Assembly (NCBI RefSeq): GCF_004365575.1
Contig: NZ_SOBG01000001.1
Span: 310,001 to 374,000 of the forward strand
Length of the DNA stretch: 64,000 nucleotides
Origin: Hypnocyclicus thermotrophus
Lineage (GTDB): Bacteria; Fusobacteriota; Fusobacteriia; Fusobacteriales; Fusobacteriaceae
Reading direction: 5' to 3'
Translations under genes and position numbers: made by a program
Part shown: piece after piece, positions 1 through 64,000 of the stretch
How positions within the stretch are numbered: the first letter of the stretch is position 1
Layout: every line of letters starts with the position of its first letter
The notes under the pieces: model-generated
What the model saw: only the letters and a program-made list of their open reading frames with translations
Told to the model about the DNA's origin: nothing
Databases searched by the model: none

Positions 1-3000
1 AAGACATCCGAATGGCTGTACAATAATAAAAGATTTCACTCCTTTTTCGGCATATTCTAATATCTCAGCAGGTATTAACCATGTTTCTCCTGAATTATAT
101 GATTTATCTACAAGTCCTTCTATTTTTTTACTTAAATCTTTAATACTTATTTTTTTTTCATAAAATTTAAAGTTTTTCATTCGTTTATTAATTTCTTTAA
201 GAACATAATGATAAGCTTTATCTGTAACATCTGCATATAAAAAACTTAATGCAGGGTTTGGGAAATGATGTTTTTTTATCCCTTCTTTTATTGTAATAAC
301 TTCTCTTCTAAAGAAATCAACCATTCCAGCCATTATTACTTCTAGTCCATTATTTTCTAGATATTCAACTATTTTATAATTTGCTGTTGAATGATAGTTC
401 ATAAGAATTTCACCAATAAAAAAAACTTTTGGTTTGTATTCTTGTTTTGTTTCTATCTTATTAAATCTTTCTACAGCTTTCTCAAATATATTAAAAGGTT
501 CAAAAAATCCTTTTTCAAGAGAATTAGCAATTTTTTTTACATAATATTCATAAACTTGTTTTGTTTCACCTTTATTCACTTCATAAGGTTTTATTTTTCT
601 TTTTATTACTTGTAAAGTATCAATAATTGCTACTCCTACAAGCATACGTACTTGAAATTTTATTCCAAGTTTTATTCCAGGATGTACTCCAAGCGGGTCA
701 TTACCTGTAGTTACTATAGGAATATTTTCATAACCAAATGAATTTAAAGCATTTCTTATGACCATTAGATACTGTGCTGCTCTACAATCTTCACAATTTT
801 GAGCAAGTCCAAAAGCAATTTCATTAGGATTATATTTTTTTTCTTCCAAGACTTTTAACATTTCTCCAGTATTTATAAAAGCTGGATAACACATATCATT
901 ATGTACGTATTTTTTAGCAAGTTCTATAGCTCTTTCATCAGCAATTTCAAGTCTTTTAGCTTTATAACCTAAGTGTTTTACAACAGCTGTAGCAATTTCA
1001 CTAAATGCTTCTGAAAGGTTTGGAATTAAAATTGTTTTTAACTTTTTATCTTCATATTTAAATCTAGCTTTATATCCATTTTCTAAAGATTTTATTTTAA
1101 ATTCTTTTTTCTCTTTTCTTTTTTCTTTTATTGTTTCAATAAAAGATTTTATTCTAATATTAAGAGGACCTATTACTTCTCCTTCATCTACTTTTAAAGC
1201 CAATAGTTGTTTATTAGAAATTTTATTTAATATTCTTGCAAGTTCATCACTATTTATAGCATCATGCCCACAACCAAAACTAATTATTTGAGCTACTTCT
1301 ATATCTGGCTGTTTTGCAGCCCATAATGTAGCCAGAATCATTTCTGAATGAAATCTATTATTTACATCTATCATAATGTTTTCTATATCTTTATCGTTTA
1401 TATCATAAGGGACAGAATCAATAGTTAATATAGGTATATTATTTTGAGTAAATATTGATGAAATATTATGATTAATTAAACTATCTGAATGATAAGGTCT
1501 TGCGGCTAAAAGGACAGCAAAAGTATTATGTTCTTTAGCATATTCTATTGCCTCTTTACCTATATTTATTAGTTCTTCATTAAATTTATTTTGTGAAATA
1601 TTTGCTATATCAATAGCTTTTTTTATTATATTTTCTTTTAAATTAAATGTTTCGGTCATATATTTTATAATTTGTTTATCCTTTAATTTTTCACTTGTCC
1701 ATCTAAAAGTGGGATTATCAATTATTAGATTATATCTATTACTTATATCATTATTTTGAGAAAGCATTAAAGCTGAACCTTGTACTACCGCACATAATCC
1801 ATCTGAATTTTTTAATTTTTTAGTAATTTTAGGTAATTTTAAAAAAGTAGGGATAAAAATTCTATCTACTTTTTTTTGAGCAAGATTTTCAATATGCCCA
1901 TGAGCTAATTTTGAAGGGAAGCATATAGTATCTGAAGGTATAAATTTCATTCCTTCTTCAAATATTTTGTAAGAGCTATTATCTGATAAAATCACTTTAA
2001 ATCCAAGTGTTTCAAAAAAACTTTTCCAAAATGGTAAACTATTCCAAAATTCTAATATTTTAGGAATCCCAATAGTAATATTTTTTTGAGGTAATAATAA
2101 TATATTTGAATATTTTTTTAATATTAATTTTTCTCTACTTTTCATTACATCTGGAACTTTGTTAATTTTATTAATTTTTTCTTTTAATTCTTTTTTAGTT
2201 TTTTCGATAGAAATATTGCCAATAATTTCTCCACGTTCACATTTATTTCCTGTTACAAAATATGTACCATCAGAAAATTCAATTATACTTCTTACACAGT
2301 TATTTGTACAAAATTGACATATAGAACCAGATTTTTTTGTATAAGAAAAATTTTCTAAATTTTCTAATCCAATAAAAGTAGATTTATAATTTTTTTGCTT
2401 TGTTATGAAATCTTTAGTTAATAAAGCAACTCCATATGCTCCCATTTCTCCTGGGAATGGAGCACGAATTACTTTTTTATTAGTATATATTTCTAATGCT
2501 CTGAGTACTGCATCATTTTTAAAAGTTCCACCTTGAACATAAATTACATTACCTAAATTATCAAAATCATTTATTCGAACAACTTTAGTAAATACATTTT
2601 CTATAATAGACATACATAAACCAGCTAAAATATCTTCTTTAGTTTTACCTTGTTTTTGTTCAGTAATAATACTACTATTCATAAAAACTGTACATCTAGA
2701 ACCAAGTCTTGAAGGAGATTTTGATTTAAATGCTAATTTAGCAATATCTTCTAGTTTTACATCTAAAGATTTTGCATAAGTTTCAAGAAATGACCCACAT
2801 CCTGAAGAACAAGCTTCATTTAATACAATATCTGTTAAAATATTATTTTTAATAAAGATAGCTTTCATGTCTTGCCCACCAATATCCAATATAAATGAAA
2901 TATCTTTATTAAATTTTAAAGCTGCTTTTGCATGTGAAACAGTTTCTACATTATGATAATCTGCTTTGAAAGCTTTATATAGCAAATTTTCTCCATATCC

Positions 3001-4185
3001 TGTCGTTCCTACACCTTTTACATTAAATTTAATATTTCTTTTTCTATATTTATCTTTTAAATAGAGTAAGCCTTGTTTTGCAACTGTTAAAGAATCTTCT
3101 TTATTTGAACTATAAAAATTATCAATTATTTTATCATTTTCATCTATAAAAACTATTTTTGTAGTTGTAGAACCACCATCAATTCCAATATAAATATCTA
3201 TATTTTCATTCTCTTTTAAAATTCTTTTTAATTTAGTTTTAGTATGCCTTTTATAAAATTCATCTTTTTCTTCTAAGTTTTTAAAAAAAACATTATTATA
3301 ATTATCATTTGTTTCTAAATTATATTTATATGCTTCTAACCGTTTAATAATTTTCTCTAAATTATATTTTTTTGTATCTTTAAATAATTGATTAATAGCT
3401 AAGGCAGTACCATAAGCTACAAAAATTTCAGAATTTTTGGGAATGATAACCTGATTATCAGAAAAATTTAGTCTTTCTTTAAATACTTTTATTAATGTAG
3501 GATTAAATTTTAGTGGTCCACCTTGAAATATAACAGGAGGTAGTATTTCATTTCCTTGAGCTAATCCACTAATAGTTTGTTTTGCTATTGAATGAAAACT
3601 AGAAAGTGCAATATCTTCTTTTGGAACTCCTTGATTTAATAAAGGCTGAATATCTGTTTTTGCAAAAACTCCGCAACGACCAGATATATTATATATATTT
3701 TTACCTTTTGATGCCAAACTTTCAAATTCTTCAGTTTTAATATCTAATAATTCAGCTATTTGATCAATAAAAGCTCCAGTTCCACCAGCGCAAACTCCAT
3801 TCATCCTCATATCAGTATTAACTATATTACCTTCATTATTATGATTAAAAAATATAACTTTTGCATCTTGACCACCTAGTTCAATTGCAACTTTCGTATT
3901 TTTGTATTTTTCTTTTACTGCAATTGCATTAGCAACAACTTCTTGAATAAAATTAATATTTAAATAATTCGCAATTTTTTCTCCGCCACTTCCACAAATT
4001 GCAATTTTAAAATTAAAATTTTTAAAATTAATATTTATTTCATTTAGTATTTTTTTTAAAGTTAATATAATTTCTGCATTATGTCGTTGATATATAGAAT
4101 AAATAATTTCATCTGTGTTATTTATGATAACAGCTTTAATTGTAGTTGAACCAATATCGATTCCGAGTAAATAAGTAGTATCCAT
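1..4185 (-). CDS. 2-hydroxyacyl-CoA dehydratase activase, giant fused form (3' end off the window)
   Basis: The frame is open from an ATG at 4185 (ribosome site AAAGGTGA) to base 1, giving 1395 residues with the C-terminus outside the window. Two BadF/BadG-type ASKHA ATPase domains lie in tandem: residues about 1-260 start LLGIDIGSTTIKAV, and about 310-570 start YIGIDGGSTTTKIV. Each carries the cysteine-bearing activase motifs (CAGGTGAF with GRCGVFAKTD, then CSSGCGSF with SRCTVFMNSS) that bind a [4Fe-4S] cluster between subunits. A cysteine patch CQFCTNNC near 640 starts a DUF2229-like region, followed by an HgdB-like segment ending in QPFGCL. In this family ATP hydrolysis drives low-potential electron transfer to 2-hydroxyacyl-CoA dehydratases or related reductases. 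The substrate cannot be told from sequence; no separate dehydratase subunits are in the window. Confidence 0.9.
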   Translation of the reverse strand, partial: MDTTYLLGIDIGSTTIKAVIINNTDEIIYSIYQRHNAEIILTLKKILNEININFKNFNFKIAICGSGGEKIANYLNINFIQEVVANAIAVKEKYKNTKVAIELGGQDAKVIFFNHNNEGNIVNTDMRMNGVCAGGTGAFIDQIAELLDIKTEEFESLASKGKNIYNISGRCGVFAKTDIQPLLNQGVPKEDIALSSFHSIAKQTISGLAQGNEILPPVIFQGGPLKFNPTLIKVFKERLNFSDNQVIIPKNSEIFVAYGTALAINQLFKDTKKYNLEKIIKRLEAYKYNLETNDNYNNVFFKNLEEKDEFYKRHTKTKLKRILKENENIDIYIGIDGGSTTTKIVFIDENDKIIDNFYSSNKEDSLTVAKQGLLYLKDKYRKRNIKFNVKGVGTTGYGENLLYKAFKADYHNVETVSHAKAALKFNKDISFILDIGGQDMKAIFIKNNILTDIVLNEACSSGCGSFLETYAKSLDVKLEDIAKLAFKSKSPSRLGSRCTVFMNSSIITEQKQGKTKEDILAGLCMSIIENVFTKVVRINDFDNLGNVIYVQGGTFKNDAVLRALEIYTNKKVIRAPFPGEMGAYGVALLTKDFITKQKNYKSTFIGLENLENFSYTKKSGSICQFCTNNCVRSIIEFSDGTYFVTGNKCERGEIIGNISIEKTKKELKEKINKINKVPDVMKSREKLILKKYSNILLLPQKNITIGIPKILEFWNSLPFWKSFFETLGFKVILSDNSSYKIFEEGMKFIPSDTICFPSKLAHGHIENLAQKKVDRIFIPTFLKLPKITKKLKNSDGLCAVVQGSALMLSQNNDISNRYNLIIDNPTFRWTSEKLKDKQIIKYMTETFNLKENIIKKAIDIANISQNKFNEELINIGKEAIEYAKEHNTFAVLLAARPYHSDSLINHNISSIFTQNNIPILTIDSVPYDINDKDIENIMIDVNNRFHSEMILATLWAAKQPDIEVAQIISFGCGHDAINSDELARILNKISNKQLLALKVDEGEVIGPLNIRIKSFIETIKEKRKEKKEFKIKSLENGYKARFKYEDKKLKTILIPNLSEAFSEIATAVVKHLGYKAKRLEIADERAIELAKKYVHNDMCYPAFINTGEMLKVLEEKKYNPNEIAFGLAQNCEDCRAAQYLMVIRNALNSFGYENIPIVTTGNDPLGVHPGIKLGIKFQVRMLVGVAIIDTLQVIKRKIKPYEVNKGETKQVYEYYVKKIANSLEKGFFEPFNIFEKAVERFNKIETKQEYKPKVFFIGEILMNYHSTANYKIVEYLENNGLEVIMAGMVDFFRREVITIKEGIKKHHFPNPALSFLYADVTDKAYHYVLKEINKRMKNFKFYEKKISIKDLSKKIEGLVDKSYNSGETWLIPAEILEYAEKGVKSFIIVQPFGCL

Positions 4186-4306
4186 TATAATCACCTTTTT
4201 CATTTTTTTATTTTATAAAACTATATATTTTTTATCATATATTTTTAAATACAACAATAGGCAATTATAATTTTTTTATTATAAAATTTTTAGTAGAATC
4301 ATTTTT

Positions 4307-5500
4307 TTATTGATTGTTATAATAGCCTTTTGCTTTTCTCATTTCAAATCTAGCTACAAATATAGCTGCAATAAATCCTACTGTAAGTAATATATAGGAA
4401 GTATTATAAAAAATTTTCGATATAGTATATTGTTTCATTATATAACCATTAAGTGCTGTTCCACTAGCACCACCTACAAACATATTAAATGATGCAAGAG
4501 ACATAGCAGTTCCTCTCATTTTAGGTAATTTTTCTTGAGCTGTAGAAATAAGAGTAGTTTGCATAAAGATAAATGCTATACCAAATCCTATTAAACTAAT
4601 TCCTAATATCCACACATTTTTATAAGATGATATTGCAAATAACGACATAAATCCTAATATTCCTGCTGTTATTAAAAAACCATGTTTTAAAATAATTCTT
4701 GCTTTCGGAACAATTTTTCCACCTATTACAGTTCCTACTCCAAATAATGATAAAATTAATCCAACTTGAAGTATATTGAATCCTGTAATTGATTGGAGTA
4801 ATTTTCCAGAATATGTAAAACTTCCAAATACACTAAAACCTACAAAAAATATCAAAGTAACTAATCTCATAAATCTATAATTTGATAAAGGAACTTTATA
4901 AGCTGAAATAAAGTTAAGTTTATTAACTACAGGGTTATCTCTTTCAAGCATTTTTAACATAGCTAAAGCTAAAATTAATTCAGCTATACCATATCCGATA
5001 TAAACGATACGCCAAGAACCAAAGTATGCTAATGCGCCACCTATTGCTGTAGCTGTAGCACCACCTAAAAACATAAGTCCCATTACTTTACCAAGTGCTT
5101 TTTGTCTATTTTGATTATCAAAACTTTGTCCTACAAGTGCCATAGTTACAGGGAAAATACCTGCTCCAAAAGCTCCGTTGACAGCTCTAAAAAATATAAG
5201 AGATGGTAAATTAAAAGCAAAGCCTCCTAAAATACTAAATGTAGCTGTCCCAAGTGCTGCAATGTTTATTATTTTAGTTTTTCCGTATCTATCTGATAAT
5301 GGACCAAATAATAAAGTAAATAATCCAAAAGATAGCATATATGCCGTAACTGATAATGCTGCAGTTTGAATGTTAAGATTTAAATCTTTTGCTATGTCAA
5401 TTAAAAGAGGTGCTGCGGCATAGTTATCGCCATTTGCTAAAAAGGCCATTAATCCAAGTATTAACAACATTTTATTCATTTTTTTCATATCATTGTTCAT
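4307..5500 (-). CDS. MFS transporter (DHA1-like exporter)
   Basis: A 397-aa protein that is mostly hydrophobic, with about twelve membrane segments. Loop 2-3 holds the MFS signature GPLSDRYGKTK. The N-terminal half (FLANGDNYAAAPLLIDIAKD) looks like the DHA1 drug/sugar-efflux branch. ATG at 5500 has GGAGT eight bases upstream. It is followed 45 bases upstream (in transcript order preceded) by the permease gene at 5546-6520, so the two may share a transcript from the promoter at 6576-6604. The substrate is unknown. Confidence 0.85.
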   Translation of the reverse strand: MNNDMKKMNKMLLILGLMAFLANGDNYAAAPLLIDIAKDLNLNIQTAALSVTAYMLSFGLFTLLFGPLSDRYGKTKIINIAALGTATFSILGGFAFNLPSLIFFRAVNGAFGAGIFPVTMALVGQSFDNQNRQKALGKVMGLMFLGGATATAIGGALAYFGSWRIVYIGYGIAELILALAMLKMLERDNPVVNKLNFISAYKVPLSNYRFMRLVTLIFFVGFSVFGSFTYSGKLLQSITGFNILQVGLILSLFGVGTVIGGKIVPKARIILKHGFLITAGILGFMSLFAISSYKNVWILGISLIGFGIAFIFMQTTLISTAQEKLPKMRGTAMSLASFNMFVGGASGTALNGYIMKQYTISKIFYNTSYILLTVGFIAAIFVARFEMRKAKGYYNNQ

Positions 5501-5545
5501 TTTTTTACTCCTTATATATAATTTTTTTATTAAATAATCTTTTGG

Positions 5546-6520
5546 TTATAATAACCAATTAAATAGATATCCAACAATAATTATTGATATACCTGTAATT
5601 ATAACAAATGTAGTTATTAATCGAGGTTTAATTACTTTTTTAAGTAATATCATTTCTGGTAATGAAAGAGCTGTAACTGCCATCATAAATGCTAATGCAG
5701 TACCTATTCCTACTCCTTTATTAATTAATGCTTCTGCTATTGGAATAGTTCCTAGAGCATTTGAATACAAAGGTATACCAAATAAAACACCAACTATTAC
5801 AGCTATAGGATTATTAGGGCCTGCATATTTTGCTAAAAGTTCTGCTGGAGCCCATCCATGAATTAATGCTCCTATTCCTATACCAATTAATAAATATATC
5901 CAAATTTTTTGTACTATTTCTATTACATGTTCTTTAGCATAATTAACTCTATCTTTTTGTGTCATTTCTTCAATAATTGCATTTCCAGCTTTCATTTTGT
6001 ATACATATTCTTCTACATATTTTTCCATTTTAAGAAGTCTAATTATTATACCGCCAATTATACCTATAATAACTCCTGTTATTACATAAATTGTAGCTAT
6101 TTTCCAACCAAAACTACCAAGCAATACAGCAAAAGCAGCTTCATTTACTATGGGAGATGTAATTAGAAATGAAAAAGTAACACCAATAGGAATTCCAGCT
6201 TCTACAAAACCGATAAATAAAGGAATAGAAGAACAAGAACAAAAAGGAGTAACTATTCCGAGTAAGGACGCCATTAAGTGAGCACTAAATCCATTATATT
6301 TTTCAATTATTTTTTTTGTTTTTTCAAGTGGGAAATAACTTCTAATATAAGTAATAGTAAAAATCATAAAACTAAGAAGAATTATAATCTTTATACTATC
6401 ATAAAAGAAAAAATGTATACTTTCACCAAGTCTTGTATTCATTTGAAGATTAAAAACATTTTCTACTAATAGCTTTATTAGATCATAAAGCCATCCAAAA
6501 TTAAAAATATATCCTAACAT
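5546..6520 (-). CDS. YraQ/UPF0718-family permease
   Basis: A 324-aa protein with about eight membrane segments. It carries the family hallmark TPFCSCSSIPLFIGF near residue 110 and a second similar helix block with FGIPLYSNALGTIPIAEAL near 250. The family (DUF318, permease) is implicated in movement of metalloid or thiol-linked solutes in some genomes, but the substrate here is not established. Start ATG at 6520 with AAAGGTGG upstream; a consensus sigma-70 promoter sits 56 bases further up. It is first in a likely two-gene transcript with the MFS gene. Confidence 0.82.
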   Translation of the reverse strand: MLGYIFNFGWLYDLIKLLVENVFNLQMNTRLGESIHFFFYDSIKIIILLSFMIFTITYIRSYFPLEKTKKIIEKYNGFSAHLMASLLGIVTPFCSCSSIPLFIGFVEAGIPIGVTFSFLITSPIVNEAAFAVLLGSFGWKIATIYVITGVIIGIIGGIIIRLLKMEKYVEEYVYKMKAGNAIIEEMTQKDRVNYAKEHVIEIVQKIWIYLLIGIGIGALIHGWAPAELLAKYAGPNNPIAVIVGVLFGIPLYSNALGTIPIAEALINKGVGIGTALAFMMAVTALSLPEMILLKKVIKPRLITTFVIITGISIIIVGYLFNWLL

Positions 6521-6575
6521 TATATTTTAACCACCTTTCATTTTATTGTTTTACTATTTAATAAAATTCTAATAT

Positions 6576-6604
6576 ATTATAATAGGAGATCCTTGTTTTG
6601 TCAA
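6576..6604 (-). promoter_or_regulatory. Consensus sigma-70 promoter of the permease/MFS pair
   Basis: On the minus strand TTGACA (6604-6599), a 17-base spacer and TATAAT (6581-6576): a perfect consensus pair 56 bases upstream of the permease ATG. The left copy of the 55-bp direct repeat begins only ten bases beyond the -35 box, so the island edge abuts this promoter without disrupting it. Confidence 0.75.
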
Positions 6605-6613
6605 TAAGAAAAT

Positions 6614-6668
6614 AAAAAGTTATTTTTTTCTCTTGATTTTTATTGAAAATAAAGTTAATATTATATAT
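6614..6668. repeat. Left copy of 55-bp direct repeat bounding the island
   Basis: This stretch matches 23739-23793 in the same orientation at 54 of 55 positions (the single difference is T at 6637 against A at 23762). The repeat contains a promoter-like pair, TTGATT at 6633-6638 and TAATAT at 6656-6661 with a 17-base spacer. The two copies enclose 17.1 kb of accessory genes. It may be an integration or recombination footprint, or a duplicated promoter. Confidence 0.85.
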
Positions 6669-6687
6669 GTACTAATAATTAAGAGGA

Positions 6688-6822
6688 TTTTTTGTAAATA
6701 AATTTAGAGATGGTTTGATATATGAAAAATATAATATACTAGAAAATATTTATAATGAATTAATGAGAGTAAGTTCAAAAGGAACTTATACTCATCAGAA
6801 GACTTATAAAAATTATAGATAA
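6688..6822 (+). pseudogene. Short gene remnant after the left repeat
   Basis: An open stretch of about 45 codons ends at TAA 6820-6822 and contains TTG/ATG codons but no start properly spaced from the AAGAGGA at 6681-6687 that precedes it. The residues (RDGLIYEKYNILENIY... then a basic tail ending KTYKNYR) look protein-like. A one-base change near 6694 would give a normal start. I read it as the remains of a small gene once driven by the left repeat's promoter. No family recognised. Confidence 0.3.
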
Positions 6823-6849
6823 AGAAAAATTAGATGAGGAGGATTTGTA

Positions 6850-7077
6850 ATGGGAAAAAATCAACATGTAGTTCCACATGGAAAGGATTGGGCAGTTAAG
6901 GGAGCAGGAAATTCAAAGGCGACTAAAGTAACTAAAACACAAGGCGAAGCTATTAAAAAAGCAACAGAAATTGCTAAAAACCAAAAGTCGGATACAAAAA
7001 TACATGGTAAAGATGGAAAAATAAGGGCAGGGAACAGTTATGGGAGTGATCCTTGCCCACCAAAAGATAAAAAATAA
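6850..7077 (+). CDS. DUF2188 domain protein
   Basis: A 75-aa basic hydrophilic protein. Its N-terminal QHVVPHGKDWAVKGAG, followed by a segment with TQGEAIKKATEIAKNQKSD and IHGKDGKIR, is the whole DUF2188 pattern: a small beta-strand/helix unit with a conserved HV.P..+.W.V motif. Strong AGGAGGA ribosome site seven bases before the ATG. Function of the family is unknown; it is often found in accessory DNA. It precedes the broken zinc-ribbon gene at 7097. Confidence 0.8.
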   Translation: MGKNQHVVPHGKDWAVKGAGNSKATKVTKTQGEAIKKATEIAKNQKSDTKIHGKDGKIRAGNSYGSDPCPPKDKK

Positions 7078-7096
7078 AAAAGATGAGTAATTTGAT

Positions 7097-7261
7097 ATGG
7101 CTACTACTGGAGAAAAACCAGGAATTGGAACCTATATTTATAAAAAAATGTGGAACTAGAATTAGATTAGATGACAACACAGATATTATGTCGCATGTCC
7201 AAAATGTAATGCAACAGAATTTCTACAAAGCTTTGGTTATAAATACATATCACTAGTATGA
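7097..7261 (+). pseudogene. Zinc-ribbon (YjzC-like) protein, frameshifted
   Basis: The ATG frame reads MATTGEKPGIGTYIYKK and then stops. Moving one base at the A-run near 7143-7149 continues as CGTRIRLDDNTDIM, and another shift near 7190 gives CPKCNATEFLQSFGYKY up to TGA 7259-7261. The joined product matches the small zinc-ribbon family with C..C, a TLDD-type centre and CPKCN. The first cysteine codon has also become Tyr. Two frameshifts plus loss of a metal ligand mark it as dead. Confidence 0.7.
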
Positions 7262-7411
7262 GGAGTGAACAAGGTAGATGTATTTCTGTCTGATGTCATC
7301 GTAAATAGGTATAGGTTATATGATTGCTATCATTTAATTATGAAACTAAAAAAATATATTGAAAATAACTAAAAAAATGATATTTAAAACTAATAAAGGA
7401 GATTAAAATTT

Positions 7412-7720
7412 ATGGCAAAAACAGATAATAGCAGTTTTGAACAAAAACTATTTAAAGCGGCAGACAAACTTAGAAAGAACATTGATGCCGCAGAATACAA
7501 ACATGTTGTGTTAGGTTTGGTGTTTCTAAAATACATTTCCGAATCGTTTGCAGAACTCTATGACAAATTAGAAGCTGACGAATGGAGTGACCCAGAAGAT
7601 AGAGACGAATACATTGCTGAAAATGTTTTTTTTGTACCCAAATTAGCTCGTTGGACTCATATTCATTCTCAAGCTAAATTGCCAACTATCAAACCATTGA
7701 TGATGCAATGGAAGCCATAG
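7412..7720 (+). pseudogene. hsdM: hsdM 5' fragment (N-terminal helical domain)
   Basis: The N-terminal domain of a type I methyltransferase (FEQKLFKAADKLRKNIDAAE, then VLGLVFLKYISESF) runs normally until LPTI and then reads out of frame to a TAG at 7718-7720. The natural continuation ([15 protein letters not shown]) lies in another frame, as if about four bases were lost near 7690. Ribosome site AAAGGAG is present. The catalytic part is the next entry. Composition is clearly less A+T-rich than the host genes, which points to transfer. Confidence 0.85.
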
Positions 7721-8916
7721 AAAAAGAAAACAAAGAACTTAAAAATGTGCTCCCACAAGTTTATGGCAAAGCCAATTTAGACAAAACCTCTTTGGGTGAA
7801 TTGATTGACTTAATCTCTAACACAGAACTACAAGCCGAAAACCAAAACTCAAAAGACCTTTTTGGTAGAGTTTATGAATACTTTTTAGGAGAATTTGCCA
7901 ATGCCGAAGGAAAAAAGGGTGGACAATTTTACACACCAAAAGCGATTGTAAAACTGATGGTTGAGATGATAGAGCCTTACAAAGGGAGAGTTTACGACCC
8001 TGCAAGTGGTAGTGGTGGAATGTTTGTGATGAGTGAAAAGTTTGTAACTGAGCATCAAGGAAACATAAAAGATATAACTGTTTACGGACAAGAGAGCAAC
8101 CAAACCACTTGGAAACTTTCTAAAATGAATTTAGCCATTCGTAACATAAATTCAAAGTTTGTGGCTTGGAATACCGAAGGCTCATTTTTAAAAGATGCTC
8201 ACCCTGATTTAAAAGCCGACTTCATTTTAGCCAATCCACCTTTTAACCAAAAAGATTGGGGAGCAGATATTTTACAAGAAGATGGACGGTGGAAATATGG
8301 CACACCACCAAATGGAAACGCCAACTTTGCTTGGATGCAACATATGTTGTATCATCTATCGCCAAGAGGTGTAATGGCAACGGTGCTATCTAATGGAAGT
8401 TTAAGTTCCAATACTTCGGGAGAAGGAGAAATTCGTAAAAACTTAGTAGAAGCTGATTTGGTAGAGTGTATTGTAGCCCTACCAAAACAACTTTTTTACA
8501 ATACTGGTATTCCTGCTTGTATTTGGTTTTTGCGTAGAGAAAAAAACAGCCATAGCAAAGATGTTTTATTTATTGATGCTTCTGAAATGGGCTTTATGAA
8601 AGACCGTGTGCATAGAGACTTAGCCCCAGAAGACATTAATAAAATAAAAGAGACCTACCACAACTGGCGTAAAGACGAAAACTACGAAGACCAAAAAGGT
8701 TTTTGTAAATCTGCCACGCTTGAAGAGATACGCAAACATTCTCATGTATTAACACCAGGACGATATGTAGGCATACCCGATGAAGAAGATGACGGCATAC
8801 TATTTGAAGATAAAATGACTGAACTTACAGCAACTTTAAAACAACAAATGGACAAAGAAACCGAGCTTAACCAAGAGATTGAAAAACAACTTGCTAAAAT
8901 TGGGTTTAGATTATGA
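7708..8916 (+). CDS. hsdM: Type I restriction-modification methyltransferase HsdM, main catalytic part
   Basis: 402 codons hold the whole N6-adenine methyltransferase fold: motif [14 protein letters not shown] and motif [13 protein letters not shown], with the usual [14 protein letters not shown] and [12 protein letters not shown] blocks. The internal ATG at 7708 overlaps the 5' fragment by 13 bases and has no clear ribosome site, so expression would need translational coupling or recoding. An intact family member is about 500 aa and includes the helical N-terminus needed to contact HsdS. Its stop overlaps the hsdS start (ATGA). Confidence 0.85.
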
Positions 8917-10166
8917 GTGCAGATAATAATGTACCAAAAGGTTGGGTGGAGACTACTTTGGGTTTGTTTCCTGAACAATGGAAAATAATAACAGCAGAAA
9001 ATTTTTGTATAAAAATTGCAGATGGAACTCATAACTCACCTAAAAAAACAAAAGAAGGAAAGTTGTTAATAACTTCTAAAAATATTAAGAATAGTAAATT
9101 AGAAACATCTTCTGCATACAATATTTCCATTGAAGATTTTACTGAAATTAACAAAAGAAGCAAAGTTGACAAATGGGATATTTTATTATCAATGATTGGA
9201 ACTGTTGGAGAGGTTTGTTTATTAAATAATAAACCTGATTTTGCCATAAAGAATGTTGGATTATTCAAATGTGGAGATGAAACAAAGGCTAAGTGGTTAT
9301 TTTATTTTTTAATTAGTAAGATTGGTCAGAATTATATATTGAGTAGACTATCTGGGACAACTCAAAAATATATAACTCTTGGAGAGCTCAGAAAATTTCC
9401 AATTCCAGTCCCCCCACTCCAAGAACAAGTCGCCATAACAAAAATACTAACCGCCTTTGATGACAAAATAGAACTCTTACAAGCCCAAAACAAAACCTTA
9501 GAAACCACCGCTCAAACCATTTTTAAAGAGTGGTTTGTGGAAGAAGCAGGGGAGGATTGGGATAGAGTTAGTTTAGGTAATTCTGAGTTATCTAAAATAA
9601 TAGGAAGTGGACTTACAGAATTTAGAGGAGAAAAGATATATCTTGCTACTGCTGATGTTCAAAATGAAAAAATTGTTAACACAGAAACTTTTATAACATT
9701 TAACAAAAGACCTTCAAGAGCAAATATGCAACCCGTATTAAATTCTGTATGGTTTGCAAAAAAAGGTAGTGTTAGAAAAGTACTGATGTTTGATTTAAAT
9801 TCAAAAGAAGAAGTTGAAAAATATATTTTATCAACAGGATTTAGTGGATTAAAAACTACAAATCTATCTCATTATTATATTTGGCTATTCGTATTTAGTA
9901 AAGAATTTCAAGAAATTAAAGATAATTTATTGAGTGGTAGTGTTCAAGCTGATATTAATAATGACGGGATTAAAAATATTATGATTCCAAAACCAGATAA
10001 TAACATTTTAGAAAAATTCAATAATATCGTTGAACCATTGTTTCATAAAATTCAAAAAAATAATTCCCAAATCCAAACCTTAAAACAAACCCGCGACACC
10101 CTATTACCAAAATTAATGAGCGGGCAGTTGCGAGTTGATGAATTTAAAGAGAGTGCGGTATGTTAA
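8913..10166 (+). CDS. hsdS: Type I restriction-modification specificity subunit HsdS
   Basis: A 417-aa DNA-specificity subunit with two target-recognition domains. The first central spacer helix starts [17 protein letters not shown] near 165 and the second is C-terminal ([18 protein letters not shown]). TRD1 (about 15-160) and TRD2 (about 210-370) are more A+T-rich than the conserved helices, as expected from TRD exchange. Intact. It overlaps hsdM by four bases and hsdR by seven, a tightly coupled operon. The recognised bipartite DNA site cannot be predicted from sequence. Confidence 0.92.
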
Positions 10167-13100
10167 ACGAAAATACCATAGAACAATCATTCATTGACCA
10201 ATTAATAGCTCAAGGCTACACCTATTATAATGGTAAAGAGATTGCCCCAAATAGTGATAATCCACAGCGAGAGAATTTTGCATCAGTGATTTTAGAAAAG
10301 CACCTAAAAGCATCATTAAAAAAATTAAATCCGACATTGAGCGAATCGGAACGAGTTGAAGCCTATCAAAAAATAATCAATCTTGGCACAGAAGATATAA
10401 TGGAAAACAACGAGCGTTTCCATAACTTACTTACAAATGGTGTAACGGTAGAATATACCAAAGACGGAAAAACAAAGGGGATTAATGTTACTTTGTTAGA
10501 TGTTGAAAATCCTGACAACAACAGCTTTTGGGTAGTTAATCAGCTTGTAGTAAAAGAGAACAACAACGAGAAGCGTTTTGATGTAGTTATTTTTGTAAAT
10601 GGTTTACCTTTGGTATTTGTGGAGTTAAAATCTGCCACAGATGAAAACGCAACACTTCGTAAAGCTTACACACAAATTCAAAACTATAAAAAAGCCGTTC
10701 CAACTATTTTTTATTATAATGCTCTTTGCGTTATTAGTGACGGAATAGAAGCAAAGACATCAAGTATATCAGCACCATTTACCCGTTATTTATCGTGGAA
10801 ATCGCCAGAGAAATTAGACAATGACCCACGGACAGAATTACAAATTTTAACCCAATATATGCTGGGTAAAAAAACATTAGTTGAGCTAATACGATACAAT
10901 ACTGTTTTTGAGCAAGAAGAAAAAAAAGATGAAAAAACAGGCTTAGTTTTTCAAGTTAAAATCAAAAAGGTTGCAGCGTATCATCAATATTATGCGGTAC
11001 AAAAAGCAGTTAAAGAAACTTTGAGAGCCACAAATTCAAAAGAGGGTGACCGTAAAGTTGGCGTAGTTTGGCATACACAAGGTTCGGGGAAATCATTATC
11101 AATGGTTTTTTATGCAGGTCAAATTATTACACACCCAAAAATGGGAAATCCAACCATTGTAATGCTTACTGATCGTAACGACTTAGACGACCAACTTTTT
11201 AGCACTTTTGGAAACTGTAAGCAACTTTTAAGACAAACACCTGTGCAAGCCAATAGCCGTGAACATTTAAAAGAGTTATTAAAAGTTTCAGGTGGAGGTG
11301 TAATATTTACCACTATTCAAAAATTCGCACCACAAGAGGGAAATATTTACGAAACACTATCAGAACGCACAAATATTGTAGTTGTTGCAGATGAAGCACA
11401 CCGTAGCCAGTATGGTTTTAAAGGTAGAGTTGTAGAAAATGAAGAGGGTTCGGAAATTAGATACGGAAATGCAAAATATTTGCGTGATGCTTTGCCCAAT
11501 GCTTCATACATTGGTTTTACAGGAACGCCAATTGAAAAAGAGGATAAATCAACGCCTGCTGTTTTTGGAGATTACATTGATGTTTATGATATTAAACAAG
11601 CCGTAGATGATAGAGCAACCGTTCCAATTAGTTACGAATCTCGTTTGGTAAAAATTAAATTAGATGAGCAGACCGCCAAAAAGTTAGATGAAGAAATTAA
11701 TGATATTTCTGATGCTACGGAAGAGCAGATTGAAAAAGCAAAGAAAAAAACAGCGACGATTGATACCGTAGTAGGACACCCTGACAGATTAAAAGATATT
11801 GCCAAAGATATTGTAAGCCATTTTGAAGCAAGGCAAAAAGTTTTTGAAGGTAAAGCTATGATTGTAGGAATGACACGAAATATTTGTGTGAAATTATACA
11901 ATGAAATAGTCGCATTAAAACCCCAGTGGCATAGTGATGATATAGACAAAGGAACTATTAAAGTTGTAATGACAAGTTCGACAGATGACCCCGAGATATT
12001 TCAACCGCATCACACTACAAAACAGCAACGAAAAGATTTAGCAATACGGATGAAAGACCCTAATGATGAGTTAAAATTGGTCATTGTTCGTGATATGTGG
12101 CTTACTGGATTTGATGTACCGAGTATGCACACTTTGTATGTAGATAAAAAAATGCAAGGGCATAACTTAATGCAGGCAATTGCAAGAGTAAACCGTGTTT
12201 ACAAAGACAAACCAGGTGGTTTGGTGGTTGATTACATTGGAATTGGTCAAGAACTTAGAAATGCAATGGCAACTTATTTGCAAAGCGGTGGGAAAGGTTC
12301 AGCAATTGTTGATATAAAAGAAGCTATCGCAGGAATGAAAGAGAAATTTGAAATTGTAGAGCAGATGTTCAACGGTTTCGATTATAAAAGTTATTTCAAA
12401 GTTGATACAGCTCAAAAATTACAAGTTTTGCTCGGTGCTCAAAATTTTATGTTATCTGATGTTAAACTCAAAGAGAGATTTTTAAAAGAAGTAACATTGC
12501 TGTCAAAGCTTTTTGCAATGTCAGTCCCAAGTTTTGAGGCAGAGGTGATAAAAGATGAAGTTGCATTCTTTCAAGCTGTAAAATCAAGAATAAATAAGTT
12601 TTCAGGGAATGGAATTAAATCGGATTACGAAGTTGAAACTGCGATTAAGCAAATTGTAGATGATGCACTTTCAAGTGATGGTGTCATAGATATTTTTGAA
12701 GCAGCAGGAATTGAAAGTCCTTCAATTAGTATTTTGTCGGATGAATTTTTATTAGAAGTTAAAAATATGCAACAAAAAAATGTTGCGTTTGAGTTGCTCA
12801 AAAAACTATTGAGTGATGAAGTAAGAGTTAGGAAAACAAAAAATATTGCACAAGGAAAAAAGTTTTCAGAAATGTTAGAGTCGGTTGTTAAACGATATCA
12901 TAATAATCAAATAGATTCTGCACAAGTATTACAAGAATTATCAGAAATTGCCAGAGAGATGCGTTTAGAAGATCATAAATCGGAAGAACTCGGACTTACA
13001 CCAGAAGAATACGCTTTTTATAGTGTGTTAAGTGAAAATGAATCAACTAGTTTTTTAGATGATAATAAGATGAAAGAATTAATTCACACCATTGTTGATG

Positions 13101-13282
13101 TAATTAGGAAAAATGCAACTGTTGATTGGAGCAAAAGAGATGATGTAAGGGCAAAATTAAGATTAACAGTAAAGAAAATATTGATGCGTTATGGTTATCC
13201 ACCAGATTTAGCAAGAATGGAAGCAGACAAAGTTTTAGCACAAGGTGAAACATTAGCAGAAATATTCTCATCAGAAAATTAG
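10160..13282 (+). CDS. hsdR: Type I restriction endonuclease subunit HsdR
   Basis: A 1040-aa motor/nuclease subunit. The N-terminal nuclease core has FDVVIFVNGLPLVFVELKS (D and E-x-K of the PD-(D/E)xK fold, about 140-160). SF2 translocase motifs follow: Walker A WHTQGSGKS near 307, DEAHRSQ near 412, SYIGFTGTPIE near 450, and motif VI region MQAIARVNRVYKDKPGG near 675. The C-terminal helical part that binds HsdM/HsdS is complete. Intact although hsdM upstream is broken, so the complex may be unable to methylate or even assemble. Confidence 0.93.
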   Translation: MLNENTIEQSFIDQLIAQGYTYYNGKEIAPNSDNPQRENFASVILEKHLKASLKKLNPTLSESERVEAYQKIINLGTEDIMENNERFHNLLTNGVTVEYTKDGKTKGINVTLLDVENPDNNSFWVVNQLVVKENNNEKRFDVVIFVNGLPLVFVELKSATDENATLRKAYTQIQNYKKAVPTIFYYNALCVISDGIEAKTSSISAPFTRYLSWKSPEKLDNDPRTELQILTQYMLGKKTLVELIRYNTVFEQEEKKDEKTGLVFQVKIKKVAAYHQYYAVQKAVKETLRATNSKEGDRKVGVVWHTQGSGKSLSMVFYAGQIITHPKMGNPTIVMLTDRNDLDDQLFSTFGNCKQLLRQTPVQANSREHLKELLKVSGGGVIFTTIQKFAPQEGNIYETLSERTNIVVVADEAHRSQYGFKGRVVENEEGSEIRYGNAKYLRDALPNASYIGFTGTPIEKEDKSTPAVFGDYIDVYDIKQAVDDRATVPISYESRLVKIKLDEQTAKKLDEEINDISDATEEQIEKAKKKTATIDTVVGHPDRLKDIAKDIVSHFEARQKVFEGKAMIVGMTRNICVKLYNEIVALKPQWHSDDIDKGTIKVVMTSSTDDPEIFQPHHTTKQQRKDLAIRMKDPNDELKLVIVRDMWLTGFDVPSMHTLYVDKKMQGHNLMQAIARVNRVYKDKPGGLVVDYIGIGQELRNAMATYLQSGGKGSAIVDIKEAIAGMKEKFEIVEQMFNGFDYKSYFKVDTAQKLQVLLGAQNFMLSDVKLKERFLKEVTLLSKLFAMSVPSFEAEVIKDEVAFFQAVKSRINKFSGNGIKSDYEVETAIKQIVDDALSSDGVIDIFEAAGIESPSISILSDEFLLEVKNMQQKNVAFELLKKLLSDEVRVRKTKNIAQGKKFSEMLESVVKRYHNNQIDSAQVLQELSEIAREMRLEDHKSEELGLTPEEYAFYSVLSENESTSFLDDNKMKELIHTIVDVIRKNATVDWSKRDDVRAKLRLTVKKILMRYGYPPDLARMEADKVLAQGETLAEIFSSEN

Positions 13283-13286
13283 AGTT

Positions 13287-13439
13287 ATGAAAAGAAAATC
13301 TAACCCAAAATCCATACACATTTGCAATTTGCATGAGTCAACGCTTAACCGAAAATTACAAATGTGTATGTCTTGTCATCGTAAAGCTTACGAATCTCAA
13401 AGTCAACGTTTAATAATATTTTCCCTATATGTTTTATAG
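13287..13439 (+). CDS. 50-aa hypothetical ORF after hsdR (possible remnant)
   Basis: A start at 13287, four bases past the hsdR stop, opens 50 codons to TAG 13437-13439. The product is basic with Cys/His residues spaced ICNLH and MCMSCHRK, which could be a zinc site. There is no clear ribosome site. The same DNA holds a 12-bp inverted repeat (13313-13324 / 13359-13370), so the coding reading is uncertain. Confidence 0.25.
   Translation: MKRKSNPKSIHICNLHESTLNRKLQMCMSCHRKAYESQSQRLIIFSLYVL
13313..13370. repeat. 12-bp perfect inverted repeat downstream of hsdR
   Basis: CATACACATTTG at 13313-13324 pairs perfectly with CAAATGTGTATG at 13359-13370, separated by 34 bases; there is no T-run behind it, so it does not look like a terminator. 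A related 14-base string starting AGTCAACG occurs inside the loop (13336) and again at 13401 (12 of 14 identical). It sits at the 3' border of the transferred hsd block, so it may be a leftover element end. Confidence 0.4.
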
Positions 13440-13515
13440 ATATTTTAAATATACAAGAATGGGAAAATTACTTTTTTTAGAAAGTCCTCATATAGAAGAA
13501 TTTTTTAAATATCAA

Positions 13516-13906
13516 CTTAAAACTTGCAATAAATAGTAATCTTTGGAAAGAAATACAGTGTGAAATTGTTTCTTTTAAGATTGAAAAAGATAATCTGGTT
13601 AAGCGATATGAATTACCTAATTATAATTTGAAAATAGAATACAACTACTCTGTTAATGAAAAAAAATATAATGGGGATAATATATATTTTGGATATAAAC
13701 CTTCAAAGTTCTCATTTGTTTTGGAGAAAAAGAGAGGACAATACGATGTAGGAAATATTGTTATAGTTTTTTATGATCCGCTTAATCCTGAAATCTCTGT
13801 AATTGAACCTGGTATTCATTTTCAAACCTTAGAATATCCCTTAATTGGAATTTTGTTAATGTTAATGTTTATATACAATTTACTTAAATTACTAAAGAAA
13901 GGATAA
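13516..13906 (+). pseudogene. DUF3592 membrane protein, 5'-truncated
   Basis: From a TTG at 13628 the frame gives 92 aa, but the protein-like reading continues upstream without a start to about 13516 (NSNLWKEIQCEIVSFKIEKD). The recognisable part has Y.V....Y.G..I.FG, then GNIVIVFYDPLNPEISVIEPG and one C-terminal membrane helix: the second half of DUF3592. The N-terminal membrane helix of the family is missing, so the gene appears truncated on its left side. Ends eight bases before the TPR pseudogene. Confidence 0.5.
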
Positions 13907-13913
13907 AATAAAA

Positions 13914-14974
13914 ATGAGGAGGATCAAAGAAATTAAAAGTATCCAAAATAAGCAAAGAAGTATCATAATATTAGGATTAATGCTAATGTCTATGAATTTA
14001 TTATTTACAGATGAAATTGGGAAAACTAATAATTATATCAGTATTGGATCTAATTATTTAGAAGAACAACAATTTAATGAAGCCATAAAAAACTTTGAAA
14101 AGGCATTAATATTTGATGATAGAAATAAAGAAGTATATTTTCTTCTTGGATATAGCTATCAAAACCTTAATAAATACAAAAAAGCACTTAGTTTTTATAA
14201 TAAAGCTGTAAAATTAGGGGCAGATGATGGAAGAATATATTATGGAATTGCTGAATGCTACAGTCTATTAATGGATAAGGAAAAGCTGCTATTTATTATA
14301 AAAAAGCTGTAACAAAAGTAGAAGAAACGATAGCGTTAACTGAAAAAGATATAGAGGCATATTTACTTTTAGGGCATAGTTACTTTGGTATTAGTGAATA
14401 TAAATCAGCCTTAAAGTATTATAAAAAAGCATTAAGCCTAAACAAGAAAGATGGTGAAATTTTTTATTACATTGGATAAATTTATTACTATATTAATAAT
14501 TCAAAAAAAGCTGTAGATAATTATAAAAAAGCAATTAAACTAGGTTTTAATAATAGTCAAGTGTATGTTGCTTTGGGTGATTTTTATTATGACAAAGATC
14601 AATTTAATAAAGCATTGGAATTCTACAAAACTGGGTTTGAAAAAAATCCGGAAGATTTAGGATTAAATCTTGCTTTAGGACGTTTTTATTACAAAGATTT
14701 TAAAGATATGGATAAAGCTATAAAATATTATGAAAAAGCTTTAAATATACTTCCTGAAAATAGAGGTCTTTATTATGTAGTGGGGAAACTTTACGAAAAA
14801 AAAGGCATCTATAATAAAGCGATTTTTTATGTAGAAAAAGCAATAGAAATAAGTCCGAATATGTGGAAATATTATAACCTTAAGGGAGAAATATTAAAAA
14901 AACAAGGTTTCGCAAAAAAGTCTGAAAGGGCTTTTAATATGGCACGCAGCTTAAAGGAAACACAAGGTGATTAA
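13914..14974 (+). pseudogene. Exported TPR-repeat protein, disrupted
   Basis: An N-terminal hydrophobic segment (SIIILGLMLMSMNLLF) is followed by tandem TPR units such as FNEAIKNFEKALIFD and YKKALSFYNKAVKLGAD. Three lesions break the frame: a one-base loss near 14280, a TAA at 14476-14478 inside a TPR, and an extra T near 14521. Ignoring these, TPRs run on to 14974 with about eight or nine repeats. The last open part (14561-14974) retains three to four repeats. The gene abuts the subtilase gene with no gap, suggesting an ancestral two-gene unit. Confidence 0.75.
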
Positions 14975-15574
14975 GTGAAAATAGCAGTAATTGATAGCGG
15001 AGCACCTGAAAAATCGAAGTTAAATATTACAAATAAATACAGAATATTTGTTAATCAGGATTATGAAAGCTACGTATTAAAAGATAGAATAGAAGATGAA
15101 AACGGTCATGCTACACTTGTATTTAAAATTTTAGAAAAATATTTAAAAAAAGCTGAAGAAATAATTAGCATAAAAATACTCAATAAAGAGCTAATGGGGA
15201 ATTCAATTGCTTTAGCAAAAGCAATTGAATTTGCGGTGAACGAAAAGTGCAATCTGATAAATATAAGTCTTGGAACACCGAATAAAGAGTTTATTAAAAG
15301 AAATAAAAATGCTGTAAAATATGCAGATGAAAAAGGTGTAATGATTGTAGCTGCACATAGTAACGGCATTAAAGAAATTTCTTATCCTGCAAGTTTTAAT
15401 AATGTTATAGGGGTAAAAGGAATAGATGAAAAGAAAGTATCAATTGATTTTAAAAATAATAATATAAATATGGAAACATGGCAGAGATTAGAAGATGAAG
15501 AGGAAATAATTGAAATATCAGGATCCAGTTATTTAGCTCCTCATATAACTAGATTTATAGTGCGAAATATTTAG
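14975..15574 (+). CDS. Small subtilisin-like (S8) serine peptidase
   Basis: A 199-aa protein starting at GTG directly after the TPR stop. It keeps a full subtilase active site: Asp7 in AVIDSG, His45 in NGHATLV, oxyanion Asn130 in AAHSNG and Ser185 in SGSSYLAPH. No signal peptide or propeptide, so it should be cytoplasmic. It is short for S8 enzymes (usually over 250 aa), and the frame after its TAG stays open for 34 more codons (to 15679), so a nonsense mutation may have trimmed the C-terminus. Pairing with a TPR protein suggests a protease whose target or activation is set by the partner. Confidence 0.7.
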   Translation: MKIAVIDSGAPEKSKLNITNKYRIFVNQDYESYVLKDRIEDENGHATLVFKILEKYLKKAEEIISIKILNKELMGNSIALAKAIEFAVNEKCNLINISLGTPNKEFIKRNKNAVKYADEKGVMIVAAHSNGIKEISYPASFNNVIGVKGIDEKKVSIDFKNNNINMETWQRLEDEEEIIEISGSSYLAPHITRFIVRNI

Positions 15575-15679
15575 AAAGAAAATAATCACAAGATAAATGA
15601 AAATATTATTTCTTCCTGGTTAACAACTTTAACAGATGTTTTAAGTCTAATTAAACAAGGATATAAGTATCATAAGTAA

Positions 15680-15995
15680 GTAAATTTTAAGCATAATAGT
15701 CTTAGTAGACTTTTGTTGAATAAAAGGTATTAAAAAAATTCTAATAGGTAAGATATAGGCTGATTTTTGTCAAATATAATATGATGTACATACGAGATGA
15801 CACCAAATTTTAAGTCATCAATTAAAACCTCTTTTCCTTATTGTAGTTGCATACAGAGGAAACATTATACGATAGAAATCATTCTTTAACATTTTAAAAA
15901 AGTTTATTTTTGATTTGAAAGAAAAAATCTAAAATTCATCTAAAAGAAGTTTTTGCCGATTGTTCTAGTTGGTTTGATAAAATTTGGAGGTGAAA
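15680..15995 (+). other. Non-coding stretch before the defence-like cassette
   Basis: About 315 bases with no supported gene. It holds the likely promoter region of the downstream cassette and, at 15971-15985, the string GGTTTGATAAAATTT that recurs at 23678-23692 after the cassette. Each copy has TTTGCCG just upstream (15952-15958 and 23672-23678). I see no clear -35/-10 pair or terminator. Confidence 0.4.
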
Positions 15996-18900
15996 ATGGA
16001 AGAATATATTATAATCCCGAATTGGATAAATAATATTCATGAAATTAAAAGTGAAAACTTAAAAGAATTTTTTGAATATATTCTGAAATCAGAAGATAAT
16101 AAAATTGATATAGAGTATTTGAGAAAATACTACAAAGAAAGTCGAGAAATAAATTTTAGAAATGTAATAGACGAACTAGCATTAAGAGGATTTGAATTTA
16201 AAACATTGAAATCAAACAATATTTTACCAAAAGTAGAGTATTGCGAGGAGGAAGAACTAATTTTTGTATCAAGGCTAGGAAAGAACTTTGTAAAGATTGA
16301 TTTTAAAAATTTGAATTTAGGAAATTTTATTGAAAGATTTCGAGTTAAAGATGATTTATTTTTTAATAAAATTCCTTATAAGGGGTTTCGCTACTTAAAT
16401 CCAAATGTAAATAATGAAATATTAAAAAAAGAATTTAAAAATACTTTTAATTCTAGGAAAAATAAAGAAGAAAATTTTTTAAATGAGAATATTGAAATTG
16501 ATAATCAAAAGGATTTCCTTGAATTAGTAGAAAATCCAAAACTCAAACCCGAGTTAGATAATGAGATTAATTCAATAAATTATATCTTTAAAGAAAGAAA
16601 ATTTGAAATGTTTAGAGAGTTTTGTAATAAAAAAGAATTGAAATATATATACGAAATTAATAACAATACTTTTATTAGTTTTCAAAATGAACTAGGAGTT
16701 GGATCTAAAAAACTTTATCAAGTTAAAGAATTTTTAGAAAAAAATATTACCCCTAATGACATAAAAAAAAGATTTGAATTAATGTACAATAAAGAAATAA
16801 ATCTAGAAGAGAATATTTTAAAAGAATTCGGTGAAATAACTGTTTCTCGAGTTTTGAAAGTATTTAATATAAACTTAAATATTAAGGATGATATAAAAAT
16901 TGAACAACTGAACAATAGAAAGATCAGTCAATTTATTGAAATTAATGAAAATTATGAAAATGAAAATTTAGAGAAATTGATAGATATTATAAACAAACTA
17001 GAATCTCCATCAAAGATGATAAAAAAAATATCTTTTAATGAAAAAGAATATGAGATATTTGAAAAAAGATTTCTCGATGGAATGACTTATGAAAAGATCA
17101 GCAAACTATTTGGAGTGACACGCGAAAGAATTAGACAAATTTTAGAAAAAATTCATAAAAATGTTTTTCATGAATTAAAAGCAAATAATTTTTTGCAAAT
17201 AATAAAGCTTTTTTTTCCTAACAGAACTTTTATAGAAAAAGAAGAATTGATTAGAATTATTACTTCTAAAAATATCAATTATATTTATTTGTTTAATAAT
17301 TATAATAATGAGATATTCTATTATTACGAACCTTTGGAATTATATTTTTTCAAAGATATTTCGAGGCTAATAAACGAAATTAAAAACTTTATAAATAAAT
17401 TACCAGATTATTTTTATTTATTTGATTTTTTAGATGAAATTATTGATTTGTTATCAAAATATAAAATGGAAGATATAAAAATAGAAGATATTGAAAATCT
17501 ATTAATGTATTATGGCTTCATTAAATATAATGAATGTTTTTCAAGAATAAAAATGACGGTAACTTTGTTTTTTAGTATTGTTTTCGATCAATATATAACA
17601 GAGCCAATATATTTTAATGAAGAAGGGCTTTTATATTTAAAAAAAATTGGTATAGAATTTTTAAACTATAAATTAACAGGAAATATTAGATCATTAGAAG
17701 GGAGAATTAGAGATAATGATGAAATTGTATTGGTTGGACCAAAAACTTTTTTGAATATTAACAGAATAAAATATGATTTAAATATCTTAGCAATAATAGA
17801 CAAATATTTACTGAAAAAAAGTAAACAACAGGATAAAATTAATGCTGAGGAAATATTTAGTGATTTAAAAGATATATTAATTGAAAATAATATTAAAAAT
17901 AAACAAACACTATATTCAATTATTAAATATAATTATGAAGAAAAATATAATATTGGGAAGGGAAATACTTTAGATATATTTTTAAATGATAATATTGAGA
18001 AACTTAGCAAAGAGGAACAGGTCGTAAATATTGTTAGAAAATATAATAATCCTATCAACAAAGAAATTATCTTAAGAAAACTAAACTGGAAACTCTTTAA
18101 ACTTGAAGATACTATATCTAAATCAAGTAAAATTATTTCTTGGGGAAGAAATTTAATAACATTAATTGAAACAATAAAAATAACGAAGGATCAGAAAAGA
18201 AAATTAAATGATTTATTAAATCAAAAAATGGAAAATGGATTTACAACAAGCCATATCCTTTTGAATGAATTAAGATTTGATTCAGAACTTAATAAAATAA
18301 TAAAAAATAATAATATAGAGAATTCATTTCAATTAGCTTCTATTATAAAAAATATATTTACAAATATTGGAGGACGTACATTATTTCTTTATAAATTAAA
18401 TAGTGGTATTACTTCTATAGAAAAGGTTATAAAAAATAAATTTACTGAAATTTTATTAAAAGAAGATTTAAAGTTTTTTTTAGAAGAATACGGATATAAG
18501 AGTGGGGCTATTGCACAAATTTTGGGGAAATTATTAAAAAAAGAAATTTTTGTAGAAATAAGTCGTGAAGAAATAATTCTAAAAGAAAAATTAAATATAC
18601 CTAATGACGTATATAATAAAGTAAAAGATATTATTGAGGATAATTACTTTAAAAATGAATACTTAAGTTTGCATAGTATAGAAGGGTATAGAAAAATTTT
18701 ACCCAAAATACAATATAAGTGGAATCCTCATTTATTAGGAACGATATTAAAAAATGTAGGATATAGAAAAATAGAAAAGAGTAACGGTGATTATAGATAT
18801 AATAAAATAATAATTGTAAGGGAAGATAGCCATATAAAAACATTTGAAGATTTAGTTTACCATATTTTAGAAAAAGAATATAATGGAATTTTTCATGAAT

Positions 18901-19040
18901 TAAAAGTATATGATTTTTTAGTTGAAAAAAAAATAATAAATGGCAGAGAGTATATTGAAAATAAGAAATTACCATTGGAAATAAAAAAGTCAGAAATAAT
19001 TAAAATTGATAAAGTTGGTAGAATTGAGTTGGTGAAGTAG
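15996..19040 (+). CDS. Large sigma-70-region-4-like / helix-hairpin-helix protein of the DndD-like cassette
   Basis: 1014 aa from ATG 15996 (GGAGGTG five bases upstream; a longer TTG reading is less likely). About residues 226-247 resemble the RNA polymerase alpha-CTD/helix-hairpin-helix (FQNELGVGSKKLYQVKEFL). About 347-385 is a sigma-70 region 4 type helix-turn-helix (DGMTYEKISKLFGVTRERIR). The rest is helical, with several winged-helix-like stretches and no nuclease or ATPase motif that I recognise. It leads the cassette, so a role in DNA recognition or transcription control is inferred. The combination is not one I can assign to a named family. Confidence 0.6.
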   Translation: MEEYIIIPNWINNIHEIKSENLKEFFEYILKSEDNKIDIEYLRKYYKESREINFRNVIDELALRGFEFKTLKSNNILPKVEYCEEEELIFVSRLGKNFVKIDFKNLNLGNFIERFRVKDDLFFNKIPYKGFRYLNPNVNNEILKKEFKNTFNSRKNKEENFLNENIEIDNQKDFLELVENPKLKPELDNEINSINYIFKERKFEMFREFCNKKELKYIYEINNNTFISFQNELGVGSKKLYQVKEFLEKNITPNDIKKRFELMYNKEINLEENILKEFGEITVSRVLKVFNINLNIKDDIKIEQLNNRKISQFIEINENYENENLEKLIDIINKLESPSKMIKKISFNEKEYEIFEKRFLDGMTYEKISKLFGVTRERIRQILEKIHKNVFHELKANNFLQIIKLFFPNRTFIEKEELIRIITSKNINYIYLFNNYNNEIFYYYEPLELYFFKDISRLINEIKNFINKLPDYFYLFDFLDEIIDLLSKYKMEDIKIEDIENLLMYYGFIKYNECFSRIKMTVTLFFSIVFDQYITEPIYFNEEGLLYLKKIGIEFLNYKLTGNIRSLEGRIRDNDEIVLVGPKTFLNINRIKYDLNILAIIDKYLLKKSKQQDKINAEEIFSDLKDILIENNIKNKQTLYSIIKYNYEEKYNIGKGNTLDIFLNDNIEKLSKEEQVVNIVRKYNNPINKEIILRKLNWKLFKLEDTISKSSKIISWGRNLITLIETIKITKDQKRKLNDLLNQKMENGFTTSHILLNELRFDSELNKIIKNNNIENSFQLASIIKNIFTNIGGRTLFLYKLNSGITSIEKVIKNKFTEILLKEDLKFFLEEYGYKSGAIAQILGKLLKKEIFVEISREEIILKEKLNIPNDVYNKVKDIIEDNYFKNEYLSLHSIEGYRKILPKIQYKWNPHLLGTILKNVGYRKIEKSNGDYRYNKIIIVREDSHIKTFEDLVYHILEKEYNGIFHELKVYDFLVEKKIINGREYIENKKLPLEIKKSEIIKIDKVGRIELVK

Positions 19041-19202
19041 AATTTCATTAAATGATTTAAACTTAAAATTTAAATATAGATCTGATATTGATGAGCTTTA
19101 TAAAGATTTTTATATAAAATATCATGAAAATTTGGAATATTTTATGATAAATATAACAATCAAGTTTTATTTTCAGGTTCATCAAATGAAACTATAGGAG
19201 GT
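19041..19202 (+). pseudogene. Remnant of an N-terminal PLD nuclease domain of the helicase
   Basis: Upstream of the helicase ATG and in its frame is FGIFYDKYNNQVLFSGSSN, then ETIGG, the second half of a phospholipase-D HKD motif (K....D......GS.N). A TGA at 19125-19127 interrupts this frame. One base earlier a different frame supplies the preceding part (SLNDLNLKFKYRSDIDELY ... YIKYH), so a single-base loss between H and K explains the break. The first HKD half is absent altogether. The helicase thus once carried a PLD nuclease domain. Confidence 0.6.
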
Positions 19203-20753
19203 ATGAAAAATAATTTTGAAAAAATAGATGTGTTCATAGAATCTAATAATTTAATGAGGATAAAAGATGCAATATATGATTTTGAGCGTTTATGTGAAAA
19301 TAAAACAAAAAGATTAGAAGTCATAAAATTACTAATGGAAGTAAAAAATAAAATACTTTCTTTTAGGAAGGATAGAAAATTAATGAATACAAATTATAAA
19401 AAAGAAAATATAATAACTCCAAGAGATTATCAAGTAGAGGCAATAAATGCACTAAAGAATAATAACTATAAAGGAATATTTGAGATGGCAACAGGTACGG
19501 GAAAGACCATTACAAGTATTTTATGTGCTAATAACTACTATATCACAAATAAAAGGATATTTTTGATAATATTAGTTCCTTTTATTCATTTGATAGAGCA
19601 ATGGATATTAACTCTTGAGAAACTTAATTTTGAAAACATTTTAAAATGTTTTGGAAATAAAAACAAGTGGATATATCAAATGAGAGAAAAAGTCAGAGAT
19701 TATAATATAAATATTAGTAAAAAAGAGGTAATAATTACTACATATAAAACAGCTTCTTCTAAAGATTTTAATGATATAATTTTCAAATTAAAAGGAAAAG
19801 GGTTTTTAATAGCTGATGAATGTCATTATTTTGGGATTAAAAGCTTAAGATATAAAATAGACGGTAGATTAGGATTGTCCGCAACTCCAAATCGCTGGTG
19901 GGATAAATCAGGTACTGATTTTATTTATGAATATTTTGAAAAAACTATTTATGAATATAATATGGAAAAAGCAATTACAAAAGGAAATCTTATTAAGTAT
20001 AATTATTTTCCGATAAAAATTGACTTATCAGAAAAAGAAATAAAGGATTATCAAAAGTTAACCAAGCATTTAGTATATTTGTTTTCAGAAAAGAAAAAAG
20101 ACAAACAGAAAATTGAACAAATAACAAGAAAAAGGTCATCTATCCTATCAAAAGCTGTTAATAAAAAGGAAATTTTATTTAAAATATTATCAAATAAAAA
20201 TTTTGATGAAATATCACATACATTGCTGTATTGTGCACCAGGAGAAATTAATGAATTAACTAAATCAATTGCTAATTTAGGAATAAAAGTTTATAGATTT
20301 GACTCAAAGGTAAAAAAAGTTGATAGAGAAATGTTATTAAAAAATTTTGAAAATGGTAAAATTCAAATACTTGTTGCAATAAAATGTTTAGATGAAGGAG
20401 TGGATGTTCCAAGTACAAAAGAAGCTTATTTTCTTTCAAGTACTTCCAATCCTAGAGAATTTATACAACGACGAGGTAGAATATTAAGACCTGCACCAAA
20501 TAAAAAAAATGCAAATATTTATGATTTTATTGTAATTCCAAAGAACGTAGATGAAGTTTTATTTAAGAATATTGTTTCTAAAGAAATGCCACGTTTTGCT
20601 GAATTTTCAAAATATGCATTTAATGAGTTTTATGCTAGGAAAGAAATAAAAAAATACTTAGAAAAATATAACCTTTCTTATTTAATGGACAAATTACCTT
20701 GGGATATATATAACGAATTTCAAAATGAATGGGAGGATAATGAATGGATATAA
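19203..20753 (+). CDS. SF2 DEAD/DEAH-type helicase (lost PLD domain), DndD-like cassette
   Basis: 516 aa with a complete SF2 core: Q-like TPRDYQVEAINAL, Walker A ATGTGKT (96-102), DECHYFG near 206, SATPNRWW near 225, and motif VI FIQRRGRILRPAP near 420. It resembles helicases annotated as phosphorothioation-system restriction enzymes, which carry an N-terminal PLD nuclease; that assignment is from memory of the family. Here the PLD part is broken (previous entry). The present ATG has GGAGG only one base away, a poor spacing, so expression is uncertain. Its end overlaps the 52-aa ORF by ten bases. Confidence 0.75.
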   Translation: MKNNFEKIDVFIESNNLMRIKDAIYDFERLCENKTKRLEVIKLLMEVKNKILSFRKDRKLMNTNYKKENIITPRDYQVEAINALKNNNYKGIFEMATGTGKTITSILCANNYYITNKRIFLIILVPFIHLIEQWILTLEKLNFENILKCFGNKNKWIYQMREKVRDYNINISKKEVIITTYKTASSKDFNDIIFKLKGKGFLIADECHYFGIKSLRYKIDGRLGLSATPNRWWDKSGTDFIYEYFEKTIYEYNMEKAITKGNLIKYNYFPIKIDLSEKEIKDYQKLTKHLVYLFSEKKKDKQKIEQITRKRSSILSKAVNKKEILFKILSNKNFDEISHTLLYCAPGEINELTKSIANLGIKVYRFDSKVKKVDREMLLKNFENGKIQILVAIKCLDEGVDVPSTKEAYFLSSTSNPREFIQRRGRILRPAPNKKNANIYDFIVIPKNVDEVLFKNIVSKEMPRFAEFSKYAFNEFYARKEIKKYLEKYNLSYLMDKLPWDIYNEFQNEWEDNEWI

Positions 20754-20902
20754 ATTCAATATTAATAAAAGAAATTGAAGAAAATTTTCCAGTAGAAGTT
20801 AAAGAGTTGGCTATAATTATTTTGTCTGAATTAAATAAAAATAAATCAAATAGACAAATAGAAGAAATCATTTTAGAAGAATTAAGAGAATCGTTTATAT
20901 AG
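20744..20902 (+). CDS. 52-aa ORF between helicase and DndD-like ATPase
   Basis: ATG at 20744 overlaps the helicase 3' end and has GGGAGG eight bases upstream; it stops at TAG 20900-20902, twelve bases before the next gene. The product is acidic and predicted helical (EIEENFPVEVKELAIIILSE ... EEIILEELRE). Placement and ribosome site argue for a real, coupled gene. No family recognised; it could be a small adaptor of the ATPase or the helicase. Confidence 0.5.
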   Translation: MDINSILIKEIEENFPVEVKELAIIILSELNKNKSNRQIEEIILEELRESFI

Positions 20903-20914
20903 GAGAAGACGTAA

Positions 20915-22939
20915 ATGAAAATATTGAAAATATATTTAGAAAATTTTAGACAATTTTATGGAAAACAAGAGATTGTTTTTTCAAAAGGAGAAAAAAATAT
21001 AACTGTAATATTTGGAGAAAATGGAAAAGGAAAAACAAGTATTTTTAGAGCTTTAATATTTGCTTTATTTGGAAACAAGTTTTTGGAACAAGATAATGAG
21101 AAAGAAAAGATACATTTAGTAAATTTTAATATTCTTGACGAAAATATTGGATGTCCTGTAGAGGCTTGTGTTAAAGTTGAATTTGAAGAAAATGGAAAAG
21201 TTTATTTTTTAGAAAGAAGTATTACTGGGTATAAAGTGAAAAATGAAATTGTAGAAAAAGTTAATAAAGCAAAGTTGTATATGCAAGATAGTAAAGGTAA
21301 TTATTCTGGAGATCCAATAGTAGATGAAAATTTTATAAAAAGTCAAATAGAAAAAATTATTAGCTCAAATATAAAAGATTTTTTTCTTTTTGATGGTGAA
21401 AAAATAGATGCACTTGCAAAAACTAATATACTTATTAGAAAAAAAGTGAAGCAAGGTATAGTTCAATTGTTACAAATTGATAAATTAGATAAATCAATAG
21501 AAATTACTAAAAATTTATATAACAAAGAGAATAAACTAATTTCTACTCAAAGTAGTAATATGAATATAAAAAGCATAGAAGAACGAATAGAAGATAAGAT
21601 GAAAAAATTGAATGAAAACTTTGAAGTAATAAAGAAAAATGAAGAAGAACTTGAATTTTGTAAAGAAGAACTTGATGAAATTGATATAAAGTTATCGAAA
21701 AGTGAACCAATAAAAAGGATACAAGAAGAATCTAAAAATATTAAGGTTAAAATAAAGGAGTATAATGAAAAATTGAATTTATTAAAAGGAAATTTGAGTA
21801 GAAGTTATTTTAATAGTTTACATCAATTTTTCATGAAAGATTCTTATGAAGAAGTTAAGGAATATTTAAATCAACTTTTAACCGAACAAAAAGATTTAGT
21901 GTCTATTGAAATAATAGACAAAATTCTTTTAGAAATGAAGTGTATTTGTGGTACAAATTTAAATATTGACAAAGAAGCATTGAAGAATATAGAAAAGATT
22001 AAGAATGAATATAAAAAATCGGAATTAACTCCATTAATAAGGTTGATTAATGAGATTGTTCATGATTTTTCTTTAAATAAAGATGAAATTATTAATAATA
22101 TAAGAAAAGATTTATTAAAAATAAAAAATACAAAAGATGAATTAAATAAATTACATTTTCTTCTAGAAAAGAATAATGATGATATAAAAGAATACAGTAA
22201 AGAAGAAGAAAACTTAACTAAATTAGAGGAAATAAGTGAAAAATTAAAAACTAAATTTGAAAAATTAAAAATTGATATCAGAGCTTTACATAAAGTAAAT
22301 GATGATTTAAAGAAAAATATTAACAAAGAACAAAAAGAACTTGAAGTATTAATGTCTAAGGATAAATCATTAAGGGCAGATTATGAAAGACTTAAATATT
22401 TGAATATTTTAAAAGAAAATTTTGAGAATATATTTGAAAAATATAGCAGTAAAATAAGAAAAGACTTATCGTATGAATGTACAAAAATTTTTAATAAATT
22501 AATTGATATTAAGAATAAGAATTTAATAAATGAGATTAATATAAATGAAAAGTATGAAATAGAATTAAAAAATTGGTCTGATATACAAACTAATCAAGAT
22601 ATTTCTCAAGGGCAAAGACAAATCATTGCATTGTCTTTTATTACAGCATTAGCCAAAATTGCTTCTGGTGGTCGTGAAAATATTGAATTTCCCTTATTTA
22701 TGGATACTCCATTAGCAAGAATAAGTGGAGAAAACAGAGACAATATTATTGATAATATTCCAGAATTAACAGTACAATGGATTTTATTATTAACAGATAC
22801 AGAATTTACAGTAACAGAAGAATTAAAAATAAAATCTACACAGCGTTTGGGTAAATGGTATATTTTGGAACAAATAAAAAATGGATATACCAAAATTACC
22901 TCTAAGAAATTAGATGATTCTATAGCGAAAAGGAGGTAG
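20915..22939 (+). CDS. DndD-like SMC/Rad50-type ATPase
   Basis: 674 aa. Walker A is GENGKGKTS (34-42). The DndD-type block FFLFDGEKI is at 156-164. A long coiled coil is split near 345 by a short hook CICG, and the distal half has the ABC signature ISQGQRQ near 561 and Walker B FPLFMDTPL near 592. This layout and the FDGEKI motif match DndD, the ATPase that nicks or opens DNA in phosphorothioation systems. However, no dndB, dndC (sulfurtransferase) or dndE gene is nearby, so sulfur modification is not supported. AGGAGA ribosome site. Stop is two bases before the next gene. Confidence 0.8.
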   Translation: MKILKIYLENFRQFYGKQEIVFSKGEKNITVIFGENGKGKTSIFRALIFALFGNKFLEQDNEKEKIHLVNFNILDENIGCPVEACVKVEFEENGKVYFLERSITGYKVKNEIVEKVNKAKLYMQDSKGNYSGDPIVDENFIKSQIEKIISSNIKDFFLFDGEKIDALAKTNILIRKKVKQGIVQLLQIDKLDKSIEITKNLYNKENKLISTQSSNMNIKSIEERIEDKMKKLNENFEVIKKNEEELEFCKEELDEIDIKLSKSEPIKRIQEESKNIKVKIKEYNEKLNLLKGNLSRSYFNSLHQFFMKDSYEEVKEYLNQLLTEQKDLVSIEIIDKILLEMKCICGTNLNIDKEALKNIEKIKNEYKKSELTPLIRLINEIVHDFSLNKDEIINNIRKDLLKIKNTKDELNKLHFLLEKNNDDIKEYSKEEENLTKLEEISEKLKTKFEKLKIDIRALHKVNDDLKKNINKEQKELEVLMSKDKSLRADYERLKYLNILKENFENIFEKYSSKIRKDLSYECTKIFNKLIDIKNKNLINEININEKYEIELKNWSDIQTNQDISQGQRQIIALSFITALAKIASGGRENIEFPLFMDTPLARISGENRDNIIDNIPELTVQWILLLTDTEFTVTEELKIKSTQRLGKWYILEQIKNGYTKITSKKLDDSIAKRR

Positions 22940-22941
22940 TA

Positions 22942-23394
22942 ATGGATTTTCTAAGTGAGCAACAATTAATTTTTACAAGTAAAAAATATGAAGATATTTA
23001 TATTTTTTTTAATGAAACCTTTAGTATAAAATATCAAGATTTGTTTATACTTTGTTCGGCGATTGGCTTTAAGAATAATAGACATATAAAATTTGATTCA
23101 AAAGGGAGAGAACTTCGGTCAAATTATTTTAGTTCAGCTCAAAAGGCAACCGCATATTCAATAATTCTTGCAGATAAAGAAATAGGTAGAGAAATAGAAA
23201 AATTTGAGAATAAAAATTTTATGTTACTAGCAAGAAAAAAACTTGAAGAGTATGCAGAAGGAGGTATGGAAATACTTTTAGAAGAAGTATTTGAGAATAA
23301 ATTTATAGAGAGCAAATTAGATATTGTATATAAAGAATACGATATTGATTTATTTAGTTATGTACTGGAGAAATTTGATGAAATTCCATTTTAA
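22942..23394 (+). CDS. Small protein resembling dnd system-associated protein 4
   Basis: 150 aa, GGAGG ribosome site, two bases after the DndD-like gene. The pattern YEDIYIFF, YQDLFILCSAIGFKNNR, FSSAQKATAYSIILAD and YAEGGMEILLEE is like the dnd-associated-4 family (a small protein clustered with phosphorothioation genes, with a conserved ..F..A...GF and E.YA.GG..IL). This is recognition by eye, not a profile result. It is predicted mostly helical and soluble. It closes the cassette; a role as partner of the ATPase is inferred. Confidence 0.5.
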   Translation: MDFLSEQQLIFTSKKYEDIYIFFNETFSIKYQDLFILCSAIGFKNNRHIKFDSKGRELRSNYFSSAQKATAYSIILADKEIGREIEKFENKNFMLLARKKLEEYAEGGMEILLEEVFENKFIESKLDIVYKEYDIDLFSYVLEKFDEIPF

Positions 23395-23738
23395 AAAATC
23401 CGATCATCCTAGTCAGCTTTCCTAAAATTATATGAGTTTTGAATTTTTTATATAAAACTGAAAGCGGTTATGATTACAATTTATCAAGAAATGACCTAAA
23501 GGACAGGCTAATTTCTACCAGATAACCTCGAGTTATACGACTTTTTTCATTAACTGAATTAGGATGTTTTCACTAAAAGCTTAAATCTTACTTTTTTATT
23601 GTAAAGCTTAAAAAATTATGTTATCTTAATATCGTTATTTAATAAGTGAGCTAAGCATAGATGATAATATCTTTGCCGGTTTGATAAAATTTCATATTTA
23701 AAAAGAAATATTACATAATTAATTGTATAAAAAAAACA
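23395..23738 (+). other. Non-coding stretch between cassette and right repeat
   Basis: About 340 bases with no supported ORF and several short near-repeats (for example AAAGCTTAAA at about 23576 and 23603). At 23678-23692 it has GGTTTGATAAAATTT, also found just before the cassette at 15971-15985. No clear T-run hairpin follows the last cassette gene. Confidence 0.4.
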
Positions 23739-23793
23739 AAAAAGTTATTTTTTTCTCTTGAATTTTATTGAAAATAAAGTTAATATTATATAT
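23739..23793. repeat. Right copy of 55-bp direct repeat; carries the HEPN gene promoter
   Basis: It is identical to 6614-6668 at 54 of 55 positions. Within it TTGAAT (23758-23763) and TAATAT (23781-23786) with a 17-base spacer form a plausible promoter, 31 bases upstream of the coiled-coil/HEPN gene. Sequence similarity stops abruptly on both sides of the repeat. Confidence 0.85.
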
Positions 23794-23816
23794 TTTAAAA
23801 TAAAGGGGATTACTTA

Positions 23817-24809
23817 ATGAAAAAGACGTTTAAAAATTTTAAAGATTTACAAGATATAGAAAACTTCTTTTTAAAAGAAGAGAATAATGAAAATAAAAAG
23901 CAGATAAAAAATACAAAAGAAGAAAAAAATGAAAACAGTAAATCTATAAAAGCATTAAAAAAAGAATTAAATAGTGTTAAATATGAATTAGAACAAATAA
24001 AAAAACACCTCCACAACAAAAAGTCCGATAATGAAAATACTGAAATTGCTAAAATGTTTATAGATTTTAATGTAGATGAAATATATAATGAAGAAAGTAA
24101 AAAACAATTAGAAAAATTACAAAATGAAATTCAACAATTAAAGAAAGAAAATAGAAAATTAAAGAAAGAAAAAGAAAATATAGGGAATACAAATAAAAAA
24201 TATGGATATGATTCTATTTACAATAAATTAAAAAGTAAATATAATTTTTTATTAGATAGAAGTATTGTTTCACTAGCAACTGCTGAATATCTATATAAAA
24301 ATGAAACGAATAATAAAATGGATTATTCTATTATATATATTAATTATATAAAAACATTAGAAATAGAATTGAAAAGAGTTTATCAATATAATAATACAAA
24401 GCTAACATTTGGTAATATAATAAATAGACTTGAAAAAAATCCATTATTTAAAACATTTGTATATGCAATAAATAAGCAAAAAGTAGTACAAACTAGAAAT
24501 ATAGCTATCCATAAACGTGTTATCTCAAAAATGGAATGTGGTAAAATAAGAAAACTTCTTATTGAGGATGATTGGTTATCAAGAATAGCATATTTATTAA
24601 ATGAGGTAGATAAAGAAAATAAAATGGTAAAAATTAATATGAAAATTATTGAAAAAAAAGATATTATTACAATAAATGGTAAAAATTATACACATTATAT
24701 TACAGATGGTGATATAGATATTATATCTCTAAAAACAAATTTAAATGGCAAATTAGTTGGTACTGGAGAAATAATTGAGTATCAATGTGAAGAGTATATT
24801 ACTTATTAA
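23817..24809 (+). CDS. Coiled-coil plus HEPN-like protein (putative RNase)
   Basis: 330 aa. Residues about 10-130 are a highly charged coiled coil. About 140-265 form an alpha-helical domain with ATAEYLYKN, YINYIKTLEIELKRVY and, near 222, RNIAIHK, which fits the HEPN catalytic pattern R-x4-H. The C-terminal 60 residues are beta-rich. HEPN proteins of this kind often act as RNases in abortive infection or toxin-antitoxin systems; activity here is inference. It is a single gene, with the repeat-borne promoter before it and a strong terminator after it. GGGGA ribosome site. Confidence 0.55.
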   Translation: MKKTFKNFKDLQDIENFFLKEENNENKKQIKNTKEEKNENSKSIKALKKELNSVKYELEQIKKHLHNKKSDNENTEIAKMFIDFNVDEIYNEESKKQLEKLQNEIQQLKKENRKLKKEKENIGNTNKKYGYDSIYNKLKSKYNFLLDRSIVSLATAEYLYKNETNNKMDYSIIYINYIKTLEIELKRVYQYNNTKLTFGNIINRLEKNPLFKTFVYAINKQKVVQTRNIAIHKRVISKMECGKIRKLLIEDDWLSRIAYLLNEVDKENKMVKINMKIIEKKDIITINGKNYTHYITDGDIDIISLKTNLNGKLVGTGEIIEYQCEEYITY

Positions 24810-24810
24810 A

Positions 24811-24850
24811 TAAAGTTCTTTGATATTGTTATCAAAGAACTTTATTTTTT
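24811..24850 (+). terminator. Strong intrinsic terminator after the HEPN-like gene
   Basis: A 15-bp perfect stem (24811-24825 with 24830-24844), TTGT loop, then T6. It separates the accessory region from the chemosensory operon. Confidence 0.9.
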
Positions 24851-24881
24851 ATAAAAAAACTCTATAAAAAATAAAAGGAAA

Positions 24882-24913
24882 ATCTTTATATTAGTGAATA
24901 TAAATATAAAGAT
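24882..24913 (+). promoter_or_regulatory. Inverted repeat in the leader of the chemosensory operon
   Basis: ATCTTTATATT (24882-24892) and AATATAAAGAT (24903-24913) form an 11-bp perfect inverted repeat with a ten-base loop, eight bases before the AAGGTGG ribosome site of the first gene. It could be an operator or a leader hairpin controlling translation. No T-run follows. Confidence 0.35.
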
Positions 24914-24933
24914 AATATTAAAAGGTGGTAAAG

Positions 24934-26196
24934 ATGATAAAGGATATTTACAAATCAGTAGAAAAAACATTTTTTGCAATTCTTATTTTTGATAAACAGT
25001 TTAAATTGAATTATATTAATGAAATAGGAGCTAAAAATCTTAGTTATAATATTTCAGAAATAAAAGGAGTAAATTTAAAATATTTTTTTAAAGAGAATAA
25101 AATAGAAATAATACAAAAAAATAAGTTAGGAATTTTAATTAAAGCATTTGTAAAAAATAAAGGAATGAAATATTTTAAAGTTATAATAGAAAAAAATAAA
25201 GATGATAAAATAATTTATTTATTAGACGTTAGTTTCGAACAAAAAAAAATGAATATTTTATTTGATATTTTTGAATTAAGAGATTATTTATTTAATTATA
25301 TAGATGACTATATTTTTATTTATGAATTGAATAATAAGTTAGAAATAAATAGATTGTTAGAAGTAAATTTAAAAGTAAAAAAAGAATTATATTATACTCA
25401 AAATGAATTATTTGATAAAAAAATAAATGAATTATTTATTATAAAAGCAAAAGATTTATATTCAAAAAATAAAACAAAATCTAAGTTAGTTAGAAGAAAT
25501 GGAAGTTATATAACAGTAGAATTAACTAAATTAAAAATAGAAAATAAAAATTTATTTATAATAATAGCAAAAGATATAGAAATAGAAGAAAAAGCAAATA
25601 ACATATTGGAAAAAAATTTACAAAATAGAGATAAATTAATAGATGAAATTGTGGAGACTGTTAGTAAAATTGTAGAACAAAAAGATCCTTATACTACAGG
25701 GCATCAAAAAAATGTGGCTAAAATAGCAGTAAAAATAGCTCAAAAATTAGAACTTGATGATGACATAGTAAAAGCGATAGAAATTGCAGGAAAACTTCAT
25801 GATGTAGGTAAAATTTCTATTCCAACAGATTTATTAAATAAACCAGGAAAACTTATAAATGAAGAATTTAGTTTAATAAAAACACATGTTGATAGTGGAT
25901 ATGACATATTAAAAAATATAGATTTTCCATGGGATATAGCTGAATATGTATTAGAACATCACGAAAGATTAGATGGAAGTGGATACCCTAGAGGATTAAA
26001 AGATAATGAAATAAGAATAGAGGCCCAAATAATTGCTATATCAGATGTAATAGATGCAATGATATCTCATCGACCTTATCGACCGGCACTTTCAAAAGAA
26101 ATAGTAATAAATGAATTGAAATCTAAATCAGGAATACATTTTAATAGAAAAATTACTGAAATTGCTATAGATATATTAAATGAATTGGAGGTATAA
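24934..26196 (+). CDS. PAS-like sensor HD-GYP cyclic-di-GMP phosphodiesterase
   Basis: 420 aa from ATG 24934 (AAGGTGG upstream; the GTG at 24925 lies inside that site). The N-terminal 220 residues look like two PAS-type sensor modules. From about 235 a full HD-GYP domain follows: DPYTTGHQKNVAKIA, the HD pair in GKLHDVGK, and HHERLDGSGYPRGL. It should hydrolyse c-di-GMP in the cytoplasm. It is first of eight co-directional genes, so c-di-GMP turnover is tied to this chemosensory pathway. Confidence 0.88.
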   Translation: MIKDIYKSVEKTFFAILIFDKQFKLNYINEIGAKNLSYNISEIKGVNLKYFFKENKIEIIQKNKLGILIKAFVKNKGMKYFKVIIEKNKDDKIIYLLDVSFEQKKMNILFDIFELRDYLFNYIDDYIFIYELNNKLEINRLLEVNLKVKKELYYTQNELFDKKINELFIIKAKDLYSKNKTKSKLVRRNGSYITVELTKLKIENKNLFIIIAKDIEIEEKANNILEKNLQNRDKLIDEIVETVSKIVEQKDPYTTGHQKNVAKIAVKIAQKLELDDDIVKAIEIAGKLHDVGKISIPTDLLNKPGKLINEEFSLIKTHVDSGYDILKNIDFPWDIAEYVLEHHERLDGSGYPRGLKDNEIRIEAQIIAISDVIDAMISHRPYRPALSKEIVINELKSKSGIHFNRKITEIAIDILNELEV

Positions 26197-26199
26197 TAT

Positions 26200-27264
26200 A
26201 TGGATGAATTATTCGAATTATATAAAATATCCACAAAAGAACAAAAGCTAGATTTAATAGATGAATTTTTTAAAAGAAAAAATTATTTAGAATATATAGA
26301 TAGGTTGTTTGAATTATTAGAAAATGAAAAAGAACTTATCATACGAGAAAAAATTGTATTTTCATTAAAAAAATATAATACTATAGAAATAGTTCAACAA
26401 ATATTAAAATTTTATGATTCAAATGATGTATATTTGAGAAATATTGCAATAGATATTGTTACTTCATATTATGAGTTACCTTTACAAAATTTATTAAAAA
26501 TGTTAAATAGTGAAAATAAACATATTAGAAAGCTAGCTTTAGATACACTTTTTAATACTAGAAACCCTATGATGGCTAGTTTTATTATGGAATCTTTAAT
26601 TAATGAAACTGATATAAATAACAAAATTACAGCCGTAGAATATTTAGGAAAATTAAATGCTAAAAGATATGCTGATGATATCGTAAATTTATTAGATAAA
26701 GAGGACAATGAATTTTTTACTGTGACAGTAATAGAAGCGTTAAATTATATAGGAAATGATTATTGCTATAAAAAATTATCAGAAAAATTTAATGATATAG
26801 AAAATGTAAGTATTATTATATTAAAACCATTAATAAAATTTTGTGCAAAATTTATAAAAAAAGATATGATATATAAATTAAAAAAATTAAAAAAACATTA
26901 TAAATTTTTAGCTAAAGAGATTATTTTTGCTCTAAATTCTGCATTTCAAAATTTAACAGAAGATGAAATTTTTGAAATAGAAAAAGATATTTATAATATA
27001 TTAAAAGAACTTTTAGAATTGAAATTATCTGATATTATATATTATGAAGTATTAACTTTATTATCTTTATATGATAATGAAGAGGTAGAAAATATAGCAA
27101 AAAAATATTTATATGAAAAAGAAGGTATAATAAGATATAAATCAGCTGAGATATTAATTGAAAAAAATCAAATAAAATACATAGAAGATGTAAAAAAAAG
27201 TTTGAATTATGAAAAAGATCAAACAATAAGAGAGAGATTAAGAGAATTAATCAAAGGTGAATAA
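26200..27264 (+). CDS. HEAT-repeat protein
   Basis: 354 aa of repeating helical pairs of about 30 residues (for example VYLRNIAIDIVTSYYELP, KHIRKLALDTLFNTRNPMMA, ITAVEYLGKLNAKRYADDIV), an all-helical HEAT/PBS-lyase-like solenoid. No signal peptide. It starts three bases after the HD-GYP stop (GGAGG before it) and ends just before cheR. Such scaffolds usually bind proteins; its place in the operon suggests an assembly or adaptor role in the chemosensory array. No catalytic residues recognised. Confidence 0.7.
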   Translation: MDELFELYKISTKEQKLDLIDEFFKRKNYLEYIDRLFELLENEKELIIREKIVFSLKKYNTIEIVQQILKFYDSNDVYLRNIAIDIVTSYYELPLQNLLKMLNSENKHIRKLALDTLFNTRNPMMASFIMESLINETDINNKITAVEYLGKLNAKRYADDIVNLLDKEDNEFFTVTVIEALNYIGNDYCYKKLSEKFNDIENVSIIILKPLIKFCAKFIKKDMIYKLKKLKKHYKFLAKEIIFALNSAFQNLTEDEIFEIEKDIYNILKELLELKLSDIIYYEVLTLLSLYDNEEVENIAKKYLYEKEGIIRYKSAEILIEKNQIKYIEDVKKSLNYEKDQTIRERLRELIKGE

Positions 27265-27265
27265 A

Positions 27266-28150
27266 ATGGGATTAAATATAAATAAAATAAAAGAAAAACG
27301 GGAAAGGATAGATCTATTAGATAAAAATATATTAATAATAAAAGATATTATATATGAGTATTCAGGAATATTTATTTCTGAAAATCAATATTATTTTTTG
27401 TATACTAAAATTCAAAAAAGATTAGAAAAGGTTGAAATTAAATCCATAAGTGAATATTTAAAATATTTAAAAAAAAGTAATAATGAAATAAAAAAATTAT
27501 TAAATGAAATTACAATAAATGAAAGCTATTTTTTTAGAGAATTTAATCAATTAAAAGTATTTGGAGAAGAATGCCTTATAGAAGTAGCTAAAAATAAAAC
27601 TGATAAAAAAATAAAGATATTATCAGCGGGATGTTCTATAGGTGCAGAACCATATTCAATAGCAATTATTGCAGAAGAAATGTTAGGGAATGATAACTTT
27701 GATTTTGAAATTATAGCTATTGATATTGACGAAGAAATATTAAAATTTGCTAGAAAAGGTATTTATGATAAAAATAGAATAAATCAAATACCGAAACTTT
27801 ATTTAGAAAAATATTTTCTAAAATATAATGAAAAATATATTATAAATGATTTTATAAAAGAAAAAGTAAAATTTAAAAGAATTAACTTAGTAAACGATAG
27901 AGAGCTAAGAAGTTTGGGAAAAAACTTTGATTTTATATTTTGTAAAAATGTACTTATATATTTTAATAGCTTTTCTCGTCGAAAAGTGATAGAGAATTTT
28001 TATAAAATGATGAATGAAAATGCTTATATATTTTTGGGATCTTCAGAATCATTAAATAGAATAACAGAAGCATTTTATATAAAAAAAATTGAAAATCAAA
28101 TTGTATATCAAAAAAAGAGAGGGGAAAATTATGAAGATATTAATTATTGA
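27266..28150 (+). CDS. cheR: Chemotaxis receptor methyltransferase CheR
   Basis: 294 aa from ATG 27266 (AAAGGTG upstream). It has the CheR N-terminal helical domain, including NEITINESYFFRE, and the SAM-binding SAGCSIGAEPYSIAI, followed by IDIDEEILKFARKGIY and FDFIFCKNVLIYF. It should methylate glutamates on the operon's soluble receptor. The start follows the HEAT-protein stop by one base, and the end overlaps the receiver gene by 20 bases. Confidence 0.92.
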   Translation: MGLNINKIKEKRERIDLLDKNILIIKDIIYEYSGIFISENQYYFLYTKIQKRLEKVEIKSISEYLKYLKKSNNEIKKLLNEITINESYFFREFNQLKVFGEECLIEVAKNKTDKKIKILSAGCSIGAEPYSIAIIAEEMLGNDNFDFEIIAIDIDEEILKFARKGIYDKNRINQIPKLYLEKYFLKYNEKYIINDFIKEKVKFKRINLVNDRELRSLGKNFDFIFCKNVLIYFNSFSRRKVIENFYKMMNENAYIFLGSSESLNRITEAFYIKKIENQIVYQKKRGENYEDINY

Positions 28151-28502
28151 TGATTCAGAAACTACAAGAAATTTTTATACATATATTCTTGAAAGTCAGA
28201 GAATAGATGTAGTTGATGCAAGTGATGGAATGAATGCATTAGATAAACTTTATTATTATAAAGATGAGATAAAACTTATATTAACTGATTTAAATATGCC
28301 AAATTTAGACGGGTTATCATTAATAAAAAAAATTAGAGAAAATAAAGAGTTTGAAGAAATTCCTATTGGGATATTATCTACTCTTGATGAAAAAGATAAA
28401 ATTGAAGAGGGATATAGAATAGGGGCTGATTTTTACATTATAAAACCAGTTGAATCGAATAATTTTATTGAAATAGTAAAATCATATTTAGAGGTAGAAT
28501 AA
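28131..28502 (+). CDS. cheY: CheY-like single-domain response regulator
   Basis: 123 aa receiver: acidic pair Asp7-Asp8, phospho-acceptor Asp53 in LILTDLNMPNLDG, and the conserved Lys in IIKPVE. The ATG at 28131 follows a GAGGGG site and lies inside the cheR 3' end. The longer upstream reading is only cheR in another frame. It is the likely output or phosphate sink for the CheA encoded next, whose start overlaps its stop (TAATG). Confidence 0.9.
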   Translation: MKILIIDDSETTRNFYTYILESQRIDVVDASDGMNALDKLYYYKDEIKLILTDLNMPNLDGLSLIKKIRENKEFEEIPIGILSTLDEKDKIEEGYRIGADFYIIKPVESNNFIEIVKSYLEVE

Positions 28503-30628
28503 TGGAAGTTGTTGATTATATAAAACAATTAAAACGAGAAATTATTAAAAATGAATTTAATCAAGGAATGATAGAGTTTTATAGAAAAAAATTAAGAACA
28601 TATAATTATTTATTTGAATTATTAAATTATTTTGAAATTTTAAATAAAACATATCAAAAAAATAAAGATGAAATAATTAAAATATTAATTAATGATATAA
28701 AAGATGAAATATTGTTAGATTGCAATTTTATTTTAGATAATAAAAAAGAAAATACTCAAAATAAACAGACTATAGAAAAAGAATTTAATAAAATTAAACT
28801 TTTAAATAAAAAAGAAAATAAAGAAATATTATTATTTAAAAATATAAATTATATATTTAATAATAAACTTGAAGAAAAGACTTTTAATGATTATTTGTTA
28901 GAGGCAAATGAAATAATAACTAAAATAGAAGAAAATTGTATAAATTATGAAAATAGTTTAGATAATGAAGTGTTGAAAATCCTAAAAAGAGAATTACATA
29001 CTTTAAAAGGTAACACAAGATTATTAGAAAGTTTTGAATTGGATAAAAGCATAAAAAATATTTTAAAATTAATAGAAGAAAAAACTCATTATTTTGAAGA
29101 TATTATTATAAATGATTCACTAATTAATAATATTAATATATTTTTTAGTTATATTGATTTTATAAAAGAAATTTTAGAAAAATTTGAAAACAAAAAAAAT
29201 ATCATTGATTTAAATGGATTTAAAGAGTTATTTAATTATAATAAAAAAGAAGAAAATGAAAATGATGTTATATTAAATAATTTTATTATCCAATTTAAAG
29301 AGTATATTCAAATTAATATATTAAATAAAAAAGATTTTAATTTAGCAAAATTGAAAAGGAGCTCAAAAGGTTTTTATAATTATGTAAAAAAGAAAAATAT
29401 TAAAAAACATATAAAATTTATTGAAGAAATATATTCTAATGTAGAAAATAAAAATTTTGATAAAATATATAATTTAATAAATTCAACGCAAAAAACAAAT
29501 AAAAAAATAGATATAAGTAATAAAATTTATTTAAATAAAGAAACTATTAATAATTTAGAAATAATATTAAATAATATGTTTTTATTAAATTCTGAATACG
29601 AATATTTATTGAAGAAATATTCTATAAATAACAATGAATTTATAAATTTTAAAAAGAAATTTAATAAAAATATGGATAGCTTTAATAATTTATTAAACAA
29701 TATAAAAATGGAAAAAATAGGAACTTTATTTAAAATTTTAAAAAGAAGTATTCGTGATATTGCAAATGAACTTAATAAAAAGGTAGAAGTAGAAATAATG
29801 GGTGAGGAGAGTATACTTGATAAGGATATATATAATAAACTTCAAGAACCGCTTGTACACATTGTGCGAAATGCTGTTTATCATGGTATAGAGAGTATTT
29901 CAGAAAGAATAGAAAAAGATAAAAATGAAAAAGGAAAAATAAATCTAAAAGCTTTTAATGAACGAGGAAATATAGTAGTTGAAATTTCTGATGATGGAAG
30001 AGGTATAAATAAAGAAAAAATAAAAAATAAAGCAAATAAATTAAATATAAAATATGATGAAAATAATATATACAACTTGATATTTTTACCTAATTTTTCT
30101 ACTAATGATGAGGTGGATAATATATCTGGTAGAGGGATAGGAATGGATATAGTAAAAAATGTAATTAATTCATTAAATGGAAATATAAAAATAGAAAGCA
30201 AAAAAAATGAAGGAACAAAGTTTATATTGAAAATTCCTATAAATTTATCAATTGTTAATGGTATATTAATTAAGATTAATAATATAAAATATATTTTACC
30301 TATAAATAAAATTGATAAAATAATTAAAAATAATTTTGAAATAAGAAGTTATAAAAATGAATATTTTTTAAAACAAAATAATGAAATTTATCCAATTTAT
30401 AGTTTTAATTCTAATTCAAACTATAATAATAAAATATATATATTGCTAAAAAATAATGAAAAATATATAGCCTTTATGATAGATGAAGTAATAGAAAAAA
30501 ATAAATATTTAAATAAAAAATTACCAGATATTTTAAAAAATGAAAAATATTTATTTGGAGTATCTATATTAGGAAATGGTGAAATTTTAGGGATATTAAA
30601 TATTGAATATATATTAAATGGAGGATAA
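28502..30628 (+). CDS. cheA: Chemotaxis histidine kinase CheA
   Basis: 708 aa. The HPt phospho-site His166 sits in KRELHTLKGNTRL, preceded by an unusual 130-residue helical extension. The kinase domain has the N-box LVHIVRNAVYHGIE near 455, G1 DDGRGI near 498 and G2 GRGIGMD near 540, and a C-terminal CheW-like domain runs about 580-708. The usual Asp of NAVDHG is Tyr. No receiver domain is fused. It overlaps the upstream receiver by one base and the next gene's ribosome site. Confidence 0.92.
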   Translation: MEVVDYIKQLKREIIKNEFNQGMIEFYRKKLRTYNYLFELLNYFEILNKTYQKNKDEIIKILINDIKDEILLDCNFILDNKKENTQNKQTIEKEFNKIKLLNKKENKEILLFKNINYIFNNKLEEKTFNDYLLEANEIITKIEENCINYENSLDNEVLKILKRELHTLKGNTRLLESFELDKSIKNILKLIEEKTHYFEDIIINDSLINNINIFFSYIDFIKEILEKFENKKNIIDLNGFKELFNYNKKEENENDVILNNFIIQFKEYIQINILNKKDFNLAKLKRSSKGFYNYVKKKNIKKHIKFIEEIYSNVENKNFDKIYNLINSTQKTNKKIDISNKIYLNKETINNLEIILNNMFLLNSEYEYLLKKYSINNNEFINFKKKFNKNMDSFNNLLNNIKMEKIGTLFKILKRSIRDIANELNKKVEVEIMGEESILDKDIYNKLQEPLVHIVRNAVYHGIESISERIEKDKNEKGKINLKAFNERGNIVVEISDDGRGINKEKIKNKANKLNIKYDENNIYNLIFLPNFSTNDEVDNISGRGIGMDIVKNVINSLNGNIKIESKKNEGTKFILKIPINLSIVNGILIKINNIKYILPINKIDKIIKNNFEIRSYKNEYFLKQNNEIYPIYSFNSNSNYNNKIYILLKNNEKYIAFMIDEVIEKNKYLNKKLPDILKNEKYLFGVSILGNGEILGILNIEYILNGG

Positions 30629-30629
30629 A

Positions 30630-32576
30630 ATGGAAAAAAAAAGATTAGAAACGCCAGAAAATTATAAATCTGATTATAAATACAGTATAAAAAATCATAA
30701 CTATGAAAAATATAATCCTATAAAAGAAAAAGAAATGAGTATAAAAAAAATTAGTAAATCAAAAGAACAAGGAAATTTACGGCGAGAGATGCTCGCTGAG
30801 AAAATAGCTTCTGCAACCCAAGAGTTGGTTAAAAATATAGAAAAAATTAAAGAAGGTAATGATTTTTCTATACAAATTTTTGAAAATATTTCTTCTGTAA
30901 GCTATGAATCAAGTTCTGCTATTGAAGAGTCAAATCAAATTATTAGTGAAATTAATGATAAAATTAGTTTATTTAAGAAAAGTATAGAAAATTTAAAATT
31001 AAATATACTAGATAATAGAAGAATTATAGATTTAATGATAGTAACTTTAGAAGATTTAATAATGGATATCAATGAAATTGTAGAAAAAAATAATGTATCT
31101 GTAAAAAAAATAGATGAATTAAATGAAAAAAATAAAATTATAGAAGAATCATTAAAAATTATAGTAAAAATAGCAGATCAAACTAATCTTTTTGCATTAA
31201 ATGCTGCAATAGAATCATCAAAAATGGAAGGGAAAGGAATCACTTTTGACATATTATCTAATGAAATCAGAGAACTTGCTGATATTTCAGAAAATTCAGC
31301 ACAAAATATAAATATAATAATAAAAGATTTAAAAAATATTATTATTTCAATTGTAGAGATAATAAATAAAATAATAAATAATTCAAAACAGGATAATAGT
31401 ATAGGTGATGAAATAAAAATAAAATTAAACTTAATAAATACTAAATTTAATAAAATTTTAGAAAATACAGATAACTTGTTTAGAGAGTTAGATGGGATAA
31501 TTTTATTATATAAGAAGATAAATTCTCAATCAGAAATATTAACAAATTCTATTCAAAATATATCTATAGCATTACAAGAATCTTCAAATGCAAATGAAGA
31601 ACAAGTAAAAGCAATAAATGAAATATTGTATGCTTCAAATGAACTATTAGGAGTAGCAGAAAATCTAAAAAATAATATAAAGGTAGGAAATTTAGCAGAG
31701 ATATTATCTTCTACAGCAGAGCAATTATCTTCTAATATTGCTGAAACAACAAGCGCTTCATATGAAATAATAGAAGGATTAAAATCTATTTCAAAAGAAA
31801 TAAATGAAATGGGAAATACTATAAAAATCACTAATAAATTTTTAGATGCGATTAAAGATAAAAATAATAGCTTTATACTTAGTTTTAAAAATGATTTTAA
31901 TGAATTAAATAAAATTTTTGAATTAATTAATGTCAATAATAATAATTTAAAAGATATAAAAAGTGATTTAGAAAATAATATAAATTTATTTATAAATATT
32001 TTAGAAAAAATTGATTTGTTTGAAAATAAAATATATTCAATAGAAAAAATAATAAAACAGATAGATAGAATTACTATAAAAATTTCAACTTTAGCGGTAA
32101 ATGGATTTTTAGAAGCTTCGAGATTTGGTATAGAAGGAGAAGGTTTTACAAGTGTATCAATGGATATAAAACAACTCACATATGATTCTGAATATCAAAT
32201 AGAAAAAATTAATAATTTGATATTAAAATTGAAACAAAATAATAATAAAATATATTTAAATATAGAAGACTCTAATAGATTATTAAATATTAATAATAAA
32301 AAAGCAACTAATACAATTATGGATTTTAATAAAATAAATGAAAAATTTAATTTTTTATTAAAAAATTATACAAATATAATAAATGAATTTGACATTATTA
32401 ACAATTCTATTTCTGAAATAAAAATTGGACAAGAAAATATATTAATTAGTGTAGAAAAATTAATAAAAGATATAGAAGAGGTTATCAATTTTAATTATAA
32501 TAAATTTAATTCTTTTGAAGAAATATCAGAAGCAATTGAAGAAATATTATTAGTAGCTGAAGAAATAAAATATTAA
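30630..32576 (+). CDS. Soluble methyl-accepting chemotaxis protein with two signalling hairpins
   Basis: 648 aa from ATG 30630 (GGAGG overlapping the cheA stop). There is no membrane segment and no signal peptide. A first MCP hairpin tip, IADQTNLFALNAAIES with IRELADISE, lies near 190-230. A second, diverged copy, ITIKISTLAVNGFLEASRFG with the conserved GEGF, lies near 485-520. Each is flanked by long coiled coils with methylation-type sequences (SSAIEES, STAEQLSSNIAETTS). This resembles cytoplasmic FrzCD-type receptors, but with the signalling unit duplicated. Confidence 0.82.
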   Translation: MEKKRLETPENYKSDYKYSIKNHNYEKYNPIKEKEMSIKKISKSKEQGNLRREMLAEKIASATQELVKNIEKIKEGNDFSIQIFENISSVSYESSSAIEESNQIISEINDKISLFKKSIENLKLNILDNRRIIDLMIVTLEDLIMDINEIVEKNNVSVKKIDELNEKNKIIEESLKIIVKIADQTNLFALNAAIESSKMEGKGITFDILSNEIRELADISENSAQNINIIIKDLKNIIISIVEIINKIINNSKQDNSIGDEIKIKLNLINTKFNKILENTDNLFRELDGIILLYKKINSQSEILTNSIQNISIALQESSNANEEQVKAINEILYASNELLGVAENLKNNIKVGNLAEILSSTAEQLSSNIAETTSASYEIIEGLKSISKEINEMGNTIKITNKFLDAIKDKNNSFILSFKNDFNELNKIFELINVNNNNLKDIKSDLENNINLFINILEKIDLFENKIYSIEKIIKQIDRITIKISTLAVNGFLEASRFGIEGEGFTSVSMDIKQLTYDSEYQIEKINNLILKLKQNNNKIYLNIEDSNRLLNINNKKATNTIMDFNKINEKFNFLLKNYTNIINEFDIINNSISEIKIGQENILISVEKLIKDIEEVINFNYNKFNSFEEISEAIEEILLVAEEIKY

Positions 32577-32587
32577 AAAGGAGAATT

Positions 32588-33886
32588 ATGAAATATTTTA
32601 GTTTTGTTATAAATAAAAAAAAATATATTATTGAAAATAAATATATTAAAGAAGTTATAGAAGAAAATAATATTTCACCGATATATAGCAAAAATAAAAA
32701 TATATTAGGGATTATAAATTATAGAAATGATATAATTCCTGTATTATCTATTGAAAAAAATATTAATAGTAATAAAATGTTAATTTTAAATTATAATAAT
32801 TCTTTATATGCTTTAAAAATAGAAAAAATTTTAGAGTTTTTAGATATAGAAGAGTTTTCTAATGAAATAATTAAAATAAAAAATATAGAATACATTTATT
32901 TTAATTTAAATAAACTTCTTGAAATAAAAAAAATATTAGTATCAGATACTAATGATACTCAAATTAACAATATCGTTAAAAAACAAATTAAAAAAACAGA
33001 AAAATTTTTAATTTTTAAAATAAATAATGAAAAATATGGATTAAATGCTAATGAAATTGTTGAAATAATAAATTATAAAAAAATAAAAAATATACCTTTT
33101 AAAAATAAGGATATTAATATTTTAGAATATAAAGGTAAGTCAATAGTTGTTATTGATATTTTAGAAAAAATAAATAATGAAAAAATAAAATTAACAGATT
33201 TTTCTAAAATAATAATTTTAGAAAAAGAGAATAAAAAATTAGGAATATTGGTATCTAATATAGTTGAATTAATTGGGAGAGATAATAATGAAATATTAGA
33301 AATCCCTCATTATTTAATTAGTAAAAATATAAAAGAAATAAGTAGTATTACTTATGATAATGAAAAGAATATGATTTTTATTTTAGATATATTTATTTTA
33401 ATGAATTATTATGAAAAAGTTGATATTAGAATAAATAATAAAAATAATAAAGATACAATTAAAAAAACTAGATTTATCGAATTTGAAATAAAAAATAAAA
33501 AATATGCTGTTAAATTAAATGAAATAGAAGAAATTTTAAGTTTTGAAAAAAATGATAATTTAAATGTTTATAATTTAAGAGGAGAAGTATTACCGCTATA
33601 TGATTTAAATAAAAAATTTAATAATAAAAATAAAGAAAATAATCTTAATAATAAAATAATAGTAAAAAAAATTAATAATAATAAAATAGGTTTTATTGTG
33701 GAAAAAGTATTAGGGATTAAAGAAATAGAAGAAAATAATATATTAAATATAACAAATATTTTATTATTAAAAATAAAATATTTTAAAGGGGTTTATATTG
33801 AAAAAAATATAAAAACAATTATAGTGGATTTAAAAGAAATTATTTCACAAGAAGAGATGAAATTAATTAAAGAAGCTGGTGAATAA
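32588..33886 (+). CDS. Triple CheW-domain coupling protein
   Basis: 432 aa with three consecutive CheW-like SH3 folds: about 1-115 (FSFVINKKKYIIENKYIKEV), about 135-285 (FLIFKINNEKYGLNANEIVE) and about 295-430 (FIEFEIKNKKYAVKLNEIEE). Each has the G.R/G...P..DL-type strand. It should bridge receptor and CheA. Three domains in one chain fit a duplicated receptor hairpin next door. Start has GGAG; cheB follows after two bases. Confidence 0.82.
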   Translation: MKYFSFVINKKKYIIENKYIKEVIEENNISPIYSKNKNILGIINYRNDIIPVLSIEKNINSNKMLILNYNNSLYALKIEKILEFLDIEEFSNEIIKIKNIEYIYFNLNKLLEIKKILVSDTNDTQINNIVKKQIKKTEKFLIFKINNEKYGLNANEIVEIINYKKIKNIPFKNKDINILEYKGKSIVVIDILEKINNEKIKLTDFSKIIILEKENKKLGILVSNIVELIGRDNNEILEIPHYLISKNIKEISSITYDNEKNMIFILDIFILMNYYEKVDIRINNKNNKDTIKKTRFIEFEIKNKKYAVKLNEIEEILSFEKNDNLNVYNLRGEVLPLYDLNKKFNNKNKENNLNNKIIVKKINNNKIGFIVEKVLGIKEIEENNILNITNILLLKIKYFKGVYIEKNIKTIIVDLKEIISQEEMKLIKEAGE

Positions 33887-33888
33887 AA

Positions 33889-34965
33889 ATGAAAAAAATT
33901 AGGGTATTAGTTGCTGATGATTCAGCATTGATTAGAAATTTAATAAAAAATATTATTAAATTAGATAATAGGATAGAAATAATAGATTTTGCTAAAAATG
34001 GAATAGAAGCAATAGAAAAAACAATAAATTTAAAACCAGAAGTAGTTCTTTTAGATATAAATATGCCTAAAATGGACGGGCTAACTGCATTAAATAGAAT
34101 TGTTTATGAAAAAATATGTCCGGTAATAATATTTTCGTCACTTTCAAAAAGAGATTCAGTTATTACTTATGAAGCTTTTGAATTAGGAGCTTTTGCATGT
34201 ATAGAAAAACCAAGTAGTGGATTATTATTAAATATAAATGATATTTCTAAAGAATTATTACAAATTGTAATAGAAGCTGGAAGAATAGGGAATGATATTA
34301 ATAAATTAAATTTATTATACAAAAGAGTAAAACATAAACTAATTAAAACTCAAAATTATTATGATTTAGAAGATATTACAAGTAAAGTTGTAAATGCAGT
34401 TACTATAGGAATATCTACTGGTGGGCCTAAAAATATATATGAAGTTATACCTTATTTACCTGAAAATTTAAATGCTCCTGTTTTTTTAGTACAACATATG
34501 CCGCCAAGTTTTATAGATTCATATGCTGAAAGACTGCACAGATATTCAAAACTAAAAGTTGTTGTTGCAGAAAATGAAATGGAAGTAAAAAATGGTGTTG
34601 TTTATGTAGCAAAAGGTGATTATCATTTAAAAATAAAAAAAAATACTGAGGGAAAAGTATTTATAAAATTATCTAAAATACCGGATGATTTATTTATTCC
34701 TTCTGTTAATATAATGATGAAATCTGTTTTAAATGTATTTAAAGAAAGAACAATAGGCGTTCTTATGACAGGTATGGGAGATGACGGAGCAGATGCAATG
34801 GTAAAGATTAAAAAAAATGGTGGTTTTACAATAACTGAATCTAAAGAAACATCTATTGTTTTTGGAATGCCAAATGAGGCTATAAAAAGAGGTGGTTCTC
34901 ATATAACATTACCTTCTTATGCTATTGCAAAAGAGATAGTTAATAGAATAAATAAATTAAAATAA
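33889..34965 (+). CDS. cheB: Chemotaxis methylesterase/deamidase CheB
   Basis: 358 aa: receiver domain (Asp10, Asp11, Asp56 in VVLLDINMPKMDG) joined to a C-terminal esterase with the triad in GISTGGPKN (Ser), FLVQHMPPSF (His) and GMGDDGADAM (Asp). It removes methyl groups placed by CheR on the soluble receptor. Last gene of the operon; a bidirectional hairpin follows at once. Confidence 0.95.
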   Translation: MKKIRVLVADDSALIRNLIKNIIKLDNRIEIIDFAKNGIEAIEKTINLKPEVVLLDINMPKMDGLTALNRIVYEKICPVIIFSSLSKRDSVITYEAFELGAFACIEKPSSGLLLNINDISKELLQIVIEAGRIGNDINKLNLLYKRVKHKLIKTQNYYDLEDITSKVVNAVTIGISTGGPKNIYEVIPYLPENLNAPVFLVQHMPPSFIDSYAERLHRYSKLKVVVAENEMEVKNGVVYVAKGDYHLKIKKNTEGKVFIKLSKIPDDLFIPSVNIMMKSVLNVFKERTIGVLMTGMGDDGADAMVKIKKNGGFTITESKETSIVFGMPNEAIKRGGSHITLPSYAIAKEIVNRINKLK

Positions 34966-34993
34966 GCTACCTATTAAAAGTAGCTTATTTTTT
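34959..34993. terminator. Bidirectional terminator between cheB and metQ
   Basis: A 12-bp perfect stem (34959-34970 with 34980-34991) with T-runs on both strands serves the convergent ends of cheB and metQ; it overlaps both stop codons. Confidence 0.85.
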
Positions 34994-35798
34994 AAAATGC
35001 AGGTATTATAGCACCATTATATTTTTCTTTAATAAACTTTTTCACTTTTTCACTTTGTAACACTTTTATAAGTTTTTGTATTTTTTTATTCTTTTCATTT
35101 CCAGCTACTACAGTAACTATATTTGCATATGGAGAGTTTGCACCTTCTACAAGCAATGCATCTTTAGCTGGATTTAAATTACTCTCAAGAGCATAATTTC
35201 CATTAATTACAGCAGCGTCTACATCTTGTAATACTCTAGGAAGTTGAGCAGCTTCAAGAGCCTTAAATTTTAATTTTTTTGGATTTTTTATTATATCAAA
35301 TTCTGTAGCATTTAATCCTGCATCATCTTTTAATTTAATTAGTCCTTTATCTTCTAATAAAATAAGAGCTCTTCCACCATTTGAGGGGTCATTTGGTATA
35401 GCAATTATTGAGCCATTTTTTAACTCAGATATATTTTGAATTTTTTTAGAAAATAAACCCATTGGCTCTACATGCACAGTTCCTACTGATACTAATTTTA
35501 GGTTTCTTTCTTTAGAAAATTTATTCATGTAAGGTATATGTTGGAAAAAATTTGCATCAATTTCTCCATCATTTAATGCTAAATTTGGTGTTACATAATC
35601 AGTAAATTCAACTATTTTTAATTTGATTCCCTCTTTTGCTAAATCTTTTTTAATAAATTCTAAAATTTCAGCATGAGGTATAGGAGTTGCTCCTACTTTT
35701 AATTCGTTTTCATTAACTTTCTTTTTAAAAAGTCCTGCAAATGTTGTTGTTGATAGTATTAATATTAATACTAAAATAAAAATATTTTGTTTTTTCAT
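34992..35798 (-). CDS. metQ: Methionine ABC transporter substrate-binding protein MetQ
   Basis: 268 aa of the NlpA/MetQ family: VGATPIPHAEIL, then FTDYVTPNLALNDGEIDANFFQH and IPNDPSNGGRAL. It binds D/L-methionine in the periplasm. The signal peptide ends TTTFAG with no cysteine, and the protein has no Cys at all, so it is probably a free periplasmic protein rather than the usual lipoprotein. ATG at 35798 with AAGGAGG. Last gene of metNIQ, controlled by the SAM-I riboswitch upstream of metN. Confidence 0.92.
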   Translation of the reverse strand: MKKQNIFILVLILILSTTTFAGLFKKKVNENELKVGATPIPHAEILEFIKKDLAKEGIKLKIVEFTDYVTPNLALNDGEIDANFFQHIPYMNKFSKERNLKLVSVGTVHVEPMGLFSKKIQNISELKNGSIIAIPNDPSNGGRALILLEDKGLIKLKDDAGLNATEFDIIKNPKKLKFKALEAAQLPRVLQDVDAAVINGNYALESNLNPAKDALLVEGANSPYANIVTVVAGNEKNKKIQKLIKVLQSEKVKKFIKEKYNGAIIPAF

Positions 35799-35841
35799 AA
35801 TAAATTCCTCCTTATATATATTTATTTTATTAAAATTTTTA

Positions 35842-36495
35842 TTATCTATTTTTTTTAATATAAAAAACTATTTTATCACCAATATATTGAATAATTTGAA
35901 CTAAAATAATTATTACAATTACAGAAATTATCATTATATCCATTTTAAATCTTTGATATCCATATCGAATAGCTAAATCGCCTAAACCACCACCACCAAT
36001 AGCACCTGCCATTGCAGAATATCCAAGCAAGTTAATAATTGTAATAGTAAGCCCATTTGCAATACTTGGCATAGCTTCTGGTATAAGTACTTTTATAATT
36101 ATTTCAAATGGAGAAGCTCCAAGGGATAATGAAGCTTCTATAAGTCCTTTATCGACTTCTCTAAGAGCGCTTTCTATTATTCTAGCAACAAATGGAGCTG
36201 CAGATATGGAAAGTGGAACAATAGTAGCAGTAGAGCCTATTGTAGTTCCTACTATTATTCTTGATAATGGAAAGACTAATATCATTAAAATAATAAAAGG
36301 AAAAGAACGTAAAATATTTATAGTAGCATCTAAAATTCTATTTAATTTTGGCATAGATAAAATATTGTCTTTTTTAGTAATTAGTAATAATATACCTAAA
36401 GGTCCTCCTAAAATAGTTGAAAAAATTGTTGACCAAAATACCATATATAATGTCTCCCAGATTGAAGGGATTAATAATCTTAAAATATTATCCAT
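35842..36495 (-). CDS. metI: Methionine ABC transporter permease MetI
   Basis: 217 aa with five or six membrane helices and the ABC-permease EAA loop ([22 protein letters not shown]), preceded by the typical [10 protein letters not shown] segment. Forms the membrane channel with MetN and MetQ. Its start overlaps the metN 3' end by eight bases. Confidence 0.94.
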
Positions 36496-37501
36496 TATAA
36501 AGCACCTCTATTTCTAAATTTTGATTTTTTAACCAATTAATAGCATTTTCTTGATTTTTTAAATCACCCTCAAATTCAACTATTAAATGACCTATATTAG
36601 TAGTTATAAGTTTATTTATACTTCCACCAATTAAATTTACGTCTATATCAAATTTTCTAACTAATTTTGAAATAATAGGTTTATCTACAATTTCTCCTGT
36701 GTAAATAATCTTTATAATTTTACAATTATTTTTCTTTAATAAATCTATCTCATCTTTTTCTTCTGGGATTAAATGTGCAACTAGTTCTTTAGTAATTTTA
36801 CTTTTAGGATTTATAAAAATTTCTTCTGTTTTTCCTTTTTCAACAATTTCTCCATATTGTATAATAGCTGTTTTGTTACAGATATATCTAATTACTTCCA
36901 TTTGATGTGTAATAAGTATTATAGTTAATCCTAATTTTTCTTGAATTTTTTTTAAGAGTTCGAGTATAGATTTTGTTGTTTTAGGATCAAGAGCACTAGT
37001 AGCTTCATCAGACAATAAAATTTCAGGATTATTAGCAAGTGCTCTAGCGATAGCAACTCTTTGTTTTTGACCGCCACTAAGCTGACTAGGATAAAAGTTT
37101 GCTTTATCAGATAATTCTACTAATTCAAGTAGTTCGCTTACTCTATTATTAATATCTTTTTTCTTCCATTTAGCTATCTCGAGAGCAAATGCCACATTAT
37201 CTCTTACAGTTCTAGAAGATAATAAATTAAAATGTTGAAATATCATTCCTGTTTTTTTTCTAAAATTTCTAAGTTCTTTTTTTTTAAAATTAATAATATT
37301 TTTTCCATTAATAATAATATTTCCACTAGTAGGTTCTTCTAATCGATTTAACATTCTTATAAATGATGACTTTCCAGCACCACTCAATCCCATAATGCCA
37401 AAGATATCATTTTTTTCAATTGTTAAATTCAAATTTTTTACTGCGTGGATTTCTTTTCCATTAGAATGATAAATTTTATTTAGATTTTTTATTTGAATCA
37501 A
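36488..37501 (-). CDS. metN: Methionine ABC transporter ATP-binding protein MetN
   Basis: 337 aa. Walker [11 protein letters not shown]-loop [10 protein letters not shown], signature LSGGQKQR, Walker [13 protein letters not shown], and a C-terminal ACT-like NIL domain (about 260-337) that senses methionine. Start is TTG at 37501 with GGAGG nine bases upstream. First gene of the operon, behind the SAM-I riboswitch. Confidence 0.94.
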
Positions 37502-37544
37502 AATAAAACCTCCTATTGTATATATATTTTTTTTAAATCATATA

Positions 37545-37716
37545 ATAAAAAAAACTCTTTCGAATTTGAAAGAGTTTTAATCACAAAACAATCTCTCATC
37601 TTCGAATTATTTTGATTTAAAATCTTAAATCAATAATTCACGGAATTAGCACCACACCAAACAGGTAGGTTGCTGAAGTTTCTAAGGGCCGTTCCCTCCA
37701 CTTCTCTTGATAAGAA
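37545..37716 (-). ncRNA. SAM-I (S-box) riboswitch with terminator controlling metNIQ
   Basis: On the minus strand the leader begins CTTATCAAGAG, then GTGGAGGGAACGGCCC, AAACTTCAGCAACC and GGTGCTAATTCC, and closes with GATGAGAG: the conserved SAM-I core in order. A terminator follows (11-bp stem, 37551-37561 with 37568-37578, then a T-rich tract). High S-adenosylmethionine should favour the terminator and shut off methionine import. Confidence 0.95.
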
Positions 37717-37736
37717 TTAATATTTAATTTTGACTA

Positions 37737-37765
37737 ATTATACATGTTTTAGTTTTATTTGTCAA
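37737..37765 (-). promoter_or_regulatory. Consensus promoter of the metNIQ riboswitch
   Basis: Minus strand TTGACA (37765-37760), 17 bases, TATAAT (37742-37737): a perfect sigma-70 pair placed about twenty bases before the aptamer. Confidence 0.85.
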
Positions 37766-37824
37766 TAGTTTTTATTTTCATTTTTTTAAATGAAAATTGT
37801 AAGTTTAGTTGCACACATTTTCCC

Positions 37825-37974
37825 CTATGCTAATTTAACTAATTTTTCTTCATAAACTTCATTTGAACTTTTAAATCCAAACATTTTTCTTGAATAATTA
37901 TTCATCATAGACTCTTTTACCGGATAATAAAGTTTACTTACATTTTTTATCGTTGTAAATCCACTTATTTTCAT
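37825..37974 (-). pseudogene. Chimeric remnant: glycosyltransferase-2 start fused to IS30 transposase tail
   Basis: A 49-codon frame. The first 20 residues or so (MKISGFTTIKNVSKLYYPV) are the typical start of a GT2 glycosyltransferase. From NNYSRKMFGFKSSNEVYEE it becomes the extreme C-terminus of an IS30-family transposase. The DNA just beyond (37795-37825) looks like an IS30 end. Insertion followed by deletion removed the rest of both genes. It follows the GT9 gene by ten bases, so a polysaccharide operon has been cut short. Confidence 0.6.
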
Positions 37975-37983
37975 ACTTTAAAC

Positions 37984-38877
37984 TTATCTATTTAGTATTT
38001 TTCTAGCTGATATTATAATATCCTCTTCTCTTATACTATCTATATTATCTCTATTACTACTCTCTAATAATATTGACTTATCAGTCTTATTAAACCATTC
38101 TCTTGGATTAGTATTTCCTGCAAACAAACTTATTCTTGGAGTATTATAAATATGAGCAAAATGACTTGGTCCACAATCATTAGATATCACAAGAGAAGTC
38201 TCTTGTAATAACATTCTAAGTTTGTCAAGTTTTTCTCCTATAACTAAGTTATACTTCTCTTTATAAGGCTTTAGTTCTTCTTGTTCTTTCAACATATCAT
38301 TTCCTAATATAAAGTTTATTTCATAATCATTTTCAAATTCTCTTACAACTTTTAAATATTTTGACAAAGGATATTTTTTAAAGTCATTACTCCCACCTGG
38401 AATGATACTTATACTTTTCTTTCTTCTTACATTCTCTAAATAATATTCTTCTAGTTTTCCATCACAAAGCTTCAAATAGTTATGCGCGATATACTCTTTT
38501 TTATTAAAGATCTTTTTTTTCTTGTAAAAAATCGATAATGGATTTTTACGTTTATTTAAATACCCTGTAATATTTCTAAAAAACAAAGCCAATATAAAAG
38601 ATATTCTTATCGACCTATATCTAAAATTATAAACTTCAGTTACATTATAATCTTTCTTTATTTTTTTTATAATTTTAAACAAATCCAAAAAACTTTTTTT
38701 TCTATATTCAAACGCCAAATCTATATAACCTAAGTTTTTTATTACAAAATAAGATTTCTTTGTTCCTACAGTTATTATTTTCTTATTTCCTTTTATTTCT
38801 TCAAAAAAAGGTATTTGAGTTATCTGATTACCCAAAAAAGGTTTATTAGGTAAAAGAACTAAAATTGCATTTTCCAT
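37984..38877 (-). CDS. Heptosyltransferase-like glycosyltransferase (GT9)
   Basis: 297 aa of the ADP-heptose:LPS heptosyltransferase superfamily: N-terminal Rossmann half with FNFRYRSIRIS-like segment, and C-terminal nucleotide-sugar half with SIIPGGSNDFKKYP and ISNDCGPSHFAHIYNTP. It should act at the inner membrane on surface glycan. The family normally runs to about 330 aa, so this is slightly short. GGAGG before the ATG. GmhA, which makes the heptose precursor, is encoded at 55809. Confidence 0.82.
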   Translation of the reverse strand: MENAILVLLPNKPFLGNQITQIPFFEEIKGNKKIITVGTKKSYFVIKNLGYIDLAFEYRKKSFLDLFKIIKKIKKDYNVTEVYNFRYRSIRISFILALFFRNITGYLNKRKNPLSIFYKKKKIFNKKEYIAHNYLKLCDGKLEEYYLENVRRKKSISIIPGGSNDFKKYPLSKYLKVVREFENDYEINFILGNDMLKEQEELKPYKEKYNLVIGEKLDKLRMLLQETSLVISNDCGPSHFAHIYNTPRISLFAGNTNPREWFNKTDKSILLESSNRDNIDSIREEDIIISARKILNR

Positions 38878-39346
38878 TATTTTTTTCTTACCTCCTCCAA
38901 AATCTTAAGTTCTTTTTTAGCTTTCTGTAGTTATCTATATAAACAGAATAAATAAAAACAAATTTATAATATATACCATTTTATTCTATTAATTTTACAA
39001 AATTTCTTCTGTTATCTTTTAATATTTTTCCTTTTTCCAATAACAATTTAATTAATTTTGCTTTTTCAAATTGCAACTATATCAACCTCACATATCAAGA
39101 TATCAAAAATTCAAATAAATCTTTAGACTTACCTTTATTCTTATATCTTCTTACTGTTGCTTTTACACTTATTTTATCATATTTAGCTCTTTATACAAAT
39201 ACTTTTAATAGATTTTTCTTGAATAATAATTTTTTTATAATTTAAAATTCATTTCAATTATTTTAGATTTTTATTAGATATAGAGTTTATTATTTTTTAT
39301 ATAATTAATTATACAGTGCTTTATATTTTTTTAATTATAGAATAAT
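38878..39346 (-). other. Gene-poor stretch with coding remnants
   Basis: About 470 bases without an intact gene. On the minus strand two short protein-like pieces remain: AKYDKISVKATVRRYKNKGK near 39110-39190, resembling the helix-turn-helix of a transposase, and FEKAKLIKLLLEKGKILKDN near 38990-39080. Both lack a start. I read the stretch as decayed mobile-element or surface-glycan DNA. Confidence 0.35.
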
Positions 39347-41239
39347 TTAATCCAATTTAAATATGCTTAAAAATTTTTCATCTATTGTATCATTTACTAT
39401 TTTTTCTTTAACTAGTATGTTAAAATATTGTTTTACTTTATCTATAAGTTCCTCGCCATCAACATATTTAAAGTTAACTCTATCTAAAAATTCTTCAATT
39501 TTATCTGGAGATTGTCTCATTATATCAAAAGATAATTTAGCAGCCTCTTTTTTATTTTTGATAACCCAATTTATAGCTTCTTTTAGTTCTTCTAATAATA
39601 CTTTTGTTAATTCAGGATGTTTTCTTACAAATTTCCCTTTTAATACTAATCCGGCATTAGGAAAACTTCCAAATCCATTATTTATATCATTCCATATTTT
39701 GTTATATGAAATTATAGAAAAGTTTTCTTTTCTATCTTTCATTGTTTTTATTGCATATGCAGCTTCAGGTTCTCTTAATACTACAGTATCTGCTTTCCCT
39801 GTTATAAAATCTAAATATATTTTTTCTGGTCTTCCAAATGGTTTTCCATATTTAAATTTAAAATCATCTACATTAAAGCCACTAGCTTTTATTAAGTATT
39901 TAGTTATTTTTGCTGGAGGAGCTTCATCAAATAATGGAGTATATATCTCTTTTCCTATTAAATCTTTAAAACTATCAGCTTTATATCTTGTTAAAATTAC
40001 AAAATTATCCCATACAAATAAAGCAGGTATTTTAACATCACTATTTTTCAATTTAGAAGAAGTAATAAGTGCAGAAAAACTTATATCAGCTTTTCCATTA
40101 GCTATCCAACCTAAATGTTTTTCTGTTTCATTCCAAACTTTTAATTCTTTTATATTTATAGATTTCCTTATTTTTTCAGATTGTAATAATTTCATCATAA
40201 CTGGATAAGCAACTGGTGTTGCTGATTGAATTACTACATCTACTTTATCATTTTTTATATTTTCCTTATTTTTTCTTTCTATTTTTTTATGAAAATATAT
40301 CCAGATTTCTTGTTTGTTTTTTTCTTCAATAATATTTTCAAATCCCATTTCACTTAACATGTTAATCATAGGAATAGGATTGAATTTTTGAATTAATATA
40401 AATCCATCATCTTCTTTTAAAGAATATGCTTTTTTAATTATTATATCAAATGGATCTGTTTCCATTTCTCGTACATCTAATATATCAAATTCATTTTTTC
40501 TATCTTTCCAATTTACTTTTTTATCAATTTCTGGATTAAATATTGATATTCTAAATTCTCTATTTTTTTCAATATTATATTTAAAATTTAATCCTTCTAT
40601 CACTTTTAATAATTCTGTTGGGAACTCTACAGATAATATTACTATATTTTCTTGTGGTTTTAATTTTGATGTTTTTTTAATTAATTCTTCTACAGTTTCA
40701 TTATTATAAATAAATCTTTCATTACTTTCTTTCCATGTTATTTTTTCACTTTTCATTTCAAAATCATTGTTATCTTTCATTGCAGTTATACATTCAGGCA
40801 TATTTTCTACTAATTTTTTTTCTACTCCTAAATATTCATTTATTGTATGTAAAATTTCACATATAGAGATACCTGTAACCTTGGCAGCTTCTTTAAAAGT
40901 TACAAATTTTGCTAAAGTATTGTACATAATAGGATTTTGTATTCTTTTAAATTTTGGGGATAATTTTATTAAAACATCTTTTAGATCAGTGTATTTATCT
41001 AATGTATCTTTTACATTTGCATTGGCAAATATTGGATCTATATCTTTTTGTTTTATTTCTATTATAGCATTTACAGGACATATAGATTTTGCTTTTTCAC
41101 ATTTTTTAAGTTCATCATTATTTTTTGGTTGTGAAAACACAAATGCTTTATTTTCTTTATTCATATTAAAATTTTCTTCTGCCACGCCAACACAAGCTCT
41201 ACAACTTATACATTCTTCTGTAACTTTAAATTCTTTCAT
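39347..41239 (-). CDS. Ferredoxin-DUF1858-DUF2249-solute-binding fusion protein
   Basis: 630 aa, no signal peptide, AGGAGG before the ATG. Residues 1-65 are a single [4Fe-4S] ferredoxin (Cys10, 13, 16 and 54). About 75-140 is DUF1858-like (VLIKLSPKFKRIQNPIMYNT ...). About 245-318 is DUF2249-like (ILDVREMETDPFDIII ... QEIWIYFHKK). About 335-630 is an NrtA/SsuA/ThiY-type periplasmic-binding fold (IANGKADISFSALITS, TGKADTVVLREPEAAY). A binding protein normally exported is here joined to a redox domain in what should be the cytoplasm. Role unknown; redox-linked sensing of a small molecule is one possibility. Confidence 0.7.
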   Translation of the reverse strand: MKEFKVTEECISCRACVGVAEENFNMNKENKAFVFSQPKNNDELKKCEKAKSICPVNAIIEIKQKDIDPIFANANVKDTLDKYTDLKDVLIKLSPKFKRIQNPIMYNTLAKFVTFKEAAKVTGISICEILHTINEYLGVEKKLVENMPECITAMKDNNDFEMKSEKITWKESNERFIYNNETVEELIKKTSKLKPQENIVILSVEFPTELLKVIEGLNFKYNIEKNREFRISIFNPEIDKKVNWKDRKNEFDILDVREMETDPFDIIIKKAYSLKEDDGFILIQKFNPIPMINMLSEMGFENIIEEKNKQEIWIYFHKKIERKNKENIKNDKVDVVIQSATPVAYPVMMKLLQSEKIRKSINIKELKVWNETEKHLGWIANGKADISFSALITSSKLKNSDVKIPALFVWDNFVILTRYKADSFKDLIGKEIYTPLFDEAPPAKITKYLIKASGFNVDDFKFKYGKPFGRPEKIYLDFITGKADTVVLREPEAAYAIKTMKDRKENFSIISYNKIWNDINNGFGSFPNAGLVLKGKFVRKHPELTKVLLEELKEAINWVIKNKKEAAKLSFDIMRQSPDKIEEFLDRVNFKYVDGEELIDKVKQYFNILVKEKIVNDTIDEKFLSIFKLD

Positions 41240-41739
41240 TTTCTTTACCTCCTAAGTAAACTTTGTTTTAGATATATATTAGCACATCCTAATATTAAAG
41301 TCAAAGTAAATTATATTTTTTATATTAAAAAATATAATAAAATTAATAGTTTATTTAATTATACTATACAATTTCCTTTATATCTATTTTTCTTTTTTAC
41401 GTTAACATTTTCATTACCGTATTCAACATACATAAAATTATCATTCTTATAAATAAAAATTATTTAAGATAATATTTACTTATAAAATACTATTAGAAAA
41501 AACTAAATATAATAAAGATTATATTTAGTTTGGGATTCTTAAATAAAAATTATTTAAACTAAATTTTATTTAAGAATTTAAATTATGAAGAGATATAGTT
41601 ATTTTTATGTAAAATATATTTTATATATGATTTTTATTAAAAAAATATATTAGATAAAGTACATACTTTTTTATATAATATATATGTAATAATTCTTGTG
41701 TATACACGAAAATATTTAGAAAATGGAGGTAAGTTCAAT
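41240..41739 (+). promoter_or_regulatory. Leader/promoter region of the aconitase operon with hairpins and a palindrome
   Basis: No gene in these 500 bases. Two strong hairpins lack T-runs: 41500-41512 with 41519-41531 (13 bp) and 41535-41548 with 41564-41577 (14 bp). A 17-base string starting AAATAAAAATTATTTAA occurs at 41451 and again at 41541. Close to the gene are a TATAAT (41674-41679) and the palindrome GTGTATACAC (41698-41707), the sort of site bound by GntR-type repressors. Regulation of TCA enzymes is inferred from position only. Confidence 0.45.
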
Positions 41740-43656
41740 ATGGGGATGAGTTTAGCCTATAAGATTTTATCTAAAAATCTTATTAATGGAGAATTAAAAG
41801 CCGGAAATGAAATAGAAGTAAAAGTTAATCAAACGTTAACTCAAGATTCAACAGGTACAATGGTTTATTTGCAATTAGAAGCTATGGGAATAAAAGATAT
41901 AAAAACAGATTTATCTGTAGCATATATTGATCACAATACTTTGCAAGCTGGTTTTGAAAATGCTGATGATCATACATTTATAAAAACAGCTGCAGCAAAA
42001 TATGGAATAATTTTTTCAAAACCTGGAAATGGTATATGTCATCAATTACATTTAGAAAGGTTTGGTAAACCAGGTAATATTTTACTTGGTTCAGATAGCC
42101 ATACTCCAACAGGTGGAGGAATGGGTATGATAGCTATTGGTGCTGGGGGGCTTGATGTAGCTGTAGCTATGGCAAAAGGAAGTTATTTTTTAACTGTACC
42201 TAAAGTATTAAATGTAGAATTAAAAGGTAAATTAAAACCTTGGGTAAGCGCAAAAGATGTAATATTAAAAGTATTACAAGAACTTACAGTTAAAGGCGGA
42301 GTAGGATATATAGTAGAATATACTGGTGAAGGAGTAAAATCACTTTCACTTACAGATAGAGCTACTATTACAAATATGGGAGCTGAACTTGGAGCAACTA
42401 CTTCAATATTTCCAAGTGATGAAATTACTTATGATTTCTTAAAAAGACAAAAAAGAGCTAATGATTATACAGAATTAGCAGCTGATATTGATGCAAATTA
42501 TGATAAAAAAATTGTCATTAATCTAGATGAGTTGAAACCTATGGCAGCATTTCCACATAGTCCAGATGCAGTAAAAGAAATAACAGAAGAAAATAAAATA
42601 AAAGTTGATCAAGTAGCTATCGGTTCTTGTACAAATTCTTCATATACTGATCTTATGAAAGTTGCTGCAATACTAAAAGGGAAAAGAATAAATCCAGATG
42701 TTGATCTAGTAATATCACCTGGTTCAAGTAATATATTAAAAATGATGGCTGATAATGGAGCTCTTGGAGAGCTTATTAGTGCTGGAGCAAGAATTTTAGA
42801 AGCAGCTTGTGGACCATGTATAGGAATGGGACAGGCGCCTAAATCAAATGCTATATCACTTCGTACTTTTAATAGAAATTTTAAGGGCAGATGTGGTACT
42901 AAAAATGCTGATGTTTATTTAGTTTCTCCAGAAGTAGCGGCTGTTTCAGCTCTTGAAGGATATTTAACTAATCCAATGAATTATGGAGAAGCACCTAAAA
43001 TAGAATTACCTAAAGAGTTTCAAGTATATGAAAATTATTTTATATATCCACCTAAAAATAGAGAAGGTCTCGAAGTAATAATGGGACCAAATATTAAACC
43101 ATTTCCATTAAATAATGCTTTAGAAAATAGTATTACTAAAAATGTAATATTAAAAACAGGAGATAATATTACTACAGATGATATTATGCCTTCGAATGCA
43201 AAATTATTACCATTTAGATCAAATATACCAAAATTATCTGAAAGTTGTTTTGCTACAATAGTAGATGATTTTAAAGCAAGGTCAGAAAAATATAATGGTG
43301 GATTTGTAATAGGTGGAGATAATTATGGACAAGGTTCAAGTAGAGAACATGCAGCTTTAGTTCCTTTATATTTAAAAGTAAAAGCTGTTATTGCAAAATC
43401 ATTTGCTAGAATTCATAAAGCAAATCTTATAAATTCAGGGATTTTACCATTAGTATTTGAAAATAAAGAAGATTATAATAATATTGATGAATTTGATGAA
43501 TTAGTACTTAATAATTGTATCGATAGTGTAAAAGCAGGTATATTTACAATAGTAAATAAAACTAAAAATAAAGAGTTTAAAGCTATTTTAGAAGTATCAG
43601 ATAGAGAAAAAGCAATACTTCTTGAAGGTGGATACTTAAACTATGCAAAAAAATAA
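41740..43656 (+). CDS. Aconitate hydratase
   Basis: 638 aa from ATG 41740 (GGAGG ten bases upstream; the longer GTG reading starts inside the palindrome). It has the cluster cysteines in GSCTNSS and GPCIGMGQ, the substrate segment GSDSHTPTGGGMG, and the swivel-domain GDNYGQGSSREHAAL. It interconverts citrate and isocitrate. The length fits the shorter Aquifex-type aconitases rather than the 850-900 aa forms. First gene of acn-icd-citrate synthase. Confidence 0.92.
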   Translation: MGMSLAYKILSKNLINGELKAGNEIEVKVNQTLTQDSTGTMVYLQLEAMGIKDIKTDLSVAYIDHNTLQAGFENADDHTFIKTAAAKYGIIFSKPGNGICHQLHLERFGKPGNILLGSDSHTPTGGGMGMIAIGAGGLDVAVAMAKGSYFLTVPKVLNVELKGKLKPWVSAKDVILKVLQELTVKGGVGYIVEYTGEGVKSLSLTDRATITNMGAELGATTSIFPSDEITYDFLKRQKRANDYTELAADIDANYDKKIVINLDELKPMAAFPHSPDAVKEITEENKIKVDQVAIGSCTNSSYTDLMKVAAILKGKRINPDVDLVISPGSSNILKMMADNGALGELISAGARILEAACGPCIGMGQAPKSNAISLRTFNRNFKGRCGTKNADVYLVSPEVAAVSALEGYLTNPMNYGEAPKIELPKEFQVYENYFIYPPKNREGLEVIMGPNIKPFPLNNALENSITKNVILKTGDNITTDDIMPSNAKLLPFRSNIPKLSESCFATIVDDFKARSEKYNGGFVIGGDNYGQGSSREHAALVPLYLKVKAVIAKSFARIHKANLINSGILPLVFENKEDYNNIDEFDELVLNNCIDSVKAGIFTIVNKTKNKEFKAILEVSDREKAILLEGGYLNYAKK

Positions 43657-43682
43657 AATTAATTTTGATTATTAATTGATAT

Positions 43683-43733
43683 AAAGAAATTCAAAGTTTT
43701 ATAAAATTATTAATACTTTGAATTTCTTTTATA
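43683..43733 (+). terminator. Hairpin between aconitase and isocitrate dehydrogenase genes
   Basis: A 15-bp perfect stem (43683-43697 with 43715-43729) with a weak T-rich tail. It may lower read-through or protect the upstream message rather than fully end it. Confidence 0.6.
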
Positions 43734-43765
43734 TATGAAAAAATAAAAATAAGGGGGATATACGT

Positions 43766-44773
43766 ATGTATAATGTAACTTTAATTCCAGGTGACGGTAT
43801 AGGACCAGAAATAGCCGCGATTACTAAAAAAATAATTGATGCTACAAAAGTAAAAATAAATTGGGAAGAGGTTAACGCTGGAATAGATGTATATGAAAAA
43901 ACAGGAGAATTAGTACCCAATAATGTATTTGAAAGTATCGAAAAAAATAAAATTGCATTAAAAGGGCCTATTACTACTCCTATAGGAAAAGGTTTTAGAA
44001 GTATAAATGTTCAACTTAGAAAAAAATATGATCTATATTCAAATGTTAGAGAAGTAAAAAGCTTTGAAGGAATAAAAAGTAGATATGAAAATATAGATAT
44101 GGTTATATTTAGAGAAAATACAGAAGGTTTATATATAGGTAAAGAAAATAAAATTGATGAAGAAACAGTTGAAGCTATAAAAGTAATTACTAAAAAAGGA
44201 AGTACAAGAATAGTAAAAGCTGCTTTTGAATATGCTAAAAAAAATAATAAAAAAGTTGTTACGGTAGCACATAAAGCCAATATTTTAAAATTTGCTGATG
44301 GGTTATTTTTAAATTGTGCTAGAGAAGTAGCAAAGGACTATCCAGAAATAGAATTAAAAGAAGTAATTATTGATAATATGTGTATGCAAATGGTAATTAA
44401 TCCAAATCAATTTGAAGTAATAGTTACTATGAATTTATATGGGGATATTCTATCTGATTTAGCTGCTGGTTTAATTGGAGGATTAGGTATGGCTCCAGGA
44501 GCTAATATTGGGGAAGATATTGCGATATTTGAAGCTGTTCATGGTAGTGCTCCAGATATTGCCGGTAAAAATTTAGCAAATCCAACTGCACTTCTTTTAT
44601 CTGGAATATCTATGTTAAGATATCTTGGTGAAAATAAAAGAGCAGATATAATATTAACAGCATTAAAAGAAACATTTAAAGAAGGAAAAGTATTAACAAA
44701 AGATTTGGGAGGTAATGCAACTACTACAGAATTTGGAGATTATTTAGTAGATAAAATCTCTGCACTTCTTTAA
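43766..44773 (+). CDS. icd: Isocitrate dehydrogenase (NAD-type, isopropylmalate dehydrogenase family)
   Basis: 335 aa with [11 protein letters not shown], the isocitrate-type phosphate loop [41 protein letters not shown], and the metal/cofactor part [14 protein letters not shown] and [14 protein letters not shown]. The short single-domain form and the [13 protein letters not shown] motif favour isocitrate over isopropylmalate or homoisocitrate. It makes 2-oxoglutarate, probably for glutamate synthesis. GGGGG ribosome site; citrate synthase follows after 14 bases. Confidence 0.88.
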
Positions 44774-44787
44774 AAAAGGAGGTATCT

Positions 44788-46137
44788 ATGATATCAGAAT
44801 CAAATATTAAAACATTAAATAAATTAATAGAACATGCAAAAGAAAATAATAAAATTAATCCTACTTATTATGATCTGTATGATATAAAAAGAGGATTAAG
44901 AAACAATAATGGAACTGGAGTTCTTGTTGGACTTACAGAAGTAGGATCAGTTCATGGATATGTTATTGAAGATGATAAAAAAATACCTCGTGAAGGAAAA
45001 CTTTTTTATAGAGGCATAGAAATAAATGAAATAGTTAATGGTTTCCAAGAAGATAAACGATATGGATTTGAAGAAACTATTTATCTTTTACTTTTTGGAA
45101 AACTTCCAAATAAAAAAGAATTAGACGATTTTAATAAATTATTAGGAAGTATGAGAAATCTTCCATCTGGATTTAATGAAAATTTTATTTTAAAACTTCC
45201 AAGTAAAGATGTAATGAACCTTTTACAAAGAACAATTTTATTTTTATACTCATTAGATGATAATCCAGATGATATATCTATTAATAATATAGTTAAACAA
45301 AGTTTATATCTTATTGCTAGATTCCCTACTATAATAGCTTATGGATATCAAGCAAAAGTTTATAATTATGACAATAAAAGCTTATTTATCCATCCAGCTA
45401 GAGAGGATTATAGTACAGCTGAAAATATACTTCATATGAGTAGAGCTGATTCTAAATTTACAAGAATTGAAGCTGAAGTATTAGATTTATCTTTAGTTAT
45501 GCATGCAGAACATGGTGGAGGAAATAACTCTGCTTTTGCTACACACGTTGTATCATCTAGTGGTACAGACACTTACTCTGCTATTGCTACAGCAGTTGGA
45601 TCATTAAAAGGACCTAAGCATGGTGGTGCAAATATAAAAGTAAGAAATATGATAGATAATATTAAAGAAAATGTAAAAAATTATTCTAATAAAGAAGAAT
45701 TAAAAAAATATCTTAAACAAATTTTAAATAAAGAAGTTTTTGATAAACAAGGTCTTATTTATGGAATGGGACATGCTATTTATACTATTTCTGACCCTAG
45801 AGCAATGTTATTAAAAGAAAAAGCTAGAGAATTGGCTATAGATAAAAATGCTGTAAAAGAATTTGAATTATACGAAAATATTGAATTATTAACTAAAGAA
45901 ATTTTTTTAGAACAAAAAAATAAATTAATTTGTGCTAATGTGGATTTATATTCAGGGTTTGTTTATTCAATGCTTAATATACCACAAGAATTATACACGC
46001 CACTTTTTGCAACAGCTAGAATAGCAAGTTGGTGTGCTCATAGAATCGAACAAATTTTAAGTGATAAAAAAATTATAAGACCTGCTTATAAAAATGTAAG
46101 TAGTATTAATAAATATGTAAAATTAAAAGATAGATAA
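44788..46137 (+). CDS. gltA: Citrate synthase
   Basis: 449 aa. The catalytic trio is visible: first His in GSLKGPKHGGAN, second in YGMGHAIYTISDPRA, Asp in ANVDLYSGFVY; the HAEHGGGNNSAF block is also intact. An N-terminal extension of about 60 residues precedes the canonical fold. It condenses acetyl-CoA and oxaloacetate. With aconitase and isocitrate dehydrogenase this completes the oxidative arm to 2-oxoglutarate; no other TCA enzymes are in the window. GGAGG ribosome site. Confidence 0.93.
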   Translation: MISESNIKTLNKLIEHAKENNKINPTYYDLYDIKRGLRNNNGTGVLVGLTEVGSVHGYVIEDDKKIPREGKLFYRGIEINEIVNGFQEDKRYGFEETIYLLLFGKLPNKKELDDFNKLLGSMRNLPSGFNENFILKLPSKDVMNLLQRTILFLYSLDDNPDDISINNIVKQSLYLIARFPTIIAYGYQAKVYNYDNKSLFIHPAREDYSTAENILHMSRADSKFTRIEAEVLDLSLVMHAEHGGGNNSAFATHVVSSSGTDTYSAIATAVGSLKGPKHGGANIKVRNMIDNIKENVKNYSNKEELKKYLKQILNKEVFDKQGLIYGMGHAIYTISDPRAMLLKEKARELAIDKNAVKEFELYENIELLTKEIFLEQKNKLICANVDLYSGFVYSMLNIPQELYTPLFATARIASWCAHRIEQILSDKKIIRPAYKNVSSINKYVKLKDR

Positions 46138-46138
46138 C

Positions 46139-46168
46139 AAAAAACTCTTGAATCGTCAAGAGTTTTTA
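46139..46168. terminator. Bidirectional terminator after citrate synthase
   Basis: A 12-bp perfect stem (46140-46151 with 46156-46167), four-base loop, A-run before and T-run after, shared by the converging citrate synthase and HD-GYP genes. Confidence 0.85.
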
Positions 46169-47661
46169 ATTTTATTTTTAATTTTTATAAATTCTTCTAT
46201 ATTTTCTAATAAAATATCAACTAATTTTGGTTCGAAATGTTTACCTTTTTCAGATTTTATATATTCTAAAGTCTTTTCTAAAGAATATTCTTTTCTATAT
46301 ATTTTAGGATGTAACATGGAATCAAATACATCACAAATACTAATTATTCTAGAAAAAATATTTATTTCTTTACCTTTTAAACCTCTTGGATATCCAGTTC
46401 CATCCCATTTTTCATGATGTTCATATGCTATTATAGCACTTGCTTGTAATAAAGCTCGTTTTGAAATTTTTAAAATATTATGTCCTATTTGTGCATGTTG
46501 TTTTGCTACTTCAAATTCTTCAAATTTAAGTTTTGTAGGTTTATTTAATATTTTTTCTGTTATTCCAATTTTTCCTATATCATGTAATGGTGCAGCATAT
46601 TTAAGTATTTTAGATTTGTGTTCATCAAGACCATATTTTTTAGCAAATAAATACGCATATTCTGAAATTCTTTTTACATGAAAATTTGTTTTTTCTGATC
46701 TGTTTTCAATGGCTTCTCCTAATGTAAGTATAACATCTTTTTGTGTAGATAAAATCTCTTCATTTAAAATAATATTTTCAACGGCAGTTCCTATATTTTT
46801 CCAAAATATATTTATTAAATTTTTATCTATATCACTTAAAGGCTCTGTATTTTCAAAATATACATACAATTTTTTATTATTAAAATATTTTAGGCAACCT
46901 ACAAAAATATTCTCTTTAATCAAACTATCTTTAGGCCGCTTTAGACACTCTATATTACTATTTAAAAACAAATTTTTATAAATATTTTTAATTTCTTCTT
47001 TCTCTATAGAAAAACTATGAATAATATTAAAACTCTTCTTTTTTACACATAAAATAAAACTTTTATCTATATCAAAAGTATCTTTAAATTCATCAGCAAT
47101 TAATTTTGAAAAACTTTTTAAATTATGTTCAAGTTTAAATAATTTGGGAGCAATAGAAATAATTTTTTCTAATACAAGTTTATTTCTTTCAATATTTATG
47201 ATTTCTTTATATGCTCTAAGGGAAGATATTATAGATGTAATAAGTTTTTGAGCTGTTAATTCTGTTTTTTCTTTATAATCATTTATATCATAATTTAATA
47301 TAATATTTCTTTCTGGCGCTAAGCCAGGTTGTCCTGTTCTTAATATTATTCTAATACTTCTATTATTTAATTCATTTCTAATAAATTTAACTATTTCTAA
47401 ACCAGAATTATTTTTATTCATTACAACATCTAATAATATAATAGCAGTATCTTTATTATTAATTAATGCATGTTTTGTTTCTTTATCATTATAGCAGTTA
47501 ATTAATTCTAATTTTTTATTATCATATTTAAAATCTTTTAAAACTAATTTAGTTACAGAATGTATATCTGGTTCATCATCAGCAATAATTATCTTCCATT
47601 TCTTTTTTCCTATATTTTTTTCATTGTTTTTTATAGTTTCTGTATGAAATAGTTCATTCAT
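46156..47661 (-). CDS. Response regulator with DUF3369 and HD-GYP output
   Basis: 501 aa. Receiver about 22-145 (Asp29/Asp30, phospho-acceptor Asp78 in IILLDVVMN). A DUF3369-type linker about 170-310. HD-GYP about 320-490 with the HD pair in PLHDIGKIGI and EHHEKWDGTGYPRG. It is a c-di-GMP phosphodiesterase switched by phosphorylation; no histidine kinase lies beside it. ATG 47661 with GGGAG. Confidence 0.9.
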   Translation of the reverse strand: MNELFHTETIKNNEKNIGKKKWKIIIADDEPDIHSVTKLVLKDFKYDNKKLELINCYNDKETKHALINNKDTAIILLDVVMNKNNSGLEIVKFIRNELNNRSIRIILRTGQPGLAPERNIILNYDINDYKEKTELTAQKLITSIISSLRAYKEIINIERNKLVLEKIISIAPKLFKLEHNLKSFSKLIADEFKDTFDIDKSFILCVKKKSFNIIHSFSIEKEEIKNIYKNLFLNSNIECLKRPKDSLIKENIFVGCLKYFNNKKLYVYFENTEPLSDIDKNLINIFWKNIGTAVENIILNEEILSTQKDVILTLGEAIENRSEKTNFHVKRISEYAYLFAKKYGLDEHKSKILKYAAPLHDIGKIGITEKILNKPTKLKFEEFEVAKQHAQIGHNILKISKRALLQASAIIAYEHHEKWDGTGYPRGLKGKEINIFSRIISICDVFDSMLHPKIYRKEYSLEKTLEYIKSEKGKHFEPKLVDILLENIEEFIKIKNKIKNS

Positions 47662-47861
47662 GATTTCAACACTCCCATAATTTAACTTGGAATATCCCCA
47701 CTATTAATTATATAGTTTTATTAGTTTTTTTTCAAATAATTATTGTCTTTTTTTAAAAATCTTTTCATAAATCAAAACTAAAATTTGATTTTAAAACTTT
47801 TTTAACAGAATTAAAACAATATTGTTTTTTAGGTAAATATATAAAAATAACTTTACTTATA

Positions 47862-47890
47862 TTGACAAATAACTTATAAAAGAATATACT
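47862..47890 (+). promoter_or_regulatory. Promoter of the LacI regulator/alpha-glucosidase operon
   Basis: TTGACA (47862-47867), 17 bases, TATACT (47885-47890), 37 bases before the lacI-family ATG. The regulator may control itself here, but I see no convincing palindromic operator. Confidence 0.75.
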
Positions 47891-47927
47891 TTAAAAGTAA
47901 AATGGTAAACTAAAAGGAGAAATATTT

Positions 47928-48968
47928 ATGAAGAAAAAGTATACAATTGCAGATGTTGCAGATTTGGCTGGAGTATCAAAAACCACAGTTTCAAATGTTA
48001 TAAATAATATTGAAAATAAATTTACTGAAGAAACTAAAATTAAAGTATTAAAAGCTATAGAAAAACTTGATTTTAATATAAATATTGGTGCTAAAAGTTT
48101 ATCTGAAGGAAAATCATATTTAATAGGTGTAATTTTGCCTATATATAAAGATACTGATATTTTACAAGAAAATTTCTTTTTACAAGAATTTTTATCAGGA
48201 ATAAATAGATATTTAAGTACAATAAAAAATAAATATGATATAATTTTTACTGGTGTTAATGAAAATAAATTTAATATAAAAAATTGGATTAGAAAAAGAG
48301 CAATTGATGGTGTTATATGTTTTGGACTTACAAGTAATTATATTTATGAATACCTTGAGCAATTAAAAATACCGACTGTCATTGTAGATGATCTAAGAGA
48401 TGCTACAAATGGTTTTTCTAGAGTTTATATTGCTGATAAAAAAGGTGGATATTTAGCTACAAAGTATCTTATTGAAAATGGTCATAAAGATATAGCATTT
48501 ATAAATACAGGAATTAATCTAAGTAAAGTTGAAAAAAATCGTTTTAATGGATATATTGAGGCATTAAGTGAGTATAATCTAAATTTTTATGAAAGTAATT
48601 GTTTTGAATTGAAATATCTTCATTATGATTCTGGAGTTTATATTGCTGATAAAATAAAAGATTTAATAGGGAAACAGTTTACTGCAGCTTTTGTAACTTC
48701 TGATATTATTGCTATTGGTCTGATCAATAGATTACAAGAATTAGAAATAAAAATCCCTAATGATTTTTCAGTCGTAGGATTTGATAATATATCTCTTAGT
48801 AAATATATATATCCAAAATTAACTACTATTGATCAAAATATCTATAAAAAAGGACAAAGTGCTGCTGAAGAACTTATAAAAATTATTGAATATGATGATA
48901 TTAAAAAAAATATAGAAATGGATGTATCACTTGTTATAAGAGAAAGTGTTAAAAATGTTAAGGAGTGA
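47928..48968 (+). CDS. LacI-family transcriptional regulator
   Basis: 346 aa. N-terminal helix-turn-helix and hinge (IADVADLAGVSKTTVSNVIN), then a sugar-binding PBP-like domain with FVTSDIIAIGLINRLQELEI and VVGFDNISLSKYI near the C-terminus. The gene is directly upstream of a secreted alpha-glucosidase whose start lies five bases past its stop, so it most likely senses an alpha-glucoside or its breakdown product. AAAGGAG ribosome site. Confidence 0.92.
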   Translation: MKKKYTIADVADLAGVSKTTVSNVINNIENKFTEETKIKVLKAIEKLDFNINIGAKSLSEGKSYLIGVILPIYKDTDILQENFFLQEFLSGINRYLSTIKNKYDIIFTGVNENKFNIKNWIRKRAIDGVICFGLTSNYIYEYLEQLKIPTVIVDDLRDATNGFSRVYIADKKGGYLATKYLIENGHKDIAFINTGINLSKVEKNRFNGYIEALSEYNLNFYESNCFELKYLHYDSGVYIADKIKDLIGKQFTAAFVTSDIIAIGLINRLQELEIKIPNDFSVVGFDNISLSKYIYPKLTTIDQNIYKKGQSAAEELIKIIEYDDIKKNIEMDVSLVIRESVKNVKE

Positions 48969-48972
48969 TTTT

Positions 48973-51432
48973 TTGTTTATTAAATATAAGTTTTTAAAAA
49001 TTATAATTTTTTTATTAGTAATAAATTCTATTATTACTTTTAGTGAAGAATTTAAAATAATAAAGAGTAAAGAATTTTTAACTGTTTGGAAAAATGTAGG
49101 GGATGTAAGATATGTATCTTCAAAGAAAGATTTTATAATTATATATCATTATGGAAAAATAAGAACGAAAATTTCTTTTATAGATAATAATATTGTTCAT
49201 GTTCAAATAAGTAATAATAATAAATTTTCAGAAAAAAGTTATGCAGTTATTAATAATAATAAATTTAAAGATTTTATTTATTCAAAAGATAAGGACTATA
49301 TATATTTATCTACAAATACTCTTACATTAAAAATTTCTAAAAAAAATTTTAATATAGAAATATACAGAGGAGAAAAATTAATTAGTAAAGATATAGAAAT
49401 AAAATGGAATGGAAATAGATTTTATAACAAAAAACTTATATTAAATAATAGTAAATATTATGGTTTTGGAGAAAAAACAGGTGATTTAGTAAAAAATGGT
49501 TTTCAAATGAAAATGTGGAATAATGATAGCTATGATTATGATAAAAATACGGATCCACTCTATATGTCTATTCCATTTTTTATAGAATTTAATAAAGAGT
49601 ATTGTAATGGAATTTTATTTGATAATACTTATCAAACATATTTTGATATTGGATATACTGAAAAAGATAAATATTATTTTGGAGCTCTTGATGGAGAATT
49701 AAATTATTATTTTATTAGTGGAAATAATCCAAAAGAGGTTATTAAAAGTTATACTAATTTAACTGGTAGAATAAATTTGCCACCAAAATGGTTGTTTGGA
49801 TATCATCAATCTAGATATAGTTATTATCCACAAAAAAAAGTAATAGAATTAGCAAAATCTTTTAGAGATAAAAATATTCCTGCTGATGCAATATATTTAG
49901 ATATAGATTATATGGATAGATATAAATCTTTTACAATTGATAATAATAAATTTCCAGATTTTAAAAAAATGATAGATGAACTACATAATATGGGATTTAA
50001 AGTTGTGAGTATTATAGATCCAGGAATAAAAATGAAGTCAGGGTATAATGTTTATGATAGTGGAAAAGAACTAAATGTTTTTTTAAAAAATGATAAAGAA
50101 GAATTAATTAAAGAAAAAGTTTGGCCGGGATTAGCGGTATTTCCAGATTTTACAAATAAAACTGTAAAAGAATGGTGGGGAAAACAATATATTCCTTTAA
50201 TTAATTTAGGAATTGATGGATTTTGGAATGATATGAATGAACCGAGTATTTTAAATAGCAAATCTAATACACTTCCTTTAAATACATTGCATACAGATTT
50301 TAATAAAAAATCTTTTCATACTAAAATTCATAATGTGTATGGTCAGGAAATGGCAAGAGCTTCTCTAGAAGGATTGAATAGTCATAGACCAAATTACCGA
50401 AATTTTATATTAAGTAGAAGCGGTTATGCAGGAATTCAAAAATATGCTGGTGTTTGGACGGGAGATAATAGATCAAATTTTGAACATTTAGCCTTAAGTA
50501 TTCCAATGCTTTTAAATTTAGGATTATCAGGAGTTCCTATTTCAGGTGCTGATGTCGGTGGTTTTATTACTTCACCATCAAAAGAATTATTTATTCGTTG
50601 GATGCAATTAGGAATATTTTATCCTTATTTTAGAAATCATACCGCAGATAATACAAATCCTCAAGAACCGTGGGCCTTTAATGAAGAGACGACTAAAATT
50701 ATAAAAAAGTATATTAATTTAAGGTATAAATTAATACCATATATTTATGACTATATTTATGAATCATCTAAAAATGGTATCCCATTAATGAGAGCTTTAT
50801 TTTTAGAATATACCAATGATGAAAAGTTATATACAATAGAAGATGAATTTTTATTTGGTGATTCTTTACTTATAACACCTGTTATAAAAGAAAATACTTT
50901 TAAAAGAGAAGTATATTTTCCAAAAGGGAATAACTGGATAAATTTTTATACAAATGAAGTTTATCAAGGAGGGAAAACTTATTTAATTAATGCTCCATTA
51001 GATATAATTCCTATTTTTATTAAAGAGAATGCTATTATTCCAATGCAAGATATAGTACAATATATTGATGAAAATGAAAATAATTCGCCTCTTTATATAA
51101 ATATATATGGTGATGAAGATACAAATCATATTTTGTACTTAGATGACGGAATATCAAAGAATTATTTAAAAGGAGTTTTTACTAATATAGAGATAAAAAA
51201 ACAAAAAAATAAAATTAGTTTTAATATAAAAAATATTAATTATATACCGAAAAATAAGAACTTATATATTGTTCTAAAAAATAAATCTGTAAAAAATATA
51301 TTAATTAACAATTCTAAATTAAATGAAATAAAAAATAAACAAGAAAAAGGGATAGGTTTTTATTATAAAAATAAGGATACTATTATAAAGTTAAAATTTT
51401 TTATTAAAAATATTGAAATTCAATATTTTTAA
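48973..51432 (+). CDS. Secreted GH31 alpha-glucosidase
   Basis: 819 aa from a TTG at 48973 placed eight bases after AAGGAG; the longer reading begins inside the regulator gene. A signal peptide is clear (KFLKIIIFLLVINSIITFS). GH31 features: YGFGEKTG, IYLDIDYMDRYKSFTID, the nucleophile region FWNDMNEPS near residue 419, the acid/base region TGDNRS, and GADVGGF. It should release glucose from alpha-linked oligosaccharides outside the inner membrane. A terminator hairpin follows. Confidence 0.92.
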   Translation: MFIKYKFLKIIIFLLVINSIITFSEEFKIIKSKEFLTVWKNVGDVRYVSSKKDFIIIYHYGKIRTKISFIDNNIVHVQISNNNKFSEKSYAVINNNKFKDFIYSKDKDYIYLSTNTLTLKISKKNFNIEIYRGEKLISKDIEIKWNGNRFYNKKLILNNSKYYGFGEKTGDLVKNGFQMKMWNNDSYDYDKNTDPLYMSIPFFIEFNKEYCNGILFDNTYQTYFDIGYTEKDKYYFGALDGELNYYFISGNNPKEVIKSYTNLTGRINLPPKWLFGYHQSRYSYYPQKKVIELAKSFRDKNIPADAIYLDIDYMDRYKSFTIDNNKFPDFKKMIDELHNMGFKVVSIIDPGIKMKSGYNVYDSGKELNVFLKNDKEELIKEKVWPGLAVFPDFTNKTVKEWWGKQYIPLINLGIDGFWNDMNEPSILNSKSNTLPLNTLHTDFNKKSFHTKIHNVYGQEMARASLEGLNSHRPNYRNFILSRSGYAGIQKYAGVWTGDNRSNFEHLALSIPMLLNLGLSGVPISGADVGGFITSPSKELFIRWMQLGIFYPYFRNHTADNTNPQEPWAFNEETTKIIKKYINLRYKLIPYIYDYIYESSKNGIPLMRALFLEYTNDEKLYTIEDEFLFGDSLLITPVIKENTFKREVYFPKGNNWINFYTNEVYQGGKTYLINAPLDIIPIFIKENAIIPMQDIVQYIDENENNSPLYINIYGDEDTNHILYLDDGISKNYLKGVFTNIEIKKQKNKISFNIKNINYIPKNKNLYIVLKNKSVKNILINNSKLNEIKNKQEKGIGFYYKNKDTIIKLKFFIKNIEIQYF

Positions 51433-51450
51433 TAAAAGTATATTATTTAA

Positions 51451-51494
51451 AAAATAGGCTATATTTTGAATATATTAAAATATAGCCTATTTTT
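51451..51494. terminator. Bidirectional terminator between GH31 and GGDEF genes
   Basis: A 17-bp perfect stem (51451-51467 with 51477-51493... ending in T-run to 51494) and nine-base loop. It serves both converging genes. Confidence 0.85.
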
Positions 51495-52194
51495 ATAAAA
51501 TCTCTATTCTATTTCTCCCATTTTCTTTTGCAATATAGAGTGCTACATCAGATCTTTTTAGTAAAGTATCCAAGGTATCATTAATTTTAATAGTTGTAAT
51601 TCCAAAACTACAAGTTTTTTGAATGTTTTTATCAGAAAAAACTTTCTCAGAAATAATTTTTCTTAATTTTTCATAATATAATTTTACATCATAACAATTT
51701 TTTTGAGGAGAAATAATTAAAAACTCTTCTCCGCCCCATCTTCCAAAATAATCTTCTTTTTGTTTATTTTCTAAAATAAAAGTACTAATTTCTTTTATTA
51801 TTTGATCTCCAATATCATGTCCGAAAGTATCATTAACATTTTTAAAAAAATCTATATCAATTAGAGTAATAGAAAAAATACTAGTGTTATCATTTATAAA
51901 TTTATTATAATTTTCTACTAATATATTTTTTAACTTTCTTCTATTATAGATATTTGTTAAATCATCTTTATGAGAAATACTTTTAAACTTATCCGTTAAA
52001 GTAAGTAACTTTTGCTGTTGTATATCATTTATTTTTATTAGTTTTTCAAATTTTCTTAACATTTTTTCATAATTTTTTTTTAATTTGAAATATTCAGAAA
52101 TTACTTCTTCTTTGTTTATTTCATTATTTTTTTTAAAATAAAGTATCTTTTCTTCAGCTTTTTTTAGTATTTTATTCTCTAAATAAAATTTCAT
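51493..52194 (-). CDS. GGDEF diguanylate cyclase (SiaD-like)
   Basis: 233 aa. An N-terminal helical coiled region (about 1-75) leads into a full GGDEF domain: DDLTNIYNRRKL, DIDFFKNVNDTFGHDIGD and the active site GRWGGEEFLI. It makes c-di-GMP. No membrane segment. GGGAGG before the ATG. It is third after SiaB- and SiaC-like genes, the same trio that controls a cyclase in the Pseudomonas SiaABCD pathway. Confidence 0.9.
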   Translation of the reverse strand: MKFYLENKILKKAEEKILYFKKNNEINKEEVISEYFKLKKNYEKMLRKFEKLIKINDIQQQKLLTLTDKFKSISHKDDLTNIYNRRKLKNILVENYNKFINDNTSIFSITLIDIDFFKNVNDTFGHDIGDQIIKEISTFILENKQKEDYFGRWGGEEFLIISPQKNCYDVKLYYEKLRKIISEKVFSDKNIQKTCSFGITTIKINDTLDTLLKRSDVALYIAKENGRNRIEIL

Positions 52195-52211
52195 ATTCCT
52201 CCCTTTAAAAA

Positions 52212-52586
52212 TTAAATTTCAATTATTTCAAAGGGAATTTCTAAATCTTCTTTAAATTCTTCACCTGTTTCTAATATATTTCTATCATTTTTTTTATAGA
52301 ACCATTTAATAAGTACTTTTCCACCATCTAAATAATAAGATTCTAATAAATCAAAAATATCAAGCATACATTTAGAAGAGCTTGTGTTTAGATAATCAAT
52401 ATATAGTTCTAAAGTAATTTTGTTTTTAACTTCTTCTATATATGCTTCTATCCATTTAAATATCTCATCAAAAAAATAAACAACATTTTCTGGATAAGAA
52501 TTCCCTTTTAAAATTATCTTACCGGTATTTTTATTACATTTTATATCAAAATTATCTTGTGTCCCTTCAATGTATAAATTTTCCAT
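52212..52586 (-). CDS. SiaC-like DUF1987 regulatory phosphoprotein
   Basis: 124 aa, acidic, with IEGTQDNFDIKCNKNTGKI, the FDEIFKWIEAYIEE helix and YLNTSSSKCMLDIFDLLE, where the Thr/Ser run matches the phosphorylated position of SiaC. In the known pathway unphosphorylated SiaC binds and activates the diguanylate cyclase. It lies between SiaB-like kinase and GGDEF genes, seven and 18 bases apart. Confidence 0.8.
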   Translation of the reverse strand: MENLYIEGTQDNFDIKCNKNTGKIILKGNSYPENVVYFFDEIFKWIEAYIEEVKNKITLELYIDYLNTSSSKCMLDIFDLLESYYLDGGKVLIKWFYKKNDRNILETGEEFKEDLEIPFEIIEI

Positions 52587-52592
52587 CCCTAA

Positions 52593-53156
52593 TTAAATTC
52601 CCTCCTTATCTATTGTAACTTCTAAAGTGAAAAATGACGTGTTTTTATCAATTTTTTTTATTTCGGCTTTTAGAGAATTTAATGAATTTTTCCTCATATA
52701 GATTAAACCTAATCCTGCACTATTTTTATTTAGTCTGGGCTCTTTTAATTTTTTTTTATATAATTTTTTTATTTCAGTAGAATTTAATGAATTTAAATAA
52801 TTACATTTTTCTATAAGTTCTCTACCAATTTCAGAAGAAACATTATTACCTGAATAAATTTTATAATTTTTTTCTTTTTCAATAGCAATAATAATTCCAT
52901 TTTTTAAATTATTTTGTTTAAGTGAATGAAGTTGAATATTTTGAGCCATTTCAATAAATATAGAACATACTTTTTTTAAAATAGAATAATTATTTTCTAA
53001 ATAACAATGTTCATAATTTAAATTTAATTTATTTTTTAAAGACTCAACTAATTCATATAATTTTTTTTGAGTAAAATTCCCCTCAAAAAAAATTAATATA
53101 TGATTATTTTTTAATATTTTTTCAACTTCAAAAAAATTTAGACACCCCAATGTCAT
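52593..53156 (-). CDS. SiaB-like kinase (DUF6272)
   Basis: About 187 aa. The C-terminal half is like a divergent HATPase fold: FIEMAQNIQLHS (N-box-like), then GIIIAIEKEKNYKIYSGN and SAGLGLIYMRKNS. This is the SiaB family, which phosphorylates SiaC. Start is uncertain: ATG 53156 touches AGAGGG, while TTG 53150 is seven bases from it. The reading from TTG 53168 lies before that site. Confidence 0.72.
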   Translation of the reverse strand: MTLGCLNFFEVEKILKNNHILIFFEGNFTQKKLYELVESLKNKLNLNYEHCYLENNYSILKKVCSIFIEMAQNIQLHSLKQNNLKNGIIIAIEKEKNYKIYSGNNVSSEIGRELIEKCNYLNSLNSTEIKKLYKKKLKEPRLNKNSAGLGLIYMRKNSLNSLKAEIKKIDKNTSFFTLEVTIDKEGI

Positions 53157-53215
53157 CCCTCTTTTCAAAATTTTTTTGAAATTTTTTTGAAATTTTTAGT
53201 TTTTTTTATTATAAA

Positions 53216-53245
53216 ATTATAACATATATTCAGATTTTATGTCAA
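53216..53245 (-). promoter_or_regulatory. Promoter of the SiaB-SiaC-GGDEF operon
   Basis: Minus strand TTGACA (53245-53240), 18 bases, TATAAT (53221-53216), about 60 bases before the SiaB-like start and back to back with the promoter at 53274. Confidence 0.75.
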
Positions 53246-53273
53246 AAAAAATAACTTTTTTGTTAAATTTTTT

Positions 53274-53302
53274 TTGAAATATATTATAGTTTATGTTAGA
53301 AT
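53274..53302 (+). promoter_or_regulatory. Promoter of the MORN lipoprotein operon
   Basis: TTGAAA (53274-53279), 17 bases, TAGAAT (53297-53302), about 50 bases before the AAGGAGGA ribosome site at 53353-53360. Confidence 0.6.
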
Positions 53303-53363
53303 TAGACAGAATATTTATTATGATATCTATATCACAATTTTAATCTTAATTTAAGGAGGAGTT

Positions 53364-54557
53364 ATTATTAAAATATTAATTGTTTTTTTTATAGTATTCT
53401 TAGTGAGTTGCACAAATTTAAAACCTTTTAAAATAAAAAATAATAAAATAATAAAAACAGAATATTATGATGTAAGTAAAAAAAATAGAAAATCTGTGTT
53501 AGAATATAAAAATAATATATTAAAAAAAGAAATCAATTATTATAAAAATGGAAATATAAAAGAAATAATAGAATATAAAAATGGATTAAAAAATGGTGTT
53601 ACCCTATTATATAATGAAAATGGTTCTTTATGTAAAAAAGAAACTTATTTTGAAAATCAACTAAATGGTGAAGTAATAGAGTATTATTCTAATGTTATTC
53701 CTAAAAGCATTTATAATTATAAAAATAATGTATTAAATGGTAAATATCGTAAATTTTATATGACTGGTAGTGTTAAAGAAGAAGGTGAGTATAAAAATGG
53801 ATTAAAAAATGGTGAAGTAAATAAATACAATGAAAATGGAGATATTATTTTATCTGAATACTATAAAAATAATAAAAAAAATGGAATATCTATTGAATAT
53901 TATCCAAAAAGTTTTGATTTTCCTAATTTAATAAAAAAGAGTGAAGTTATGTATCAAAATGATTTACCTATAGGGAAAAAAATTGTTTATGATATAAATG
54001 GGAATATTATCTCTATTATAGACTATTCAAAAGAAATAGCCGAAGAAACTATCTATTATAATTATGAACAAAATAAAATTAAACGAAAAAATTATTTAAT
54101 TAATAATAAATTAGAAGGAATATCAAAAGTATACTATGATAATCCTCAAAATTCATTAAAAGCTGAATATAACTATAAAAACTCTATGTTAAATGGAGAA
54201 ATTATCGAATTTTATGAAAATGGTAATATCAGAGAAATCATTAATTATAAAAATAATTTAAAAAATGGTATTGAAACATATTTTTATCCAAATAAAAATA
54301 AAAAATATGAAATAACTTATAAAAATGGTCAAGCAAACGGACCTTTTAGATATTATTATGAAGACGGAATTCTTCAATTAGAAGGTTCTTATAAAAATAG
54401 AAGGTTTGATGGTAAAATAACTAGTTATTATAAAAATGGTAATATTCAATCTATTGAATTCTATAAGGAAAATAAAAAAATTAATACACATTATTTTTAT
54501 AATAAAAGCGGTAAGTTAGAATATACTATAGATTACACAAAGGAGAAAAAAAATTAA
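53364..54557 (+). CDS. MORN-repeat (YwqK-like) lipoprotein, probable ATT start
   Basis: The first ordinary start is GTG 53403, but that cuts off an obvious lipoprotein signal: the upstream codons read IIKILIVFFIVFLVSC with a lipobox ending at Cys. They are preceded by AAGGAGGA, and only ATT codons (53364, 53367) are available at the right spacing. The mature part is ten or more MORN_2 units (YKNGNIKEIIEYKNGLKNG, YYEDGILQLEGSYKNRRFDG). Likely outer-membrane or periplasmic beta-repeat protein of unknown role. Stop overlaps the marC start. Confidence 0.8.
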   Translation: MIKILIVFFIVFLVSCTNLKPFKIKNNKIIKTEYYDVSKKNRKSVLEYKNNILKKEINYYKNGNIKEIIEYKNGLKNGVTLLYNENGSLCKKETYFENQLNGEVIEYYSNVIPKSIYNYKNNVLNGKYRKFYMTGSVKEEGEYKNGLKNGEVNKYNENGDIILSEYYKNNKKNGISIEYYPKSFDFPNLIKKSEVMYQNDLPIGKKIVYDINGNIISIIDYSKEIAEETIYYNYEQNKIKRKNYLINNKLEGISKVYYDNPQNSLKAEYNYKNSMLNGEIIEFYENGNIREIINYKNNLKNGIETYFYPNKNKKYEITYKNGQANGPFRYYYEDGILQLEGSYKNRRFDGKITSYYKNGNIQSIEFYKENKKINTHYFYNKSGKLEYTIDYTKEKKN

Positions 54558-55180
54558 TGATAACAAAAATATTTATAATAGCTACTACTCTACTAGCTGT
54601 AATGAATCCGTTTGGAAACGTACCATTATTTGTAAGTATGACAGAAAGTTTATCTAAAAAAATGAGGAATAAATTATTTGATTTAATAGTTTATACTGGT
54701 TTTTCTATTGTTATTCTTTTTGGATTAATAGGAGATATTTTACTTAAATATTTTTTTAAAGTGGAAATGATGCAAATAAAAGTTGCGGGGGGACTTATAC
54801 TTATTATAGTAGCTATTAAAAGTTTGCTTACACCTAAAGAAAAAAAACAAAATAACTCAAGTAAAAATATTCTTGAAAGTGAAGAAGAAATTTTACAGCA
54901 AGGTATTATTCCTATGGCATTTCCTATATTAGTAGGGCCTGGTACTATGACGACTATTCTTATTATAAAAAAAGAATCCGGTAGCCTTTATGTAATACTT
55001 GCTACAATTATAGCTTTTATTATAATAAAAGTATTACTTACTTATTCTCATTTTATAGAAAAAATATTTGGTAAATTAGTTTTATATATTCTTTCACGTG
55101 TAATGCAAATATTTATTATTGCAACAGGTGTAAAAATGTTAGCAACGGGTATATTTGAAATTATAAAATCATTTCAATAG
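54557..55180 (+). CDS. MarC-family integral membrane protein
   Basis: 207 aa with six membrane helices. MarC/NAAT features: AVMNPFGNVPLFVSMTE in helix 1 and IIPMAFPILVGPGTMTTILI in the middle. The family was once linked to multidrug resistance; its substrate is not established. The ATG overlaps the TAA of the lipoprotein gene (TAATG). Confidence 0.9.
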   Translation: MITKIFIIATTLLAVMNPFGNVPLFVSMTESLSKKMRNKLFDLIVYTGFSIVILFGLIGDILLKYFFKVEMMQIKVAGGLILIIVAIKSLLTPKEKKQNNSSKNILESEEEILQQGIIPMAFPILVGPGTMTTILIIKKESGSLYVILATIIAFIIIKVLLTYSHFIEKIFGKLVLYILSRVMQIFIIATGVKMLATGIFEIIKSFQ

Positions 55181-55190
55181 GAGGTTTAAA

Positions 55191-55745
55191 ATGAAAAAGA
55201 AAGTAGCTATTCATTTAGCAAATGGTTTTGAAACGATAGAAGCTTTAACACAAGTTGATTTATTAAGAAGAGCAGAAATAGATATAATAACGGTTTCTAT
55301 TACTCAAGATAAGATTATTGAGAGTAGTCAGGGAATAAAAATAACAGTAGATAAGTTATTAAATGAAGTAAATTATGATGAAATAGATATGATAATATTA
55401 CCTGGAGGTATGCCGGGAACTACTAATTTAGAAAATAGTGATGATTTAAAAAGAGTTATAATTGATTTTGATCTTGATAATAAATACATTGCAGCTATTT
55501 GTGCTGCTCCTATGATACTTGGTAAAATGGGATTTTTAGAAGAAAAAAATGCTACATGTTATCCTGGGTTTGAAAAATATTTATTAAATGCTAATTATCT
55601 TCCAAATGAAAAAGTTGTAGTAGCTGATAATATCATTACTTCGAGAGGAGTGGGGACATCTATTGATTTTGGGTTAAAATTAATAGAATTATTGATTAAT
55701 AAAGAAAAATCTGATGAAATTGCAAAATCAATTTTAAAAAATTAA
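55191..55745 (+). CDS. DJ-1/PfpI-family protein (YajL-like)
   Basis: 184 aa: the nucleophile elbow AAICAAPMILGKMG (Cys near 105), the acid Glu in NGFETIEAL and the partner region NIITSRGVGTSIDFGLKLI. It fits the YajL/DJ-1 branch, linked to glyoxal or protein-damage handling and oxidative stress. GGAGG ribosome site; last gene of its operon. Confidence 0.9.
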   Translation: MKKKVAIHLANGFETIEALTQVDLLRRAEIDIITVSITQDKIIESSQGIKITVDKLLNEVNYDEIDMIILPGGMPGTTNLENSDDLKRVIIDFDLDNKYIAAICAAPMILGKMGFLEEKNATCYPGFEKYLLNANYLPNEKVVVADNIITSRGVGTSIDFGLKLIELLINKEKSDEIAKSILKN

Positions 55746-55770
55746 AATAATTTTTTAATAATATCAATAC

Positions 55771-55810
55771 AAAAAAAGAGAAGTCTAATTAAATAAACTT
55801 CTCTTTTTTT
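55771..55810. terminator. Bidirectional terminator between DJ-1 and gmhA genes
   Basis: A 14-bp perfect stem (55771-55784 with 55797-55810) with A/T runs on each side; both genes converge here. Confidence 0.88.
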
Positions 55811-56384
55811 AATATAATTCAGGAAACATTATTCTTTCTACACCTTCTATTATTATATGAAGTATCATCATATGAATTTCTTGAATTCTATCAGATGTAA
55901 TTCCAGGAATTATAAATTCATAATCGCAATTTCCTTTTAATTTCCCACCATTTTTTCCCAATAAACCAATTGTTTTTATATTTAGCTCTTTAGCTTTCTC
56001 AAATGCCTTTATTACATTAGTAGAATTTCCACTTGTAGAAAGGCCAATTAATATATCACCATTTTTTCCATATGCTTCTACGCCTTTAGAAAATATATAA
56101 TCAAATCCATAGTCATTTCCTACACAAGTAATGTGAGAAGAATCCGAAATACTTATTGCTGGAAGAGCTTTTCTATTTTTTCTAAACCTTCCTGTAAACT
56201 CTTCTGCAAAATGCATTGCATCACAATTACTTCCACCATTTCCACATATCATTACTTTATTACCATTTTTAAAAGCTTTTGTTATTTCTTTTGAAATTTC
56301 TTCAGTTATTTTAAAATTATTTTCATTTTCTATAAACTTCTTTAATAAATTAAATGCATCAATGTATGATTTTTTTAAATTCAT
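55809..56384 (-). CDS. gmhA: Phosphoheptose isomerase GmhA
   Basis: 191 aa from ATG 56384 (AAAGGAG just upstream; a longer TTG reading includes the ribosome site). SIS fold with CGNGGSNCDAMHFAEEFTGRF, LIGLSTSGNSTNV and the metal/active-site EIHMMILHIIIEGVE. It converts sedoheptulose 7-phosphate to D-glycero-heptose 7-phosphate, the first step to ADP-heptose. It fits the GT9 gene at 37984. Confidence 0.92.
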   Translation of the reverse strand: MNLKKSYIDAFNLLKKFIENENNFKITEEISKEITKAFKNGNKVMICGNGGSNCDAMHFAEEFTGRFRKNRKALPAISISDSSHITCVGNDYGFDYIFSKGVEAYGKNGDILIGLSTSGNSTNVIKAFEKAKELNIKTIGLLGKNGGKLKGNCDYEFIIPGITSDRIQEIHMMILHIIIEGVERIMFPELY

Positions 56385-56440
56385 TTTTTCTCCTTTCAAA
56401 TATTTATTCTAACTTATAAATGTTACCAAAAAAAATATAT

Positions 56441-56484
56441 AAAATCAAGGTGATTATTTAAATTTTACTAATCTCCTTGATTTT
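56441..56484 (-). terminator. Terminator after the OFA-type transporter gene
   Basis: A 16-bp stem with one mismatch (56441-56456 with 56469-56484), followed on the minus strand by an AT-rich T-run; lies just after the stop at 56491. Confidence 0.75.
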
Positions 56485-56490
56485 TTTTAT

Positions 56491-57693
56491 TTATAAAGAT
56501 ATTTTTTTTAATATTTCTTTTTCTTTTAAATTTAAATTTACTAATATTATACCTATTATTAATAAAAGAATTACTGGATAAAATACATATATATATGAAC
56601 CGAATGTATCTTTTATAATTCCTGAAATTATTCCAGCTAATAGAGCTCCTATTCCATAAGCTAAAAACATTACTCCATAGTTTTGTGAATAATTTTTACT
56701 TCCAAATATTTTACTTGTAGCTGCTGGAGCAATAGATAGCCACCCACCAAGATTTAACCAAAACATAGAAAAACTTATAATATAGGCAATTATACTATGT
56801 TCTCCTGTTAAGATAACAATTATAGAAGAAATTAGTAATATAAAATATGAAACATTTATACTTATTTTTACTCCAAATTTATCTACTAATATTCCAAATA
56901 AAGGTCTACCAATTCCGTTAAAAATAGCAAAGAAAGATACATATATAGCTGCTTGTTTTGGCGATATATTTAGTAAATTTTGAGCAAATGGACTACTTAT
57001 TCCTATTATCATTAAGCCTACAAAAGTTCCGATTGTATAAGTAATAAATAAGATATAAAATTCTTTTGTATTTAACATTTCTTTTAAAGTATAATTTTTT
57101 GATTTTTTATTTTCTTTTATTAAATTATAGGTGTTTTCTTTTGGGTATTCAAATGGTAAAGCTAAAATTACATTTATTACTATAAAAACTATACCTAAAA
57201 TTTTAAAAGTTGAAAAAATCCCAAATTTTTCAATTAAATTTGATGCAAGTGGTGCTGTAATAAATGGAGATAACCCAAATCCAGCAAGAGTAGCTCCCAC
57301 TGCAAGTCCCTTATTATTTGGAAACCATTTAGCTGCTACACTCATTGGAGCTCCATATACAATACCTACCCCTATTCCACCTAGTACTCCGTATGTGAAT
57401 ATAAGAAAACCTATATTTGTTGCATAACTAGATAAAAACCAAGCTATTCCTACTAATATTCCCCCAAATATTATTGTAAGTCTAGGCCCTATTTTATCTA
57501 AAAAACTTCCAGCAATAGGCATAGTAAGCGCATAACACATTAAAAATATAGTATATGGTAATCCTGACTCTGTTGCATTTAGATTTAATGCAATTTGTAA
57601 TGGTTTCCTAAACACACTCCATGAATAAATTGTTCCCAATGTCATAAAAATTAATATTCCCAATGGAATATAAAGATGTTTCTTCTTCAACAT
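56491..57693 (-). CDS. OFA-family MFS transporter (oxalate/formate antiporter-like)
   Basis: 400 aa, twelve membrane helices. OFA-type signatures: GTIYSWSVFRKPLQ in helix 1, GGIGVGIVYGAPMSVAAKWFP in helix 4 and GLAVGATLAGFGLSP. The family moves organic anions such as oxalate/formate or lactate; the substrate here is not known. Single gene with its own terminator. Confidence 0.85.
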   Translation of the reverse strand: MLKKKHLYIPLGILIFMTLGTIYSWSVFRKPLQIALNLNATESGLPYTIFLMCYALTMPIAGSFLDKIGPRLTIIFGGILVGIAWFLSSYATNIGFLIFTYGVLGGIGVGIVYGAPMSVAAKWFPNNKGLAVGATLAGFGLSPFITAPLASNLIEKFGIFSTFKILGIVFIVINVILALPFEYPKENTYNLIKENKKSKNYTLKEMLNTKEFYILFITYTIGTFVGLMIIGISSPFAQNLLNISPKQAAIYVSFFAIFNGIGRPLFGILVDKFGVKISINVSYFILLISSIIVILTGEHSIIAYIISFSMFWLNLGGWLSIAPAATSKIFGSKNYSQNYGVMFLAYGIGALLAGIISGIIKDTFGSYIYVFYPVILLLIIGIILVNLNLKEKEILKKISL

Positions 57694-57729
57694 AAAATCA
57701 CTCCTTTATTATTATTTTTATTAAATCTA

Positions 57730-57769
57730 AAAAAATGAAAAAGACTCCCCTTAAAAAAGAGAGTCTTTT
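57730..57769 (-). terminator. Terminator between surface protein and transporter genes
   Basis: A 9-bp stem (57739-57747 with 57761-57769) followed on the minus strand by TTTTTCATTTTTTT. It ends the surface-protein transcript and contains the stop codon of the 33-codon ORF in its loop. Confidence 0.7.
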
Positions 57770-57849
57770 AAAAAATATATTCTATTTATTTTTTTCTTTA
57801 ATTTTTTTTGTTTAAATTTATTTTTAGTTTTCCTTAATTTTCTCAGCAT
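57751..57849 (-). CDS. 32-aa lysine-rich ORF
   Basis: ATG 57849 has AAGGTGA six bases upstream; it stops at TAA 57753-57751. The peptide is very basic (MLRKLRKTKNKFKQKKLKKK) with a hydrophobic end. It lies between the surface protein gene and the terminator. Runs of AAA codons are easy to get by chance in A-rich DNA, so this is only a candidate. Confidence 0.3.
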   Translation of the reverse strand: MLRKLRKTKNKFKQKKLKKKINRIYFLKDSLF

Positions 57850-57910
57850 AAAATCACCTTATTATTTAAGTATAACATATTTTATCATAGATAAAATATA
57901 ATTTCAAGTA

Positions 57911-60900
57911 TTATTCATCTACTGATTGTACTTCAAAATCATTTTGAGAATCTCCTACTATTTTTACTTTACTAGTTCTGCTTCTAGAGCTTTCTTCACT
58001 TTTACCTATAATTTCAAAATCAGCTTTTGGTACAAATCCTTCTATTTGGAATCCACTTCCAAGGCTATTAGATAAATTATCTAATATATCTAATTTAAAT
58101 GTAATTCTACCTCCAGCTACATCTTTATGATTACTTATATTTAATGCTATTACTTTTACTTCCCCATCAAGTAACTCATTATTTTTTATCTTAGTTTTAT
58201 ATGTTTCGTAATTATTTATATCAACTGTATATTCAAATGTTGTATTTTCACCTAGAATTTTTTCAACACCTTCATCTGTATATTTAAGATCTGTTACTTT
58301 TACACCTTTTATTCTTACCTCTTTTATTATTATTTTCCATAATTTTGTATAATCTTTCATATTACTAGCATCTAATATTAGTGTATAATTCGTTCCTGAT
58401 TTATAATCAATATATATTTTAAAATTATTTATAGGATTACTATCAAATTTATTATCTTTTAATATTTTTAAATTTCCTAATGTTGAAGCTTTTGAATCTA
58501 CAGTTATACTATCTGATGTTATAAATGTTTTTTCATATCCAGAAGTAGAATAAAGAGTTATTTTTGAAATATTATTCATACCATTATCTACTGTAATGTC
58601 TTTATTAATAAAATTTGTAATAGTATAATTTTTATTGTTTATTGTTATTATTGCTTTTGATAAATCTACATTGTCACCATTACTATTTTTACCATTTATA
58701 GTAAAATATATTTTATTTTTTATTATTTTAAACTCTTCATCCATTATTTGTTCTATAAAATTAGTAGAATCTGCTGAATTTTCCATATCAGATGTAAGAG
58801 TTATATCAATGTTTTCTATAATTTCATTATTATATGTAATAGTTTGAGTTAAATTGCTCTCTGAAGATTTTGCTGAGTTTCCTGCTTTATCTATTACTTC
58901 TATATCAAACTCTATCTCCTGTCTTCCAATAAGTTCTTTTATTAATTCTTTTTCTTGAATAAGCTTAAATTGCTCAATAACTTTATTATTTTCTGTAATT
59001 TCACTTATATTATCTTTAAAATCTATTTTATTTTGTTCGTATTCAAGTGATGTTTCTAAATCAGGATTAGTTAATAATATATAATTTTCTTTATTAAAAG
59101 ATAATTTATTATCTTTTACAGTAAGATTTATATTAAATTTATCTCCTACTTTAAAATCTGTAAAATCTGTATTAGTTATTTTTTCAATAGTAAAATCAGT
59201 TATAACTGGTGCTATTGTATCCATATAGTATACACTATTTAATACTCCTTCTGTGTTATTATTATATTCTTCTAATAATTTATTTTTAAAATTAACAGCA
59301 GTTACTACCTTATTAGCTATTTTCCCAGTTTTACTTATTGTTACTATTTTTTTAATCTGATATTTTCCATCTAAAGAATTACTCTCTTTTATTTTATCTG
59401 TACTTATACTGAGTTCATTAGAGTTTGTTGCATTCCAATAGATATTATTAGTTAAATCTATATCTTTACTAGATAAAATATTTGTTTTAGTTTCTATCAA
59501 ATCTGATTCTGTTTGATCATAATTATATAAAGCTATATAACCTATAGTATCTATATCACCCCCTATTATATCAATACTTCCGGCATCATTTAAGTAATAT
59601 TCACCTTCTATAGGCTCTAAAGGCGTTGTTCCTTTTTTATATTTTGAAATTTCTCCGTATTTTGCAGTATCACTTTTATTTTTTATTACTTTTATTTTCA
59701 CTATTTCATTATTATATATTTTTCCACTAATATATGTTTCTTCTTCTATATCATCTGTTATTTCTATATTATAGATTAAATCTACTGTTCCATTATTATT
59801 ATTTTTTGATTTAACAAAAGTAATTTTATCTAGTCCACTTAATGTTAATCCAAAAGGTTTTTCATTTATAGTTATAATACTATCAGCATCTAAAGTTATT
59901 TTTAGTTCTGCTACATTTCCATTATTCATATAAAAATTATCTGTTATATTACTATTAGAACTTGTTACTGAAGTATATTTTATTATATCATTAGTACTAA
60001 ATACTTTTAACTTTTCAAAAAGTTCTTTATTCGTATTATTTGTAATAGTAGTACTTTTTAATTCAGGCATAAAGTATATATTTTCTAATATTTTTTGTTC
60101 TCTTAATCCATTTTTATTTTCTACATATGCGTATACATTATATATTTCACCTTTATTTAAATTTGATTCAGGTATATTAAATGTAAATGGATATTGCGTA
60201 TCAATAGTACCATTTTGTATATTATTATAACTATTTTTATCTACATATACTATATCTCCTTTTGAATTTTTTATTGCTATCCAAATTCTACTTAAATCTG
60301 TGTACTTATCTTTTGCCCAACCATTAATTTTTATTAAATTATTTTCTACTTTAAATATTCTATTTGTTGCATCTTCATTAGGTGTTGTAATATGTATTTC
60401 AAGAGTTTTTAGTACTGGTTCTATATAAATTCTATTACTATTTTCTGTTACATCTTCAAGTTGTTTTGTTAATACTGCATCACTTCCGGTATCAAGTGTT
60501 AAATTTAAATCAAAATATACTTTTCTATTTTTCCCTTCTTCATAGATATCATCATTAAAAGGTGTTGTATATTTTAAATCCCATCTTTGAATTATCCCTA
60601 ATTTTTTTGCATCTTCTACTAAATATGATTTTAACAATGTAGTGTTACTAGTAATATAATGCCAAGAAATATCTAATCCTGGTTGATTTCTAAAATCAGT
60701 ATATGGTCTTACAGATGAGGAGCTTCTATTATTAGCTATTAATGAAAAATAAATATTATTATTTTTCATTTTTTCAGATAATTTTTCTATTACATCATTA
60801 TATGTATAACCTAATTTATTAATTCGCGGTCCTGCGTCTAAACCTTCATCTGTTGGCATAATAATCCATTTCTTAGATTTTAATATTATATCATTTTTAT

Positions 60901-63823
60901 TTGAAGTTATATTACCGTATTTATCAAGACCTCTTCCATAATCTTCAAAACGTTTTATTGCATAATGCAACGCCCAAGCTCCATTACCTTGAATACCTGT
61001 TACTCCATCCCAATAAATACTACTTCCTCTTACACCATTAGCGCCTACTTGTTTTATTGCTTGTTGTACTATTGAAAGATCATCAAACCATCCATCTCCA
61101 GTTCCTTCATCATTTCCTTTATATACAGTTAGATAATATTCTCCATTTCTAACCATTCTTCCTGATGTTTTTCTAAAAATTTTTCTTTTTAAAATTTTAT
61201 ATATATTATTTGGATCAGCTTTTTCTTGTACAAAATTACGATAATATTCTCTAAAATATACTTCACCATAATTTCTTTTCTTTGCTGGTGATGGTACATC
61301 TACTATATGTGATGAACGATAGGTATTCCAACTACTATCTTTATAATCAAATTGATCATATCTAATAGCTCCTTCTAGTACACCATTTCCATATCCTATT
61401 GTTGATTTAACTTTAAAATCATCTTTTCCATCATTTGTTTCAGGTACAAATTTTATTCTATTAGTATCACTATTTGAACCATTTAAAAGCCAAGCATCTT
61501 GAGGTGCTTCAAATGAAATAATATTAAATTTTACATCAAATCCATTTGACTCAAGCAAGGCTACTATATCGCTTAAACTATCTTTTACAGCTGCTAATTC
61601 TTGACTCATTGATGCAGACCCATCAGCCATAATTATAACATCAAGAGGATATTTAAGTCCCATTTTATTAGATTTAGTTATAGTTGAAACTTTCCCTAAT
61701 TTCTCTTCTGTTTCTCTTATTTCTTTTATATAACCTATTTCTCCATTTTCATTAGATAAAATATTATCTGTAGTTAATGAAAGTTGTTTAGGTGCTTTTG
61801 TAAAAAAGTCTACATTTATTACTGGATATGAAGATTTATCTATACTATTTATCATATAAATATTATTTGCTGTTGCATTACTTCCTTCATCTATTGCTGG
61901 TTTTCCTGAGGTAAAAACAGCTGTTGTTTCTAAATTATATATATCATAATCTCCATTTTCATCACTATATTCTGTATATATTTCAATTACAAATTCTTCA
62001 TTTATAGGTAATCCTTGAATTACAAAATTTTCTGGTGAATATATAAATGTCATATTCCCATATTCAGCTTTTTTATTATATACATAATAATTAAATTCGA
62101 TATCTACATAATCTATTTTATTATCTATAAAATCTTGATAATTTTCTTGTGATAATAAATTTTTATTATATGTTTTATTATAAACATCGTATTTATATTT
62201 AGTTTGATTATTTCTATAAAGTCTAAACATGATTTTTTGATTATTAAAATATTTAGCATATTTATTTGCTTCTATTTTCTTCCAAGTTATATTTACTAAA
62301 TCACTATTTTGATTTAATTTAATATTATTTAGCTTTAATGGGTAATAAATATCTATAAGTTTATTTTTTAATGAATCTTTTAATGTTAATTTAGACACAT
62401 TTGTAACATTATCTATACCTTCCATTACATCTTTATTTATAAATATATCACTTCCTGCACTACTACCCTTAAAATACCATTTTGAATTATATTCAATATA
62501 ATCGTTAACTAAGTTATAGCTTAAGTTCTCTACATCTAAAGAATTTATCGTTCTTATTGCTTGAATAGTTGAACTATTATCATCTTCTAAATACGATAAA
62601 TCTGTAAAATCTTTATCGATATATTTAGAAGCATGAAAAACTATAGTCTGATCTCTATCAGCATCTCTAGGTTCAGCAATAATAAGTTCTGGTATTATTG
62701 GTCCTGTTATTTCAATATCTCCTTTTCCTTTTATATATGAATTACCTGTTAAATATAAATTTTTTGAAATAACACTTCCTTCTATCCTTGCACTTCCAGT
62801 TAAATTTACATCTGCATTTGGAGCATATATATAATTTATTGGAGATACCCCTCCGTTTATAGTTACATTTTGACCTGATGTCACTATTCCATATTCAAGA
62901 CTAGCACTTCCAGTTATATTTATATTAGTATTATTTGCATAAATTTTACCAGTTGTTACGGCGTTTCCATTAATTGTTAACTCATTTCCTTTTGTTATTA
63001 ATTCGTTAAAATCTATTTTTGCACTACCTGATATATTTATATCAGCTTGTTCTACATACAAAAAACCTTGTATTTCTATCGCATTAGCTAGATTAAGGGG
63101 TGCAGTTCCTAAATAATAGTAATAAATATAGCTATTATCATTTTTACTATCTATAATTTTACCATTTGACTTCAAATCAAATGTAGTCGTTACTATAAAA
63201 AATAATCTCCCTGTACCGTTTCTATTTATTATAACATCTCCACTGATATCTAATTTGTCAACTTTTATATATAAATCATTATTTCCAACATTAATAATCA
63301 TTTTATCTTTAACAGTAATATTCTTGTAATATCCACTATCTTCTGAATTAATTGTCACATCATTATTATAATCTTCATATATATCTTCTTGAGAATATAA
63401 ACCATCTACTACTGGTGTTTTAAAATCTAACCAATCTGGTATATCAAAGCTATATTGTTTGTTTAACTTAGATATCGTATTATTTTTTACATTATTATAA
63501 AATTCTTGTTGTTCTATACTTCCTGTTTTATACCAATCTGGGAAATTAATTATATCGTCTGCTATTGCTGTATTTCCTATATAAATAGAGCGATAGTTTA
63601 ATTTTGTATCTCCAATCCAAGAAGTACCTTCTAAAAGTATAGGTTTTTCTCCCTGTATTAAGCTATTTGCATTGCTTCCTGTCATTCCTTCAATTCTAGA
63701 TGAACCTGTTAAATTTACAATCCCTTCAATTGAAAAAGCAGTCCAATCTTTTACTATAATATTTTCAGCAAAAGTAAATGCAGTCATAAAAATGAATATC
63801 AATCCCACTATTTTCTTCTTCAT
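57911..63823 (-). CDS. Large exported surface protein with von Willebrand A domain
   Basis: 1970 aa from ATG 63823 (GGAAGGTG upstream; a TTG reading six codons longer includes that site). Signal peptide KIVGLIFIFMTAFTFA. Residues about 20-390 have repeated beta units with GSARIEG/GSAKID/GSASLE, like a beta-helix (DUF7305-type). A vWA domain with MIDAS motif MADGSASMS starts near 725 and extends with a large insert to about 1120. The remaining 850 residues are Ig-like or cadherin-like beta repeats. No sorting signal or membrane anchor is seen at the C-terminus. An adhesion or surface-assembly role is inferred. Confidence 0.8.
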   Translation of the reverse strand: MKKKIVGLIFIFMTAFTFAENIIVKDWTAFSIEGIVNLTGSSRIEGMTGSNANSLIQGEKPILLEGTSWIGDTKLNYRSIYIGNTAIADDIINFPDWYKTGSIEQQEFYNNVKNNTISKLNKQYSFDIPDWLDFKTPVVDGLYSQEDIYEDYNNDVTINSEDSGYYKNITVKDKMIINVGNNDLYIKVDKLDISGDVIINRNGTGRLFFIVTTTFDLKSNGKIIDSKNDNSYIYYYYLGTAPLNLANAIEIQGFLYVEQADINISGSAKIDFNELITKGNELTINGNAVTTGKIYANNTNINITGSASLEYGIVTSGQNVTINGGVSPINYIYAPNADVNLTGSARIEGSVISKNLYLTGNSYIKGKGDIEITGPIIPELIIAEPRDADRDQTIVFHASKYIDKDFTDLSYLEDDNSSTIQAIRTINSLDVENLSYNLVNDYIEYNSKWYFKGSSAGSDIFINKDVMEGIDNVTNVSKLTLKDSLKNKLIDIYYPLKLNNIKLNQNSDLVNITWKKIEANKYAKYFNNQKIMFRLYRNNQTKYKYDVYNKTYNKNLLSQENYQDFIDNKIDYVDIEFNYYVYNKKAEYGNMTFIYSPENFVIQGLPINEEFVIEIYTEYSDENGDYDIYNLETTAVFTSGKPAIDEGSNATANNIYMINSIDKSSYPVINVDFFTKAPKQLSLTTDNILSNENGEIGYIKEIRETEEKLGKVSTITKSNKMGLKYPLDVIIMADGSASMSQELAAVKDSLSDIVALLESNGFDVKFNIISFEAPQDAWLLNGSNSDTNRIKFVPETNDGKDDFKVKSTIGYGNGVLEGAIRYDQFDYKDSSWNTYRSSHIVDVPSPAKKRNYGEVYFREYYRNFVQEKADPNNIYKILKRKIFRKTSGRMVRNGEYYLTVYKGNDEGTGDGWFDDLSIVQQAIKQVGANGVRGSSIYWDGVTGIQGNGAWALHYAIKRFEDYGRGLDKYGNITSNKNDIILKSKKWIIMPTDEGLDAGPRINKLGYTYNDVIEKLSEKMKNNNIYFSLIANNRSSSSVRPYTDFRNQPGLDISWHYITSNTTLLKSYLVEDAKKLGIIQRWDLKYTTPFNDDIYEEGKNRKVYFDLNLTLDTGSDAVLTKQLEDVTENSNRIYIEPVLKTLEIHITTPNEDATNRIFKVENNLIKINGWAKDKYTDLSRIWIAIKNSKGDIVYVDKNSYNNIQNGTIDTQYPFTFNIPESNLNKGEIYNVYAYVENKNGLREQKILENIYFMPELKSTTITNNTNKELFEKLKVFSTNDIIKYTSVTSSNSNITDNFYMNNGNVAELKITLDADSIITINEKPFGLTLSGLDKITFVKSKNNNNGTVDLIYNIEITDDIEEETYISGKIYNNEIVKIKVIKNKSDTAKYGEISKYKKGTTPLEPIEGEYYLNDAGSIDIIGGDIDTIGYIALYNYDQTESDLIETKTNILSSKDIDLTNNIYWNATNSNELSISTDKIKESNSLDGKYQIKKIVTISKTGKIANKVVTAVNFKNKLLEEYNNNTEGVLNSVYYMDTIAPVITDFTIEKITNTDFTDFKVGDKFNINLTVKDNKLSFNKENYILLTNPDLETSLEYEQNKIDFKDNISEITENNKVIEQFKLIQEKELIKELIGRQEIEFDIEVIDKAGNSAKSSESNLTQTITYNNEIIENIDITLTSDMENSADSTNFIEQIMDEEFKIIKNKIYFTINGKNSNGDNVDLSKAIITINNKNYTITNFINKDITVDNGMNNISKITLYSTSGYEKTFITSDSITVDSKASTLGNLKILKDNKFDSNPINNFKIYIDYKSGTNYTLILDASNMKDYTKLWKIIIKEVRIKGVKVTDLKYTDEGVEKILGENTTFEYTVDINNYETYKTKIKNNELLDGEVKVIALNISNHKDVAGGRITFKLDILDNLSNSLGSGFQIEGFVPKADFEIIGKSEESSRSRTSKVKIVGDSQNDFEVQSVDE

Positions 63824-63960
63824 AATATCACACCTTCCCAAATAATTCTTTTTTTGTATTCCAATACTAAATTCGAACTATTATTTTTATTTTTTCCATA
63901 TTTTTTATCATAAAAGTCTCTTTAAATAATAACATATTGCTCTTAAAAAGTCTATAAAAA

Positions 63961-63993
63961 AAGCAGCTTAAAATTCATTTTAATAAAGCTGCT
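63961..63993 (-). terminator. Terminator of a minus-strand gene beyond the right edge
   Basis: AGCAGCTT (63962-63969) pairs with AAGCTGCT (63986-63993), and on the minus strand a T7 run follows. It would end a transcript entering from outside the window, upstream of the surface protein gene. Confidence 0.65.
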
Positions 63994-64000
63994 GTAAGAT

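Follow-up and report, generated by a model that had tools for sequence, protein, structure and literature searches.

Described systems most similar to the locus

Solitary PbeABCD gene sets without dnd genes have already been published (PMC6459918). In the survey of that paper 320 of 553 pbeAC loci had no dndCD nearby, so that the absence of dnd genes is not new in itself. The paper left open whether such dnd-less PbeABCD copies are non-functional or act together with a different partner. Systems anchored by a CxC-ABC-ATPase and DndE are likewise described, in the main text of Rakesh et al. 2024 (PMC10853773), as occurring without DndD-type genes.

The locus studied here lies in the window, the whole 64,000-nucleotide stretch of Hypnocyclicus thermotrophus DNA that was analysed. 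Four of its five genes are a PbeABCD (CxC-ABC-ATPase/DndE) module. Compared with the DndCDEA-PbeABCD system, as presented in the main text of Xiong et al. 2019 (PMC6459918), the order PbeA, B, C, D and the strand are the same, whereas the genome of the window has no dndC, an extra gene, S, comes first and the nuclease part of PbeA is broken. With the systems of Rakesh et al. the locus shares the CxC ATPase, the DndE-like partner, the small protein and the HKD-SF2 protein, and the main text of that paper, supplements aside, describes no sigma-like or HhH/winged-helix first gene; the sole mention of "sigma" there concerns an HTH inserted in DndH. We found no published link between Pbe and a sigma-like protein in the open papers searched, and the main texts of PMC6459918 and PMC10853773, supplements aside, name none. 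The constant place of the S gene in this Pbe subtype is thus apparently undescribed, while the protein family itself is already annotated by PGAP, which labels some S proteins "sigma factor-like helix-turn-helix DNA-binding protein".

An earlier sequence-only reading of the window had taken the five genes for an unnamed set. This does not hold, since four of them are PbeABCD (PADLOC; PMC6459918, PMC10853773); an existing name covers these four and leaves the S gene apart. The same reading had singled out the sigma-like protein as the unusual element, and S is indeed the extra gene beyond PbeABCD. Our preferred interpretation, to which we give a probability of roughly 0.55, is that the locus represents a dnd-free PbeABCD anti-invader subtype in which a co-inherited fifth subunit, S, would read DNA.

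Layout of the cassette

A check of the open reading frames of the window placed five of them at 15996-23394, all on the + strand, in agreement with the coordinates first given. The features are as follows.

15996..19040, + strand: S, sigma-like protein, 1014 aa (PF04545, AlphaFold, Foldseek, homologues upstream of PbeA)
19042..19202, + strand: remnant of the N-terminal HKD (PLD) nuclease of PbeA (tblastn with the PbeA N-termini of relatives; translations)
19203..20753, + strand: helicase part of PbeA, SF2, 516 aa (PADLOC PDLC02707; TIGR04095)
20744..20902, + strand: small protein in the PbeB slot, 52 aa (position and size)
20915..22939, + strand: PbeC, CxC-type ABC ATPase, 674 aa (PADLOC PDLC02730; motifs)
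22942..23394, + strand: PbeD, DndE-like double ribbon-helix-helix protein, 150 aa (TIGR04062; AlphaFold; Foldseek)

The S gene starts with an ATG preceded by an SD-like ggagg, and a TTG at 15984 is also present. Gaps of a few bases or overlaps had been reported between all genes, which is true of every junction except the first, where 162 bp lie between the S gene and the helicase. The type I RM locus said to be nearby is there, with HsdM, HsdS and HsdR at 7708-13282.

An exact 15-bp direct repeat, GGTTTGATAAAATTT, lies on either side of the cassette (window positions 15971-15985 and 23678-23692) and could possibly be an insertion footprint. Some 92 bp of non-coding sequence 5' of a 330-aa gene (23723-23811) are 86% identical to 6598-6689. 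Further downstream, at 24925-33886, there is a chemotaxis-like set comprising an HD domain, HEAT repeats, CheR, CheA/CheW and an MCP.

The PbeABCD genes and the damaged nuclease of PbeA

The PADLOC search proposed in the sequence-only reading identified both PbeA (PDLC02707, 4.6e-163, profile positions 166-671 of 672) and PbeC (PDLC02730, 8.5e-216). PbeA also matched TIGR04095, dnd_restrict_1 (5.1e-127, under the curated cut-off), and the Walker A and DECH motifs of its SF2 helicase part are intact. PbeC has the CxC hook KCICGTN at residue 343, the Walker A motif and FFLFDGEKI. The last of these had been taken as a DndD motif; the motif is present, and the identification as DndD was rejected, as TIGR03185 gave 134 bits against a cut-off of 245.85 bits and the protein fits PbeC with its CxC hook. 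PbeB was assigned by position and size, the 52-aa ORF having no family match in profile searches and the relatives having similar ORFs of 52-68 aa in this slot. PbeD matched TIGR04062 (6.5e-06, under the curated cut-off), and its AlphaFold model (pLDDT 88.9) had best Foldseek matches that were all DndE (4lrv; probability up to 0.95, E >= 0.13). We count it as a probable DndE-like double ribbon-helix-helix protein, on a sub-cut-off profile and weak fold E-values.

The proposal that the helicase was once joined to a PLD nuclease was borne out by the 162 bp between S and the helicase. Comparison by tblastn with the PbeA N-termini of L044, L045, L046, L047, L048 and L090 showed that this segment, just 5' of the helicase, contains the remains of the PbeA HKD nuclease domain. 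Both the beginning of this domain and its terminal GSxNET can still be recognised; the stretch between them has lost about 110 codons and the frame is broken, while in the PbeA of these six closest relatives the domain is intact. The N-terminal HKD nuclease of PbeA is therefore broken in the window copy and, to judge from its sequence, most likely dead.

PbeA usually has the HKD domain but is not defined by it, and the loss of the domain leaves the assignment to Pbe standing: the main text of Rakesh et al. (PMC10853773) reports it in "the vast majority" of such systems, and HKD-less PbeA loci exist. Such proteins occur elsewhere in our tree at L066, L069, L070, L073, L078, L080, L082, L101, L106 and L110; at L080 the HKD part is a separate ORF upstream of PbeA.

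Because PbeA has lost about 110 HKD codons and the reading frame at that point, the Pbe copy of the window is probably impaired. The same damage, together with a sister species that does not have the system, favours the view that this is a decaying, non-functional locus and that active systems are found only among relatives elsewhere, to which we give a little less than even odds. On the other hand, the remaining four ORFs are all uninterrupted and of full length, S occurs with an HKD-less PbeA in a natural group of Lactobacillaceae, and in an archaeal system described in the main text of PMC6459918 the loss of pbeA left low-level resistance.

Domains and predicted structure of S

The sigma-70 region 4 and alpha-CTD motifs attributed to S were confirmed in part. 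Region 4 is supported by PF04545 (3.6e-09); no alpha-CTD/HhH profile match was obtained in the window S itself, and alpha-CTD (PF03118) was found in its relatives (L049, 7.5e-05; L053, 4.3e-13). Within S we distinguish an N-terminal domain (about residues 1-130), an HhH/alpha-CTD-like region (about 194-345) and the sigma-4 HTH (348-396), followed at residues 455-1012 by about eight winged helices predicted by AlphaFold. The model has a pLDDT of 72.7 overall and mostly 80-90 from residue 460 on, and from residue 455 it repeats a helix-helix-helix-strand-strand pattern, which we read as the winged helices; with a pTM of 0.36, it does not fix the arrangement of the domains. Foldseek matches were to the tandem winged-helix proteins UFL1/SelB and to sigma-4 on -35 DNA.

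Profile searches with the window S and its relatives detected neither region 2 nor region 3 of sigma factors, which makes it unlikely that S works as one. As a candidate sigma-70 factor it was rejected, the match being to region 4 and not to region 2 (core binding, -10 recognition). We also rejected membership of the MZA system: the likeness to MzaA is a sigma-70 region 4 match confined to the HTH region, at 34.4 bits against a cut-off of 800 bits, and no MZA partners were seen in the cassette.

The recognition helix of sigma-4, T-R-E-x-x-R-Q, is preserved in every one of the 15 S proteins compared, with the R-E-x-x-x-Q positions constant. The R, E and Q presumably match base-contacting residues of sigma-A. 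That one protein carries both sigma-4 and alpha-CTD-like domains could also suggest an RNA-polymerase mimic, in which these parts would dock on RNA polymerase or on transcription proteins of a phage and set off PbeABCD at phage takeover of transcription. We consider such a sensor distinctly improbable, and the conserved DNA-reading positions fit DNA binding equally well.

At L038 (3664-4545), on a Lactiplantibacillus plasmid, three tandem near-identical copies of the S N-terminus precede a full S gene.

Conservation and co-divergence of the five-gene unit

A PbeA-based scan of genome contigs yielded 80 loci, and a PbeA tree was built with 89 proteins. In one clade of 12 rows (SH-aLRT 98) S lies directly upstream of PbeA in 12 of 12. 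The members of this clade belong to Bacillaceae, Clostridium, Thermincola and Lactobacillaceae, with the window as a further member. S stands directly 5' of a full-length HKD-SF2 PbeA in L044-L049 and L090, and no dndB, dndC or dndD was found in the available flanks of these loci; on Lactiplantibacillus plasmids and in L062, S is accompanied by an HKD-less PbeA. S, A, C and D are the sole families of at least 80 aa common to all 12 loci, with unrelated flanks; PbeB falls below the 80-aa length cut of this comparison and was checked separately by position. In the relatives S and PbeA overlap or are at most 8 bp apart. The search of other genomes for the same gene order, suggested in the sequence-only reading, thus found it kept in at least 11 further loci, contrary to the possibility that the neighbourhood is not conserved. 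Within one PbeA clade S belongs to the unit as a conserved fifth component.

Outside the clade an S-like protein is also present upstream at L051-L053 and at L043, the latter with dndD and dndE alongside. In a reverse test an S profile matched 5 of 161 genomes of one family (E <= 1e-25), four of the five with adjoining PbeABCD. Two of these four (L045 and L090) were already in our set, so that the test added two loci and an orphan, a 1262-aa sigma-like gene at L143 (6988-10776) without PbeABCD nearby. A tblastn search of plasmids with the window S gave no match, the plasmid S genes being found later via PbeA, and a scan of genome contigs with poorly conserved patterns of PbeC alone found no relatives.

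A search for S in other genomes of the order of the window returned mainly a short core-genome family, not Pbe loci. These proteins of 603-613 aa (about 611 aa; L002-L013, L124-L132) share homology with S over its HhH, sigma-4 and first winged-helix portion, but are shorter. They lie in conserved chromosomal surroundings, adjacent to a UvrD-like helicase and an [FeFe] hydrogenase and without Pbe genes, in other genomes of the family of the window. Together with the L143 orphan, these relatives suggest that S-like proteins can have other jobs. Other proteins found 5' of PbeA are a GmrSD-type restriction protein (L079, 7217-9466) and a WD40-repeat protein (L050, 6893-9400).

The distances among S proteins track those of PbeA, PbeC and PbeD (Mantel r 0.93-0.94, 0 of 5000 permutations), a co-divergence that is also expected from simple linkage. 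S is the fastest evolving of these proteins, with a mean identity of 22% against 37-48% for PbeA, PbeC and PbeD, and its divergence exceeds that of A and C in every one of 55 pairs. As it abuts or overlaps PbeA in the relatives and its distances track A, C and D, we infer that S is a subunit of the system and not a passer-by.

The position of S as first gene of the operon would also fit a local regulator of Pbe, as would the predicted resemblance of its sigma-4 fold to sigma-4 on -35 DNA and the true sigma factors found at other Pbe loci (L108). This explanation is unlikely in our view: a protein of about 1000 aa with a long predicted array of winged helices is bigger than would be expected of a local regulator, and S overlaps or abuts PbeA in the relatives and co-diverges with it.

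The type I RM locus, some 2.7 kb upstream, raises another possibility, that the Pbe system is paired with methylation by this locus and not with phosphorothioation, and the main text of PMC6459918 reports methyltransferases within 10 kb of many solitary pbeAC loci. However, no modification enzyme or methyltransferase family is common to the flanks of the 12 loci, and the base composition differs (34% GC in the RM locus vs 22%). We regard this pairing as the least probable of the explanations considered.

Absence of sulfur-insertion genes

The statement that sulfur-insertion genes are missing was upheld for DndC (searched twice, once with working positive controls) and DndB, both absent from the whole genome of the window. 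Only two PAPS-reductase-type matches were found in this genome; they were read by sequence inspection as MnmA and GuaA and rejected as sulfur-insertion genes. DndC was also absent from all nine clade genomes searched whole (the window genome and eight more), with working positive controls. Of the dndCDEA half of DndCDEA-PbeABCD, DndC is thus lacking in the genome.

The Dnd-like parts recognised at the outset are real, PbeC being distantly homologous to DndD (TIGR03185, 134 bits) and PbeD to DndE. Compared with DndABCDE, the PbeC of the window stays under the DndD cut-off of 245.85 bits and the genome has neither DndC nor DndB, which sets the locus apart from that system.

In clostridial Pbe loci (L108, 1786-15415; similar in L089, L091-L093, L095, L099 and L100) a PAPS-reductase-domain protein, a 1216-aa protein without Pfam match and a cysteine desulfurase are encoded upstream of PbeA. 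Together these genes look like an alternative sulfur-insertion set. Eight clostridial loci have a sigma-region-4 protein 3' of PbeD; the one in L108, which has regions 1.1, 2 and 4, is a genuine sigma factor.

Proposed role of S

In the relatives S abuts or overlaps PbeA; it co-diverges with the module, is its most diverged member and keeps its recognition helix, from which we infer that it is a fast-evolving subunit for DNA recognition in a Pbe subtype independent of DNA modification. On this view S would detect some property of the target DNA and guide both the PbeC-PbeD scanning complex and the PbeA helicase-nuclease there, and in this subtype would replace the DNA modification that marks self elsewhere. 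The window copy, without most of the nuclease, may provide at most a non-cutting, helicase-type block. The model is weakened by giving no account of how an unmarked host chromosome would be spared, and by the broken PbeA of this copy.

A very improbable variant is that S reads promoter-like (-35-like) DNA or transcription-initiation states of the invader and loads PbeC-PbeD-PbeA there; if true, self and non-self would be set by promoter context, not by a DNA mark.

Under our preferred interpretation, that S is a DNA-reading subunit, the locus would be one example of a five-gene unit present in several bacterial groups, with an additional subunit that would bind DNA, and without DndC in those genomes that were searched. 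With this unit, the question raised in 2019 about dnd-less PbeABCD becomes directly testable in a laboratory host.

Follow-up and report, generated by a model that had tools for sequence, protein, structure and literature searches.

The locus studied here raises the question of what a cytosolic protein might do that joins a ferredoxin and a DUF1858/DUF2249 middle to a ligand-binding-type fold. In the window, as we call the whole stretch of 64,000 nucleotides that was analysed, this protein is encoded by a single ORF (39347-41239, minus strand, ATG start, 630 aa). A gap of 458 bp (41240-41697), given as about 500 bases in a preliminary description, separates it from the aconitase ORF, which is divergent as described there. 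From N to C terminus, the chain comprises a single-[4Fe-4S] ferredoxin, DUF1858, a degenerate DUF2249, DUF2249, and a PBP fold of the NMT1/SsuA group. The features of the gene and its upstream region are as follows:

39347..41239, minus strand: whole gene, 630 aa, without signal peptide (ORF listing)
41063..41221, minus strand: ferredoxin domain, aa 7-59, CxxCxxC...CP with Cys10, 13, 16 and 54, single [4Fe-4S] type (Fer4_13, E 5e-13)
40853..41023, minus strand: DUF1858, aa 73-129 (E 4e-12, above the Pfam cut-off)
40532..40747, minus strand: degenerate first DUF2249-like domain, about aa 165-236 (alignment with ferredoxin-less relatives)
40298..40480, minus strand: DUF2249, aa 254-314 (E 2.9e-5, 24.2 vs 29.5 bits, just under the cut-off)
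39350..40246, minus strand: PBP-fold ligand-binding-type domain of NMT1/SsuA type, aa 332-630 (Pfam, alignment, structural model)
41276..41304, minus strand: putative promoter TTGACT-N17-TAATAT, kept in L027/G062
41276-41295, minus strand: palindrome ATATTAG-N6-CTAATAT over the spacer and -10 of this putative promoter, kept in L027/G062

Pfam searches and an alignment of relatives (30 rows; the truncated or broken L035, L050, L076, L088 and L089 excluded) bore out the domain order of the preliminary description. The Fer4_13 match lies above the Pfam cut-off in the window protein and recurs in 26/30 aligned relatives (E<=0.01, as for the other domains); Cys10, Cys13 and Cys16 are kept in 26/26 rows having a residue there and Cys54 in 26/27, and the domain carries the CxxCxxC...CP motif of a predicted single [4Fe-4S] cluster. 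DUF1858 is present in all 30 relatives, and the family-wide residues are Cys127 (29/30 rows), His131, and Cys150 (29/29 rows) just past this domain. The tandem DUF2249 of the window protein consists of one sub-threshold Pfam match and one degenerate copy recognised by alignment only: the latter, absent from the preliminary description, gives no Pfam match in the window protein and aligns with the first of two DUF2249 in ferredoxin-less relatives, both of which Pfam detects in L085. DUF2249 recurs in 29/30 relatives and NMT1 (aa 373-566, E 7.6e-4, 19.9 vs 20.5 bits, just under the cut-off) in 17/30, and because of this recurrence we regard both sub-cut-off matches as real.

No NCBIfam model came near its cut-off on the whole chain; membership of a curated family spanning the chain was therefore ruled out, and no single characterised family emerged. 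The earlier statement that no standard protein has such an order holds for the full chain but is too strong for its core of DUF1858 and an apparently twofold DUF2249, the make-up of Thermus DrpB as described in the available text of PMC6282519. As previously noted, a signal peptide is missing from the 630-aa protein, as is a lipobox, the ferredoxin starting the chain directly, and no hydrophobic or membrane segment was found (highest 19-residue Kyte-Doolittle mean, 1.38). Structure prediction of the whole chain from three sequences gave a mean pLDDT of 43.

A model of the C-terminal domain from four sequences (mean pLDDT 55, low confidence) matched the PBP-fold structures SsuA, TauA and Thi5 in Foldseek (E ~1e-12 at the top; best matches Thi5 and SsuA), with structural Z-scores of 13.2 for 3uif, 11.0 for 9uak and 10.7 for 9uai, and it also matched the cytoplasmic CmpC regulatory domain. 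As modelled, this part is a type II PBP fold, in agreement with the binding fold claimed beforehand and not with a fold of another kind. It is the most conserved part of the protein, with 28% of its columns conserved at >=95% compared to 24% for DUF1858 and 23% for the ferredoxin, and its invariant charged residues include K374, H375, R470 and R489. Its sequence is weakly similar to SsuA and Thi5. The protein has the fold of the SsuA/TauA/NMT1 binding proteins but neither their signal-type N-terminus nor their ABC partners: no permease or ATPase genes of its own lie beside the window gene, the nearby ABC genes looking metNIQ-like with their own binding protein. An ABC importer component was ruled out on these grounds. 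The catalytic motif of THI5/HMP synthase is CCCFC, and a Thi5-type enzyme was likewise ruled out, since the stretch aligned to this motif is Cys-free. A SAM riboswitch (Rfam RF00162, 81.7 bits; window 37593-37716, minus strand) lies ahead of the minus-strand metNIQ-like operon.

Searches for relatives revealed that, in Fusobacteriota, full-length ones occur in 2 of the 98 genomes searched, namely the window genome (G000) and G062 (76% identical). The other 15 matches in that search were binding proteins of 24–28% identity, which sit with ABC transporter genes at the three such loci read (L003, L004, L006). Two Bacteroidota MAGs carry full-length relatives that are 66% (L018) and 62% (L019) identical. 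Matches were found in 2/395 genomes in the phylum of L018 at E<=1e-60, 4/164 in the order of G109 (two full length), 29/344 in one Bacteroidota order, that of G099 (a count that takes in the query genome itself and some truncated copies), and 2/391 in a Clostridia sample, the class of the Eubacteriaceae MAG G100 (one full length); the viral contigs scanned contained none. In a phylogenetic tree, the window and G062 sequences grouped as a clade (100/100) that lay among those of Bacteroidota; the deeper forks were not resolved, and horizontal transfer is likely. A diverged relative without ferredoxin (L034, 8016-9608, minus strand) has no DUF2249 match and is 45% identical over aa 250-609.

Both known systems and, as described below, the surroundings of relatives point to nitrogen oxides. 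In the available text of PMC6282519, Thermus thermophilus DrpB (DUF1858 and two DUF2249) is proposed as a nitrate-sensing component: loss of DrpAB abolishes the response of nar expression to nitrate and reduces the activity of nitrate reductase, the sensing being a proposal without a ligand site. The window protein resembles DrpB in the order of its apparent three-domain core, the first DUF2249 of which is degenerate, in its putative link to nitrogen-oxide respiration and in its cytoplasmic side, but it adds the N-terminal ferredoxin and the C-terminal PBP domain, and its lineage has neither NorB nor a DrpA-type partner (a single DUF2249 protein), the target gene being the sole DUF2249 match in G000 and G062. 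Given the missing partner and the two added domains, we do not file the protein as DrpB. According to the available parts of the respective sources, a DUF1858 protein belongs to the NnrR regulon of B. diazoefficiens (PMC6710368), and DUF2249 proteins rise during haloarchaeal denitrification (PMC11218638). The ferredoxin-DUF1858-DUF2249-PBP architecture does not appear in the available portions of these two papers or of PMC6282519, and a literature search pairing DUF1858, NMT1 and ferredoxin returned nothing relevant. A PBP fold kept cytoplasmic is also seen in NrtC/CmpC (PDB 9uak, 9uai), where it is regulatory and putatively nitrate-sensing; the accessible text of PMC6603209 describes a putative nitrate-binding site in the NrtC C-terminal domain. 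Unlike NrtC/CmpC, in which the fold is fused to an ABC ATPase, the window protein has it fused to redox domains, without a transporter.

We surveyed the neighbourhoods of relatives at 35 loci (528 kb), some of which are short contigs. The gene for quinol-type NO reductase, norB, adjoins the target or lies one or two genes away at four of them (L026, L033, L075, L079); an Rrf2 gene stands beside norB at three of the four, L033 ending at a contig edge, and the order at L075 is rrf2, norB, hemerythrin-PAS, target. These Rrf2 proteins exceed the superfamily cut-off only and not that of NsrR, so that "NsrR-like" would denote context and not assignment. At a Clostridia locus, a DUF438-hemerythrin-PAS gene (L151, 7660-8895, plus strand) lies about 6 kb from a truncated relative. 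At 7/35 loci (L065-L069, L090, L091), the target shares its operon with two ferredoxin-MinD ATPases, NifX-like proteins, a cupin and a permease-like 344-aa gene, an arrangement that recalls the ORP/MrpORP system as it appears in the available text of PMC6345978; no such operon was seen near the window gene on reading the ORFs. A multihaem cytochrome gene is near the target at L066/L067, and a MIP18-like gene, named from its sequence only, at some loci.

The relatives without ferredoxin revealed a split version of the protein. In all four (L085-L087, L143), hcp follows downstream in the orientation of the core gene, with one ORF between the core gene and hcp at L085, and a separate 62-aa ferredoxin gene ends 35–74 bp ahead of the core gene at the 3/3 readable split loci, its product being homologous to the N-terminus of the window protein (36–40% identical). 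Since the pair is separate in these relatives and fused in the window protein, a joint function of ferredoxin and core is very probable. A Crp/Fnr-type gene lies upstream on the opposite strand, and GTAAC-N4-GTTAC is found about 80 bp before the ferredoxin start at 3/3 split loci with readable upstream DNA. This box corresponds to GTAACnnnnGTTAC, which Rodionov et al. 2005 (PMC1274295) published as the consensus of HcpR2; the available text of that paper reports that in Desulfovibrio both hcp and frdX, a ferredoxin-like gene, are regulated by HcpR, and its HcpR account, as far as available, contains no core plus PBP protein. The split relatives resemble the HcpR regulon in that an HcpR box precedes their ferredoxin and core genes and hcp, whereas the window gene is without one. 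The box precedes hcp twice in G000 and also in G062. At hcp of the window genome (L141, 4474-4616), two copies of GTAACAAATGTTAC precede the gene, each within the same longer repeat.

The window promoter, which contains neither the HcpR box nor the AATACC-N8-GGTATT palindrome described below, is kept with its own palindrome in L027, while DNA farther upstream has diverged. The 21-bp core has one exact match per genome in G000 and G062, at the target gene. Two-mismatch matches (forward/reverse) numbered 42/45 in G000 and 27/31 in G062, whereas the reversed pattern gave 8/17 and 13/10; the two-mismatch matches were too many to read, and with the exact match confined to the target, a regulon of this palindrome was dropped.

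Across the 35 loci, AATACC-N8-GGTATT has nine exact sites, all before the target gene or its operon: eight lie 71–201 bp before the gene, and the ninth (L079) lies between the rrf2-norB operon and a divergent operon ending in the target. One-mismatch sites occur at -71 (L090) and -72 (L084) of the target, and four more inside other genes. As the motif was chosen from these upstream regions, its enrichment there is no independent test. The nine whole genomes carrying the motif contain 21 distinct sites, compared to 4 for the reversed control. Among the off-target sites read (all except one in G672 and two in G875), three lie where genes converge, close to a glycosyltransferase-like gene (L096, L104, L106), three are inside genes (L094, L099, L105), and one lies between two divergent genes without a clear link (L108). 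The sites at L092, ahead of a gene with two DUF2249 beside a COX1-like gene, and L093, before FeoAB, look regulatory. Both at L092 (1501-3018), behind the palindrome, and at L028 (10684-12724), the gene with two DUF2249 is followed by one for a COX1-like membrane protein.

Co-occurrence was counted in 54 genomes, comprising 2 from the phylum of the window, Bacteroidota carriers with (28) and without (4) the fused ferredoxin, and 20 non-carriers, with the diverged L034 and L035, one of them truncated, left out. NorB was found in 0/2, 17/28, 0/4 and 3/20 of these, respectively, and Hcp in 2/2, 0/28, 4/4 and 6/20. Compared to non-carriers, which were the first 20 listed without a match and not a random draw, fused carriers more often have NorB and less often Hcp (Fisher p 0.003 each), and ferredoxin-less carriers are enriched in Hcp (p 0.02), with kinship ignored in all three tests and completeness uncertain for carriers and non-carriers alike. 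By these counts, NorB accompanies the fused form and Hcp the split form. The window lineage encodes Hcp but no NorB, and neither enzyme is present in 11 of the 28 fused carriers.

Because its relatives adjoin genes for removing toxic nitric oxide, the window protein probably belongs to nitric-oxide defence, as a sensor or accessory not described before. More specifically, we tentatively favour, with a confidence somewhat short of even, a DrpB-like protein of the cytosol that responds to nitrogen oxides and has ligand-binding and redox modules of its own. This reading draws on the DrpB-type core, norB and rrf2 near the target, hcp and the HcpR box at the split loci, the placement of all nine exact palindromes, one of them common to rrf2-norB, the frequency of NorB in fused carriers, and the NrtC/CmpC precedents. 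Against it stand the lack of NorB and of a DrpA-type partner in G000 and G062, a window promoter with neither motif, the absence of Hcp from the 28 ferredoxin-fused Bacteroidota carriers, the 11 carriers with neither enzyme, the seven loci in the MrpORP-like operon, the off-target palindromes at convergent gene ends and inside genes, and the low-confidence structural model. In the proposed mechanism, the PBP-fold domain would bind a small ligand in the cytosol, most likely an anion and presumably a nitrogen oxide (nitrate, nitrite or NO), and then close; the [4Fe-4S] ferredoxin would report redox or NO state, or exchange an electron; and the DUF1858/DUF2249 middle, with Cys127/His131/Cys150, would pass the combined state to a partner, either a regulator or the NO reductase/Hcp machinery. 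The window gene would share the role of its relatives. The preliminary suggestion of ligand sensing with redox output fits this best-supported reading, which ties it to nitrogen oxides through the relatives; the other suggestion, electron donation to a bound substrate, found no support of its own.

Two other roles are conceivable. The protein could be an electron-transfer accessory whose fused ferredoxin feeds an enzyme that consumes NO, be it Hcp, NO reductase or a multihaem cytochrome, with the PBP domain docking or gating and not sensing. The one-direction ferredoxin-core-hcp arrangement, the reported HcpR control of hcp and frdX, and the cytochrome gene at L066/L067 are consistent with this; however, Hcp is missing from all 28 ferredoxin-fused Bacteroidota carriers, quinol-type NorB needs no ferredoxin, and conservation is highest in the PBP domain, not the ferredoxin, so that we consider this role rather unlikely. 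A factor for repair or assembly of Fe-S or other metal clusters, in which the PBP and ferredoxin domains would carry a precursor of the cluster for use once NO has done damage, is suggested by the seven MinD/NifX-like operons and the MIP18-like gene, but the other 28 loci, some of them short contigs, and the window itself are without that operon, and we rate it as less probable again.

A role of NMT1/THI5 kind, as an enzyme or transporter part in pyrimidine precursor synthesis or sulfonate uptake with a ferredoxin fused by chance, would account for the weak similarity to SsuA and Thi5 and for the best Foldseek matches. It is highly improbable given the missing signal peptide and ABC genes, the Cys-free stretch at the CCCFC position, and genomic contexts of relatives that point to NO.

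The nitrogen-oxide response reading, if true, would add an unnamed member to the nitric-oxide defence of anaerobes. The family joins a DrpB-type module to a ligand-binding-type fold and a redox domain in a soluble protein, and such a purifiable protein would make ligand and redox state directly measurable. A new class of one-chain soluble nitrogen-oxide sensors in anaerobes, with a PBP fold transferred to the cytosol reading the anion, the ferredoxin reading redox or NO, and the DrpB module integrating the two, is conceivable but doubtful; it would also imply that the DUF1858/DUF2249 module serves generally in nitrogen-oxide signalling.

The closest relative, L027 (76%), adjoins a carbamoyl-phosphate-synthase-like gene, named from its sequence, rather than aconitase; the aconitase linkage, not being common to both, was dropped, and this neighbourhood of the window gene is probably incidental. 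Divergent from the target, aconitase-, isocitrate-dehydrogenase- and citrate-synthase-like genes, likewise named by sequence reading, stand in a row (window 41698-46137, plus strand), and AT-rich inverted repeats are visible by eye in the intergenic DNA before the aconitase gene (41511-41600). At the end of the window lies an ORF of 1976 aa (57911-63841, minus strand).
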